Of a DNA stretch of 64,000 bases, positions 1-64,000 are shown piece after piece. Location of the stretch: contig CM055097.1 in NCBI GenBank assembly GCA_029204225.1, forward strand, positions 51,186,195 through 51,250,194, written 5' to 3'. Every line of letters starts with the position of its first letter. Positions within the stretch are counted from its first letter, which is position 1. Origin of the DNA: Diphasiastrum complanatum (Eukaryota > Streptophyta > Lycopodiopsida > Lycopodiales > Lycopodiaceae). The notes below the pieces were generated by a model. It did not search any database, was not told where the DNA came from, and worked only from the letters and a program-made list of their open reading frames with translations. Position numbers and translations under genes: made by a program.

Positions 1-239
1 TACAGGTCTGAGAAGCTTGTTGTACTTTACTTTGGTTCATTTGATCAAATCTATGTGCCTAATGTGGAGTTAAATGCCAAATTTGCTAGTTTTGGTAACT
101 AGTCTTGATTCTAGCTCCGATAGTTTGGATCTAGACCTTTGATTTGTGCATGCTCCATAACTTTTAGGATTGATTGGGATTCATTTTGCTATAAAATTTT
201 GTCAAGGAAAACTCAAAAATCACATCTAAGATTCATATG
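1..239. other. Unassigned AT-rich edge sequence
   Basis: No reading frame, repeat or known element is recognisable here. It probably continues the retrotransposon-derived block that follows. Confidence 0.3.
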
Positions 240-745
240 CCATCAAATACAGGTTACAAACAGTCTATTTAAGCTCATTAGAGAGCATTAGAAGCTTCTA
301 TTAGGTCCACCAAAGATCAGTAGGCCCAAATCCATCAAAAATGGATTTAGGAGGGCACCTACAAGGGGAACTTGGGTGGATTGCCTAAGCCTCCCACCAC
401 GATATTGGGTGCATGGGGTTTTTTAATCAAAGGTAATTCCACTATCTTTTAGATTGTATACATGTTCACAGATTTCAGGTATTGTATGAAGAGTTATTCA
501 TGCCCAAAATTCATTAAAAAAAATGCACTAATTTTTGAGATTCTAGGAGTCTTAATAGTGACATTTCCTACCAAACTTGTTCACAACCTTTAAATAGCTT
601 CATTGCACCTCTAAAAATAAGCATGCAAAGCTTTGCGCAAAGATATTAAATCAAAAAAATTTGTTTTTTGATTAATTTTTTACTTTTTTGGCATGTTTTG
701 ATGGATCAAATCTACATGCAACTACTATCAGACCCTAACTACTGT
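240..745. repeat. Diverged direct repeat, unit 1 (related to 2480-3010)
   Basis: This stretch aligns by eye, with many differences, to 2480-3010 in the same orientation. Shared landmarks include the phrase cttctattaggtcca, a gcctaagcctc block, a poly-A/aatgcacta block and a cttcattgcac/acatctctaaaaa block. Unit 2 lies in the leader of the minus-strand Gypsy-2, so unit 1 is probably a leader fragment of a related element. It ends where the Gypsy-1 LTR homology begins. Confidence 0.5.
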
Positions 746-746
746 A

Positions 747-941
747 ATTCATGATAGTGGTTTAGATAGATTGGCTTGCTTGTGCATGGATTTGGGTGGT
801 GATTTCTTGAGGCCATTTTGATTGTTTTTCTTTGGAAAGATCTTAGGGACATTGGAGAAAAGGCACCTTGGAGGGCTCTTTGAAGGCATTAGTGGACATC
901 AACGCAAAAGCTTGGAGGGCAGCCCTTCCTTATTGTAAAAG
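747..941 (+). repeat. Truncated 5' LTR of Gypsy-1
   Basis: About 190 bp match the last part of the LTR at 6173-7035. They share gattggcttgcttgtgcatgg, with an adjacent ccttggagggctc and ggagggcagcccttcctta. A tRNA-Met-type primer site follows immediately. Upstream of 747 the match to the 3' LTR stops abruptly, so the first three quarters of the LTR are missing. Confidence 0.7.
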
Positions 942-953
942 TGGTATCAGAAC
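942..953 (+). other. Primer-binding site of Gypsy-1
   Basis: TGGTATCAGAAC directly follows the LTR end. It is a one-base variant of TGGTATCAGAGC, the initiator-tRNA-Met complement used by many plant LTR retrotransposons. Confidence 0.65.
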
Positions 954-1289
954 AACTTCCAAAGTGGGGATGGTAAATTTTAAACTTTTTTCTTTAGTAG
1001 CTAAATAAAAACTTCCATAAAAAATTGTTAAGATGATGTTGTTGAAATGACACCAATTTTTTGTTTTAGAAACTGGAGTATTTTATCAACAGGGGTTGGT
1101 TTTTTCTATTTTTTGAAGGCTTTCTGAATTTAGAAAAGGGTGGCCAACACATCTTTATTTTGATAGGTAGAAGTGTATGCAAGTTGAAAAGTAGGTTAAA
1201 ATTACTAGTATTTAATGTAGATGAAGGTTGGAGTTTTCTTTTGATGTAGGGAAGTGAAAATAGAGGTTTGCCTATTTTGGTAGGCTGTC

Positions 1290-1600
1290 ACAAATAAGTG
1301 GGCAACTTTTTGACCACTTCCATGAACTCTTCCCATGTGGTAGGTTTTGGTTGTAGGTCATGCCACCACGACGAAGCTTTCCCTCAGAAGAACGGAATAA
1401 CACTCTCAATCTTTTTATCTTCAGGAATTCAATGTAGATTAAAATAACTAGTCCACTTGGTTAATTAGTCATCTACAACTTCGGGTTTTTTCTCTTTCTT
1501 CTCCCCGGAAAATGGTTCAGGCTGAAAGCCCAAATTTGGTGTGGATAGAGCTTTCACTTGATTCACAATACTTCCAGCTGTTGATCTCTTAAAGTGTTCC
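1290..1600 (-). pseudogene. Gypsy-2 gag fragment (Retrotrans_gag-like)
   Basis: Read on the minus strand, this region shows the Ty3/gypsy gag core pattern. An FSGEKKEKK start is followed by a W..YF block, then an IPEDKKIESVIPFF helix, then the signature GKASSWWHDL, then TWEEFMEV. Several stop codons interrupt it. In plant gypsy elements this domain builds the particle that packages element RNA. The minus-strand primer site at 3462-3475 lies upstream in the same orientation. No pol of this element lies further left, where the Gypsy-1 LTR starts, so Gypsy-2 is truncated. The family call rests on the G.A..WW and TWEEF signature and is fairly secure. Boundaries are approximate. Confidence 0.65.
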
Positions 1601-2479
1601 TATTTTTTTATTTCATTAAGCACTTGGCTTAATGATTGGCAAATTTGCTGATAGATAGGCATATGCACCTAACCATCGAGAGCTGCAGCTGCATTATCAT
1701 CTGCCATATTGATTTTCTGAAATGCAAAATTAGCTTAATTAGTCGAGATCCAAATCATCAACTAACAAGTGAAATGTTTAGGACCTTCATAACTGGCCGA
1801 TATTACTCAGCAAGGTCTTTCACTTATTAAGCAAATTCCGTTCAATCAATATCAGACTGATTTAAACAATTTCTTTTTTTAGGACTAAGTCTAAATAATT
1901 TACAAAAACTGGGATTTTTGAAATCTGTTCGAAATGGACTAATTGTGAAAATCGATTTAGAAGATCGATCTATCAAATTCACAAGCACTGTCACCTATCG
2001 AAAACATTTCGAAACATCCTGCATGTAACAAACTTGACATGCACTGAATTTTTCGAAAGAACAAAAAAATTTCTGTCAATAGCCTAGCCACTAGGAAATC
2101 TGCTTTTTGATTTAGAATTTTTAAAAATAGCTTTATGCAAGAAATCTACTGATTAGGCATGCAACATGCATCCTAGCATATGCATACAGGTCTATCCATG
2201 CATTTTCATCAACAAACAAGCATTGCACTGAATTACATACATGCATGCATTAGAACATTTCGTAAATTTTAGCTCAAAAATTGCCAAACTTTCGACAACC
2301 ATAACTTTCTCTACAGGACACCATATTGGTCTCTGTAAAGCATATTACAGAGGGAGAATGGGTCTACAAGGCACGGCCGCATCACCCTGCCACCTAGGCT
2401 TCACACGTGCAAGCAATGAATGGCCAAAAAACAGGTAGGAGGGCGCACTTTTTCAAAGTGGTATCATAAAAAATCCATC

Positions 2480-3010
2480 TCCAGCCCAATAAACATCCAA
2501 ACAAGCACTATACTAAGGTTAATTAGATAGGCGTAGAGGCTTCTATTAGGTCCAACAAGCAATCATAAGCTCAGATTATGCAAAAAATGCATTTTTGGCC
2601 TCCTTCAACAAGCGCAAAACTTCAGTATAATGGTGCCTAAGCCTCACAAAACGAAATTGGATGCATGATGGCTCAAAAAGAGGCAATCCATCATATCTTC
2701 AAGCCTATAATGAGAACCAATAGGTTCAGAGCCCCATTTGATATTTTTCATGCCCCAAAAACCCCAAAAATACACTAGTTTTTGAATTTTTAAGCCCTCT
2801 AATGGTGTCCAATCCTAACAAAACTTCATAAAAGCTTCAGGACAGCTTCATTACATCTCTAAAAACATGCATGCAAAATATTGGCTGTGAATGTTAAGAA
2901 TTACCACAAAATTAGTCCAAAAATCATAAAAAAACCATGTTTTTTGACCAAATTTTGTGGGTCAAATCCACAAATAAGTGCAATCAGATCCAAATCCCTA
3001 TAAATCTATT
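2480..3010. repeat. Diverged direct repeat, unit 2 (Gypsy-2 leader)
   Basis: Partner of 240-745 in the same orientation. It lies between the gag remnant and the minus-strand primer site, so it is the untranslated leader of Gypsy-2. No reading frame is conserved between the two units. Confidence 0.5.
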
Positions 3011-3461
3011 ACATTAGGGCACTAAACATTCTGATTTCAGTCAAATATGGATTCTATAGCCCATTTCTAGTCCAAAAACCTAATTTTTGGTCCAAAATCA
3101 CTATCTAATCATCATTTTGAGTATTCAACCAACATGCAATTATTAGATCCAATCATTAATGATTGTAAAATAGTAAGTACAATCTAGAAAACATAATACA
3201 TCAGTAGCTATGATCAATTCCAAGCAAATAACTTGTATTCTAGGTGAAACATTCACTAAAACCATCAAAAATCCTTTGATTTCCATAAAAATCTATGGAG
3301 AAAATCCATAATTATGATCTTTAGGCTGAAAGTAGACCAAGGATTCAAGAAGCCACCTACTTGGATGTAATTCCACCACCTGAAAGCAAAAGCAAAGAGA
3401 TCCACCAAAAAAACTGCAAAATTTAAGATCCTCAAGCCCCACCTCCTGGTTGATGTAATCC

Positions 3462-3475
3462 AAGCTCTGATACCA
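3462..3475 (-). other. Primer-binding site of Gypsy-2 (minus strand)
   Basis: The plus strand reads aagctctgatacca, the complement of TGGTATCAGAGCTT. It marks the start of the internal region of a minus-strand element whose 5' LTR lies to the right. Confidence 0.65.
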
Positions 3476-3940
3476 CTAAAACGATTGCCAAGTGAAGATC
3501 TTCAAGAATCCTGTCACATGCAAACCAAAAGGACACCTATGGAGCATAAACCACCCAACCAACATGAAGAGGCTAGTCAATACCCTAACCACTTCACCCC
3601 CAAGCCACAATGAATGAATACTAGAGAAGAGAGAAAACCTAGCTCAAGAATATGAAATTATAATAGGGAGATGGGCAAGTTTCAATGGTATGTATTCTCT
3701 CCAAGAGAAGAGAATATTTTCCTTAGGATCCCCATGCAACCTATATTAAGCTATTGATCTCCTATTCTTGTATCATAGTAGTCATACACCATGCAAGTGC
3801 TCCTATGTCCAATGCAAGTGCCCCTATGTCCAATTATAGGTTTGGGCCCTCATATGATTATTAATTACTTGTATCGACCACGCCCAGAATGACGTAGCAT
3901 AACTAATAATCACATACAACTGGAGTGACTGGCTATCCAT
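3476..3940 (-). repeat. Putative 5' LTR of Gypsy-2
   Basis: This is the sequence immediately to the right of the minus-strand primer site and before the Gypsy-1 pol remnant begins. It has no coding potential. It carries an imperfect internal duplication (caagtgctcctatgtcca followed by caagtgcccctatgtcca). No second LTR copy was found in the window, so both ends are inferred. Confidence 0.4.
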
Positions 3941-3973
3941 GTCAGGAATTATTCTGATTCTCTTATATAGGAC

Positions 3974-6115
3974 ATGGACATAGCACATACGGGACATAAG
4001 ATTTCCGAACGAGTAGAAATAGAGGCTGATCGTATCTTGAGGGTTATTGACTGGCCAATTCCTGCTTCAATTCGAGAAATCAAGTCTAACTTGGGTTTTG
4101 TGGGATTTTTTCATCAGCATATACCCCAGTTTGCTAGGATGACATTTCCCTTCACTCAAGCTTTGAAAGGCTTTCAAAAACTTAGTCGGAGAGCTAAGAG
4201 TCCACTAGTGGTATGGACAGAGGATATGAACAATAGTTTTGAGTTACTTAAGAAAAGTGTGACAACAACACCAATCTTGATCATTGGTGATTCTAGAAAA
4301 CCATTTGTGGTCATGACCGATGCTAGTGATTATGGGATTGGAGCTGTCTTGATGCAGGATGGACATCATGTCAAGATTTTGAAAACAAAAACTCAATTAT
4401 TCAACTCAATCTAGGCATTGTTCCTATGAAAAGGAGCTTTATGCTATTATTCATGCTTTGAAGATTTGGCGACATTATTTATATGGAGCCAAATTTGATG
4501 TTTTGGCTGATCACCAAACTCTCCGTTATTTCTGTGATGCTACAGATTTAAAAGAGAGATAAGCAAGATGGAAAGCTAATGCAAGTATTTGATTTTTCAA
4601 TACGATATTATAAAGGAAGTCAAAACACTCTAGCGGATGCTTTGAGTTGTTTATCGGTTATTAATTAGTTTAGCCTTATTGATATACGATTGGGATTATT
4701 TCAGTTGTCTAATCCATTTTTTGGAAAGTATTGGCAACAAGTACTTTTTGGGGTCGATTCGGGTATGCAAGACTCCTCGAATCAGGGAAAGACTGAAATG
4801 GATTTTGCTATATGAAATGGGATCTTGTTTCATAAGGGCAAGGTATATGTACCAGAGAATGACGTAGTTAGGGCCCAAGTCCTGCGTGAGTATCATAATA
4901 GTCCATGCATAGGACATACGGGTATACAAAGAACTCTCGACTTAGTTAGGCGACACTTTTGGTGGCCTAAGATGAAAAGTCAAGTAGAGGCTTATGTACT
5001 TAGATGTACGAAGTGTCATTTCAATAAAGTAAAAAGGCTAAAAGCTAGTGGCATATGACATCCATTGGATATTCATGCTAGAAAGTGGAAAAGTATTTCT
5101 ATGGATTTTGTGATGAGGCTAGTTCCACGCACAGGGAAGGGCTATGCTTCAGCTTGGGTCATTGTTGACAGACTTACGAAGTTTGCTCAATTTATCCCAA
5201 CTAAAACCACGGTTAAAGCTTCAAAACTAAGTCACTTTCTGTTGAGAAGTTTTTTCGGCCGTACAGGCTGCCTTGTGATATTGTCAATGATCATGACCCT
5301 AAATTCATTGGGAATTTTTGGCAAACAATGTTTGAAAAGTTGAAAACAACTTTGAGTATGAAATCCATAGATCATCCTGAATTAGATGGTCAAACAGAAA
5401 GGACCAATCAGACGATGGAGGACATGCTTGAAGCATATGTGGGCCATCGACAATCTAATTGGGAAAATTACCTTCCACTGGTGGAATTTGCATATAATAG
5501 TACAAAACATTCAGCGACTAGATTCAGCCCTTTCATGCTTATGTTTGGTTATCAACCTCGACCACCGATTAGTGTTGGTATGAAGAAACTAAAGGTGCAA
5601 GCTCCAACTGATTTTCTCGCTGATATGCAAGAAATATTACAATTTGCTAAAGACATCATAAGAAGTGTCCATGACAGGGCGAGGCACTATGTTGATCTGT
5701 CTTAGAAGCACAGGGAATTCAAGATCAATGACATGGTGTTTTTGAGGGTCCCTACTCATCTAGGGGCTTGAAAACTGGTAAGTGTGTAAAGTTGGTGCCT
5801 AGGTATTGCATTCCTTTTAAGGTTATCCAAGTGATTAACAAGGTCGCATAAAAGCTAGACCTTCAAACTAACGTTGGAATTCATCTTGCTTTTCACGTTA
5901 GTAAGTTAAAACCCTTGTTAGGAGTTGAGCAAACCCTGGTCCTATGGAAGATCTAGTAGAGCTTCATGATGAGTCCGCGAGTGGACCACCTAAACCCGAG
6001 ACGATTATTACTAGTTGGCAAAGAACTTTAAGAAATAGAGTGCTTCGGGAATTTTTAATCAGGTGAAAGGGCAAGTCAAAAGAGTAAGCTACCTGGGAAA
6101 AAGAGGCTGATCTCT
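3974..6115 (+). pseudogene. Gypsy-1 pol remnant: RT end, RNase H, integrase, chromodomain-like tail
   Basis: These are the back half of a Ty3/gypsy polyprotein, in order. First is the RT thumb and connection (GHKISERVEIE, then DWPIPASIREIKSNLGFVGF). RNase H follows, with VMTDASDYGIGAVL and a later YEKELYAIIHAL and ADHQTLRYF. Next is the integrase zinc region (HNSPCIGHTG and CTKCHFNK), then the core (WKSISMDFVMRL, VDRLTKFAQFIP) and DGQTERTNQTMEDMLEAYV. The tail carries RTLRNRVLREFLIR and a TWEKEADL end typical of the chromodomain-like C-terminus. At least four frame changes and stops break it near 4410, 4560, 5056, 5330 and 5703. The gag and N-terminal RT are missing, replaced by Gypsy-2. The integrase tail runs into a PPT and LTR, so this is the internal part of the element whose LTRs are at 747-941 and 6173-7035. 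Not functional. Confidence 0.85.
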
Positions 6116-6160
6116 AGAAGAATTTTCCAAAATTTTCCTTATTAGGAAAATTTTAAGATT

Positions 6161-6172
6161 AGGGAGAAAGAA
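6161..6172 (+). other. Polypurine tract of Gypsy-1
   Basis: AGGGAGAAAGAA lies directly before the LTR start TGTTACATACC, the expected site for plus-strand priming. Confidence 0.55.
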
Positions 6173-7035
6173 TGTTACATACCTATGTAACTAGAAATTC
6201 TTCAGTGACTCCTATGTACCTATTAAGTAACTGGGGGGCTAAATGGCGTATCACCCTTGGATAAGGGTAGGTGCATTTGGATTAAGGTACTTGAGTTAGC
6301 GTTGGATAAGGACATGGAAGTGTCTATGCCTTGGATGGAGGTATGGAACCTTGCGAGGTGTTAGAAGGACATTACCATGGGTATTGGTCATTTTTCTAAA
6401 CCTTGGGCCATGTTCACATAATTGGCCTTGGGCCAAAGTTTGCCATCACATATGGGTCATTTTTACCTAGTAGGAGGGCGCACCTACTATGGACCCTAGA
6501 TGTCCCCATAATACCCAAGAAGAGGTTATTCATGAAACATTAGTTATGGAAGGAGTCTTTTGACCTTCCACTAGCTTATGAGACTCTTGATCTTTCGTTT
6601 GGCAACCCACTTCTCATTTCCAATCTATAAGAGAGGGAGAGGGCGCCCATAGGAAGGGAGATTTCTTGTGGTGTGCTTGCTACTATTCATGATTAGTGTG
6701 GAAGCTAGAGTGTAAAGAGCAGTTTTTGTTGCTAGCTTACTCTTGAGAGGATCTCCATCTTTGGTATGAGACTTAGATGAGGGTAGGATCTTGAGTATGA
6801 TTGTGCTTGTGATGGTGGTTATGTGAATGATAGTGGTGTAACAAGGAAGTGCCAGATTGGCTTGCTTGTGCATGGATCTAGCTATTGTTGGGTGGTGATT
6901 TCTTGAGGCCATTTGCATTTTTTTTTTAAAAAAAATCTTAGGGACATTGGAGGAAAGGCACCTTGGAGGGCTCTTTGGAGGCATTGTTAGACATCAACCC
7001 AAAAGCTTGGAGGGCAGCCCTTCCTTACTGTAAAA
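6173..7035 (+). repeat. 3' LTR of Gypsy-1
   Basis: About 860 bp begin TGTTACATA after the PPT and end near tactgtaaaa. Its last 190 bp match 747-941. The end lacks a clean CA, suggesting decay, and no target duplication was found. Frames inside it are not real genes. Confidence 0.65.
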
Positions 7036-8275
7036 TATCTCTATTACTATCATTACATTGAATATACAAGATTTAACATAATTGGCTACTATCCACAATG
7101 GTAGAAGTAAATTCTAGACTTGTTGTCAAAACATGTTCATTAGCAAGTTGCAAATCGTCTCATGAGTAGTTAAAACCAAAACCTTGAATCTGAAAAACCA
7201 TATTCACTCATTCACTTCACTTCCAACAAGTCGCTCGTGTGTTGCGGCCTCCGTGTGTTGCGGCCTCTTCTCATAGTTGTCCACCTCTCAACAGATACCA
7301 TATATCAAACATGGGAAATAAACTCTACAATGTAGATTGATAATGCTTGGCGAGGTAGGGCTTTGGGGCAGGCTAGGAAATTATAGCTCAGTAGACCATG
7401 CCTCATCAAACAACCTTGTCTACTCTAGTGTCGTTATGTACATTTCGCATATGTACTAGTATAATGGGCAATCCTCACAAAATGATTAAATACATTAATT
7501 ATGACATGCACATGTTTACTCGCCATTTTGTGGACCATATTTACCACCAAGAGCTACTTATTGCATGGAATGGGATTGAAATGGGCCATGATTCCATAAT
7601 ACATAGTAACCAAGCACTTTTTGTGTTTGTAATTTATGAATAAAAAAATTACACCCGCAATGGAGACCTTGGCCATAATGCCTTGTAAATACTATGGTTT
7701 TGACATGTGTCGTGGCTAGGTGTCATGGCTCCATGTTTAGTTGTTTAACTTGTCATCAACGTGAGGAAAAAGTATGCATTGGAAGCAATTTTTACGTATG
7801 GTGGAAGGCCTCGTTTGAGGCCTTCTTTGCAGGGAGGGCAAGGGCCGGAGCCCGAGGGCAGGGCCTCAACTTGCAAGGAAGGCCTGAGGCCCAAGGGCCA
7901 AGGTCAAAAGGTAAAGAGAGAATGCACATTTTAGAGAGAGAATAAACATTCCTAAAAAAGAATGCACATTCAAACAGTGGTAAATTTAAAAGGAGAGAGA
8001 AAGGAGGATGCATAATCCTCTTATGAAAGTGCTTCCAAAATACACACAAAACCTAAGCACCTCTAGGGAAAGCTTTCATAAAGTTTGATAGAGATCTTAG
8101 GGTCCTCCATGAAATAAGTAGATTTAGCAGGAGTTCAGCACATGGATGGAGCACCACATGCAGTTGCCACCCATGCAGGCAAGTGAGGACCTCCAACCAC
8201 ACTTTAAACTTTGTAAATAAAAAGTGGCTGATTAAACGCGCAAGAGCGCCCGAGGACCGACGGCGCCTGAGATTC

Positions 8276-8318
<43 letters not shown>

Positions 8319-8927
8319 CTGTGCATACAGTCAATGACCATCAGCATCACCAGTGAAGTGAACTGTGTGTGAGAGAGAGAGAATCACGGATGCGCACAGC
8401 TCCCGAGGGTGGTGAATCCAGACACAGATTGCCTCGATCAATCTTGTCGTGACAGCGAGAACAGTTGGCTGAGATGACGCATCAGTAGTCGAGCAATTTG
8501 TGTGTATCCTACAATCAGCGCGAAAGCAACCTCTCTTATGTGTGCGAACTGGGGAGAGATTTTGTTCAGTACTACTTGGAGGAAGTAGCAAATGTGCTGC
8601 TGAGCTTTGTACAGGAACTAGAAGGGGAATCGAGATTGATGCTAGAGAATGAGAGAGGATAGCGTTTGGTTTGTGGATAACAATGGAAGTGAATTAGGAA
8701 GTCTACGTCTTGAAATCTAAGGACTCCGATGACACCTGAAAATATGCTACGGCGCTGCTTCAAGATAGTGTTACGCCATTAAAGAGGAAGGGAAGAACGA
8801 GAGAAAGAGCTCCAGAGTAGACATGAAAATATGCTAATTAGGCATGCGTAGAGTTACAACATTAAAAAGTAGGAAAGAAACTAAAGTTCGCATTGTTGTT
8901 TGATTGGCACAACGAATAAAAGCAAGC
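7036..8927. other. Intergenic region upstream of the P450 gene
   Basis: No supportable gene. It contains short chance frames, a GC-richer patch at 7800-7910 and a GA microsatellite at 8276-8314. The last few hundred bases should hold the P450 promoter, but I see no convincing TATA box that I would place with confidence. Confidence 0.4.
8276..8314. repeat. (GA)n microsatellite
   Basis: About 19 uninterrupted GA units. It lies roughly 600 bp upstream of the P450 start codon. A second shorter gagagagaga run is at 8371-8382. Confidence 0.95.
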
Positions 8928-11751
8928 ATGATATTGATGATAGCTCTATTCGCTGTATTACTCGTACTGGTGTTTCCACAAATAATATTGCAATGGAAGA
9001 CACGTAGACTGCTGTCCGGTAATGGCAAACGAGTTCCAATGGGAAACTGGTGGCTACCATGGATCGGTTCAAACTTGGATTTCTTCTTCAATAGTCCCGA
9101 CCAATTTTACAAGAAGAATTTTACCAGGTTTCTCCTGTTTCTGTGAATCTAGTGTCATCTATATGCACCATATCTTTATTCTATCTTAAATAATACTTTG
9201 TTTTGTACAGATATGGAACCATCTATTCAACACACATATTGGGCAGCCCCACTATCATGACATCGACTCCAGAAGAGGCCAAGTTTGTCCTGGCATCAAG
9301 GCATAAATCCTTTCAAGCATGCTACCCTCCCTCCATCAAACGCGTGCTGAATCATCCTTCTTGGGAGGGAGATTTCCATTTACGAATAAGAAAAATAGTT
9401 CAAACGCCAATGCTTCCTGAAAGTTTACGACTGAATATGGCCAAGTTCGATAGCCTAGTTCGTTGGGTCTTGGCATCCTGGGACAAAAGGCCTTACATCA
9501 TCACGCATGACGAAACAAGGAAGGTAAGATATATTGACACTTCCTAGATGTCGTAAAACTATAATGCAAAGGGTGCGTATCATGAATGTGAAGCACAAAA
9601 ATGTGATCAAAGATTAAAATAGTCTGCTTTGGTGAATACAGCCATATTCCTTTCACTAATATGGGCAACTCTATATCCGGTCCGTTTGAGGAACACAACA
9701 TTATTCAGAAACATTTGGCCTCACAAAACTTCAGTAATGTGTATATACTTTAATACTCGTATATTTTCTACGTGAGAACAGAGAAGTGTAGTCGTTAATT
9801 TGAAGTTCAAACTGTTTTTGGATAGGACATGCATTACCTTATAATGTTCTGACTAGTTTCATGCCTCTCATTCTTTATCAGCTTGCCTTTCACATAGCCT
9901 TGTATATAAGCTGCACACTCCCTCCGAGCCACGATTCTGCCAAAATGCTTGAAGATTATGCGCATGTTTCTAATGGAGCTGTGTCGTTGCCCTTTGATAT
10001 TCCAGGAACCAGATTTCACGTGGCTCTTAAGGTAGTATCTCTCATCTCGCGCTTGAATTGATCTTATGATATGTTATTCCACTCTAATTGTATATCCAAA
10101 GCGTATAGTTCTCTTGTTTGTTTCTTGTAGGATTTGCAGGTCAATTATGGACTGTTTTTATGATAAATTGTCCATTATTTTCAGAGAAGCAGAGAGATTT
10201 TGGCGACTTTGAACAACATTATCTTAAGGAGAAGAATGGAGAAGGTGGCATATGATGATATTCTCAATTCACTTATGGAGTCTAAGGACGAGAGTGGGAA
10301 TTATCTTTCCAATAATGAGATCAGAGACATCCTAATGACGTTCCTCTTCGCTGGGCACGAGACAACGGCAGTATTTCTTGTCTGGATTGTCAAATACTTA
10401 ACAGAAAACCCAGACATTCTTGAGCAAGTCAAAGTAGGTTCTGCTTTTATCTAGTTAACTACAAAAGTAGCAGTAAACCGAACAATAAACATAAATTAGT
10501 CGTTGCCAAAGGTTATCTGGCGTTCTGCATGCTTGAAGGAACCAATGTTTGAGAATACTTAGTCCGAGAGAGAGAGTTGCTGATGATAGGATTTTTGAAA
10601 CAACTATTTCGTTTCGTGTTTTGCAGATCGAACAAGGTATGGTGAAAATGTCAAAAGAGGAAAATGAGCCATTGTCATGGTCTGATCTCAAAAATATGCC
10701 ACTAACTTCACGGGTATCTTTCTGATCTTCAGCTATCACGTATTTTCGTCAGAATACTTTTGTTCGTGCAAATGCTATTCTGGAATTTGATGATGAAAGG
10801 AATATATCTCATGCAAAAACGCTGCAGGTTGTGCAAGAGACATTACGGTTGTCCAACGTTGCACCATTCTCTCCACGTGAAGTATTGGAAGATGTTGAGT
10901 ACAAAGGTGAGCATTCTCGTAATTAACGAGGGTGGCTAGCTTCAAGTAGCTCTAGAGGAACATAAAATATCTCATCAGAAATAATGTCAGATTAGGAAAA
11001 GAGTGCAAGTAAACGGTAGAGCAGTGAGCACATGGTCAACTCCTTAACTCAAGTATGCAACATGTTCTCTTAGATCTCTAGACTGTAGTAGCATTATGTA
11101 TCGATGAAGTATGCGTTCAATCCCACTTCCCACTAGTCAAGCTACTAAAGTTCAAAAAGTGTGGGCCATCCTTGATTTTCTATTAGTAATTTGTAAGGTT
11201 ACTTGTTACTTACTCTATAGGGTGAAAAGTCAAAAGTCGGAGAACTTTAATTTTGGAGTATCTAGTGTTAGTAAGTCAAAAGGAAAAAATTGATAACTTT
11301 GAAATTTTCTAGGACCTAGTTCGCTCATAGTTATTCTCACAACCCTTAAAATCTGCACCTATAAATATTCAAAGTTTGTAAAGTCATTTTTACCAATTAT
11401 GGGTTGTATCATAATGTTTTTACCACTGCTTTGAACGTTGTAGATCTTCTTGCAAGATTTTTGATTGGCTGAAAATCTAAGAGCATTAAACCAAGAGTCT
11501 AGACTCTACACTTGGATAGTACACTTGAATATCAAATTAGCCACCAATTTGGTAAAAATTTCAGAGCAGATTTATCAAAAACAAGACGTGGAAACTACAC
11601 TTGAATATAGAACTTATAAGTAAAACTAATGCAATAAAAACTATATATTTATTGATGAAATGCACAATTTTCATTGGAGTCATTCTCGTGATGGTCGGTT
11701 GGATTGTGCTATCGCTAGCCGCAGCCCACAATCAAATCCTAACATCGTTGC

Positions 11752-11793
<42 letters not shown>

Positions 11794-12497
11794 ACACACA
11801 CAAACACACAAAGACCTTATAAACACGTGTTTTCATACAGGCGTCTATTTTCCCAAGGGATGGAAGGTCCAGGTTTACTACCGCCATTTTCACCTCAGCC
11901 AGGAGTACTATAAGGATCCTTACAAGTTTGATCCCTCAAGGTTCGAGGTAATGCTCTCGATGTTGGTAACTTTCCATGCTCATTAGACTAAATGTACAAA
12001 CGAGATCCTTCAGATGCTGCATAAGATCATTGCGCCAAAATCTATAACAAATGACTAACATTATGATAACACCCATAAACTTTTGTTCTGGGATCCCATG
12101 CAGGTTCCTCCAAAGCCATCAACTTACACCCCATTTGGCAACGGCATTAGACTTTGTCCTGGAAGCGAGATCGTGAAGGTAGAGGCACTGTTATTCGTCC
12201 ACATTCTCGTTACAACATATAGGTAAGCAAATTCTTCATCTCTTTGCGGCTATTGATTTGTGATCATACTTAAAATTGGATCACTAAGAGTACAACTTCA
12301 TAGCTTCTATAAAAGCTTCTTAGAAATTCAAGAATAACTAGCTCAAAGTTATCTTCAACTAACAGGTAAACATGTAGACTGATATGGGTTGAATTTGCAG
12401 CTGGAAGATCGTCGGGCCTGATAGGGGAACCCAATACTGGCCCACTCCTCGGCCAAAAGGTGGCCTTCAACTAGAAGTCTCAAGAATCATCAAATAA
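8928..12497 (+). CDS. Cytochrome P450, CYP85 clan, nine exons, intact
   Basis: A heme monooxygenase gene whose spliced frame is open. Exons: 8928-9127, 9211-9523, 9882-10031, 10185-10433, 10627-10713, 10828-10906, 11841-11947, 12104-12222 and 12401-12497. All introns are GT-AG and the total is 1401 nt, or 466 residues, normal for the family. The start ATG gives [16 protein letters not shown], a membrane anchor for the endoplasmic reticulum. Landmarks: the basic/Pro-type hinge [14 protein letters not shown], the clan-type [10 protein letters not shown], the I-helix oxygen motif [12 protein letters not shown] (ExxR), FDPSRF (PERF region) and [11 protein letters not shown] with the heme-ligand Cys. 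The PGT.FH motif, PKGWKV and the short length place it in the CYP85 clan (hormone and terpenoid oxidases such as CYP707, CYP88 and CYP716). CYP707 proteins usually have an FAA[RQ]DTTA-type I-helix, so ABA 8'-hydroxylase is not supported. The substrate is unknown. It lies alone between retroelements. Confidence 0.9.
11757..11803. repeat. (GA)n(CA)n compound microsatellite in P450 intron 6
   Basis: About 16 GA units followed by about 6 CA units. It lies inside the longest intron (10907-11840), roughly 40 bp before the acceptor used by exon 7. Length variation here could affect that acceptor's pyrimidine context; that is inference. Confidence 0.9.
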
Positions 12498-13792
12498 AGA
12501 CTCTCCACATAACGATTTTTCAATACTGGCGCAGCTGACACGATTGATATGTATGTGCATAAGTGCCAAACTATGCTGCTGTTACAAATATCACATGATC
12601 CCAACTCTACATTTGCCCGAAACCGTAATTTTAGTATTTATAACATGGTTCACTTGTGGCCTAATGCTTTCAAATTTTTTGATTGGATTGCCTCGCTATA
12701 ATTTGGCAAATTATTTAATGCTTTACAGGCAGCTATAGAAGGCTGGCCTCTAGAATAAGAGCATTTGAATGAAAATAATAGGGAGAGTGGATATTATCAC
12801 CACTAAGATTGATGGACATTATTGTAATATTGAGATTGCTAAGAGATATTTTTTATTGCCTTGCTCTAGATAAATAAACACCAAATTCTCTAAAATTGAT
12901 TGTATTTCTACAACTAATAGATGTGATTTTGAAAAAGTTCATTGAAAAATTTGAGGCGTTTCGTAGTTTCTATGTGTGATTTTTTCCATTTCTCCACTGT
13001 GTGCAATACCATACTTGCGATTTTTCCACTTTCAAGGGTGTAGGCCTTTCACAAACAATTGGTTGGTGATAAGAATAGTATCACTTCTAGACAAAACCTA
13101 CAACAATAATTAGATATAAAAGAAAGAGTATTGGCCAAAATTGGGTACCCTCATTGCAACAAGAGCTTTATGAATTTTTACCAAAAAATAGTATAAGTAC
13201 ATGCTCTTAGCCATTTCTGAGAATGACTTTGGCTCTTTCACTATGAACATTATACACATTGGAACGAAAGATTTCTGGTCTCAAATCTCAAGTTTGACAA
13301 AAGACACTTCAAGAAATTAGAGGCTTTCCAACACTATTTTGGAGCGTTTTAAAAAAGATAGCAAAAAAAATGGGTGTTGGGTGGTCAATGGCTCGAGGCA
13401 TTTGAGTGTTTGACTGATCATAGTATATACCTCAAAAATAGTTTTGGTATAATTCTTACAATTAGCATCTTTTTTCAATGAATATTCCAAGGCATATACC
13501 ATCATTGATGAACAAATGCAACCCTCGGTATAAGTCTTGAAATAGTACAAAATTGGTCTTGATTAGAGTTTCATAATTATATGGTTATGAACACATGGAA
13601 TTTGATTCTATATCAACAATAGGCCATATATACAAGTGAAAACCAAAATCTAATAATATACTACATAACAAAAATGTAATCATCACAAATAACATAGGTT
13701 TGTGTCATGCCAATTAACAAAATAAGTAGAGCAATTCATATAATTAGTATTAGAGTTAGTTGTAGTACATCAATAGTTTGTTTAATTTATTC
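12498..13792. other. P450 3' flank; no gene seen
   Basis: This covers the 3' UTR and downstream of the P450 gene. Only short chance frames occur. No conserved domain or LTR match was recognised. Confidence 0.4.
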
Positions 13793-13797
13793 ATTAT
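13793..13797. other. Target-site duplication of Copia-1, left
   Basis: ATTAT directly precedes the 5' LTR. It is repeated as ATTAT at 20015-20019, directly after the 3' LTR. Confidence 0.85.
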
Positions 13798-14632
13798 TGT
13801 GAAAATGTCAAAATCATGCTTGATCTAGGCCAAAATCATGTACATATTATGTTTACACATGTGTGAAGCCTGTTCCCACATGTGAATTAAATGCATTTAT
13901 CATTTAGATGAGTCATATAGGTTGTATATACCATTTCATTTGAGATCTAGTGGCTAAAATGGCCAATCTAGTTTTCTAGCTATATGCCACTTGGCATCAT
14001 TTTATTGGTAGGAAAAGCTATTTCACATGGATAGGAGTGATCTCACACGTGCCAAGGATAGCTCACATGTGTCAAAACATCAGTAGTAGATGAGATCCAA
14101 CTTGTAGTAGATATTTGTGCAAGTCCCTATAAATTAGAAAAATTGCCTAAAATCAAGGGAGGTGGCTATAAGTTAGGAAACTTGGTCCATGTGCCATATT
14201 GATGATTATTGGTGGATCCTTTGATGAGTAGGCACTCTCACACGTGCCAAATCAGCTGAGTAAGCATCAGCTCTTGTGTATATATAGTGGCTCATTTGGC
14301 CATAATTGACATGGAAGCTAAATCTTGGTTTTGGAGCAATTCTAGTGTGTTCTCTCTATTTGTCTTGTGTTTTTATGCATTGATTGGGTTCTAAACTTAG
14401 TATACTTTATTCTCAGCCTACTGTCCGTACTCTGACATGTTTTCACACGTGTGAAACCAGCAAGTACAAGTTTTGATCAATAATGATTGTTCTTGTTAGA
14501 TTTATTCATCTAGATTTGATCTAAATGCCATCTAATCTTGTGTAGATTGATAGGTTGATCTAATCTAACATCCAATCACACTTGTGGATCTGATTCAGAT
14601 CTATTCTTGGTCCATTATGTTGTACTTTGACA
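13798..14632 (+). repeat. 5' LTR of Copia-1
   Basis: 835 bp, TGTGAAAATG to TTTGACA. It contains TATATATA at 14279-14286, the likely promoter TATA box. It carries several CACGTG or CACATGTG motifs and a perfect 16-bp palindrome, TTTCACACGTGTGAAA, at 14441-14456. Confidence 0.95.
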
Positions 14633-14645
14633 TGGTATCAGAGCC
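14633..14645 (+). other. Primer-binding site of Copia-1
   Basis: TGGTATCAGAGCC begins at the base after the LTR end. It is complementary to the 3' end of initiator tRNA-Met, the standard plant copia primer. Confidence 0.95.
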
Positions 14646-15218
14646 AAGTACAAGTGCATTTAAGACATTGATCTAAAACTATTCCCAAATTGGCAGGTTT
14701 TTGAAAACAAGCTAATATTGAGGTAGCGAGTTGGAATGGATAGCTAGAACCAAGATATTTGTACCAAATCTTGTTGTGGGCTGCAGGTGTACCTTCCACA
14801 CGTGTGGGGCTGTACAGAACCTGTTTTGAACAGTAATTTTTATTTTGATGCAATTTGAGCTTCATACACCCAATTTGAGTCAATTTAGTGCATTTTTCAA
14901 GCTTTTACTTGCATTGTTTCTATTCCATTGATTTGTTCTTGGTTTAGATCAATCATATAGGTGGATTAAAGCTTGTTTATAGTACATTGAAGTTGATTCT
15001 CTATTTTTTTTTAGTGTACCTTGAAGTTGAGAGGGATTGAGTGCTATAAACCAAAGATTAAGGAGTGAATTTGCAAAGTTGAGATTGTAATCTATAGATC
15101 CATCATTCTAGATTTGTTCTAAAGTGGTAGGGTCGGGTCTACAAGCTTATTGATTGCTAGAAGACACTATAGGTTCAGATCTCTAAGCATCTAAGTTTCA
15201 AGTGCATTTACACTAATA

Positions 15219-18200
15219 ATGGCATCAATGGGTGGCTTCTTACTTGAAGCTAGTGAAAGGCTTTCATCAACAAATGATGCCATTTGGAAAGTTCGAATGG
15301 AATCATTATTTGTACTTCATGATTTGTATGACATTGTTCTTGGTGTGGAAGAAGAACCTCAAGTATCTCAAGAATTAGTAAAGTACAAGAAGAGATTTAG
15401 GTTGTCATTACATTGCTTGAAAATGAATGTAAGTAATGACTTGTTGAAAGAGATCTCATCTTGTAGCACATCCAAAGAGCATGGGATTCACTGAAATCTA
15501 TTTATGAATCCAAAAATACTTCAAGAATACTCATGCTAAGAAATCAAATACTTCAAAGCATGAAAGGAAGTAATGAAAGTGCCCAAGATTATGTTCTTCG
15601 GATCAAATCCTTGAATATTGAGTTATCTTCCATTAGTGACAAGATTCAAGACAATGAGCTAGTTCAAATCATCTTGAATGGATTAGGAAATGAAAATTAT
15701 AATCTAGCTCAAACATTTGCTATTCAAGATCAACTTCCTACTGTTGAAAAACTTCATAGTGTGCTAGTTTCTGAGGATAGTAGGATGCTTCATATCAAGA
15801 ATAGGATTGGTTCTCTTTCTTTGATTGATGGTGATGAGAAAGCTAACTTTTATTTGAAAGGCAAGAAGAAGAAGGTTCCATCCAAGAAGACCCAAGATGT
15901 GGAGGTCGAGAGCAAGGATGGAGCTTCAAGTTCAAAAGGCAAGAGTAAGAAGGACAAGAAGAAGCTTAAGTGTTTTTTCTGTGGTAAGAAAGGACACTTT
16001 GCATCTGAGTGTTACAAGAAGAAGAATGCCCAAGAGAAGGACAACCATGGCAACCTTGTGCTTGAGGAGGAGGATCAATGCAACTTATCTTTGATGGCTT
16101 CCTTAACACAAACATCTAATCACAACACACGGTGGATTGATAGTGGGGCTAGTTCCCACATGACTCACCAAAAGGACTACTTTTCTACCTTACTTTCTTA
16201 CAATAACTCTAAGAAGTTTACCTTTACTGCAAGTGATCAAGAATGTGAGATTGTAGGAATTGGATCCATTCCATTATGTCTTGGATCATCTAAGAAAGTA
16301 GATCTAGACAATGTTCTTTATGTACCTTCTATCACAAAGAACTTGTTAAGTGTTGGTCAACTTATGGATAGTGGATTAGATGTTCATTTCAAGCATGGAG
16401 CATGTTCCATCCTGAAGAATGATAAATGTATTACTAATGGCTTTAAGCAAGGAAGGTTATTTAAGTTGGATGCTAATGTGATGGTTGTAAGTGTTAACAT
16501 GGCAAGGGAGGAGCTCTCTCAAGTGGAGCTATGGCACAAGAGGTTAGGCCATCCTAACTACAAAGCTATGGACACCATGGTGAACAAAGAGCTAGCAATT
16601 GGACTTCCCAAAGCCATATCCAAGTGTGGCAAGCTCTATGAAGCTTGTGGACTCTCCAAGTCTCATAAGCAACCTTTCAAGAGATCTTTGACAAGATCTA
16701 ACTCTCCTCTTGATCTTATTCACTCGGATGTTCACTCTTTTTCACATGAATCTAATGGTGGAGCTCTTATGTATGTCACTTTTATTGATGATAAATCAAG
16801 AAACTCTTGGATTTACCTCTTGTCTAAGAAAAGTGAAGTGTTTGAAACCTTTGTGAAGTTCAAAACTCTTGTAGAAAAGCAACTTAATGCTAGCTTGAAA
16901 GTATTAAGATGTGATAATGGAGGGGAGTACATCTCCAATAGTATGAAAGAGTTTTGTCAAACTAATGGCATTAGAAGAGAGTTTACTTGCACATACACCC
17001 CACAACAAAATGGGATGGCCGAGAGGAAAAATAGAACACTATGTGAGTGTGCTAAAGCATTGAGATTAGATGCATCACTTCCTATTTCATTTTGGGGAGA
17101 ACTATTTTATGTGCAAACTTTCTATGTAATAGAATGACTAATAGTGCCATTGGAGGTCTCACACCTTATGAAGCATTGTATGGCAAAAAGCCAAATCTTA
17201 GTGATTTGAAATTTTTTGGATGTACTTATTATGTACACATTCCTTTAGAAGTAAGGAAAAAGAAAGATGCTACTTTATTTAAAGGCATCTTTGTTGGTTA
17301 TAGTGAAAATAGTAAAGCATATAGGATATTTGATCCTATTACCAAGAAAGTTGTTGTAAGTAGAGATGTACTTTTTGATGAATCTCTCAATGGCAAAGAG
17401 AAGGTACTTTCCAACAACTCTCATCTTATCAATGATCATGCTATGGCCGAGGATGAGCTTCAAGGAGTTGAAGACCAAGAGGATCTTGCTCAACATCCAA
17501 AGGAGCCAAGAAGGTCAACAAGAGTGAGGGCCGAGCCATCAAGGCTCACTTATAGTGACAAAGGAAAACAAAGGGAAGATTCTCAACTACACACCTCTTA
17601 TTATTTCTTGACTACTATGCTTGAAGAACCAACATGTTTTGAAGAAGCAATTAAGTCTCAAAGTTGGAAGGATGATATGCAAGTAGAGTTTGATGCTTTG
17701 TTGGAAAATCAAACTTGGGATCTTGTTAATCTGCCTTATGTAAAGAAGCCTCTTACTTGTAAATGGATATATAAATTGAAGTATAATAAAGATGGTTTCA
17801 TTCATAAGTATAAAGCAAGACTTGTAGCAAAAGGTTTTTTACAAGTCAAAGGCATAGATTATGATGAAACCTTTGCTCCTGTTGCAAAGCCTGTAGCCAT
17901 TAGATTGATCATATTCCTTGCTACTTCTTTCAAGTGGGAGCTCTTTCAACTTGATGTGACAAATGCTTTCTTGAATGGATTCTTGGAGGAGGAAATTTAC
18001 ATGTGCCAACCTGAGGGCTTCAACAAAGATGAGAAGAAGACAAAGTGTGTTTTTTGAAGAAGAGTCTTTATGGACTCAAGCAAGCACCTAGAGCTTGGTA
18101 CTCTAGGTTGCATTCTTATCTTATTTCCATTGGATATGTTGTAAGTTCTTATGAACCATCATTGTACTACAAATGTAATTATGGAAAGATCATCATTTTG

Positions 18201-19172
18201 GTTTTATATGTTGATGATATAATTCATAGGAAATGATCATGATGGCATTAAAGATGTAAAAATTTCCTTGTCTAGTGAGTTTAAAATGGTAGATCTAGGA
18301 CCTCAAAAGGTCATACTTGGAATAGAAGTTACTAGATGCAATGATTATACTTTCATATGTCAATCTAAGTATGCTAGATCCATCTTAGAAAAGTTTGGCA
18401 TAAAAGATTGTAAAGGAGTTGAAACTCCCATGGAACTAAATGTAAAAGTTTCTAAGGAAAGCGATGAAGCATCCTTGGAGGAAATCACTACCTATAGAAA
18501 ACTTATTGGTTCCTTGATCTATTTGACCATCACTAGACCAGATCTTAGCTTTTGTGTTGGCAAATTGAGTCAATACATGCAAAGTCCACTAATATGTCAT
18601 TGGAAGAGTGCCAAAAGAGTGTTAAGGTACATCTTGGCTACTAGAAACTTTGGCATAGTATATCAAGGGACTAATATTTGTTTAAGAGCATACTCAGACT
18701 CAGGTTTTGCAGGGGACAAAGTGGATAGAAGATCCACAAGTGCTTTGCTACATTCCTATGTGGAGGAGTCATATCTTGGCTTTCCAAAAAGCAAGATACT
18801 ATCTCACTTTCATCAACCGAATCCGAGTATAAAGCTATGACAACAACAACAAAGAAGATCCTATGGTCAAGAAGACTATTGGAGGAGCTTCAAGTGATCA
18901 AGGCTGAGGATATTCCATGCATTTATTGTGACAATCAAGCAGCCCAACAACTTGCCAACAATCCAATCTTCCATGCTCGAACCAATCACATTGAGATTTC
19001 ACATCACTTTGTGAGAGAGAAGGTACAAGCAAAGGAGATCAAGCTCATCCATGTTTCATCTTCAGATTGTGTTGCTGATATAACTACCAAACCATTGGTA
19101 AAGAATCCATTTGTGAAGTTAAGATTAGCACTTGGAGTTTTAGATAGATGTATACTAGATTTACCAAGCTAG
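15219..19172 (+). pseudogene. Copia-1 gag-pol polyprotein, frameshifted
   Basis: The start ATG at 15219 gives MASMGGFLLEASERL, like the gag of Copia-6. Gag ends with a zinc knuckle, CFFCGKKGHFASEC, at 15971-16012. The aspartic protease motif WIDSGASSHM follows near 16132. Integrase shows HKRLGHP plus a Cys pair, then acidic residues in LIHSDVHS and CDNGGEYIS with PQQNGMAERKNRT. RT has LDVTNAFLNG and an intact YVDD near 18210. RNase H ends near 19172. Single-base frame changes lie near 15478 (gag), 17100 (integrase), 18050 (RT), 18225 (just after YVDD) and 18750 (RNase H). Stops are otherwise rare, so the breaks are recent. Such a polyprotein would make virus-like particles and copy element RNA to DNA; this copy cannot do so alone. 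Confidence 0.93.
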
Positions 19173-19186
19173 ATTTTGAGGAGGAG
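19172..19186 (+). other. Polypurine tract of Copia-1
   Basis: gattttgaggaggag ends directly at the 3' LTR start, with the purine run gaggaggag. Confidence 0.85.
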
Positions 19187-20014
19187 TGTGAAAATGTCAA
19201 AATCATGCTTGATCTAGGCCAATATCATGTACATATTATGTTTACACATGTGTGATGCCTGTTCCCACGTGTGAATTAAATGCATTTATCATTTAGATGA
19301 GTCATATAGGTTGTATATACCATTTCATTTGAGATCTAGTGGCTAAAATGGCCAAAATCTAGTTTTCTAGATATATGCCACTTGGCATCATTTTATTGGT
19401 AGGGAAAGCTATTTCACACGGATAGGAGTGATCTCACACGTGCCAAGGATAGCTCACATGTGTCAAAACATCAGTAGTAGATGAGATCCAACTTGTAGTA
19501 GCAAGTCCCTATAAATTAGAAAAATTGCCTAAAATCAAGGGAGGTGGCTATAAGTTAGGAAACTTGGTCCATGTGCCATATTGAAGATTATTGGTGGATC
19601 CTTTGATGAGTAGGCACTCTCACACATGCCAAATCAGCTGAGTAAGCATTAGCTCTTGTGTATATATAGTGGCTCATTTGGCCATAATTGACATGGAAGC
19701 TAAATCTTGGTTTTGGAGCAATTCTAGTGTTTTCTCTCTATTTGTCTTGTGTTTTTATGCATTGATTGGGTTCTAAGCTTAGTATACTTTATTCTCAGCC
19801 TACTATCTGTACTCTGACAGGTTTTCACACGTGTGAAACCAACAAGTACAATTTTTGATCAATAATGATTGTTCTTGTTAGATTTATTCATCTAGATTTG
19901 ATCTAAATGCTATCTAATCTTGTGTAGATTGATAGGTTGATCTAATCTAACATCCAATCACACTTGTGGATATGATTCAGATCTATTCTTGGTCCATTTT
20001 GCTATACTTTGACA
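19187..20014 (+). repeat. 3' LTR of Copia-1
   Basis: 828 bp, TGTGAAAATG to TTTGACA, collinear with 13798-14632. It keeps the palindrome TTTCACACGTGTGAAA at 19823-19838. Relative to the 5' LTR it lacks 9 bp (atatttgtg). Confidence 0.95.
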
Positions 20015-20019
20015 ATTAT
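20015..20019. other. Target-site duplication of Copia-1, right
   Basis: ATTAT follows the 3' LTR and matches 13793-13797. Confidence 0.85.
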
Positions 20020-21539
20020 ATGTTGTTGTGCACCAATATCATCAATATCATTTGTTACAATATGATTATGTGACAAATCTGCGAGTTTCAAATGAGTATT
20101 CTACCTAGAGCTAAACATTCCCTGTGAGTTCATTATTAATAAGCTGCTCTTCATTGGTTGATGGCAATGGTGAGGATGAGATCAATGATCGAGCAAGGCA
20201 TCATGTATTATGCGACCTTGAATCGTCTGATGACGATGCATCATGATTGATAACACCGTCATTTTTTATCATTAAAAGAATGTGCAACATTGAAGTCCTC
20301 TGGTGGATTCAAAGATGTATCATCTTCATCTGCATCTTCTTCAGGTAGTACAATTGGCCTGCATGTCCACCACAGAATCTCTATCCTCAAAATTTCTTTT
20401 ACGACGAGGAGAAACTTGAATCACATGCCACCATACGGGATCTAAATGGCCATGGTGAAAGACCACTTGTAATTATTAGCATAAGCATGAATTAGTATGA
20501 ATATATATCTTAAAGCTTCTTGAGCTCATCGAAGATCAATTAATTAGTACAAAAAAGACACGTTGATCATGACTACTTGCAATTGAAGACATTTATATAT
20601 GTAAGATAAATAATTGTGTCACATATGCAATCATGAACAATTTATGCTAGAAATTTAGAAATGTTATTAGAACTTCATTTTGTTTCTAGTATAAACTTTT
20701 TATGATATTTGATCATTTGAAAAGAAAAACCCATTAAAGAGAGCTCCCCACCTACAACTTTGGAAAAGACATTGACAATTAACTCTGTGGCGTTGATGCC
20801 TTGTATGTTTTTTCACTCTATACAAATATCAATGGCAATGAGATTTAATATTAAAGAGAAAGAGGTTAATATTTTTTTTTGAATTTTGTTGATGTAGGTA
20901 GACTATTCTTTAAACTCGCCTTTTTTTCACTTGTCAAGAATTTTATCAATAAGTAATCACATCTAAGCTTTGCTTCCTCCACTATTTATTTGAAAAATTA
21001 TATATGGCACTAATAGTTCAGAAGGTGAAAATTGTAGATACTCCCTAGAGTTTTCTTTTTGGGCTTGCAAACTATGTATGCCTCTGAGTACCAAAAAATG
21101 ATAGGAATATTAGGACTCAAAATCAAAATTATCTACAAAATTGTAGTCCTTAGGATCAACTAAACTACAAAAGAGATGGAAAAAAGTCTATAAGTGATCT
21201 TTGAATTTCATTTGTAGATTATGTACATGGGTCTCATTAGGTTTTTTGACCTCCATTGGCCTATCACTAGTCTTAGGGTCAACTGTTGGTTATTGTCTAA
21301 AATTATTATTGCATTTTTCTGGATGAATTTCCTCTCTTATTTTTTAAATTTCAAACAAGCTCTCACATTGATTGATTGCCTCTCCTTTCCAAGTAAAACA
21401 AGAGTAGATTGAACAAAAAAAAATTGGACTTTAGGGAAGCTATAGTTTTGGGCCTCTTTGCCATCATCTTAAATCTATTAGGCTTGTACTTAAGGAAGGT
21501 AAGTGGTTGCTTATCTAGCATTGTTTGGTGGATTTGAAG
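20020..21539. other. AT-rich region without recognisable genes
   Basis: Only chance frames under about 65 codons. No LTR, TIR or domain was recognised. Confidence 0.4.
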
Positions 21540-21935
21540 GTGATGTGGTATTCACACATGTGCCAGGCCTGTTGAGTCAGCATATCAGGTCTAAATGTAC
21601 TTGATCTATATATATAGATCATCTTTGTAAATAACAAGTTTGATGAGTGATCTTGATTTTGAGGCAAATCCATGTTGTTTTCACCATTTGTGTTCCAATT
21701 TTATGCATGGAATGCTGTCAATAGTTGAAGTACTTTACTCTCCTTCCACTGTTTGTACTGTGATAGGTTTTCACACGTGTGAGGCCGCCCATCCACTTAA
21801 TTGATCAATTAATTGTTGTTCTTGCTAGTTAAGTGCATGTTTTTGATCTAGATCAAGATCTAATCAATAGTTATGTGAAAGATCAATAGAACTAGCATCC
21901 AACACCTCGATTGAAGATCCATTTATGGTCCTAAA
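21540..21935 (+). repeat. Old solo LTR fragment related to Copia-1
   Basis: It follows the order of landmarks in the second half of the Copia-1 LTR. These are a cacatgtgcca block, tatatatagatc, an ttgattttgaggcaa block, ttttatgcatgga, then GGTTTTCACACGTGTGA at about 21766-21782, then a tgatcaat and tagttaagtgca block. Identity is clearly lower than between the Copia-1 LTRs. No internal region is attached. Confidence 0.65.
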
Positions 21936-22224
21936 ATTAGCAAAATCATTAGAGAAAATATGGGCCCAAAGAGGGCCCTATAAGAAATGCCATGTAGGAG
22001 AGAGAAAAATAACTATAAAGTAATTATAATATCATTTTCTAATTTCTTTACGCATCTGTCTACACTACTTTCCATGTAAATGAATGCACCTTAGTTTAGT
22101 CACATCAAACTTCACTGGTGTTTAACCACAGTAATATAATTTTTCAAAATGCTAAAATATTCCCTCCCAATAGTTGGGAACACTCAAAAATTTGAATTAG
22201 GAATGACATTTCTGAAAAAAGCCT

Positions 22225-25087
22225 ATGCCATCTCTATCTCCAGCAGAGTCATTAGCGCCATCTCCAGCTTTGTTATTGTCATTGTGTTGTTTGTTACTAT
22301 ACTACTGTACTGAGATGACAAAGCTTTATCATCTTCATGTGGATCTGTCACCAGAATATGCTCTGCTCAAGACGAGAAATTCAAAGCAACCCAAATTGTC
22401 AACTTCTGATATGGTCCGATACAGGGAGGAAAAGCTAAAACATGTAGATTTATGGTCACTCAAGAACATTGTATCCTATTGATCCATGTTTATTGCAACA
22501 TCCAAATTTTTATTTGGTGAGTCAGTTAATAATCTATATGTGTTATGGTAAAAATGGCCTTTTGGGTTACTGTGAGAATTTGATGCTCTATGGGAATGCA
22601 CATTCAATGCAAAGAATACATTATTTGGAAGAGAAATCAAGGTAAATATCAAAGGAGTGCGAAGAAAAATTTACAAAGATGAAAACTTGTTTGGTTGAAA
22701 ATGAGATGCTCAAGGAGGAGATCCAAAGGTTGAAATCTTCTTTGCATCATTATACAACTAGTAATGATGAGATAAAAATTGCATTTTAATCCATGCGTAT
22801 CTCATATTTGTCTCTTGTTAAAGATATGGATGCGCTCAACAGAAAGGTCCGAAGCAACAAGAGGAAAAGACTGGTAAACAAGGATATATGTGATCTATCA
22901 TCCAGAGGAGGTCATAGAAAAAGATGAATCCGTGCATTCAAGTAAGTTATAGCTTATTTGGTATTGAATATTGCTTGAACTTTTTGATTCATTCATAATC
23001 ACTAATTTTGTTATTTGTTCATTTCAACTTTCTGTTGATTTGCTTATTATATACTATTGTGAATACTATGAGTGTCCTAATTTCTACTGACATTTTCATA
23101 AATATTATGTTTGCAATGCAGATCAACATTGGTTGTTGAAGACCATTTAGCCGATGAGATTTCAATTGGAAACTCACTAGGCTCTATCTTGACTTCTAAA
23201 ACTATGAAATCAATTTTAAATAATAACAAAATGAAAAATATTAAGGCTTCAATTACTGATAGCATTATGGATGACGTTGAAAAAATATTAGACACTACAT
23301 TGCTTCAGGGGGCATGTGACTTTTCTAGCATCAGTAGGGAAGCATATGCAACAATGTTTAAGATGATAAAGGAGGCATTTGAAAAGGTAAATATTAAAAA
23401 GTTTCCAGTCCCATGACCATTTCATCTTTAAAAAAAAAGAGACATGTTAAACCATGGTATGCAGACAATAGTTGGTAATCCATCTCATATCAATGAAGTG
23501 TATTGCTCGAAAGGAGAAAGTCTAGCATATAACAATTTCAACAATTTATTTATTGACATTAATCAGTTATTAACATTCATCATAAATTTTTACGGTATTA
23601 CAAATGAGAATGTCAATAACAAGTTGATAGTTGTTCTCAATTTAGATGAGTCTAAAATTATAAAAGGACCAAAAATGAAAAGAGTCAGTCTCACAATCAT
23701 GAATGGAGCACTTTCAAATTCAGAAGACTCAGAAGGCCTCAATTTCAGTGTTAAATCAGAAAATGATATCTGGTGGTTGGCAGCATTTCAGGTATAGCAG
23801 CTCCTTCGCATAATAAATAGGGATAATCATTTGAATATGGATTTCATATCTAAAATCGTCTCTGTGTTAATATTATGAGGCTAATCACGTTTTTGTATTC
23901 TCTTATAGGTGCTGAAAGAAGACCATAACATTCTCTCATGGATATTTAGTAGAACATCATATCCTGCCACCATAAAAAATCACATGGAGGGAGTTCCACT
24001 CAATATTCCTGGAATTGGCACTTTCAACATTGAATGGCATTTAGTAGGAGATCTGAAGACATTAAAATGTATGTTCAATGTATCTCATGGCGCTAACTCT
24101 AAACACCCTTGTTTGTACTGCATGAAAACAACAAAAGACATGACAAAAAGTACAAGAATATCAAGAGATCGAGAAGATCCTAATTGAAAACCAGTACTAC
24201 CGATTTCTCTACGAAATGTTCATATTTGTACATTGCATGCGGAGGTGTGTATTATAGAAAAAACAATATATCTTCACATCTTGTTTGCATGGAATTCAGA
24301 GCTAGAGGCCTCTGCGAAGGAAGCTATTTCCAGATTAGAGGATGTGTTGTCCAAAGCAGGCTTATATAAAGGCTACGTTAAAATAAAAAAAGATGACAAT
24401 CTATCAGGTAAAGCAAGAAATATTCCATGCAAGCCAAGCATTGGAGGATCTAAAGCTCAAAGATTTTTGTCAAATTATTTTGGCAAACAATCTATCAATA
24501 CACAGTTTGGAAAGAAATTATTGCATTAACTCAAGATTTCGAAGAAGAAGGTTCTACTCGTATACACAAAGTAGAAGTTTGGAAAAAGTTAGACAACATG
24601 GTGAAATACTTGAGAAAAAATAAATTTTTAAATACTGATGTTCAAATGATACAGAAAACAACCAATGAATTTGTGGATGCAGTTCAAAGTGCATGGGGTG
24701 TTGATCATATAACACATTATATGGTAAGATTTTGATTTTACACTACGATAGACAAATATGTACAATTAAATTATATACTTTTGGTACTGATTTAGATTAT
24801 GTTTTTATGACATGTAACACATATTACGACATCATTCGACATTCTTTGCAAGAAATAGTGGAAGTCTTAGCATAGGGTCATCGCAAGGAATGGAAAAATC
24901 TCATTGGCAAGCAAGAGCGGCATTTCATAAAAGTACACAACATGGTAGGACTAGCACAAAAAATAGCTATATACTACAACTTTTCCAATGGTTTTACAGA
25001 AGAATCCAAATTCCTCATAATACAAAATCGACGGATTATAAAAAATTTCAAAAAGCATGCCAATTTATACAAGCTAGTAGGCTATAG
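22225..25087 (+). pseudogene. Gene A, copy I: candidate DDE-type transposase
   Basis: A multi-exon gene with a diverged counterpart at 40690-43350 (minus). Visible parts in order: an N-terminal block (LYHLHVDL, 22321 on), a Leu/Lys/Glu coiled coil near 22640-22790, and a basic NLS-like stretch (KVRSNKRKR). An intron follows at 22942-23121, then LQGACDFSSISREAYATMFK. Then come VVLNLDESKI, another intron at 23792-23908, WHLVGDLKTLKCMFN with HPCLYC, and CTLHAEVCIIEKTIYLH. The C-terminal exon has SSQGMEKSHWQARAAFH and QLFQWFYRR. Asp in LDES, Asp in GDLK and Glu near LHAE are conserved in both copies and are my candidates for a DDE/RNase H-like site. This is inference; I recall similar uncharacterised animal proteins, with low certainty. 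Frameshifts near 22470 and 23416 and a Trp-to-TGA stop at 24184 break this copy. Confidence 0.6.
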
Positions 25088-25147
25088 ACACACAATAAAA
25101 TTTTGTATATTAAATAAAAGTATTTACAAAGTACAATTCAGCAGTAT

Positions 25148-26640
25148 CTAATCTGCTTTCGATATTTTTTCCAATGAAAGTTGCAACTTAGAATCATGCA
25201 ACAATTTTCTTCTTTCGTATGGATCCAATAGCTCATAGTTTTCATGCTTACTCAGATCAACATAAGCAGCATACACTGCAAAATGAGATGATCTGAGCAT
25301 GGACTTCACTGGTCCATATCCTAAAATTTTAACCACAATAGTTCTCTTTATAAAAACTATTTTATGCACCTTATTGAAATTATGTCCTTCAAGAAAATGA
25401 GACAGTGCCTTGATTGCCATAATCATAGTTTCACCATGTTGATAAAACTTTGAATGGGCAACTCTTATCTCATTATTCTTGAAGGACTTCATATAGTGCC
25501 CTAGTGCATGATCTCTTGAAAATTCTCCAGCAGAAGATCTCTGCCCTCCTCGACAAATTGCGAAATCATCAAGAAAAATTGTTTCCTGAAATGATAAAAA
25601 ACAAAGTAAGCTCCAGTATATAATCTGACATAACAAATCTAATAGTACTTGATAAGAGACAAAAACTTACGCATTCGACTTTGTCTTCTCTGATTACTGT
25701 CTCTCCATCAATATTATGTCCACCTTTCGATGTCAATATTGTTGGTGAATAGACAGTTGGCTGTGGAAACCAAGTTGACTTTGGATTCTAAGAAACTCCT
25801 CCTCAGAAGGTAGATCATCTTCTTTGTTGCGCATTTCCTCCACAACCATTTTCAAACAATCTTTTCTAAAACTTATCATTATGTACATCGTCAACACCAG
25901 GGAGAAGATCATTAGCATCAAAATCAATTATATCCGAAAATTCATCAAGCTCTTTGCTCAAAATACAAAGAGTCTCAGCTTCAGTGAAGTAAAAAAGATC
26001 CGATATATCCGATATTGTTAAAAGGAATTATTATATTATAAGTAGGCAAAGTGATCAAAGATTTATCAGAAGGAGAAAGGGTAGTGGGTGTTCTAGGGCC
26101 TATAAAAGTAGTCCTATTTTGAGTAGGATCAAAATCAGAACAATCATCTAAATTAATATTCGTATCAATAAAAAAAGTATCTATATCTACAATCTTTGAC
26201 TTTTCAAACTTTGTACCACTAGAAAAAGTTGCTTCAGAAGTGGAGGGCACAGCCTCCAAATCATCAGAAATATTTAACAAAAAAAAAAAAAAAACCAGAC
26301 TAAAAATCAACAAATCTACATTTTTTATTATGAATTGGGCACTTATCTACAGACGTGAAATCATTATGTACCTTGGTAAACATTCTATCAAGTTTAGCTT
26401 TATAGATATGCTTGTCGAGTGCCACCAGGTCTTGATAATGAATCATGTATTTATTCTGAGATCTGAATAGAGGAGTATTGAGTAGGGACTTAAATTTGAA
26501 ATATATCTCAGAAAATACCTCCACACCAGGGCCCTCAGTTATAGAAGGTAGAATAAAAAAAAAAGGAGGAAAAAGAGATTTGAAATAGTCCAACCTATCA
26601 GTAATATCAAATTCATTAAAAAAAAAAACAAACTGGATTC
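25148..26640 (-). pseudogene. Gene B, copy I: Cys-cluster acidic protein of unknown function
   Basis: Counterpart of 39069-40574. The N-terminal part holds DYFKSLF, a KLDRMFTKVHNDF helix and CPIHNKKC. An acidic middle (SDDLEAVPSTSEA, DCSDFDP) follows, then PSEEEFLRIQSQLGF. An intron at 25587-25670 separates the C-terminal exon (FLDDFAICRGGQR, ALGHYMKSFKNNEIRVAHSKF, MIMAIKALSHFLEGH). Frame breaks occur near 26300 and 25981. The gene is convergent with gene A, the stop codons being only about 60 bp apart. I do not recognise the family. The C-terminal block, with GHY and VAHSK/IAHSK, is the most conserved part. A partner of the gene A protein is possible by synteny only. Confidence 0.6.
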
Positions 26641-26682
26641 AAAATTAGACATTCAAAACAAAAATAACAGAAGTAAAGTTCC

Positions 26683-26918
26683 AAATATCGCTCTCAAGCG
26701 CAAACCATAGGTCAGACAAGCACGTCAATGCAACGTGCACTCGAGAGAGATATTTGAAGTTGGAGTATCGGATCCGAGCGCAAGAACACCGAGCAGAAAA
26801 GAAAAGAGATGCGAAGAATGCTTGAATGCGATACCGGACGATGCAGTATCGGATCCAAGCGCATAATAGTCAACGAAAGGTAATGAGAGCAAGCGGCGCA
26901 CTTGAAATCGATATCTGG
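26683..26918 (-). repeat. Motif array in the gene B leader, copy I
   Basis: Five or six diverged copies of a 17-20 bp motif in both orientations. They are ATATCGCTCTCAAGCGC (26686-26702), its inverse at 26736-26754, GTATCGGATCCGAGCGC (26765-26781), an inverse at 26821-26837, GTATCGGATCCAAGCGC (26846-26862) and an inverse at 26896-26916. They lie between the gene B TATA-like box (about 26960, minus) and its coding region. Confidence 0.75.
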
Positions 26919-26954
26919 AAAAGCAATCGTAAATTTGCGTGAAAATCCGAACCG

Positions 26955-27235
26955 AAAAAGACCTATTTATAAAAAAAATTTGTAATGAGTGTCAAAGGAA
27001 CACGTGTCAAATTGTGATTGGTTAAAATAAATGCGCCGTACCTAGAATGATTGATCTGACATCTGTCATGTGCGAGAATGACACACGTCAATATCGGACT
27101 CGCACACGTGTCTCAGTCCACGTGGCCTCATAATTGGATCATCATTGTCAGTACGGACATTCCATGTGGATTAATAATCTAATGGCACATGTCTTCACCG
27201 TCTTTTCACGCGTGCAAAAATTTCGTATATATAAG
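26955..27235. promoter_or_regulatory. Bidirectional promoter core, copy I
   Basis: CACGTG G-boxes are at 27001-27006, 27105-27110 and 27119-27124. To the right, CGTGCAAAAATTT (27211-27223) leads to TATATATAA (27226-27234), serving gene C. To the left, the minus strand reads acaaatttttttt then ttataaatagg near 26960, serving gene B. The same block recurs before gene B in copy II (38821-38842). Confidence 0.6.
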
Positions 27236-27282
27236 TCCTCAGAATTTTCATTTTTTTTCGCAAAATTTTTGCTTTTAGCTCT

Positions 27283-27385
27283 CGATATTGCTCTCAAGCG
27301 CGCTCTTTCACCGTTAAGCTTCTGCCCTCTCACAGTGCGCTTGAGTCCGATATCGCTGGTTGTTCAATATCGCTTTCGAACGCAC
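27283..27385 (+). repeat. Motif array in the gene C leader, copy I
   Basis: Three copies in alternating orientation: CGATATTGCTCTCAAGCGC (27283-27301), an inverse, GCGCTTGAGTCCGATATCG (27337-27355), and AATATCGCTTTCGAACGC (27366-27383). The first two form an inverted repeat with arms of about 20 bp around a loop of about 35 nt. They lie between the TATA box and the ATG at 27404. Confidence 0.75.
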
Positions 27386-27403
27386 ATCTCTTTTCTTCAA
27401 ATA

Positions 27404-27950
27404 ATGCCAGCACCTCCAGAGACCTACCTTTGGATAGAACCAATGTGCCTACTACCTCTAGGAGGAAAAAAAAACCGCCTGTCCCCAAGAAGGCTGGATC
27501 TCAAAGGTTAGTTGTTTCCCTTCCTCCTAGACGTATCCCGACCAAGAGACCCCGTGTCTTCTTGAGCTCTGAGTCAGATGCTGGAGAATTTGACTCAGAT
27601 CAAGAATCTTCACCCAGTCCTCCTCTTGTTATTCGTCCAGCTCCTCCGTAGGTTTCATCACCAAAATCGTTGATTACCCAAGAGGAACTAGACAAAATAA
27701 CAGAGGAAGGCAATTTTGTTCAAGATGCATATCTTATTTTATATGATAAAAAAGAAACAAAAGTCCTTCCTAATACAGAGGAAGGCAATTTTGTAGCAGA
27801 TATTCCTCTTGTCTTAAAAGACATTGAGGCCTTCCCAAAACAGAGGAGGGTGAGATTATAAAAGGAACTATTGCCTTATTAGTTTCTAATACTGATATAA
27901 AAAATATAGAAAAATTGACTGAATAGAGATCTATTTGTAAATAGAGAGAC
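27404..27950 (+). pseudogene. Gene C, copy I: N-terminal part only, without histone domain
   Basis: This starts in the linker region of the ULP1 gene. A PLDRTNVPT block and a Lys/Arg/Pro-rich stretch (RRKKKPPVPKKA) match PVDRTDLST and APKRAPKKAK of copy II, followed by an acidic Ser-rich stretch (SSESDAGEFDSDQE). It then passes a stop at 27649 and continues as an EEGNFV-containing segment with a tandem echo (TEEGNFVQDA, TEEGNFVADI) ending LTE. That last part resembles the tail at 45210-45370 of copy III. No protease catalytic residues and no histone fold occur here. A one-base frame change lies near 27430. The rest of the gene is lost. Confidence 0.5.
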
Positions 27951-28182
27951 ATCAAAGTGCCACCCATTTATCTTTATTAAAGAGAAGATTTGCATCCTCT
28001 TACTTCCTACACTTTCTTGACTACTATGATTGAAGGATCTGAAAAGACAGTATGGACTATTGCACTCACATCACATGTGGGATACCCCCACCTTAAGGAT
28101 TTATTGTGTTCTATGTGGTGATGCAAATTGTGCAAGTAGATAATGGTTGGAAAGCTATTTGAGTGTAGATTTAGGTGCAAGA
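27951..28182. other. Junction segment with a short copia linker match
   Basis: Near 28015-28045, ttcttgactactatg plus ttgaag matches the integrase-RT linker of Copia-1 at about 17605. Otherwise nothing is recognisable. Confidence 0.35.
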
Positions 28183-28830
28183 TGTGAAGGATCTCAGATC
28201 ATTAAGATCCAATCCATTTGAAAGATCTTTGGTTAGAAAGAAAAATACACTATCAATCTCACCAATGTAGAAAAATCAGCATCTACACACAAAATGAGAT
28301 GCAAACACTAATAGAACTTGATCAAAATTGAATGAAATGATAAAGTATTGTTTCTATCCATACAAAACTAGCAAGATACTGCATTTCGCATATGTGGATC
28401 CAAAAATAGCAAATATAGATCATTCTACACACAAAATTGCATGCAATCACAAGTATAGTGCACCAATGGATAGTAGAACCCAAGAGAACCATGTATAAGC
28501 ATGAAATGAGATACAGAAGAGAGAATATCACTCTCTCCATGATTTACATCCTTTTATAACAGGTCCAAACCCTATGTGGCCACTTGGCTTTCCCTCAAAA
28601 TTTCTAACCCTAATATTTTTTGGTCTACATTCAAAGTACCCAACATTCAAATTTGAATCTACTCAAACTCGCCTTCTAACTTTTCCACACTTTCAAAGAG
28701 TGTTTATTCAAATGACATTTAGACTAATGAACTTTGAAAAGTCAATCTCTAAGTCTAAAAACAAAGTTGGCCTCTATATGCCAAATATGGAAATATAGCA
28801 AATATGATCAAACTAGTTCAATCTTTCACA
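28183..28830 (-). repeat. 3' LTR of Copia-2
   Basis: 648 bp, tgtgaaggatctcag to atctttcaca. Its first about 110 bp match 31800-31911 at about 95% by eye. Confidence 0.85.
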
Positions 28831-28839
28831 CTCCCTCTT

Positions 28840-31195
28840 CAACTAGTTCTAGCATGGACTTTGATAACACTCCAAGTGATGTCTTATGCTTCATGAACAA
28901 TTCCTTTCCCAATTCTTTGATGAAGGTATCAGCTACACATTACCTTGAGGACACATGTTGAAGCTCCACCTCTACAATGACTTGCTCCCTCATAAAATGT
29001 TGCAATATCATTTCAATGAGCAATGAAGAATCACATAGAATGTAAATGAGATGATTCCACCATGCTTCCAACTTTGAACTCTCTAAAAAAATATAGCAAA
29101 CAGACAATAAATGTGAGTGATCAACATTTTCTTGGATGTCTCCTTCTTCTTTGTCCTTTGTTACCATGTATCCACCATGACACTCCATGAATGAGTCTCC
29201 ATCTCCTTCTTGCCATAAGATACCATCATACCTTGATGACTTGAGCATGAATGCTTTACTCACCTCACTATATCTAAAAAAAATACCTCTTATTAAAGAA
29301 GAATCCTCCTTGGTCCTATCATCAAGAGTAATGTTGACATAGCATGTGTATCCAAAGGTTAGAAAGTTGACACTCAGCCTCCTCTTGAATAGCATCTCAA
29401 AAGGTGTCCTTCCATCCAAAATAGCACTCGGCCACCTATTGCACAAGAAATTGGCACACAACGAAGCTTGATCACAAAATGGTTTGTCAAGATTAGCACT
29501 TAACCTCATATCTTCAGCACTTTCACATAAAGTCCTTCCTTTCAGCCACTCCATTTTGTCGTGGGGTCCTTGAGGTTGTATACTCTCTCTTGATCCTATG
29601 CTCATCACAAAAGGCCTTGAACTTGGTAGATATGTACTCACCACCATTGTCACTCCTTAAGCACTTGATCCTTGTGGAAAATTGGTTCTCCCTTGCATTC
29701 TTGAACTTGATAAAGACATCATACACTTCATCCTTGCTCTTTAGTAGATAGATCCAACAAAATCTACTAAAATCATCAATGAATGCTACATACATCTTAG
29801 CTCCACTATTGCTAATTGTAGTGAATCCATAAATATCTGAATGTACAAGTTGAAAAGGCTTTGTAGATCTAGATAGAGATCTAGTATAAGGTAGTCTATG
29901 TGACTTAGACAAATCACAAGACTCGCAAACATGTTTGATGCCACTTAAGGAACTTGGAAGACCTATCACAATCTTCTTCCTAGCCATTACCTCAACGACT
30001 TATCCTTCCTTTTGATCATACAAACATCTCCATCAAACTCCACCTTGAGGCCTTTACTTAGAATTTGACTCACACTAAGCAAATTCTTGGTAATAGATGA
30101 AATAAACAAGACATCCTCCAAATGAACATTCCTATTTGTAGAGAGAGAAATATGAATTGTGCCAATTCCTTTGATTTCACACTCACCATCATTGGCCATC
30201 TAGATCACCCTCTTGTCATCTACATGTGCCACAAAGAAGTGAAGTACTCTTTGTGAATGGTCATGTGTGAACTTGCTCCACTATCAATCCACCAAGGATC
30301 TAGATATCCATCATTAACAAGAATACATGAAGATATCACAAAAGCATCATCATTTGCATCTTGAACATCCAAACCATCCTCATCAAGAGTAAGATTACCT
30401 TGCTTTTCTCCTTGATCTCTCTTCTTCTTGTAGAACTCACTTGCAAAGTGTTCTTTGATGCCACAATAGAAGCACTTGAACTTTGATCTATCCTTCTTTT
30501 TGCCACATGAAGAAGCATCCACTTGATCTTGCCCTTCAGACCACTTATTTTTGGTTCTGCCCTTGAATTTGCCCTTTGTGAACATAGCATCCTCTTGAAG
30601 TGTCAATGTAAATCCACCTCTTGCTTGAAGCCTATATTCTTCATTGATCAAGATCTCTTGAAGATCCATCAAACTTGGCAAAGTCTTTTGAATAGCAATA
30701 CTTTGAACAATGTTAGCATGAGCATCCAACAAGCCATTAAGAATCACTTGAATAAACTTTCTTTCCTTAATGCTTTCATCAATGCAAGCCAACTCATCAT
30801 TCAATGATTTCATCCTCAAAACAAAAGTACTTGGGCTCTTCATTCTTTTGCAAACAAGAAAAGATTTGCCTTCTTAGAGTCAACACTCTAGAAGAAGACT
30901 TGGATTCATAGAGCTTCTTCAATGAATCCCAAGCTTCCAAAGATGATGTGCACTTACCAACTCTCTTGAGAAGCTCATTGGTAACATTCATCTAAATCAT
31001 GTGTAAAGCCTTCTTGGCCCTCTTGCCATACCTCACTTGATCTTGTTGTGTTGCTGGTCTCTCCTCCAAACCTACAACAATATCCAAAACATCATTCATC
31101 TCAAGAAGTCATTCCATCCTCACTTTCCACAATGAATAGTTGCTTGAGGTAAGCCTATCATTGGCTTCCAACATGACTCCAATTGAGGTTGCCAT
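28840..31195 (-). pseudogene. Copia-2 gag-protease-integrase with RT deletion
   Basis: Read on the minus strand, gag spans about 31195-30300 with a damaged zinc knuckle, CFYCGIKEHFASEF, whose last Cys is Phe. Protease WIDSGASSHM lies near 30290-30260. Integrase (29987 downward) shows CESCDLSKSH, LVHSDIYGF, FIDDFSRFCW, RSDNGGEYIS and RTPRQNGVAERK. After the linker (GYMVTKDKEE) the frame runs directly into VELQHVSS, the end of RNase H. RT and most of RNase H, roughly 1.5 kb, are gone. Frame changes occur near 30830, 30205, 29985 and 29530. Any mobility would depend on RT from another copia. Confidence 0.85.
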
Positions 31196-31786
31196 GTAGC
31201 AATGACCTGATTTTCGTTTTCAACCTGTTTCAATGCACAAGGCACTCCTTTGGACAACAACAAATGCTTTAAAAAAAAATCACTAGGATTTGAAACTATC
31301 TCAACAATTCTCTTCTAGCACTTATACCAAGCAAATCAACACATAGAATCATGGAATCTTGATCAACCTATGATCTATCCTCAATCTAATAACTTTTGAC
31401 ACATCCTAAGATTGAAACACACTCAAATGAAGTCCAACAACCTCACTATCTTGAGATCCAATCAAAATTAGGGTTTTGTCAAAATCACAAAAGATTGACT
31501 ATTCCAAATCTACAAATGCTAAAATTTTGATTATGCAATCTAATAGCCACCACGAAGGGTAGTTCAATGATCCAAAAATTGGCCAAATCTAGTATGTGAA
31601 ATTAAAAATTGGAATTGATCAAGTTTGAAAACCTATACAGGGTTTTGATCTACAAAAGATCCAATCTACAAAAGCAGAAAACTCGATTTTGGTGTAGAAT
31701 CCCCTCTTAGACTACCATGCTCTAGTCTTGATATCTTCACCAAATCATTGATAGATCTGATTTTCTCCTTCATAACCTGAAACACA

Positions 31787-31799
31787 AGCTCTGATACCA
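31787..31799 (-). other. Primer-binding site of Copia-2
   Basis: The plus strand reads agctctgatacca, the complement of TGGTATCAGAGCT, abutting the LTR at 31800. Confidence 0.85.
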
Positions 31800-31911
31800 T
31801 GTGAAGGATTTCAGATCATTAAGATCCAATCCACTTAAAAGATCTTTGGTTAGAAAGAGAAATACACTACCAATCTCACCAATGTAGAAAAATCAGCATC
31901 TACACACAAAA
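31800..31911 (-). repeat. Truncated 5' LTR of Copia-2
   Basis: It matches 28183-28295 and then ends abruptly at acacacaaaat, where Copia-3-type LTR sequence begins. Confidence 0.8.
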
Positions 31912-32018
31912 TCGATGATGATTGATCGTGAAAGAAACGCAAAACAATACAATTCAGATCCTAGATCTGATAGCCTTTTGGCTATGTCAGATTATGACAA
32001 GGTACGCTCTGATACCAT

Positions 32019-32890
32019 TGATGATGATCGATCGCGAAAGAAACGCGAAACAATACAATTCGAATGGATTTCATATATGATTGTTGGTCATTGCTAACTG
32101 CTGTATCATTCCTACAGTCCTCCAAAATGTAGACAGACACTGCTGATCTACTTTTTGATTAACATAGCATTCAACGAAATTCAAACCAAGGTGTGGAATT
32201 AAATGAACAAGTGAATCAGACACACGAATAGTAAAAGACTGATTTACATTCAAGATCAGACAAGATAAGAGTGATATGTGTGCAATGTCTACAAAATCAT
32301 CTATTGATTTTTTTGATTCTTCAAGCATTGCATGTAGATCCACGCAATGCATTGGTGTGAGAGAAATACAGTTATCATATCTCACTTACTAGCGGACTTG
32401 TGGATCTACAAATCCTATGCAAAATTGTCTCGCACATAAATCGACTCATATTCTATATTTTTGTCTTCTTGCTTACTAGCGTTAGACTTCGTATATCATG
32501 CATCAACCAGAAGGTATATAGTCACATCGTGTAACTTCTAGATTAGAGTGATTAAACATATACAACTAATCACAAATTACAAGAGTGGCAGATTAGCCAC
32601 GACCTAGAGTATATCTGCTAATGTCATGATATCAGATCATAAGTCTGTACTTCTTGGTACTTGCATGATCTTGTTGGTCCTTTTTGGAGTGTGAGGGCAG
32701 AAAAGGTGTCGCGACGATTTTTGTGTCACTTCGAGTCATTTCACTTTCGAGTCGTCTGACTTTCTCCTACTGTATCACGAAAAATTCTCTTTCGCAAATT
32801 TTTTGCATTCATGTCTTTTGGTCAAGTTGTTCGTGAACATTTTCACTTCGTGTCATTTGACTTTTGCATTCGCAAACATTTTCGTCAGAG
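32019..32890 (-). repeat. LTR of Copia-3
   Basis: It begins tgatgatgatcgatcgcg directly after a primer-site complement (tctgatacca). Its inner part, 32400-32700, matches 44090-44390 (acaagagtggcagattagccacga and flanks). The same LTR end sequence is repeated at 31912, giving an LTR-internal-LTR arrangement. A 104-codon frame at 32071-32385 inside it has no recognisable domain. Confidence 0.55.
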
Positions 32891-32934
32891 TGAGGGCTGA
32901 AAGCTAGCAAAGCTTTGGTAATAGAAATGTTTTG

Positions 32935-33760
32935 TTTCTTCAGCTCTCAAAGCATGATAGCTTGACGACTCCAAGACTACTCCTTTGTCTCTCAAAAAGT
33001 CCTTTATCTAGAGCCTTTGTGAAGATGTCAGCAACCATGTCTTTCATTCCAATGAAGGTGGTTTGCAGCATCTTTCTCTCACTTAGATCTCTGATCAAAG
33101 TGGTACTTGATCGCGATGTGTTTTGTTCTTGAGTGGAACACATGATCTTTCGTCAGATGTATTGCAGATGTGTTATCCATCTGCAAAACCAGAGGCTCAT
33201 TTCTTGTTTCACCCAATTCGTCCAAGAACTACTTGAGCCAGATTATTTCATAGGCCATCTTCGTTGATGCAACATACTCTGCTTCACAGGATGATTGAGC
33301 CACGATGGTCTTGTTGACCCAAAGAATTTCCGCTCTTGACACGATGGTGCATCCTCCTGAGAGAAGGTTTAAGAGTAGTCAATACCATATCTTTGAGAAA
33401 ATCCCTTCGCTATTAGTCTTGTATTATATCTCAAGAAATTCCCATATGGTCCATACTTGAGCTTGAAAACCCATTTGCATTTGATAGTGTTGCGCTTATG
33501 TGGTAATGGCTGCAACATCCATACTTGGCTCTTCCTCATGGATGTTATCTCTTTGTTCATGGCTTGGATCAATTTGTCCTTCTCTGGACATTCAATCGCC
33601 TCCTCGAAAGTTTGTAGTTTGCCACTGAATCCACAGAACTCTTATGATGTAGAAGCAGAGCTGCCTAACATGTATCTTGCTGGCGTTCTTCATGGTCTTG
33701 TCACACTTGATCTACAGACAGGAGTACCTTCAGGTGATATAGATTACCTTTTTTTCAGCC
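32935..33760 (-). pseudogene. Copia-3 RNase H and RT fragments
   Basis: On the minus strand, an RT N-terminal piece (KRNTIKCKWVFKLKYG, LIAKGFSQRYGIDYS, 33572-33369) is joined directly to the RNase H end. That end reads SCEAEYVAS, IIWLKQFLDELGE, then DMVADIFTKALDKGLFE, ending near 32940. The RT catalytic centre is deleted and integrase is absent. A frame change lies near 33140. Confidence 0.8.
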
Positions 33761-34029
33761 TTGAGTGATCAGGGTACTGGTACTGGCATCAACTACATTG
33801 CATGCTTTATAAAAAAACCACACGCATCCCTACATAAGCTATTCTTGCCACAGAAAGCAAGTCTTGCTACAGTGTAGGCACAAACAGAACGTCTTCGAGT
33901 TGTCTGTCCCTACCATTGGTGTTGAGCCCCCACTGTGAACCAATACCGTCCACTTGATGTTTAGATCCATCTCCAAGAACAATGAATCTTGAAGGACCTA
34001 CACTTCTGAAATCAGACATAATTCATTTT

Positions 34030-34440
34030 GATGTCACAAAGTGTGAGGTGGCTCTTGAATCTAGGATCACCTCATGTGTGTCAGACGTTGACATTGCACA
34101 TAGATCTACACAAATATAGGTGGTCGAACAATTTTTGTTTGATCTCTCTTCGCCCATTTTTGAGCTCTTAGGCTTGTCGACATAGGATGAATTGTTGCTG
34201 TCCTCTTGTCTGTTCTGTGCTTATTTGTTTCTTGGGTTCAGGTGACAATTCATGGTTGGATGACCCTTCTTGTGGCAGTGGATACACTCAATCTTTGGAT
34301 TGAGCCAACATGTATCAACTGTGTGCCCATCTCTTTTGCATCTCATGCAAGTCTTCTTTTCTCCACCTTGCTGTTTTGACATTCCTTTGCTCTTCTAGTT
34401 ACCTTTGCTGGTCCCCTATGCTTGCTGATCACGATCCTCT
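34030..34440 (-). pseudogene. Copia-3 gag (two zinc knuckles) and protease start
   Basis: Two CCHC knuckles are visible on the minus strand, CMRCKRDGHTVDTC (about 34317-34358) and CIHCHKKGHPTMNC (about 34240-34282). A damaged protease motif follows, ILDSRATSHF, in which the usual Gly of DSGA is Arg. One stop lies between. The upstream gag is cut off at 34445. Confidence 0.75.
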
Positions 34441-34910
34441 TAAGCATTAGAGGAGTTCTCAATATCAAAAAGACCCTTTGTAATGATACTTTTATTTTTT
34501 TTCTTTAGTTTCCACCGTCACCAGGCCCAATCAAAATGCACAGATTTGAAATCTACATAACGTAGTTCAAATTAACTAAAAAATAAAAAAGCAATATAGA
34601 TAACTTTGAAATTTGTGTCTGGGCAGCATGGACGTATCCCATTGGTTTCTTCTTCCTGCCCGACACGTGCTAATCTGCCCGACGTCAATACCTCAAGTTA
34701 AATCTACTTGACTATGCTGGTTAGTATAATGAAATTTTCTAACTATACTAGTTACAGTTATAGAAATATAGTATGTACAGTTACATAAAATATGGTATAC
34801 GCAGTAACTGTGACTATGTTGGCATTCACATTAGATTAAATGTGATACGAAAAATTGAAATTAAGTATCATATCAGAGAGATTTTTTGCACCCAAGCTTT
34901 GAAAATAGCA

Positions 34911-36120
34911 ATGGCAAGGAGACCCAGATCTACAATCGATTCTGTGATTCTTTACAATGAGAAAGATGAAGCTGATAACTGGAAGCCAACAAAATATATG
35001 AAGAACTCATGGGTATTGCTGCATCCATCCTCAAAGGACAATTTTCAACAAAAGAAAAGAGCAAAAATGACCTACAAATCTTATTGGAAAGCAAAAATTT
35101 TGGAGTTTAAGACTACCTCGGGAGGTCAAATCATATCAGAAGTCTTAGTATAGCATGTATATATGCATTCAAAAATCAAAGTACATGATATCAATCCTCA
35201 TGATCATCAAAAATGTAATTGTAGGTATATCAAAACATATGCACTCTACAACAATCATAAGTGATTTTCTTTATTGATGCTCTTCAGATTATGATTTAAA
35301 TGCTTCAACATTGTTTTTTTCTTTCAGATTTATATCCATCATGCATAAGTGAATGGGAGCCCGCACAATCACTTGCAGGAATATCAGACGTGATTCACTC
35401 TGATGTTGGAAAGCTGCAATACAGAGGAAGAAGTCCAAAGAAACTTGCAGATTGTGGTATCTATTTTTATGAATCTTTATATACGCCACAAACAGATGGA
35501 GGTTTTGGCAAGCTTGAAGCAATTCCATTGCCTAGTTTTCAAAGTGATGAGTGGCCTACTCCTGACAGCATTGTTTCTGAATCCTTCAGATGCAAGCTAC
35601 TAATTGCTATTAGAAATGCTATGAAGATAAGCACAAGCTCAAAAATTGTTCACCTAAGTTGGTATATCTCATTACATATATTTGCTGATTTTTTCTCGAG
35701 TGCTAGTGTTCGTAGGACACCAACTTTATTTGTTTGCAAGAATTTATCAGATGAGACTTTGTCAGATCTCATGGATTAAGGCTTGGATAATAAAACAAAT
35801 AATGACATAGAATGCAGGATTAAAAAGCCCTCAATGATCTTTCGTTATCATATCAAAAAGCAAATGCTCAGTCTCACATTTAGCTACCAGAGATACAAGA
35901 AAATTGAAGGTACATGGCTACCACTGGATCAAGACTTTGAACTAAATGGTCACACAAACCGAATGGAGATAAGCATTATCTACAATGAGAAATATTTTAC
36001 TATGGTTGAGGTGGAAGAACATTGGAAGCTTGATTTTATCAGAACATAGCTCATGTTATTACAAACCAATCTACCAACATATTTCAGATTTATCATCAAC
36101 GAAAGACTCGTAAGTACTTT
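34911..36120 (+). pseudogene. Gene D, copy II: unknown basic protein, BAH-like at most
   Basis: Exon 1 is 34911-35220. The intron 35221-35327 (GTAGGTAT...CTTTCAG) is shared with copy IV, whose donor is the better GTAAGTAT. Exon 2 starts at 35328. The N-terminus MARRPRST precedes a region (SWVLLHPSSKDNF, YWKAKILEFKT, EVLVQHVYMHS) with the feel of a BAH-type reader domain; this is a weak guess. The central part has PLPSFQSDEW and HIFADFFSSASVRR. The C-terminal part has FRYHIKKQML and VEVEEHWKLDFIRT. Three in-frame stops, at 35151, 35777 and 36047, occur where copy IV has Gln, Gln and Glu. It converges on gene C. Confidence 0.55.
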
Positions 36121-36459
36121 ATGTTTATTGCCATGTCAAAATAGAACAAAATAATAGACAATGTCATGATTTACAATTGCACATTCACTAATATTTGTCA
36201 TGTCACATATGTGAAAAAGACGGGAGCTGATAACGTGCTGCAAAGATCTACCTACAACAATCACCATTGTGGGAGAACAATAGTTTCAAATAAACTTTAG
36301 TAGAAATCTGTGTATACACTCTTCCATTCAATAAATGAAAGCCCAAGTTGGGCATCAGTACATGTATTTTGTGCTCCCAAATTCATAAAGTGGAGCAGCA
36401 TTTGATATATAAATGTATATTTTTCTATGAATTCAATACATGTATTTTTTTTCTATGCT

Positions 36460-38234
36460 ATCTATATATGTTCTGATCTTGATTTAGTACTACTACATCA
36501 TCCTTTGCACCATCATCAATAAAGGGAGGCTGAAGCCTTGCCCTAGCCAGTATACTCAAGATGATTTCTTGTCTGAATCTGTATACCTGGCTTGATGTGT
36601 ACTCAGGAAGTGTAAACTGCAAAATAGAACATTCATGTACTAGTAATGGCTAAAAACATCAACAAAATAGAAAACTAATCATGATTCCAAAAATAAAAAT
36701 AAACAGAATTTATTACCTTAGAAATATCAACATCTTGCTGAAGGTTGAACCACTCAAAAAATAACTTGGCATTGTATAACGTGTACCACCCACAGCTGAA
36801 TGAATCATTTTGCTGTGGTGACTGCAAAATAATTCAGCACAAAAAAAATCAATTATGAAACAGAATGAATTAGAATGAAACAATTACATTAGTATACTGA
36901 TTTCAACATGCTATTAAGAAAGACAGAGTTTACCTCCAAACTCACGATCTCCCAGTCCACGGAATGGGGAACATCTGTAGGAATATATTTACTTAAATAT
37001 GACAGATATATATCTACATCCTTATGCGTATTTTCCGTCGAATTCATCTTGACACAAAAACCTTTGATACTATTATTTACAGATCTCTTAATAGAGATCA
37101 AGTTTAAACTCCAGTGGTCACTGCAAAATAAGATTAAAAGTACTTTAGCGGCAATTCTGAGAGCTATTTAAATTGAAAATGTCAATGTTAATGCATAAAA
37201 CAGGAAGAAGCACTTAATATATCTTACTTGATATAATAAGGAATGACCATATACTTTGTTGTTGGTGTGAATCCACTTGTCAGACACTGTGACAATGTGT
37301 CATTATTTTCCTTGAAGGCCTGGAGCAGAAAGTTACTCAACACTAGCAACTCGTTGGATGAATCTCTTGCAATGTCAAATTTCAAGAGTGTCAACCCGGA
37401 CTCTATCACAGGATCACTGATAGAAGTCCGTCTGTCTTTGAAATCCAAGCAATCTAAAACTCTAAAATTAATACTAAAATCAAGTTCATTTAGTCGAAAA
37501 CAAAAAGGAGTACCAATTTTATCTATAGAATCCAATGTCTTTCTCAAATCTAAGATACTCATCTGAATCTATATATGTATAAAAATTTGGAGGAGGAGGA
37601 GGAAGTGGATGTTTAGTATCTACAAGAATTAAAGCGGTATCCAAAACAATTGTAGCTATATTTACAGCATTATCAACAACAACGTTATCTACAATTGATT
37701 TCGAGTCAGGGTTCACAAAATCTGTGGTGTCTACGATCTTTGCTTTCTTTGGAGCTCTCTTGGGGGCACTCTGCTTCCTAGGACACTTCGTAGAAAGATC
37801 AGTCCTATCTACAGGTGTTGGCCTGAGAGTAGAAGGCTGAGATACGTGCAACCTACAGAACCTATCTCTCATTCTCATCAGGAGCTGAAAATCCTTGGAC
37901 ATTATTGTGACTCTCTTGGAATGAATGGCAAGCAAAAATGAATCTTCGAAAAAAAGACTAAGGTAATCTTCAGCAGCCTCCTGAAGGCACTGAAGAGCAC
38001 TAGATGTAAATCTGACCAGCTGTCCAAGATCATTTCTTGTTATGTTTCGGACAACACAATAGAATGGAGCCGTTGGATCAACAGCGCAGTTGATCTATGG
38101 TACTTGCGTATCTCAGAGAGCCACCTGTTACGGTTGCGCGTTCTATGTCTAGCAGGAGGGGTAATGGCCACCGCAGGGGCTGAGGATGATCCAGGAGAGA
38201 AGAAGTCCCTCTTGGTCTGCTTTCTCCTATCCAT
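36460..38234 (-). pseudogene. Gene C, copy II: histone H3 (CENH3-like) fold fused to ULP1-type protease
   Basis: The ATG at 38234 opens a basic N-tail (MDRRKQTKRDFFSPG, then RHRTRNRNRW). A histone H3 fold follows at about 38120-37855: EIRKYHRSTALLI, APFYCVVRNI, RFTSSAL, LQEAAEDY, LFFEDSFLLAIHSKRVTIM, KDFQLL. Loop 1 is one residue longer than canonical H3, as in CENH3. The frame then runs on through PVDRTDLST, a basic linker (APKRAPKKAK), an acidic-aliphatic stretch and the C48 protease. That protease has IPYYIK, DHWSLNLISI (His), PQQNDSFSCGW (Gln and Cys), and an Asn (KMNSTEN) where Asp is usual. Introns: 37121-37227, 36822-36933 and about 36617-36716. One-base shifts lie near 38071 and 37540. 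ULP1 enzymes cut SUMO or similar isopeptides in the nucleus. Confidence 0.8.
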
Positions 38235-38310
38235 GGATGTGTACTATGCAATAGCAGACTTGCGCGCAATGGGGAGGATGAGAATGGAAGGCTGCTAAAA
38301 ATCTCGTAGA

Positions 38311-38506
38311 GGACCGATATGTACGGAAGGAACGCATGGTATATCGGACCTGTGCGAGCTGAATATAATAGAAAGAAATTAATTCTGAATAAACACGCAC
38401 AAGTGCGATACAGGGGGACACGTAGGCAGGTGTATCGGACCTATGCGCATGAAAGGCGGTGGGTGAAAATTCGAGTGTGAAGGACGCGCACAAGTGCGAT
38501 ATGCGG
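38311..38506 (-). repeat. Motif array in the gene C leader, copy II
   Basis: Copies in alternating orientation include GTATATCGGACCTGTGCG (38339-38356), GCACAAGTGCGATA (about 38397-38410), GTATCGGACCTATGCGC (38432-38448) and GCGCACAAGTGCGATAT (38486-38502). They are the same motif family as copy I, but CAAGCGC has become ACAAGTGC or TATGCGC. Confidence 0.75.
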
Positions 38507-38539
38507 AGCGAAAAAAAAAAGTGAAAAAAAAGCATCGAA

Positions 38540-38845
38540 GTTTGTGATTCTATATCCTGGTTTGCACGTGTGAAAGAATGTCCAATCACACGTGTGGGAG
38601 TTGTACGAACAAATGATAGAGCAACACGTGTCACGCCGTCACTTTACACATGTGGGATTTGTACGAGCAAATGATAGAGCGACACGTGTTTTTGAGCACA
38701 CGAATGAACACGTGACATGTGTCCAATTGTCATTTCACATGTGTCCAGTCATCACCTCGCATGTGCCAGTAGCTGTAGTCGAATCAAAAGTAGACATGTG
38801 TCCATTGACCGTTGACCGCACGTGCAAAAATTTAGTATAAATGGC
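38540..38845. promoter_or_regulatory. Bidirectional promoter of genes B and C, copy II, with G-box cluster
   Basis: Six CACGTG hexamers are at 38565, 38589, 38625, 38683, 38709 and 38819. A direct tandem repeat of about 57 bp (38593-38631 and 38650-38689) carries ttgtacgaacaaatgatag and acacgtgt. To the right, CGTGCAAAAATTT (38821-38833) precedes TATAAAT (38836-38842), serving gene B. The minus strand near 38550 has gatatagaatc, a weak TATA for gene C. Confidence 0.6.
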
Positions 38846-38892
38846 ACGAAAATCGATTAATTTTTTTACCTTTTTCCGTTATCAAAATTCGC

Positions 38893-39059
38893 AGCATATC
38901 ACTCTTGTGCGCGTGCTTTGTTGACCGTTTGTACTCAACGACACCTACTTGCGTTCAAGTGCAATATTCGGTATCTCGAGCCGTACATATCTCTCTTGTG
39001 CGCCATCTTGATAGTTAGTTTTCTTTCTCATCTCCCTCATGCACAAGTGCAATATTCAC
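38893..39059 (+). repeat. Motif array in the gene B leader, copy II
   Basis: Four copies in strict alternation: CATATCACTCTTGTGCGC (38895-38912, forward), TTCAAGTGCAATATTCGG (38954-38971, inverse), CATATCTCTCTTGTGCGC (38986-39003, forward) and GCACAAGTGCAATATTCAC (39041-39059, inverse). They can fold as two hairpins in the leader just before the ATG at 39069. Confidence 0.75.
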
Positions 39060-39068
39060 TTTATTTCG

Positions 39069-40574
39069 ATGGCCTCTTCCTCAGGATCCTCACGAGATTC
39101 AAGCTTGAGTTCATTTCTTAGTAGATTTGGGATTATTGAAAATCTGGACTACTTCCACAGCCTATTCAGGCCATATCTACATGTTTTTAGGACTGCACAA
39201 CCAAATTCTGACGTTTTTTATCAACATTATGTTAGATTCAGAGATATATTTAGTAAGCTTGTTTTCTCCATAGGCTCACTCCAGTACATGCATTATACTG
39301 ATCTGGTTCACTTCTTCCCAGCTTTCAGACATAGACTGGATAGAATGTTCACCAAATTGTTTGATCTTTTCAAAAGCAGTCCATTGTGTCCTTATTGCAA
39401 CAAGAAATGTCGATTGGTTGAATATCAGAGTGGTTTCGTACTTTTTTTGTTAGTTCAGATCCCAGATGATGATGAAATTTCTGTTGCTGACCCTCCCTTT
39501 TCATCATCCTCCGTTCAGTCAGCTATTAAAGACATCAGTCACTTTCTTATCGACACTCATGATATAGAAAGTGACTTTATAAATATAAATACTGATTCTC
39601 TATGGGATTCTTTTATTGGCCAAAATACATCTGCTGATGAATCCAACCCTACAGAGGATTCTAAATGTCTATTCAATTTGCCTGTATATTATATTAATGA
39701 CGATGTATATTTTACTATTGCTGATTTATGTAAATTTTTTGACTATCGTGAAGACGAGGTTCTATGTTTATTATCCGGCACAATTTCCAAATTCTCCTAC
39801 TTTGTAGATTTTGAAATAGATGATCTTGTTGCTGGTATTGATTTTGATGATGAGGAGAGAATTATGACTGCTGAAGAATGCTTGACTAAGACTTTATCAA
39901 ATATAGCCGAGGATGGGCGAGGGAGACCATCCGATGAAGAATTCACGGCATTTCAATCCCAAATGGGCTTCCCTCGTCCATCATTATTGCATTTCACAGA
40001 TGATTCCAGTTCAGTACGTGGTCATTAGGTTGATCATCCTAATTTGGTTGTTGTTGATGATGAAGAATGTGTAACTGTTTAAACTTCCTTGGATTACAAT
40101 ATTTCTAATCACTGAATGTGTTTTTGCTAACAGATTTTCTATTGTAGGATGCTCTCATAATAGATGATTTTGCTGTGAGACGAGGTGGTTTCAGACAACA
40201 TGCATCGTCTTTCCATAGGGATAGTGGACTTGGCCACTATCTTAGGCATTTCCTGAAGAATGAGATCTGTATTGCTCATTCCAAGCTGAGCCCAGTCGGG
40301 GAGACTCTTATAATGGCAGTTAAAGCTTTATCATTTTACCTAGGAGGACATAAATTTGTAAAGACAAATAAAATCATTTTTGTCTTATGTTTTGAACATT
40401 TTAGGCTTTACTGATGGGAATGTTCCTTTAAGGAGCTCCCATTATTCATTGTATTCCACTTATATTGAGCTTAGTGGAAATGAATAATGCACATCTATTA
40501 GATGCATACGCTAGCAGAGAATTTCTTCATGACAATACTGCCATAGAATCTGACACAAGATCTAATGATGAATA
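39069..40574 (+). pseudogene. Gene B, copy II: Cys-cluster acidic protein, near intact
   Basis: ATG at 39069 (MASSSGSSRDSSLSSFL). An N-terminal helical region (DYFHSLFRPYLHVF, HYTDLVHFFPAF, RLDRMFTKLFDLF) ends in CPYCNKKC, which could bind a metal as a CxxC...C cluster. A long acidic middle (DDDEISVADP, DHDIESDF-type runs, DFDDEERIM) follows, then PSDEEFTAFQSQMGF. One in-frame TAG sits at 40026. The intron 40071-40147 (GTAACT...TTGTAG) matches the intron position of copy I. The second exon has DDFAVRRGG, LGHYLRHFLKNEICIAHSK and MAVKALSFYLGGH, then a frame change near 40390. Function unknown. The GH[YH] and AHSK block is the best marker for database searching. Confidence 0.6.
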
Positions 40575-40689
40575 GTTGACACTTTGTATTTTGGTATAAT
40601 ACAATCAATACATTTACATTGAGTATTTCTCCTTTCTTGTTCAATGAATTTGCAAAGCAATTTTGAACTTGTCATGATTTGATGATCTT

Positions 40690-43350
40690 GTACTCAACAA
40701 TCATCTAATTTTCTCTTCTTGGATGAACTTGCATGCTTTTCTAAACTTGTTGTATTGTGTGGACTTTGTTATATGTCGAATTTGAACTCTGCGGTAGAAC
40801 CACTAAAACAATTGACAAATGTAGTTTTGTTTTTCATTGGTTCCTCCATGTTGTGTATTTCGATGAAATGCTGCTCGTGCTTGCTAGTGTGACTTCTCCA
40901 TCCCTTGTGATGACCATACACTCAAGCTTCCATATGTATTTGCAAAAAATGTTGTATGATCTCTTAGTATGTGCTGCATATGTCAAAATCATAATGTTAG
41001 TCTTATGTTTGGATCTAAATATATACTTAAATTTGAAAGCATTCTAAGAATTTAATACTAACCATGTAATGAGTGATGTGATCATCTCCCCATGCTTTTG
41101 ATATCACATTAACAAACTTGACACAAGTCCTTTGGACAGCTTTATTATCAATATCAGAGTATTTTTCTTTTCTTAAAATAGCAATCATACTATCAAGCTT
41201 TTTCCATACATCAACTTTTAGTACTCTGGTTTTGACGTCTTTCTCGAAGTCTTGAGTAGCAGCAATAATATCTGTCTCGACTGAGTGTTGAATATTAGAA
41301 GCCCTACCAGTATGATTTGATAGGAAACGACGTGCTTTTGCTCCTCCTATGCTTGGCTTAGTTGGCATGTTCCCATTCTTTCCTGAAAGCTTTTCATCTT
41401 TTTTAATTTTGACATGTCCTTTATGGAGTCCTGCTTTTGATAAAACATCTTCTAATCGAGAGATAGCTTCCTTTGCTAATGATGCTGGCTTAGTATTCCA
41501 AGCAAAAACTATATGAAGATAAATGATCTTTTCTATTAATCTAACTTCTACATGAAGAGTGCAAACATGCACATTTTTTAAGGGGATAGGTAGCACAGGC
41601 TTCCAGTTTGGATCTGCATATTATTTAGTAATTCCTGTGCTCCTAGTTACATCTTTTGCCATTTTCATACAGTACAAACAAGGGTGTTTTGATGTAGCAT
41701 CGTGAGAGACATTATACATACATTTCAATGTTTTCAAATCACCTGCTAAGTGCCATTCAACATTGAAGTCTCCAACTCATGGAACATTGAGAAGTCCTCC
41801 ATCCATATGGTCCTTGATGATCCTAGGATAAGATGTCCTTGAGAATATCCATGATAATATATCATGATCCTCTTTTAGCACCTGTCCAAACAAATTAATC
41901 AGACTTAATTTACAATGTATTAATACTATTCAATGAATGTAATGTAATAATGAGGCTAGTTACCTGAAACGTTGCCAACCACCATATATCATTTGCTGAC
42001 TGGACACTGAATCTGAAATATTTTTGGTTTTCTGTTTGTGATAGAGTACCATTCATGAGAGCTATACTAGCCCTCTCCATCTTCTGCCCTTTCACAATTT
42101 TTGACTCATCTAACTTTAGTACTATGATTATTTTGCCATTCACCTTTTCATAGGTTATATCATAGAATGTGATGATGTATCTCAGCAAGTAGTTTAGATC
42201 AACAAATAAATTGTTTGATGAATTATAAAATATCGATCTTCCATCAGTTTCATACACCTCCTCAATATGAAATGGAGTTCCAGTGATCTTATGCATACCT
42301 ATGTTTAATGTATCCCTCTCTTTCTTCAAGTGATCTGTCCTAGGGATTGGGACTTTTCTAATTTGAACTTGCTTAAAAGCTTCTCTAATTAGTTTAAAAA
42401 TTGTTGCATATGCTTCTCTGCTAATACCTGCAAAATCACAAGCACCCTGAACTATAGTCTTATCTAAATTTTTTTGAATGTCCACCATCAAAGACTCTAT
42501 TATTTTACACTTTACATTTGAAATCCTATTGTTTATCATGATACGCTCAGTGGATTTGCAAGTCAATACTGTGCCCAATGACATTCCTAGTGAAGCATTG
42601 TCTTTAATATTCTGAAGAGCTACTAATGCAGATCTGCAAAAAAAATAGATAGTTAACAGAATATCACCATAGCTGAAATTAAATCCAAATGTCATTGAAA
42701 AACTTACAAAAATTAGAATATGCTTACTTGAATGCACGGATCCTTCTATTTCGATAACCTCCTTTTGAAAGCATTTGAATATCCTTGCAACTGTTTTGCT
42801 TTCGCTTCTTACTTTCAGCTTTCTTCTTTGCCAAATCCACATCCTTCAATAATTGTAAGTTTTCAATATGAATAGACTATAAGACTGATTGCATTTGCTC
42901 TAGTTCTGATTTGATATTGATTGTTATCTTCTATAATGATTCATTATTATTTTTAAGTTGTTCATTTTCTTCTAATGTCTTTTGGAGATGACAATCTCTA
43001 TTCTGACAATAAGAGGATATCCGAATTAACTCACCTTCTAAAAAGTGAACTTTATTCATATGAAGTTGTTTTCCATGGTTCTGCAATCTTTCACAATATC
43101 CTAGTAATCCACTATGTCCATTGCATATCCATGTAACTAAATGAATTATTGAAGAGAACGTGGGATGTGTCAAAGTGCTTGGATCTTGTGGATATAATGT
43201 TCCATCTATCCACAAATCCAAGTTTTTTTTTCCTTCTGCCTTGTAACGAGAACGATCCTCAGCAAATATTTGAATTCCTTTGCCTCCTCTTCTCTGCAAA
43301 GGTGCCAAATCAATAGGGATATCCACATGTAGATGATAGAATGTCATCAT
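40690..43350 (-). pseudogene. Gene A, copy II: candidate DDE-type transposase
   Basis: The ATG at 43350 starts MMTFYHLHVDIP. The same order as copy I follows: DLWIDGTLYPQDPSTLTHP, a coiled coil (LQKTLEENEQLKNNNES), KKRKQNS, then an intron after RRIRAFK. Next come VQGACDFAGISREAYATIFK, VNGKIIIVLKLDESKIVKG, NDIWWLATFQ, WHLAGDLKTLKCMYN with HPCLYC, and CTLHVEVRLIEKIIYLH. The end carries SSQGMEKSH and QARAAFH then WFYRRVQIRH. An in-frame TGA near 41778, a TAA near 41630 and a TAG in MEKSH (where copy I has Trp) disable it. Both copies keep the exon ends FQ|VL and HYM. Protein-level conservation despite silent divergence argues for past selection on this protein. Confidence 0.6.
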
Positions 43351-43644
43351 CAAAAAAACAATAGAGTAATCAGTTGCATCAAAGTACTATGACCAGATTC
43401 TCTGAAGCAAAGCAAAGTACTCATCTTTGATTATATTATATACTATGTACGATCAATCCAAACTCCATGCTTGTATACTTGATTCAAATTTGAAAATGTC
43501 GCTCATTTTTTCATTTCAATAGGTAGTTGGCGCTCATATTTCCATTCCAAAGTGATGATGGCATTCATAATTGGAGATGGCACCCATATTTCCATTCTTG
43601 TGGAAGGAATGCATATGTAAACATTTTGCAATTTTTTTTGATTC

Positions 43645-43720
43645 GAACTAGAGATGTGAAATTCGATGAAACAATAACAATGGCTAATGAAGATTAAGTT
43701 AGCTATGAGATTCTCCAAGA
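43645..43720 (+). pseudogene. Short copia integrase-RT linker fragment
   Basis: RDVKFDE, MANED and VSYEIL align at about 85% DNA identity with Copia-4 at 47415-47490. It has one stop. It sits at the unresolved right edge of the four-gene element copy II. Confidence 0.65.
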
Positions 43721-44049
43721 GCACCGCCAGGGACAGCCATCTTTACAGATTAAATCAAGTAGACAATGAGATTGGATCTAGATTTTCAATCAAATCTATC
43801 TCAGATCAGATCTGCTAGATTTTTTCCACTTGACAAGAATCAAATTCCTATATCGTGAAAAAGATTTTGAAATTCAACCAATCGATACTTCTCAAAAATG
43901 AAAAATTTCTCAGAATAAAAAATCAGAATGTATTAAATTTGATCCAAAATTTGACAGGGACTTGATCTGAAAAATCAGAATCCAAAAATAGAACTGGCAA
44001 AAGTTCCCTAGGTGAAGATTCACTCGGTGAAAATTCAGTAGTGCTATTT

Positions 44050-44500
44050 TTGAGAAAAAAAAACTTTCTAATCAAGCTTTTCTGACAAATTGTATGTCTA
44101 CAGATCCTATTCAGAATTGTCTCGCACGCAGGTGGGGACTCGTATTCATTATATTTCATCTTTTGACTTCTTATCTTGCTTACTAGCATTCGACATACAT
44201 TATGCATCAAAGCCAAAAGTATATAGTTCGTGAGTAATTTCGTGTCGCGTCTTGTAACTTACAGATTATAAAAGATTAAACATCTATGACTAATCGTGAA
44301 TTACAAGAGTGGCAGATTAGCCACGATCTAGAATACTTCTGATGATGTCATGACATTAGATTAAATATTTGTACCCCTTGGTACTTGGCTGATCTTCTTG
44401 GCTGTTTGTGGAGCATGACTGATTTCGTGTCATGTCGTGTCACCTTTTGTCAAAGGTTCAGAATTGAAAACTAGCAAAGCTTTGGCATTAGAAACAAAAT
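44050..44500 (-). repeat. Second LTR fragment of the Copia-3 family
   Basis: Collinear with 32380-32920. It shares ttgtctcgcac, cttgcttactagc, ttacaagagtggcagatt then agccacga, and agctagcaaagctttgg or aactagcaaagctttgg. The orientation is the same, so with the LTR at 32019-32890 it could be the other end of one copia split by copy II. Confidence 0.6.
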
Positions 44501-44679
44501 GTTTTTTTAGATGTCTTTTATTTTGATGATTATACTCCTGTCAAAATTGATTCTGATTTCATTTTGTTTGTTGTAGTTGGCATTGAGATTTGAACATTCT
44601 TTTTGTGAAAACAAATAAAAAGGGAGTATCAAATTTTCTGTGTGTAAAAATAAACTCAGTTGAGAATATACAGAGAATT

Positions 44680-45370
44680 TGATTCTCTACTTTATGATGT
44701 CGTTCGAAAAATACCGACAATGGCAAGTTCTATTGGGGAAATAACCATAAAATTTCTTAATGTATATAATATTTATCATTGATATGCATCTTTTTTTCAT
44801 TTTAAATCTCTCGTCGTAGCATGAATAAATTATATATTTTAATATTAACAATTTTCGTTCAATATCTACAGTCTGTATAGCAAAAGGATGCTTTTAGTTG
44901 TGCATGGTTTGTGTTGTACAATACGAATCTATTTTTTGAGTGGTACAATCTACAGCTCGATGGTGATATTGACAAGGTAATATCTTGTTCATTTGTTGTT
45001 CTTTTCATTCTAATTCCTATTTCTTTAGTGTCATTGTTAGTAAATTGCTCATTCACCTTGTTTGTGATGATAGTTCACTGTTGACTCGTACAATCCCAAT
45101 AAAGTGTATAGATTGCGGCAAGAGTTGATCAAAAAATTTGTATTGAATGGTGAAAGTTTTGTTCTAGAGCTTGAGGGCACAAAAAGAAATGTTGCTCCTG
45201 CCTTAGCAACCTTTTAGGTTGCTCAGAGTGCAGATCTTATAATATACGATCAAAGAGACATAGAAGTCCTTTCTAATAAAGAGGAAGGTGAAATAATAGT
45301 ACAAGAGATTGTTGTCTATACAGCTCATGATACTGTTATAGAAAATAAAGAAAAAGTTACTGAATAGGAT
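44680..45370 (+). pseudogene. Gene C, copy III: C-terminal ULP1 fragment
   Basis: An RKIPTMASS block corresponds to SKYIPTDVPHS of copy II. After an acceptor (tatctacag) comes the catalytic segment KDAFSCAWFVLYN with FFEWYNLQ, matching NDSFSCGWYTLYN and FFEWFNLQ. The Cys is retained, but the usual following Gly is Ala and a TAG precedes it. An intron follows at about 44980-45073, then VYRLRQELI and a tail containing IYDQRDIEVLSNKEEG, ending VTE then stop. The upstream His region is missing. It is convergent with the gene D fragment at its right, as in copy II. Confidence 0.65.
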
Positions 45371-45732
45371 TTCAAATGTACATAAATGTGTATATATTAC
45401 CATCCAAAAAAGGAGTTACAATCTTACATGTATTCGACCCATATATGAGATTTTTATTGATATCAATATAGATTGTTACAATCAAGTTGTGTCCATAGTA
45501 CAATACTATATTGCAATTTTCTAGATTGATAAGAAACAAGAATCTTGTTTCATTTCAATAATGATGATCGACATGTATTTTCTGATAATAAATCTCAGTG
45601 TTCTTCCATTAGTTGGATAGTTTTGCCAATCTCTGATCTCGAGCTCATATCTTTCACAAACCTGCATAAATTTAATACAAAGTATGTTACATTTAGTATA
45701 AAGATTATACGAGCAATTTTTAAAAGAAACTA

Positions 45733-46490
45733 TTAGTAAAGAATAGAGTATTTATAGTTACTTACGAGTTTACGATCAGAAATGAATATGAAGCCTGAAG
45801 ATATATGCAACAATAGTTCCTTCTTGATGTAATTCAGACTCCAATCTTCTTCCACCTCAATATAAGTCAAAAATACATCATTGTATACTTTTTCTATATT
45901 TTTTTGTTCAAAATATCCATTGGCTTCCAAGTCTTGATTGAGTGGCACCCATTGACTTTTGATATTTTTCCATTTTTTATAATGGAAACATAAGATCAAC
46001 ATTTTCTTTTCTATTTGGTAACAGAGCACATGGAAGACATTTTAACTATGCATTCTATATCTCCATCGAATTTTTTGTCCCAGCCTTCATCCATAAGTTC
46101 AGATAATAAACTATTTGATAAATTTTTGCATACAAACATCGTCCACAAATATATTTAAAAATATGAACAAACTTAATCGAACTATTTTTTGATCGCGTGT
46201 TTATCTTTAATGAAGTTTTTACATCGTTATACAACTTGCAACAAAATGATTATGAAACTACAACATCTGAGCAACCCATTCATCACTTCCAAAACTAGGT
46301 AATGGAATTGGCACTATTTGCCTAAAATCTCCTTTTGTATCAGGAATGTACATAGATTTTATAAAAAAAAATTTCACAATCAACAAGATCTTTTACAGTT
46401 CTATCTATATATTACAATTGGAGGATTCTTGTAAGTAGAACTAGACCTGGCTATAGAAAATTCATTACAAGAGGATGTAAAAACCTTAAG
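45733..46490 (-). pseudogene. Gene D, copy III: C-terminal fragment
   Basis: The minus strand shows CYQIEKKMLILCFHYKKWK, WVPLNQDLEANGY and YIEVEEDWSLNYIKKEL. These align with RYHIKKQMLSLTFSYQRYK, WLPLDQDFELNGH and MVEVEEHWKLDFIRTEL of copy II. Further right, about 46330-46260, IPLPSF and SDEW recur out of frame. Divergence is far greater than between copies II and IV, so this is an older or different subfamily. Confidence 0.65.
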
Positions 46491-46540
46491 TTTCTATTTT
46501 AAAGCTTTAGCATTTTTCCTTGCACTTTTAGACTACTGCA

Positions 46541-49500
46541 TGTTTTGAACTAGATTCTGCACAGTCTACATTTTTTAATTGTTTTGTCGCACAATTCGCT
46601 CTTTTTGCATATTCTTGAAAAAGCCAACAATTAGCCTATTTTAACTTAGTATCAGTTTTGTAAAATCTTCATGCTCAGTCGTAAAGCGATGTACAAGAGA
46701 GAGACATGGTTAATCAATGTTTAACTTAAATCTCTCTTGTAATAATCAGTAAATTAATCTTGTAATCTCACTTGGTATGATATATGTGTTGGATCATTGT
46801 GAGAAGAGATCAGGAGGAGATGTAACAAGTTGTAGCTAGGATCGAGATATTATATCATCTTCATTGATGACTTCAGTAAGTTTGTTGTTGTATACTTCAT
46901 CCACAACAAGTCTGAAGATATCGATAAGTTTACAGAGTATGTAAACTGGGCTAAGAAGTGGATAGAGAAGAAAGTCAAGTAGATCATATCTCCAACCATT
47001 TTGTTAATTTTTGTAGTAGCCGAGGCATTCTTCATAGGAAGACTACAACCTACACACCACAACACAATGGTTGGTTGAGAGGAAGAACTGGATTATCATG
47101 GAAGTTGCAAGCCTACATGATGGCCTATTCAAAGACATCCAAATCACTATGGGTTGAAGTAGTAGCTATAGCTGCCTACCTATAGAACAGGACAGGTTAA
47201 TCAGACATTCCTCACACTACTCCACATGAAGTGTGGTGGGGTAACAAGCCGAATCTCATATTTGAATATTCGGATGTGTAGCATATGCACACATTCCTAA
47301 AAAGATCCGCAAGAAGCTGGATGAAAAAGTCTAGCAAGGATACCTTGTAGGATATGACATACATTCATCATACTATAAGATCTATCTATCGGAGACTAAT
47401 CAAGTCAAGACTGTCAGAGATGTCAAATTTGATGAAGCAAGAACAATGGCTAATGAAGATCCAGTTAGCTACAAAATTCTTGGCAAGCAATACTATGACC
47501 TACTGACATCGACAGAGGGAGCAGACCTTGAGCATCCAGATGAAGATATTTGAATTCTAGACGAGTTGAATGGTAGTTCAGATGGCAAGCAATCTGACAT
47601 ACAGGTTGTACCAAAACACCTATCACACACAATAGTTATGCACTCGACAAAGACAAAGCAGTCAACAATAGCAAGACACTCAACAAAGGTAAAGCCATTG
47701 AAGTGCCTGCACAATCTCCAAGAAGATCCACAAGAGAAAAAAGAACACCAATCAGTGTCTGACATCTCAGCTTCTATGACAAAAGAGTTTTGTGGATTCA
47801 GTGGTGAACCAAAAATGTATGAGGAAGCTATCGACAATCTTGACAAGGACCAATGGATAAAAGCAATGGAGGAAGAAATGCACTCCATGCAAACTAACAA
47901 GATGTGGACTCTTGAACCAGTATTAGTTGACAGAAAGACTGTCAAATGCAAGTGGATCTACAAATATAAGTATGGACCAGACGTCAATGTATCGACATAC
48001 AAATCGAAGTACAAATTAAAATAGTCTGCTAGGCAGTGGTACAAAAAGAAAGATCAAGCACTCAGATTCTTAGGCTTCTAGCCTTTAATGGTTGATTATA
48101 ACATCTATGTGAAAGTCATAGATGGGAAGATCATCATTATAGGTGTCTATGTAGACGACATCTTGATTCTGTCAAGGTGCAACAACCTGATCGCATAGGT
48201 GAAGGTAGATATTTCGAGACACTTTAAAATATCGAACCTCGGAGAAAAAAATGCCATCTAGGCTTGCAGATCGACAAAGATCCTGAAAGTGGGAGATTCA
48301 AAGGACTATTGAAGATATCGACATGGCAGATTGCAAGGGAGTTAGCACTCCAATGGTTATTGGCATATTACTGACAAGTGAAGACTGTCTCAGAGATGAT
48401 ACAGAACGAGAAGAAATGCTGCATAAGCCCTACAAGAGGCTTATTGGTTCCTTGATGTTCTTGGCAGACAACACATGGCCAGACATTGGTTATGTAGTGT
48501 CTGGAATGAGCTAGTTCAATATAAATACAGGACCTGTACATTGAAAAATTGCCAAGAGGATCTTGCAATATCTACAACAGACAAAAGACTATGGTCTTTG
48601 ATTTTCTCATGATGAAGGGTTTCAGGTGAACTCCTATAGCGAGATGCAAACTGAACATCCATCAAAGATGACTCCAAGAGTGTCTCAGGAGGATGCACTA
48701 TAGCAGCAGATGCAATTGTACAAGAGATCAGCAAGAAGCAGACCAAAACTGCCCAATCTTCATGTGAGGTAGAATATGTTGCTGCAGCCAAAATGGCAAA
48801 TGAGCTGACATGGCTCAAACAATTCTTGGATGGGCTGGGACAGAGCATCGACAAACCGTTTATCCTGTACATGGACAACACATTTGCTATTCATCTGAAA
48901 AAAAAATCCAGTGTTTCATTTCAGCAGGAAACACATTGCTATCAAGTTGTTATATATTTTGAACTAGATTTTGCGCAGTTTGCATTTTTAAACTGTTTGT
49001 CACACAGTTCACTCTTTTCGCATATTTCTAAAAAAGTCGACAATTAGCCTATCTTAACTTAGTATCAGTTTTGTAAAGACCTTCGCATTTACACTTTTTG
49101 TGACTCAGCCGAAGTATGGAACATGTTTGTTCTCACCGAAGTGACCGACATCAAAGGATGATATATTGGGTAAGGATGATAAATCGTCTTGCCAAGCCAT
49201 GACAGTCAACAACCACAGATCAGGTGCCAATGAGAGCCTAAATGCAAACAAAATATGAGGACATATTATCGAGCAGGAACGAACTATCGAGACCTCAGCT
49301 CGACAAGCTTGAAGATTGAAATCTTCACGCTCAGTCATAAAGCAACGTACAAGAGAGAGACATTTTTAATCGATGTTTAGCTTAAATCTCTCTTGTGATA
49401 ATTAGTAAAGTAATCTTGTAATCTCACTTGGTGTGATATATGTATTGGATCATCGTGAGAAGAGATCATGAGGAGATGTATCAAGCAGTAGCTAGTTACA
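46541..49500 (+). mobile_element. Copia-4: plus-strand copia remnant with LTR pair
   Basis: Left LTR fragment 46541 to about 46845 and right LTR 48953 to about 49500 share gaactagatt, caattagcctat, ttaacttagtatcagtt, acaagagagagacat and gagaagagatca. The left LTR lacks about 245 bp present at 49075-49320. The internal part starts inside the integrase, so gag and protease are gone. Confidence 0.75.
46846..48950 (+). pseudogene. Copia-4 integrase, RT and RNase H remnants
   Basis: FIDDFSKFVVVYF opens the integrase core, then TTYTPQHNG, a linker with RDVKFDEARTMANED, and RT N-terminal DQWIKAMEEEM and VKCKWIYKYKYG. A deletion near 48020 removes the RT centre up to VYVDDILILS (48150). DCKGVSTPM and KRLIGSLMFLA follow, then RNase H VEYVAAAKMANELTWLKQFLDG. 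Many stops. Not functional. Confidence 0.8.
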
Positions 49501-49799
49501 AGATACCGAGAATTAGCAGTAGCTAGTTTTTTTTTACTCATGAGAGAGAACACATCTGTTGTGTCGACGTGCTGATCTGGGAAATAGACAGCACTCAAAA
49601 GAATTGTTCAATATATACTTGATTTTGATAATATAGACAAGTTGCAGCACTCTACTCCATCATGTGCATAATTTGTGAATGAATTGAAATGCTTGCTAGC
49701 GATAGAGATACTTCTGCTGTTTCTTAAATTATCTGATTAAATATTATTTGTCATTCATAGATTTAATATTGGATCTGTAGTAGCAGTCTGTAGTTCGGA

Positions 49800-50384
49800 G
49801 GATGATTAATCACGGAATGGACCAGTAGCTTCGCCCACACAGATTGACTCCATTTGAGTTTTACATTAGTGAGTCATGATAGCCTGACTTCAAAGTGCTC
49901 AAAGTCTCTGACTTGTTGAAGAGCATCTTCGTGCAATTCACAATAGTGGTATCAAAACATAATCCAATCTACAACAGTGCTATCAGAGCCTACTCGGACT
50001 CACAACATATACTAGTCTATTTCCTAAAGAACCAAAGAGGCTACTGTTATAGATGGGGGATCAGGTGTCAACCTTATCTCCTCTACTTTGTCTGAGAAAT
50101 GGAATCTACAAGGCCTGAAAGTTGCCAAGTTTGCCATCAAACTAGTTGATCAATCATGTGTGCAACCTAAGGGGATTGTAGAAGACATTCTAGTCAAGAT
50201 AGCAGGGGAACAATCTATCATTACATTTGTGGTGATGAACATCAACGTGCTGATAATGTTGCCAAAAGTGCATTGGGAACCTGATGCAAATAAAAAAAAA
50301 TGTCATTTTTGAATCATGCATGGTCTTATCCTAGGCCATATTGTATCTAGACATGAGATCGCCACTGATTTGTCTAAGATACGT
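49800..50384 (+). pseudogene. Gypsy protease-RT junction remnant
   Basis: VDQSCVQPKGIVEDILVKI and ITFVVMNINV resemble the segment after the gypsy protease. Then KKKCHF, LILGHIVSRHEIATDLSKIR matches the RT palm end. Much between is deleted. It is cut at 50385 by the four-gene element copy IV. Confidence 0.6.
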
Positions 50385-52872
50385 CATTAGAGGAGTTCTC
50401 AATATCAAAAAGACCCTTTGTAAAGATACTTTTATTTTTTTCCTTTAGTTTCGACCGTCACCAGGCCCAATCAAAATACACAGATTTGAAATCTGCGTAA
50501 CGTAGTTCAAATTAACTAAAAAATAAAAATGCAATTTAGAAAACTTTGAAATTTGTGTCCGGGCAGCATGGATGTATTCCATTGGTTTCTTCTTCTTGTC
50601 CGATACGTGCTAATCTGCCTGATGTCAATATCTCAAGTTAAATTTACTTGACTATGCTGGTTAGTATAATGAAATTTTCTAACTATACTAGTTACAACTA
50701 TAGAAATATAGTATGTACAGTTACATAAAATATGGTATACGCAGTAACTGTGACTATGTTGGCATTCACATTAGATTAAATGTGATACGAAAAATTGAAA
50801 TTAAGTATCATATCAGAGAGATTTTTGGCACCCAAGCTTTGAAAATAGCAATGGCAAGGAGATCCAGATCTACAATCAAGTCTGTGATTCTTTACAATGA
50901 GAAAGATGAAGCTGATAATTGGAAGCCAACAAAATATACGAAGAACTCATGGGTATTGCTGCATCCATCATCAAAGGACAATTTTCGACAAAAGAAAAGA
51001 GCAAAAATGACTTACAAATCTTATTGGAAAGCAAAAATTTTGGAGTTTAAGACTACCCCGGGAGGTCAATCTATATCAGAAGTCTTAGTACAACATGTAT
51101 ATATGCATTCAGAAATCAAAGTACATGATATCAATCCTCATGATCATAAAAAATGTAATTGTAAGTATATCAAAACATATGCACTCTACAACAATCATAG
51201 GTGATTTTCTTTATTGATGCTCTTTAGATTATTATTTGAATGCTTCAACATTGTTTTTTTCTTTCAGATTTATATCCATCATGCATAAGTGAATGGGAGC
51301 CCACACAATCACTTGCAAGAATATTAGACGTGATTCACTCTGATGTTGAAAAGCTGCAATACAGAGGAAGAAGTCCAAAGGAGCTGGTATCTGTTTTTAT
51401 GAATCTTTATATACGCCACAAACAAATGGAAGTTTTGGCAAGCTTGAAGCAATTCCATTGCCTATTTTTCAAAGTAATGAGTGGCTCTTGACAGCATTGT
51501 TTCTAAATCCTTGAGATGCAAGCTACTCATTGATATTAGAAATGCTATGAAGATAAGCACAGGCTTGAAAATTGTTCACCTTAGTTGGTTTATCTCATTA
51601 CATATATTTGTTGATTTTTTCTCGAGTGCTAGTGTTCGTAGGATATTTGTTGATTTTTTCTCGAGTGCTAGTGTTCATAGGACAACAACTTTATTTGTTT
51701 GCAAGGATTTTCTAGATGAGACTTTGTCAGATCTCATGGATCAAGGCTGGGATAGTAAAACAAATAATGACATAGAATGCAGGATTAAAAAGTCCTCAAT
51801 GATCTTTCGTTATCATATCGAAAAGCAAATGCTCAGTCTCACATTTAGCTACCAGAGATACAAGAAAATTGAAGGTACACGGCTACCACCGGATCAAGAC
51901 TTTGAACTAAATGATCACACAAACCGAATGGAGATAAGCATTATCTACAATGAGGAATATTTGACTATGGTTGAGGTGGAAGAGCATTGGAAGCTTGATT
52001 TTATCAGAACAGAGCTCATGCTATTACAAACCAATCTACCAACATATTTCAGATTTATCATCAACGGAAGACTCGTAAGTACTTTTTGCTTATTGCCATT
52101 TCAAAATAGAACAAAATAAGAGAAATGTCATCATTTACAATTGCACATTCACTAATATTTGCCATGTCACAGGTGTGAAAAAGACAGGAGCTGATAACGT
52201 GCTGCAAAGATCTACCTACAACAATCACCATTAAGGGAGAACAATAGCTTCAAATAAACTTTAATAAAAATCAATGTATACACTCTTTCATTCAATATAT
52301 GAAAGCCCAAGTTGGGCATCAGTACATGTATTTTGTGCTCCCATATTCATAAACTGGAGTAGCATTTGATATATCAATGTATATTTTCCTATGAATTCTA
52401 TACATGTATTTTTGTTCTGATCTTAATTTAGTATAACTACATCATCCTTTGCACCATGCCAGTATAATGGGAGGCTGAAGCCTTGCCCTAGCCAGTATAC
52501 TCAAGATAATTTCTTGTCTAAATCTGTACACCTGGCTTGATGTGTAGTCAGGAAGTGTAAACTACAAAATAGAACATTCATGTATTAGTAATGGCCAAAA
52601 ACATCAACAAAATAGAAAACTAATCATGATTCCAAAATAAGAATAAAATAATTTATCACCTTAGAAATATCAACATCTTGCTGAAGGTTGAACCACTCAA
52701 AAAATAACTTTGTATTGTATAATGTGTACCACCCACAGCTGAATGAATCATTTTCAGCACACAAGAAATCAATTATGAAATAGAATGAATTAGAATGAAA
52801 CAATTAAATTAGAATACTGATTTCAGAATGCTATTAAGAAAGACAAAGTTTACCTCCAAACTCACGATCTTT
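50385..52872 (+). mobile_element. Four-gene DNA element, copy IV fragment (gene D and end of gene C)
   Basis: A direct repeat of 34445-36950 at about 95% identity by eye, starting at the same base (CATTAGAGGAG) and ending inside gene C at ctcacgatct, where copy II continues. The gene C remnant (52440-52870, minus) lost about 21 bp including the acceptor before the catalytic Cys exon. Confidence 0.8.
50851..52119 (+). pseudogene. Gene D, copy IV
   Basis: Exon 1 is 50851-51160, an intron is at 51161-51267 (GTAAGTAT...CTTTCAG), and exon 2 starts at 51268. It keeps Gln or Glu codons where copy II has stops. A deletion of about 10 bp near 51386 and another near 51487 shift the frame. A 42-bp in-frame tandem duplication at about 51606-51689 repeats IFVDFFSSASV[RH]R. 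After it the frame is open to the stop at 52117 (INGRLVS then a short intron-derived tail). Exon 2 probably ends at the donor gtaagt near 52075, as the same sequence in copy II does. Confidence 0.6.
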
Positions 52873-53281
52873 TGCAATATTTTTAAGTGTATTACATCTA
52901 CGAATCTTTCTCATGTAATGCATGCCAAGAACATACTCTCAAGCAACTATTGAACAGAAACGTTTAGAGCGTGCACAACGATTAGAAGCATATAGGAAAT
53001 CTAGAGATTTGTATTTGTAGAATTTGCAAAACTCACCAGTTAGAGCAAGATTAACACCTGAAGCGTTTAATGATCTTCTAAATGCTACTACAGCATTTGT
53101 AGATTCATTTGAGAAAAGATTCATAGAAACACCAAGTTCTACATATTCATCTGAATCAAATTCGTCTGATTCTGAGCGTAGTCTAGATTTTGATCCTCCA
53201 AGTTCACCTAGTTCACCACCATTTGTTAATATGGCTAATCCAGCGCCACCCACATCTACAAAAATTGTGAAGATTATTTAA
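52873..53281 (+). other. Orphan coding-like fragment of unknown origin
   Basis: An open stretch with one TAG (near 53018) reads EQKRLERAQRLEAYRKSRDL, then RARLTPEAFNDLLNATTAF and a Ser/Asp-rich tail (SSESNSSDSERSLD, SPSSPPFVNMANPAPP). The charged helix followed by an acidic Ser-rich linker suggests a gag-like or regulatory N-terminus. I recognise no family. Confidence 0.35.
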
Positions 53282-53799
53282 ATATTATCTTCCTATCTCG
53301 AGTTTGGAGTCATGTCCATGATAATTTCCACTAGATTTCATGTTGTACATATAAGGAGTGTGAATTGAGCACATATCCTTCTAGTGTAGCTCGGATTTGA
53401 GTTAGATAGGCTCAATTATGATGACATGCAGATGTTTTGATAGCATGCAAAGTCTTGCTGTATGCATGCAAGCCACATGCAATCAGTGAATGCAACGTGC
53501 AAAGTAGTTTCTATGATCTACACATGTCTAGACAATTTTATGAGTTGACATGCAGTACATGCACCATACATGCATGCAGTTACACATGTGGATCTCTGGT
53601 AGGTGAATTAGTTCAGTTAAGTGGACTTTCCATGCAACTCCACTATAGGAATTTGAGTCTCTCTCATGTAGGGAAAGCTAGGCATGTTTTGCCATATTGT
53701 GAATATTGAGATTTTGGTGTTTTGGACTCATTCTCTTTCTACCCAAGTTTTCTATGTATGATTTTCTCTCTCTACCCGAGAGCAGCCTCTTTTTCCCAT
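53282..53799. other. Non-coding stretch rich in TGCATG words
   Basis: TGCATGCA or ATGCATGC-like words are frequent at 53430-53590. No gene, LTR pair or element end was identified. Confidence 0.35.
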
Positions 53800-56132
53800 A
53801 CTGAACACTTAGAATTATTTTTGACATTCATTTCTCATAGTGAAGAGTAATAATACCATAAAGATCAAACTAGCATTGATTGACAATAGGAAAGTTGATC
53901 ATACAAGAAATAATATTGTGTTACAAGCATGATCTATCAACAAAATATGAAACTAAATACAATAAATGCCTCAACTCGGCTAGAGAGAGAATATTAATGT
54001 ACATATTCGAGTAGAGAGAGAGGGCACAAAGAACTTAGTCTCCAAATTTTCATTACACACAAAAATCATCATCTTCTTAATGAGAGTACATCACATATAT
54101 ATAGATCCATGGACTCTCCTCCTACTTTGAGTTTAATTGGAGTTATGAATCCACCTCTCAAGCTATCTAGACTTATTCAAGCCACCTCAATATGTCTAAT
54201 TGTGCCACCTAGTATTTTAATCATATTCACTTAGACAAAATCCGAGTGATATGAGATAAGAATTGAGCCTTGCATACCAAGACTTTGGTGCCTGTTTTAG
54301 TCCATACAGACTTTTGAACAAAAGACAAATTTTTGGTTCATCACCCTCCTTCACAAAACCTGGAGGTTGCTCCATATAGATCTCCTCCTCAAGGTAACCA
54401 TTGAGAAATGCATTAGAAACATCAAACTGGAACATACTCCATTTGTGAAAACATGCAAGAGAGATGAGTATTCAAATTGTTACCATCTTTGCAACTGGTG
54501 CAAAGGTATCTTCATAATCAAGACCTTTAATCTGAGAGTAGCCTTTAGCACAAAGTCTTGCTTTATACTTATTGATAGATCCATCATGATTATACTTGAT
54601 TTTGAATACCCACTTACATCCGATCACATGCATGTTGTTTGGTGGCTCCACAAGCTCCCATGTGTTATTTGACATCAAGGCTTCAAATTCTTGGATATTT
54701 CTTCAACCCACTTATTGGATTGAAAAGTTTCTTGGAGATCCTTAGGCTCTTCATCTGATATACAAAGTGCATGATAGGAAGTTTCACGTTCCACTTGCCT
54801 TCCTTCTTCATCATATGTGAGCCTCCTTGGCTCAGATCTTGCTCGTGTAGGTCTTCTTGGTGTGGTAGCTTGAATTTGCTCCTCTTCAAGCCTCAACCTC
54901 ACCTTATCTTGAAAGGAAATTGCTTCTCTACATAAGCTTTAAAAGTAAGAAAAACATCATAAACCATGGCTTTTGAAGACAGCATATAGATCCAAGAATG
55001 TCTTGTATAATCATCTACAAAAGAGACAAAGCAGTTGGCTCCTCCTTTGCTCTTAGTTGATGAGAAATGAACATCTGAGTGTATAAGCTCAAATGGTTGC
55101 TTTGTCTCGATACTTGATCTAGGAAAAGGCCTTATGTGTGACTTTGCCAGCACACAAGCTTCACAAGGTAGAAGCTCCTTTGACAGTGTCTTTGGTAGAC
55201 CAACAGCTTTTCCTTCTTTGACCATAGATTGCATGGCTTTGAAATTGGGATGACTCAATCTCTTATGCCACAGATCCTCCTGTAGAACCTTGGTCTCATA
55301 AGCAATATCTGAAATGTTAGGAATCTCCCTAGAATCTAGTTTTTACAACTTACCAATTCTAGATCCTCTAGCAATAACTTCATTTTCTCTTGAGATTATA
55401 CACTTGTCAACTTGAAACTTGACATCCAATCCACTATCAAACAACTGTCCTACACTAATGAGATTCTTAGTCAATTTAGGTACATACAGTACATCATGTA
55501 AGCAAAAAGATTTTGATGATGATGCATGTAATGGAATGCTACCTATTCTTTCAATCCTACACTCTACATCATTAGCAGTATAGATTGACCTTTTTGCACC
55601 TAGATATGGCATGAGATTAGTGAAAGAGTTCCTAGAACTAGACATGTGAGAATTAGCCCCACTATCTATCCACCAGACGACTTCATTTTTAAAAGGAAAA
55701 GATGAAAAGACATCATTAATGAATCCTCTCTTTCACTCTCTACACCCTCACACTCATCCTCATTAGTAAGGTTAGCTTGCTTAGATTGGTTCTTCTTCTT
55801 GAAACAGTTTGATAATGTCCTTTCTTTCCACAGAAAAAATACTTGATCTTTGACAGCTTCTTCTTGCCACTAGATGTTGCACCTTGTGAGGACTGATCCT
55901 CACCACCTTCTTTGGCTTTATCCTTCTTGAAGTGTTGTTGTCCTTTGCCCTTGCATCTTGACTTGTCTCTGATGAAAAGTGCTTTGTCATTTCCACCATT
56001 TTTCAATGAAAGTCTGTTGATCCTCAACATCTTGTTCTCTTGCCTGATTTCTTCAACAATGAGAACACCTTGCAGTGTCTCCAAGGATGGAAGATCCTCT
56101 TTGATAGCATAAGTCTACACAATATTAACCTC
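53800..56132 (-). mobile_element. Copia-5: internally deleted minus-strand copia
   Basis: A putative LTR region at 53800-54110 (tcaactcggctagagagag resembles the Copia-6 LTR) is followed by a PPT-like complement, ctctcctcctac, at 54113-54124, then coding remnants. The right end is cut inside gag at about 56132, exactly where the truncated Copia-6 LTR starts. Confidence 0.65.
54217..56130 (-). pseudogene. Copia-5 gag-integrase-RT remnants
   Basis: On the minus strand, a gag end (LETLQGVLIVEEIR, then KIKYFFCGKKGHY, a knuckle with its first Cys changed to Tyr) precedes the protease-linker (FCLHDVLYVPKLTKNLISVG). The integrase first half follows (CEACVLAKSH, LIHSDVHFSS, FVDDYTRHSWIY). It breaks at KQFPFKIR and resumes at the linker (RRPTRARSEPRRLTYD), so the second half of integrase is deleted. 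RT has [23 protein letters not shown] and YGLKQAPKSWY, then stops at 54217. The YVDD part of RT and all RNase H are missing. Confidence 0.85.
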
Positions 56133-56860
56133 TGTGATTGGCACTATAACCTGATTCTAGATTGATCAACAAAATCTAGTTCAGAAGAAATGGCTAATCC
56201 ACAATCTAGCATGCTAATCAACAGAATATAATAGCAATGAATCAAAGAATGAATAAAAATACAAGATTTCAATGTATGAGTATTAGCCTCAACACGAGTT
56301 AGAGAGAGAGAGCTAGAGAGATAACAAGCAATATTTGTTTAGATCCAAAATGGCATGAGATAGCTACAAAACTTTGGTTCTTCATCATTGATCGTGTGGA
56401 GAGCTACACATATTTATGGAGATTGAGGTAGCTCGAAGTAGAACCATATCTATCCACTCCAAAATGACATCTAAAGTGACATCTAGAGTCTATGTGACAT
56501 TTGTCACTTGTCATGCATGAAATTCTACCAACTTTTTACAAGTGTACTAGTTCTAACTAGAAATGTCCAAATCATCATGCATGTGTCCATTAAACTTTGT
56601 GCATGCCTTCCATGTCACTATGGATCACTTACAATTAATGCATGTGAGTTGCCACGAGTTTCTACAAGCATAATCATGCTAATTCTATGTCTACAAACTA
56701 TATGCAAGTTGCATTTATCAAACTAGATAATACATAACCATGTAGCTCGAGTTCTATGTAGGCCAAACTTGGCATTTTTCATTAATGAGCTACATACTTG
56801 CATGGTACAACATTTGTAGCAAGCCAAGAAATCAATATGGATTGTTTTTCAATTTTAACA
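56133..56860 (-). repeat. 3' LTR of Copia-6 (truncated)
   Basis: It matches 61641-62369 throughout. The first part of the LTR (tgacaaaattt through aattaaattt) is absent and Copia-5 gag abuts instead. Confidence 0.9.
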
Positions 56861-56877
56861 CTCCTCCTAAAAATGAT

Positions 56878-59800
56878 CTATATTGATTTGAACATGGATC
56901 TTGGTATAACTCCAAGGTTGGCTCTATGCTTGTTGAAGGAACTTTTGCTCAAAGGTTTGGTGAGCATATCTGCAATGCAAGATGATGTGTCGATGTGCTC
57001 CAATTTGATTTCACCTCCAATGAGCTTCTCTCTCACGAAGTGATGTGCAACTTCGATATGCTTGCTCCTTGCATGGAATATTGGGTTGTTGGCAAGGGCT
57101 TGAGCTGAAATGTTGTCATAATTATCTTTAGCTCCACTAATAACCTCTTGATCCAAAGCACTTCCTTTGTTGTTGTAGTGAGTGCCTTGTACTCAGCTTC
57201 ACATGATGAGAGTGATACAGTATCTTGCTTTTTGGAAAGCCAAGATGTCAAGTTTCCTCCAAGATATATGACATAAGCACCTGTAGATTTTTGATCTGCT
57301 CTATCACTTGCAAAATTCGAGTCAAAATAACCAATAATAAAAAAATCTTCACTTTTATACAATAAACCAAAATCAAAAGTTGAAGATATATATCTAAGCA
57401 CTCTCTTGGCCTTTTTCCAATGATAAACTGAAGGATTTTGCATAGCCTGGCTCAACTTATGAACACTAAAGCTTATGTCAGGTCTAGTTATTGTGAGCCA
57501 AATTAAGGAGCCTATAAGACTTCTAAAAAGTGTGATGTCCTCGAAGGATCTTTCATCACCTTTGTTAGAGTCCTTTACATTTTGCTCCATAGGTGTTTCT
57601 ATACTCTTACAATTCAACATATTGAACTTTTTTAACATTGAAAGAGCATACTTAGATTGACATACAAAAGTTTTATCTTTAAGAAAGTCAATCTCTAATC
57701 CTACAATATAGTGAATTTTTCCAAGATCTTGCATCTTGAACTCTTTTCCAAGTGCAATCTTGGTTTCCTCAACTAACTTGATACAACTTCTTGTCAGAAT
57801 GATATCAACATAAATAAGAAGGATGACAATATCTTTATCACAAAACTTGACATATAAGAAAGGATCATAGTTACTAAGATTAAATCCTAGTGACTCAAGA
57901 AAGGTGTTAAGTCGATAATACCATGACCTTGGAGCTTGCTTTAATCCATATAAACTTTTGAAGAGCAAGCAAACTTTTCCTTCATCATGGATGAACCCAA
58001 TAGGTTGATCCATATAGATCTCTTCTTCTAGATAGCCATTTAGAAATGCATTAGAAACATCTAATTGAAGAATTTTCCAATTGAAAAAATAAGCAAGAGA
58101 AATTATGATTCTAATTGACACCATCTTTGCAACTAGGACAAAGGTCTCCTCATAATCAAGTCCATATACTTGAGCAAATCCTTTAGCACAAAGCCTAGCC
58201 TTGTACTTGTTGATTGTGCCATCTTGATTATACTTGACTCGAAAAACCCATTTGCAACCAATGGTATGCTTGTTGGATGGAAGATCCACAAGCTGCCATG
58301 TATTATTGGCCATCAAAGCATCATATTCTTCCTTCATGGCAAGGTACCATTCCTTTGAGTTGATAGCATCATATACATCCTTCGGCTCCTCATGAGAAAT
58401 AAAATAGGCACAATTAGTGGAGTTGATTTCCACTTGCTTTTCTCTATCTTCATAGGTAAGCCTTCTAGGCTCGGATCTTTCTCTTTGAGTTCTCCTTGGT
58501 GAAAAAGTTCGAGGTGACTCCTCCTCAAATCTGGCCCCATCTCTCCATGATGATCTTCAAGGGCGATGACTGCAGTATCTTTGTGAGAATCTTTGAGCTC
58601 GACCTTCTCAAGAATGTATTTTTGATCTTCATGGAATATCACATCTCTACACTCAATTGTAGTTGAGGTAGAGGGAACATAGATCCTGTAAGCTTTCTTG
58701 TTGGATGCATATCCAACCATGATCCCTTTAACATAATTAGGATCATCTCTTTTCCTTGTTTCCAAGGGCATATTAACAAAGCAAGTACAACCAAAAACTC
58801 TAAGGTGATCTACCTTAGGTTTTTTTTGAAACAAGACTTCAAAAGGTGTTTTTCCAGCAAGAGCATTGTGAGGTGATCTATTGCACAAATAGTTTGCACA
58901 ATTTATAGCTTCACCCCAATACTCAATAGGCAAAGAAGCTGCTACTCAAATCGCTTTAACACATTCACATAAAGATCTGGTTTTTCTCTCAGCTACTCCA
59001 ATTTGGGATGGAGAATAGGCACAAGAAAATTCTCTCTTTATTCCTTCACCTTCACGATAATTATGAAACTTGCTGGAGATATATTCACCTCCTCCATTGC
59101 ATCTTAAAGGTTTAACTTTGCAAGAAAACTGTTTTTCTACATAAGCTTTGAAGATAAGAAAGTGATAAAAAACCATAGCCTTTGAAGAAAGTAGATACAA
59201 CCAAGTGTATCTAGTAAAGTCATCAATAAAGGTGACAAAACATGTTGCACCACCAATACTTTTAGAAGAGAAAAAATGTACATCTGAATGTATGAGTTCC
59301 AATGGATAAGTAGTCTTTATAAAAGACTTCTGATATGGCTTTCTGTGTGACTTTGCAATGGCACAAGCCTCACAAGGCTTGAAATCTTTAGAAAGAGATT
59401 TTGGAAGACCAAAAGCCTTCTCCTTCTTAACCATAGAAGACATAGATGTAAAGATAGGATGTCCCAACCTTCTATGCCACAGCTCCTTAGATAACAAAGC
59501 AACTTTGCAAAGGTTTGCATTCTCATAAGAATTCAACTTAAAAATTCCACCACATCTAGTTCCATCGGCAAGGATATCATCTTTTGTCTTGATGAAACAA
59601 GTATTACATCACAAGCATTATCAAACAACTTTTCCACACTAATTAAGTTCTTTTTAAGTTTTGGAATGAAAAGGACATTAGAAAGTGCAAGAACTTTTGA
59701 AGAAGCAAGTTTCAATGGAATGTTGCCAATTCCTTCTATTGGACACTCATAATCATTAGCTGTGTAAATAGATCTCTTGAGTCCTTTGAAAGGTAAGATT

Positions 59801-60803
59801 GAGTCAAATGACTCCTTTGAACATCACATATGTGAAGAGGCTCCACTATCTATGTACCAAGCTCCATCTTTCTTGAAAGGTGATGAAGAAAAACTAGACA
59901 CCATAAGTGATCCTTCTCCATCACTTGCAATAGAATCTTCTTCAATCTCTTTGGAGAGATTAGCTTGCTTGAGTTGGTTTTTCTTCTTAAAGCAATTAGA
60001 GGCATAGTGCCTCTTTTTGCCAAAGAAGAAGCACTTCACTTTCTTCTTCTTAGTTTTTGAGTTAGAAGGATGAGATGTTTCATCATCTTCACCATCTTGA
60101 TCTCGATCTTTGGCTTTGTCTTTGTTGAATGCTTGAGAGAATTGGTTCTTACTCCTTCCTTTTTGCTTGCCTTTGACAAAGAGGGATTTTTCACTTCCAC
60201 CATATTCAAGTTTGTTCATCCTGGAGAGTTTATAGCTTTGTCTAGATTCTTTAGAAATAAGAATTCCTTGGAGAGTTTCTAGATTAGGTAACTCCTCCTT
60301 AGTAGCAAAAGAACAAGATTATCATAGTCATCTCTCAAGCCATTCAGTATGACTTGAACTAGCTCAACTTGGTTAATGGTAACACCAACACATGAAAGAT
60401 CTCTATGTAAATCTTTAACTCTCAGAACATAGTTAGATGCACTCTCTTCACTTCTTTGGAAACTTTGAAAAATTTGATTCCTAAGAGTGAGTATTCTAGA
60501 AGTATTCTTTGCTTCATAGATGGTCTTTAGTGCATCCCAAGCTTCTTTGACAGTAGTGCAAGATCCTATCTCTCTCAAAATTTCATTAGATACATTCATC
60601 TTAATGAAATGTAGAGCCATTCTAGCTCTCTTCTTATATTTAGGAATTTCAACCTGTGCTTGAGGCTCCTCCTCAGCACCAAGCACAATATCCATAACAT
60701 CCTGGAGAATCAAAACAGACTCCATTCTTAACTTCCAAATTGAGTAATTAGAAGTGTTTAGTCTTTCACTGGCTTCTAAAAGATATCCTCCCTGAGATGC
60801 CAT
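56878..60803 (-). pseudogene. Copia-6 gag-pol polyprotein
   Basis: The ATG at 60803 gives MASQGGYLLEASERL. The gag knuckle is damaged: CFFFGKKRHYASNC has Phe at the second Cys. Protease is WYIDSGASSHM (about 59850-59824). Integrase shows CEACAIAKSH, LIHSDVHFFS, FIDDFTRYTW, a Gly in place of the usual second Asp (RCNGGGEYIS) and PSQIGVAERK. RT has DVSNAFLNGYLEEEIY, YGLKQAPRSWY and YVDIILT, one Asp short of YVDD. RNase H shows SCEAEYKALTTTTKEVLW and CIADMLTKPL. Frame changes lie near 60290, 59820, 59535, 58940, 58400 and 57100. Although the LTRs look young, the coding part has lost key catalytic residues. Confidence 0.9.
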
Positions 60804-61558
60804 TATAATAAAGACTTCTTAGTTATTGGATTGAGATATGTTTGAGCTTGTTCCTATCAGACTTAGAGTTGCTGCTCTCTTCACTATAGGTATTTTCAAG
60901 GTTGAACTACCTTCCTATGTGAAATACTTGCAGCTATATTTGAGATGAATCTCAAATATTCCACAAGACAAGTTTTCTAGATCAGACACAAAAAGTGCTT
61001 TGAGACACTTTGACTGGTTTGAATTCTACTTTTGGCACATGTGAAATGCTTCAAAAGAAAACACTATTGACACTCATAAGGCTCAAAGGGTGTTCAAATA
61101 CTTCAAACTCAGTCTTGATCTATAGTTTCTTGTGTTGGATGCTCAAAACAATGAATTCAGAACAAAGTATAATTGAATCAAATCTAAATGTTGTCACTCG
61201 GATTTTGGACTTATCTCTATCCTCTTTAAGAGCTTATAACTCTTGCTGGACACATCAGATTGATCTGATTTTAATTTCTATGAAAAGTACAGATCAAATG
61301 CTTTCCATCAAGCTATAACACGGCTATCTTTGGATCTATAAGTAAGGAGAACAAAGGGACTGAAAAACTCTGATTTTCACACGTGTGGAATTCCAGAATT
61401 CCGTACTTCCTCAATTCAGGTCTAAAAATTCAGTTCAAGTCCGATTTGATCCAATTACACTTCAGAGAAAGGTGAGGAAAAGTGCAAAACTGCTTTTTTG
61501 CTTGATTTAGCTCTCAATTTCTTGTACAATCAGATTTGTTAGCATGCAAAGCTTAATG

Positions 61559-61572
61559 TGGCTCTGATACCA
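61559..61572 (-). other. Primer-binding site of Copia-6
   Basis: The plus strand reads tggctctgatacca, the complement of TGGTATCAGAGCCA, abutting the 5' LTR. Confidence 0.9.
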
Positions 61573-62369
61573 TGACAAAATTTCCAAAATTCACACATGT
61601 GGGGAATGTCCACAAGAGTGACTGACCTTAATTAAATTTTGTGATTGGCACTATAACCTGATTCTAGATTGATCAACAAAATCTAGTTCAGAAGAAATGG
61701 CTAATCCACAATCTAGCATGCTAATCAACAGAATATAATAGCAATGAATCAAAGAATGAATAAAAATACAAGATTTCAATGTATGAGCATTAGCCTCAAC
61801 ACAAGTTAGAGAGAGAGAGAGCTAGAGAGATAACAAGCAATATTTGTTTAGATCCAAAATGGCATGAGATAGCTACAAAACTTTGGTTCTTCATCATTGA
61901 TCGTGTGGAGAGCTACACATATTTATGGAGATTGAGGTAGCTCGAGGTAGAACCATATCTATCCACTCCAAAATGACATCTAAAGTGACATCTAGAGTCT
62001 ATGTGACATTTGTCACTTGTCATGCATGAAATTCTACCAACTTTTTACAAGTGTACTAGCTCTAACTAGAAATGTCCAAATCATCATGCATGTGTCCATT
62101 AAACTTTGTGCATGCCTTGCATGTCACTATGGATCACTTACAATTAATGCATGTGAGTTGCCACGAGTTCCCACAAGCATAATCATGCTAATTCTATGTC
62201 TACAAACTATATGCAAGTTGCATTTATCAAACTAGATAATACATAACCATGTAGCTCGAGTTCTATGTAGGCCAAACTTGGCATTTTTCATTAATGAGCT
62301 ATATACTTGCATGGTACAACATTTGTAGCAAGCCAAGAAATCAATATGGATTGTTTTTCAATTTTAACA
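61573..62369 (-). repeat. 5' LTR of Copia-6
   Basis: 797 bp, tgacaaaattt to attttaaca. It contains a GAGA run near 61808. Confidence 0.9.
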
Positions 62370-64000
62370 ACACTCGGATGTGCACTTCTCATCTTCAAAG
62401 AGCAAGGGTGGTGCTACTTGCTTTGTAACTTTCATTGATGATTTCACAAGATTTACTTGGTTATATCTTCTAGCTTCAAAGTCTATCATGTTTGACTATT
62501 TCCTAAAGTTCAAAGCTCTAGTTGAAAATCAATTTTCATACAAAATCAAGATTCTTAGAAGTGATGGAGGTGGTGAGTACACTTCCAATTATTGTGAGCT
62601 TGAAGGCATTAAAAGGGAGTTTTCTTGTGCATATACACCATCTCAAAATGGGGTGGCTGAAAGAAAGAATAGAACCTTGTGTGAATGTGCCAAAACCATT
62701 AGAATTGAGGCATCCTTGCCAAAAGACTTTTGGGATGAGGCCATCAATTGTTCAAACTATCTTTGCAATCGACTCCCTCATGTTGTACTTGGAGGAAAGT
62801 CACCATATGAAGCACTTTATTTGAAAAAACCTAAGGTTGATCACCTTAGAGTATTTGGATGCATATGCTTTGTCCATATTCCCTTGAAAACGAGAAAGAA
62901 GGATGATCCTTGTGCAAACAAAGGAGTAATGGTTGGATATTCATCCAACAAGAAAGCCTATTGAATCTACATGCTCTCTACTTCTAAAGTAATTGAAAGT
63001 AGAGATGTAGTATTTCATGAAGAAGAAAAGTCCAATCTTGGAGGGGCCAAGATCAAGCAACCTCAAAATCTATCACCTTTTGTTATTGAAGACAATCAAC
63101 ATATGGAGGGGTCGAGATTTGAAGATGGAAGTCCTCAGATTTTCACTCCTAGAAGATCCATGAGGGAGAGATCCAAGCCTAGGAGGCTCACTTATGATGA
63201 CAAAGGAAAAGAAGTGGATCTTGATTCCACTTATGCTTATTTTATTTCTCATGAGAAGCCCAAAGATGTCCAAGAAGCCCTCAATACCAAGGAGTGGTAT
63301 GAGGCCATGAAGATTGAATATGATGCCTCGATCACCAACCACACATGGGAGCTAGTGGATCCACCACCTAACATGCACATCATTGGATGCAAGTGGGTGT
63401 TCAAGATCAAGTACAATCATGATGGCTCCATCAACAAGTACAAGGAAATATTAGTTTTTAAAGTCTTTGCACAAATATATGGCCTTGACTATGAAGAAAC
63501 CTTTGCTCCTGTAGCAAAGATGGTGACAATAAGAATCATAATCTCTCTTGCCCTATTTTTTAAGTGGAAATTGTATCAACTTGATGTCTCCAACGCTTTT
63601 TTGAATGGCTATCTTGAGGAGGAGATATACATGGAACAACCTCAATGATTCATCAAGGATAAATCTAAGGTGTGTTTGCTATTTAGAAGTCTTTATGGCT
63701 TGAAGCAAGCACCTAGATCATGATATTCAAGACTCAACAACTTTCTACTTTTATTAGGATTTGTGCTTAGTGACTATGATCCTTCTATGTTCTTAAAGTT
63801 TGATGGTAGTAATATTGTCATTATTCTAATCTATGTAGATGACATTATTCTTAGTGGAAGTTGTTTGATGCTAGTTCAAGAAACTAAGGATGCATTAGGA
63901 GGAGAATTTAAAATGCAAGATCTAGGAGAGATCCATTACATTTTAGGCCTTGAGATTGATTTTCATGAAGAGTATGATTTTATTTGTCAATCTAGATGTG
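62370..64000 (+). pseudogene. Copia-7 integrase-RT, interrupted at left, window-truncated
   Basis: It starts inside the integrase at HSDVHFSSSKSKGG, directly after the Copia-6 LTR. Then FIDDFTRFTWLYL, RSDGGGEYTS, TPSQNGVAERKNRT, FGCICFVHIPL, a linker (RRSMRERSKPRRLTYDD), and RT with [23 protein letters not shown] and an intact YVDDIILSGS near 63832. Stops: TGA near 62963, 63646 and 63721. It is the same subfamily as Copia-5 and Copia-6 by sequence. It runs past the end of the window; RNase H and the 3' LTR are not seen. Confidence 0.88.

Follow-up and report, generated by a model that had tools for sequence, protein, structure and literature searches.

Transposons are known to carry chromatin enzymes (TET/JBP and SET) as well as ULP1 domains, and those of fungi can also contain histone H3 copies. 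Transduplication in Pyrenophora tritici-repentis has reportedly been the topic of one published study. In Dothideomycete fungi, hAT transposons have captured H3 in P. tritici-repentis as well as in Pseudocercospora fijiensis and five of its relatives (PMC6710886). The captured genes lack introns and have been amplified, and full-length elements measure approximately 9.5 kb in P. fijiensis (PMC6710886). This species contains 784 H3-like copies, among which the original gene alone has escaped inactivation by RIP; such inactivation is also described for the five relatives, and 23 of the 26 H3 copies of P. tritici-repentis appear functional (PMC6710886). Among plant DNA transposons, the VANC and KIU genes of MULEs recognize motifs in related elements and strip their methylation, and the same work calls the precise function of transposon ULP1 domains unknown (PMC13317346). 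The CMCT group is defined by a DDE core in which C(2)C and H(3-4)H lie between the second D and the E, and a TET/JBP gene is present in its fungal members (PMC12730594).

The locus considered here lies in a window of 64,000 nucleotides from Diphasiastrum complanatum, the term denoting the whole stretch of DNA that was analyzed. Like the fungal hAT elements, it has an intron-less H3 coding sequence within a DNA transposon, but the element appears RAG1-like rather than hAT and its H3 is read into ULP1, whereas the available text on the fungal elements mentions neither a fusion nor ULP1 (PMC6710886). With the plant MULEs (Kaonashi/KIU and VANDAL VANC) it shares the presence of several genes, ULP1 on an accessory gene, and short non-coding motifs (PMC13317346). 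The MULEs differ in their transposase and in the VANC part, in place of which there are here a putative RAG1/Transib-like transposase and a histone H3, and an anti-silencing function of the present element would be an analogy. Cactavine, a CACTA/EnSpm element of plants, is likewise a DNA transposon of large size that bears ULP1; in contrast, gene 4 of the locus lacks PF02992 and the left end reads CATTAG, and no histone is mentioned in the available text on Cactavine (PMC2528002). The preliminary description of this DNA knew of no transposon with a histone-ULP1 fusion. No H3 read into the ULP1 gene of a RAG1-like element occurs among the literature matches listed, but the capture of H3 as such has its precedent in the fungal hAT elements (PMC6710886).

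Gene Order and Copies of the Element

Self-comparison of the window revealed four copies or remnants (A, B, C, and D), and the histone is found in copy B only. The gene order 1, 2, 3, 4, with gene 2 encoding the histone and ULP1, is visible in copy B. The earlier claim of a multi-gene element is borne out. The main features are as follows.

34445 to 34744, plus strand: left end common to copies B and C; the common sequence starts 5'-CATTAG and the flanks differ
34764 to 36151, plus strand: gene 1 of copy B (MARRPRST...), interrupted by stops or introns and below cut-off for every Pfam family
38251 to 39055, no strand assigned: spacer of copy B that separates genes 2 and 3, which point away from each other, with nine 17-bp motifs and four inverted pairs 52-55 bp apart
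39015 to 40572, plus strand: gene 3 of copy B (MASSSGSS...), with no Pfam family above cut-off
40718 to 43386, minus strand: gene 4 of copy B, interrupted by stops and introns; judged from structure models of its relatives, a putative RAG1/Transib-like DDE transposase
22257 to 27650, no strand assigned: copy A, inverted, with genes 4 and 3, the motif-bearing spacer, and the leader and linker of gene 2 without the histone
50385 to 52870, no strand assigned: copy C, which shares 90.7% identity with copy B, contains gene 1 and the final exons of ULP1, and breaks off within a ULP1 exon
44571 to 46441, no strand assigned: copy D, a decayed remnant in inverted orientation that retains ULP1 exons and pieces of gene 1

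Copy A is approximately 67% identical to copy B over gene 4, whose counterpart lies at 22257-25073, and includes the start of gene 2, after which a copia insertion follows. Copies B and C share sequence from 34445 and 50385 onward. Elements of the CMCT group have 5'-CA..TG-3' ends and a target site duplication of 2-5 bp; here the left end starts with CATTAG in two copies, and the right end of copy B was looked for and not found. One candidate for the latter, CTAATG followed by AAG, was dropped; its piece repeats at 47416 and resembles copia coding sequence.

A stretch of the gene 1 product (YWKAKILEFKTT...ISEVLVQHVYMHS), encoded at 50704-51201 and 34764-35150, recalls a BAH domain, and Pfam assigns no family to it.

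A Candidate RAG1/Transib-Like Transposase

The product of gene 4 has no Pfam match. Gene 4 has 12 relatives in sequence collections, and the predicted fold of this family matches RAG1/Transib. The DDE core in the models of relatives resembles that of RAG1/Transib at a mean pLDDT of only 62, with the last Glu in a low-confidence part. When a profile of the 12 relatives was compared to the PDB, there was no RAG1/Transib chain or other transposase among the 16 matches with E up to 10 (best 0.058). The relatives carry C(2)C and H(4)H between the second D and the E, the residues of the CMCT group, and gene 4 resembles this group in the DDE core and in these C(2)C/H residues (PMC12730594). Within gene 4, dS was computable in one of five blocks. 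Lanisha is an element of moss origin. The element, which PMC12730594 cites from Repbase Reports 2020, could belong to the same lineage as gene 4.

An assignment of gene 4 to CACTA/EnSpm is not supported. PF02992 is absent from the Pfam matches (E up to 0.5) of the relatives scanned, 4 of the 12, and from those of three window pieces (E up to 0.05), and the left end is CATTAG, not CACTA. In viral contigs and genome contigs no relative of gene 4 was confirmed, viral contigs contained no relative of gene 2, and the viral structure library gave no match at E 0.001 or better.

Gene 2 Reads a Histone H3 Into a ULP1 Protease Gene

The region of gene 2 was read in all frames. On the minus strand of copy B (38234-36458), it encodes a divergent histone H3 of full length, which is followed by a basic linker and then by a protease domain of the C48/ULP1 type assembled from spliced exons. 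The parts are as follows.

37858 to 38234, minus strand: histone H3-type domain, full length, with a one-base frame change near 38067 (Pfam, PDB, structure model, plant H3 query)
37531 to 37857, minus strand: basic linker in the same frame as the histone, of which 31 columns near the start align with copy A
37228 to 37568, minus strand: open stretch and first ULP1 exon, in a frame that differs from that of the linker (read in all frames)
36934 to 37120, minus strand: ULP1 exon with the catalytic His (DHWSL) and MNST at the expected Asp site (Pfam, alignment with Ulp1 1euv)
36717 to 36821, minus strand: ULP1 exon with the catalytic Cys (QQNDSFSCGW) (Pfam)
36458 to 36616, minus strand: last ULP1 exon and stop (read in all frames)

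The frame from 38076 matches the Pfam family Histone (PF00125) with 64.3 bits and E 1.7e-17, above the cut-off of 26.4, and a phmmer search of the PDB matches the gene 2 histone to histone H3 chains at E 3.2e-14. The 54 residues ahead of the frame change score 18.7 bits with the same family, under the cut-off. A plant H3 query matches 38183-38067 and 38067-37864, and with E up to 1 it has no other match in the window. The second histone piece is predicted to form three helices (block confidence 79-93), and all 50 Foldseek matches listed for this model, among them one fission yeast centromeric nucleosome, are nucleosome or histone-complex entries (E 2.2e-4 to 6.7e-4, 48-53% identity), although the model is not independent of the sequence since the input alignment of the predictor contained 20 H3-like proteins. 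The histone H3 domain proposed in the preliminary description is thus recovered by profile search and, as a predicted fold, by structure comparison. The protein words it quoted are present where it had placed them, and the one-base shift it put near 38071 is found near 38067. A second frame change, absent from that description, lies between the linker and the protease, near 37520-37570.

The histone part of gene 2 has no intron. It shares with H3 and with CENH3/CENP-A the histone fold and most near-invariant positions, retaining 20 of 23 such core positions as judged from 23 reference rows. It departs in three respects: the PGTVAL motif ahead of alpha-N is replaced by NRNRWL, loop 1 exceeds that of H3 by one residue, as noted earlier and confirmed by alignment, and the histone is read through into the linker. 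Human CENP-A likewise lacks PGTVAL.

The histone continues into the basic linker in one frame without a stop, and this frame remains open to 37519. The open stretch at 37568-37228 comprises approximately 114 codons and is followed by three more exons with GT..AG introns. The spliced exons match Peptidase_C48 (PF02902) with 32.2 bits (cut-off 20.7, E 1.2e-7), which supports the earlier placement of a C48 protease in the same gene, and they match Ulp1 1euv at E 3.4e-4. Of the residues presumed to be catalytic in ULP1, the active-site His, Gln, and Cys are present, with DHW and QQNDSFSCG aligned to Ulp1 1euv. By eye, the catalytic Asp is changed to Asn in copy B (MNST) and in remnant D (INSV), an assignment to which the placement of gaps attaches some doubt, and copy D has SCA in place of SCG. 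Asn is used by some cysteine proteases of the clan to which C48 belongs, so the protease could still be active. The ULP1 exons show constraint. Copies B and C gave dN 0.026 and dS 0.143 in one comparison (31 codons, 4 differences) and dN 0.027 and dS 0.203 in a second (33 codons, 6 differences), and copies B and D gave dN 0.194 and dS 1.678 for one exon (32 codons), with no dS obtained from two other B-D exon comparisons.

Paired Motifs Between Genes 2 and 3

The spacer of copy B extends into the open frame before the MASSS of gene 3. Its counterpart in copy A lies at 26685-27383, and the motif array is common to these two diverged copies. With up to three mismatches allowed, the 17-bp consensus ATATCGSWCTYRWGCGC has 18 matches in the window, nine in each spacer and none outside the spacers, against 0.76 expected, a count that is partly circular because the consensus was derived from these same spacers. 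The geometry was not built into the consensus: all seven minus-strand motifs sit 52-55 bp after a plus-strand motif, and 0 of 20000 random placements contained seven such pairs (maximum 4). In both copies the pairs are found near the starts of genes 2 and 3, in a spacer full of short repeats. They are probably regulatory sites of the element and look like targets of a regulator that the element itself encodes.

Possible Role of the Histone-ULP1 Protein

Computation shows the H3 homology of gene 2, the common frame of histone and linker, the protease homology, the absence of the histone in copy A, and the motif array shared by both copies between genes 2 and 3. As a tentative and preferred explanation, copy B (34445 to beyond 43400) would belong, in damaged form, to a family of DNA transposons with four genes, and its gene 2 would be a chimera in which an H3 stands stop-free before an older linker-ULP1 gene, the product being an anti-silencing or chromatin-docking factor in a RAG1/Transib-like element. 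The H3 part would pair with H4 and enter nucleosomes or tether to them, and the ULP1 part would thereby be placed on the element's own chromatin. ULP1 might then remove the SUMO that supports silencing or, if inactive, bind it. By analogy, such a product may act as an anti-silencing or chromatin-docking factor in the manner of the VANC/KIU proteins of plant MULEs, and the motif pairs could be binding sites through which genes 2 and 3 are regulated.

Several observations count against an anti-silencing function. The window contains a single histone-bearing copy, which is damaged, and its gene 2 is broken by two frame changes. In addition, gene 1 gives dN/dS of 0.54 and 2.0 between copies B and C, which amounts to no constraint. 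An H3 inside a transposon also need not serve the element, since the H3 captured by fungal hAT transposons was amplified and mostly inactivated (PMC6710886). The Asn at the catalytic Asp site in copies B and D, the SCA of copy D, and the linker frame of copy A with no ATG ahead weigh in the same direction. It is distinctly unlikely that the element goes further and encodes its own nucleosome subunit, namely an H3 variant carrying a SUMO protease or SUMO-binding pseudoprotease that would write de-silenced nucleosomes under the control of paired motifs in a central promoter. If a histone is truly read into the protease gene of a RAG1-like element, this would be a new way to act on host chromatin. 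Should the fusion recur, one could test directly whether mobile elements place histones of their own and what transposon ULP1 domains do.

Gain, Loss, and Constraint of the Histone

The leaders upstream of gene 2 align between copy A (27204-27352) and copy B (38575-38433) with a score of 72, which 0 of 1000 shuffles reach (best 45). The linkers of the two copies align as protein over 31 columns with a score of 62 (shuffled mean 34; 2 of 2000 shuffles as good), whereas their alignment as DNA, with a score of 30 against 33 for the best of 500 shuffles, is not beyond chance. Leader and linker are separated by approximately 56 bases in copy A versus approximately 600 in copy B, where the gap contains the whole histone. 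In three frames of copy A, the search for a histone gave scores of 27, 27, and 29, reached by 238, 194, and 161 of 300 shuffles, respectively. The earlier statement that one copy, then called copy I, retains the linker and lacks the histone holds at the protein level. Because leader and linker flank a gap without a histone, the histone can be regarded as a cassette that heads gene 2 and was either acquired in the line of copy B or lost in that of copy A. No ATG precedes the linker of copy A in its frame, and the nearest one (27404) belongs to a different frame, so gene 2 of this copy is probably damaged too.

The main rival to an anti-silencing factor, and a serious one, is a passive capture in which one copy acquired a host H3 at the 5' end of its gene 2 that was never useful to the element and is now decaying. 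Such a history, plausible if somewhat doubtful, agrees with the single histone copy, the two frame changes, and the other gene 2 copy (A) without a histone, and it parallels the published intron-less H3 captures by hAT transposons, which were mostly inactivated (PMC6710886). The captured H3 is perhaps a retrocopy, since it has no intron. The pattern of conservation argues the other way. Neutral decay to 53% identity, simulated 2000 times, left a mean of 12 of the 23 near-invariant positions intact with a maximum of 19, and no run reached the observed 20; it also introduced 2.4 stops on average, with 8% of runs remaining stop-free. At the 72 remaining H3 positions, the majority residue is kept at 33, significantly fewer in proportion than at the near-invariant ones (Fisher p 4e-4). 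The H3 was clearly constrained at some stage, although this constraint may predate the capture. A passive capture would therefore need a donor H3 that had already diverged, which is possible.

It is rather unlikely that the histone is ancestral to gene 2 of the family and was lost in copy A. Copies A and B differ at that site by presence and absence, and no outgroup decides between gain and loss, but the protein searches, which find relatives by shared words only, returned no histone fusion. Among 5886 scored candidates (0.55-1.75 times the query length, with shared words), none had both histone and ULP1, and the complete gene 2 protein has a single match, P0003, an H3 with a long tail whose sequence has no ULP1 part. 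That histone and ULP1 are two adjacent genes, their frames touching by accident, is improbable: the frame change between linker and protease would fit, but there is no stop behind the histone, and the in-frame linker recurs in copy A, a short way past the leader that both copies share.

Ordinary or Centromeric H3

The preliminary description had proposed a captured H3 variant, perhaps centromeric. An H3 fused to ULP1 inside a multi-gene DNA transposon is what was found, but its centromeric (CENH3) origin is not established by the sequence comparisons. The phylogeny suggested earlier gives a divided answer: the best H3 tree places the gene 2 histone with CENH3s (support 79/83) on a long branch of 1.8 changes per column, but a grouping with ordinary H3 is not rejected (p-AU 0.30) and a grouping with plant CENH3s only is near rejection (p-AU 0.069). 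Fission yeast CENP-A has the highest identity among 23 rows (52/95), followed by ordinary H3s (up to 51/95), and identity to three plant CENH3s is 45-47/96 versus 50-51/95 for three plant H3s, a weak comparison since the rows were collected by similarity. The histone tail leans slightly toward ordinary H3: compared to four ordinary H3 tails, it gives scores that are reached by 10 to 53 of 1000 shuffles, versus 150 to 376 of 1000 for four CENH3 tails. The EAAEDY and KDF of the gene 2 histone resemble plant CENH3. The idea that a captured CENH3 guides the element or what it encodes to centromeres would draw on these two motifs, the longer loop 1, the best tree, and the fission yeast CENP-A identity, but it is highly improbable given the unrejected ordinary H3 grouping, the near rejection of the plant CENH3 grouping, the tail closer to ordinary H3, and an identity that is higher with plant H3s than with plant CENH3s.

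Insertions and Repeats Around the Copies

A copia-like retrotransposon at 28182-31912, whose ends are formed by direct repeats of 114 bases, is found in copy A behind the linker of gene 2. In addition, the window contains a repeat at 44056-44508 and 32364-32941, with 71% identity over its core, which is positioned just upstream of the ULP1 remnant of copy D and behind the copia insertion of copy A.
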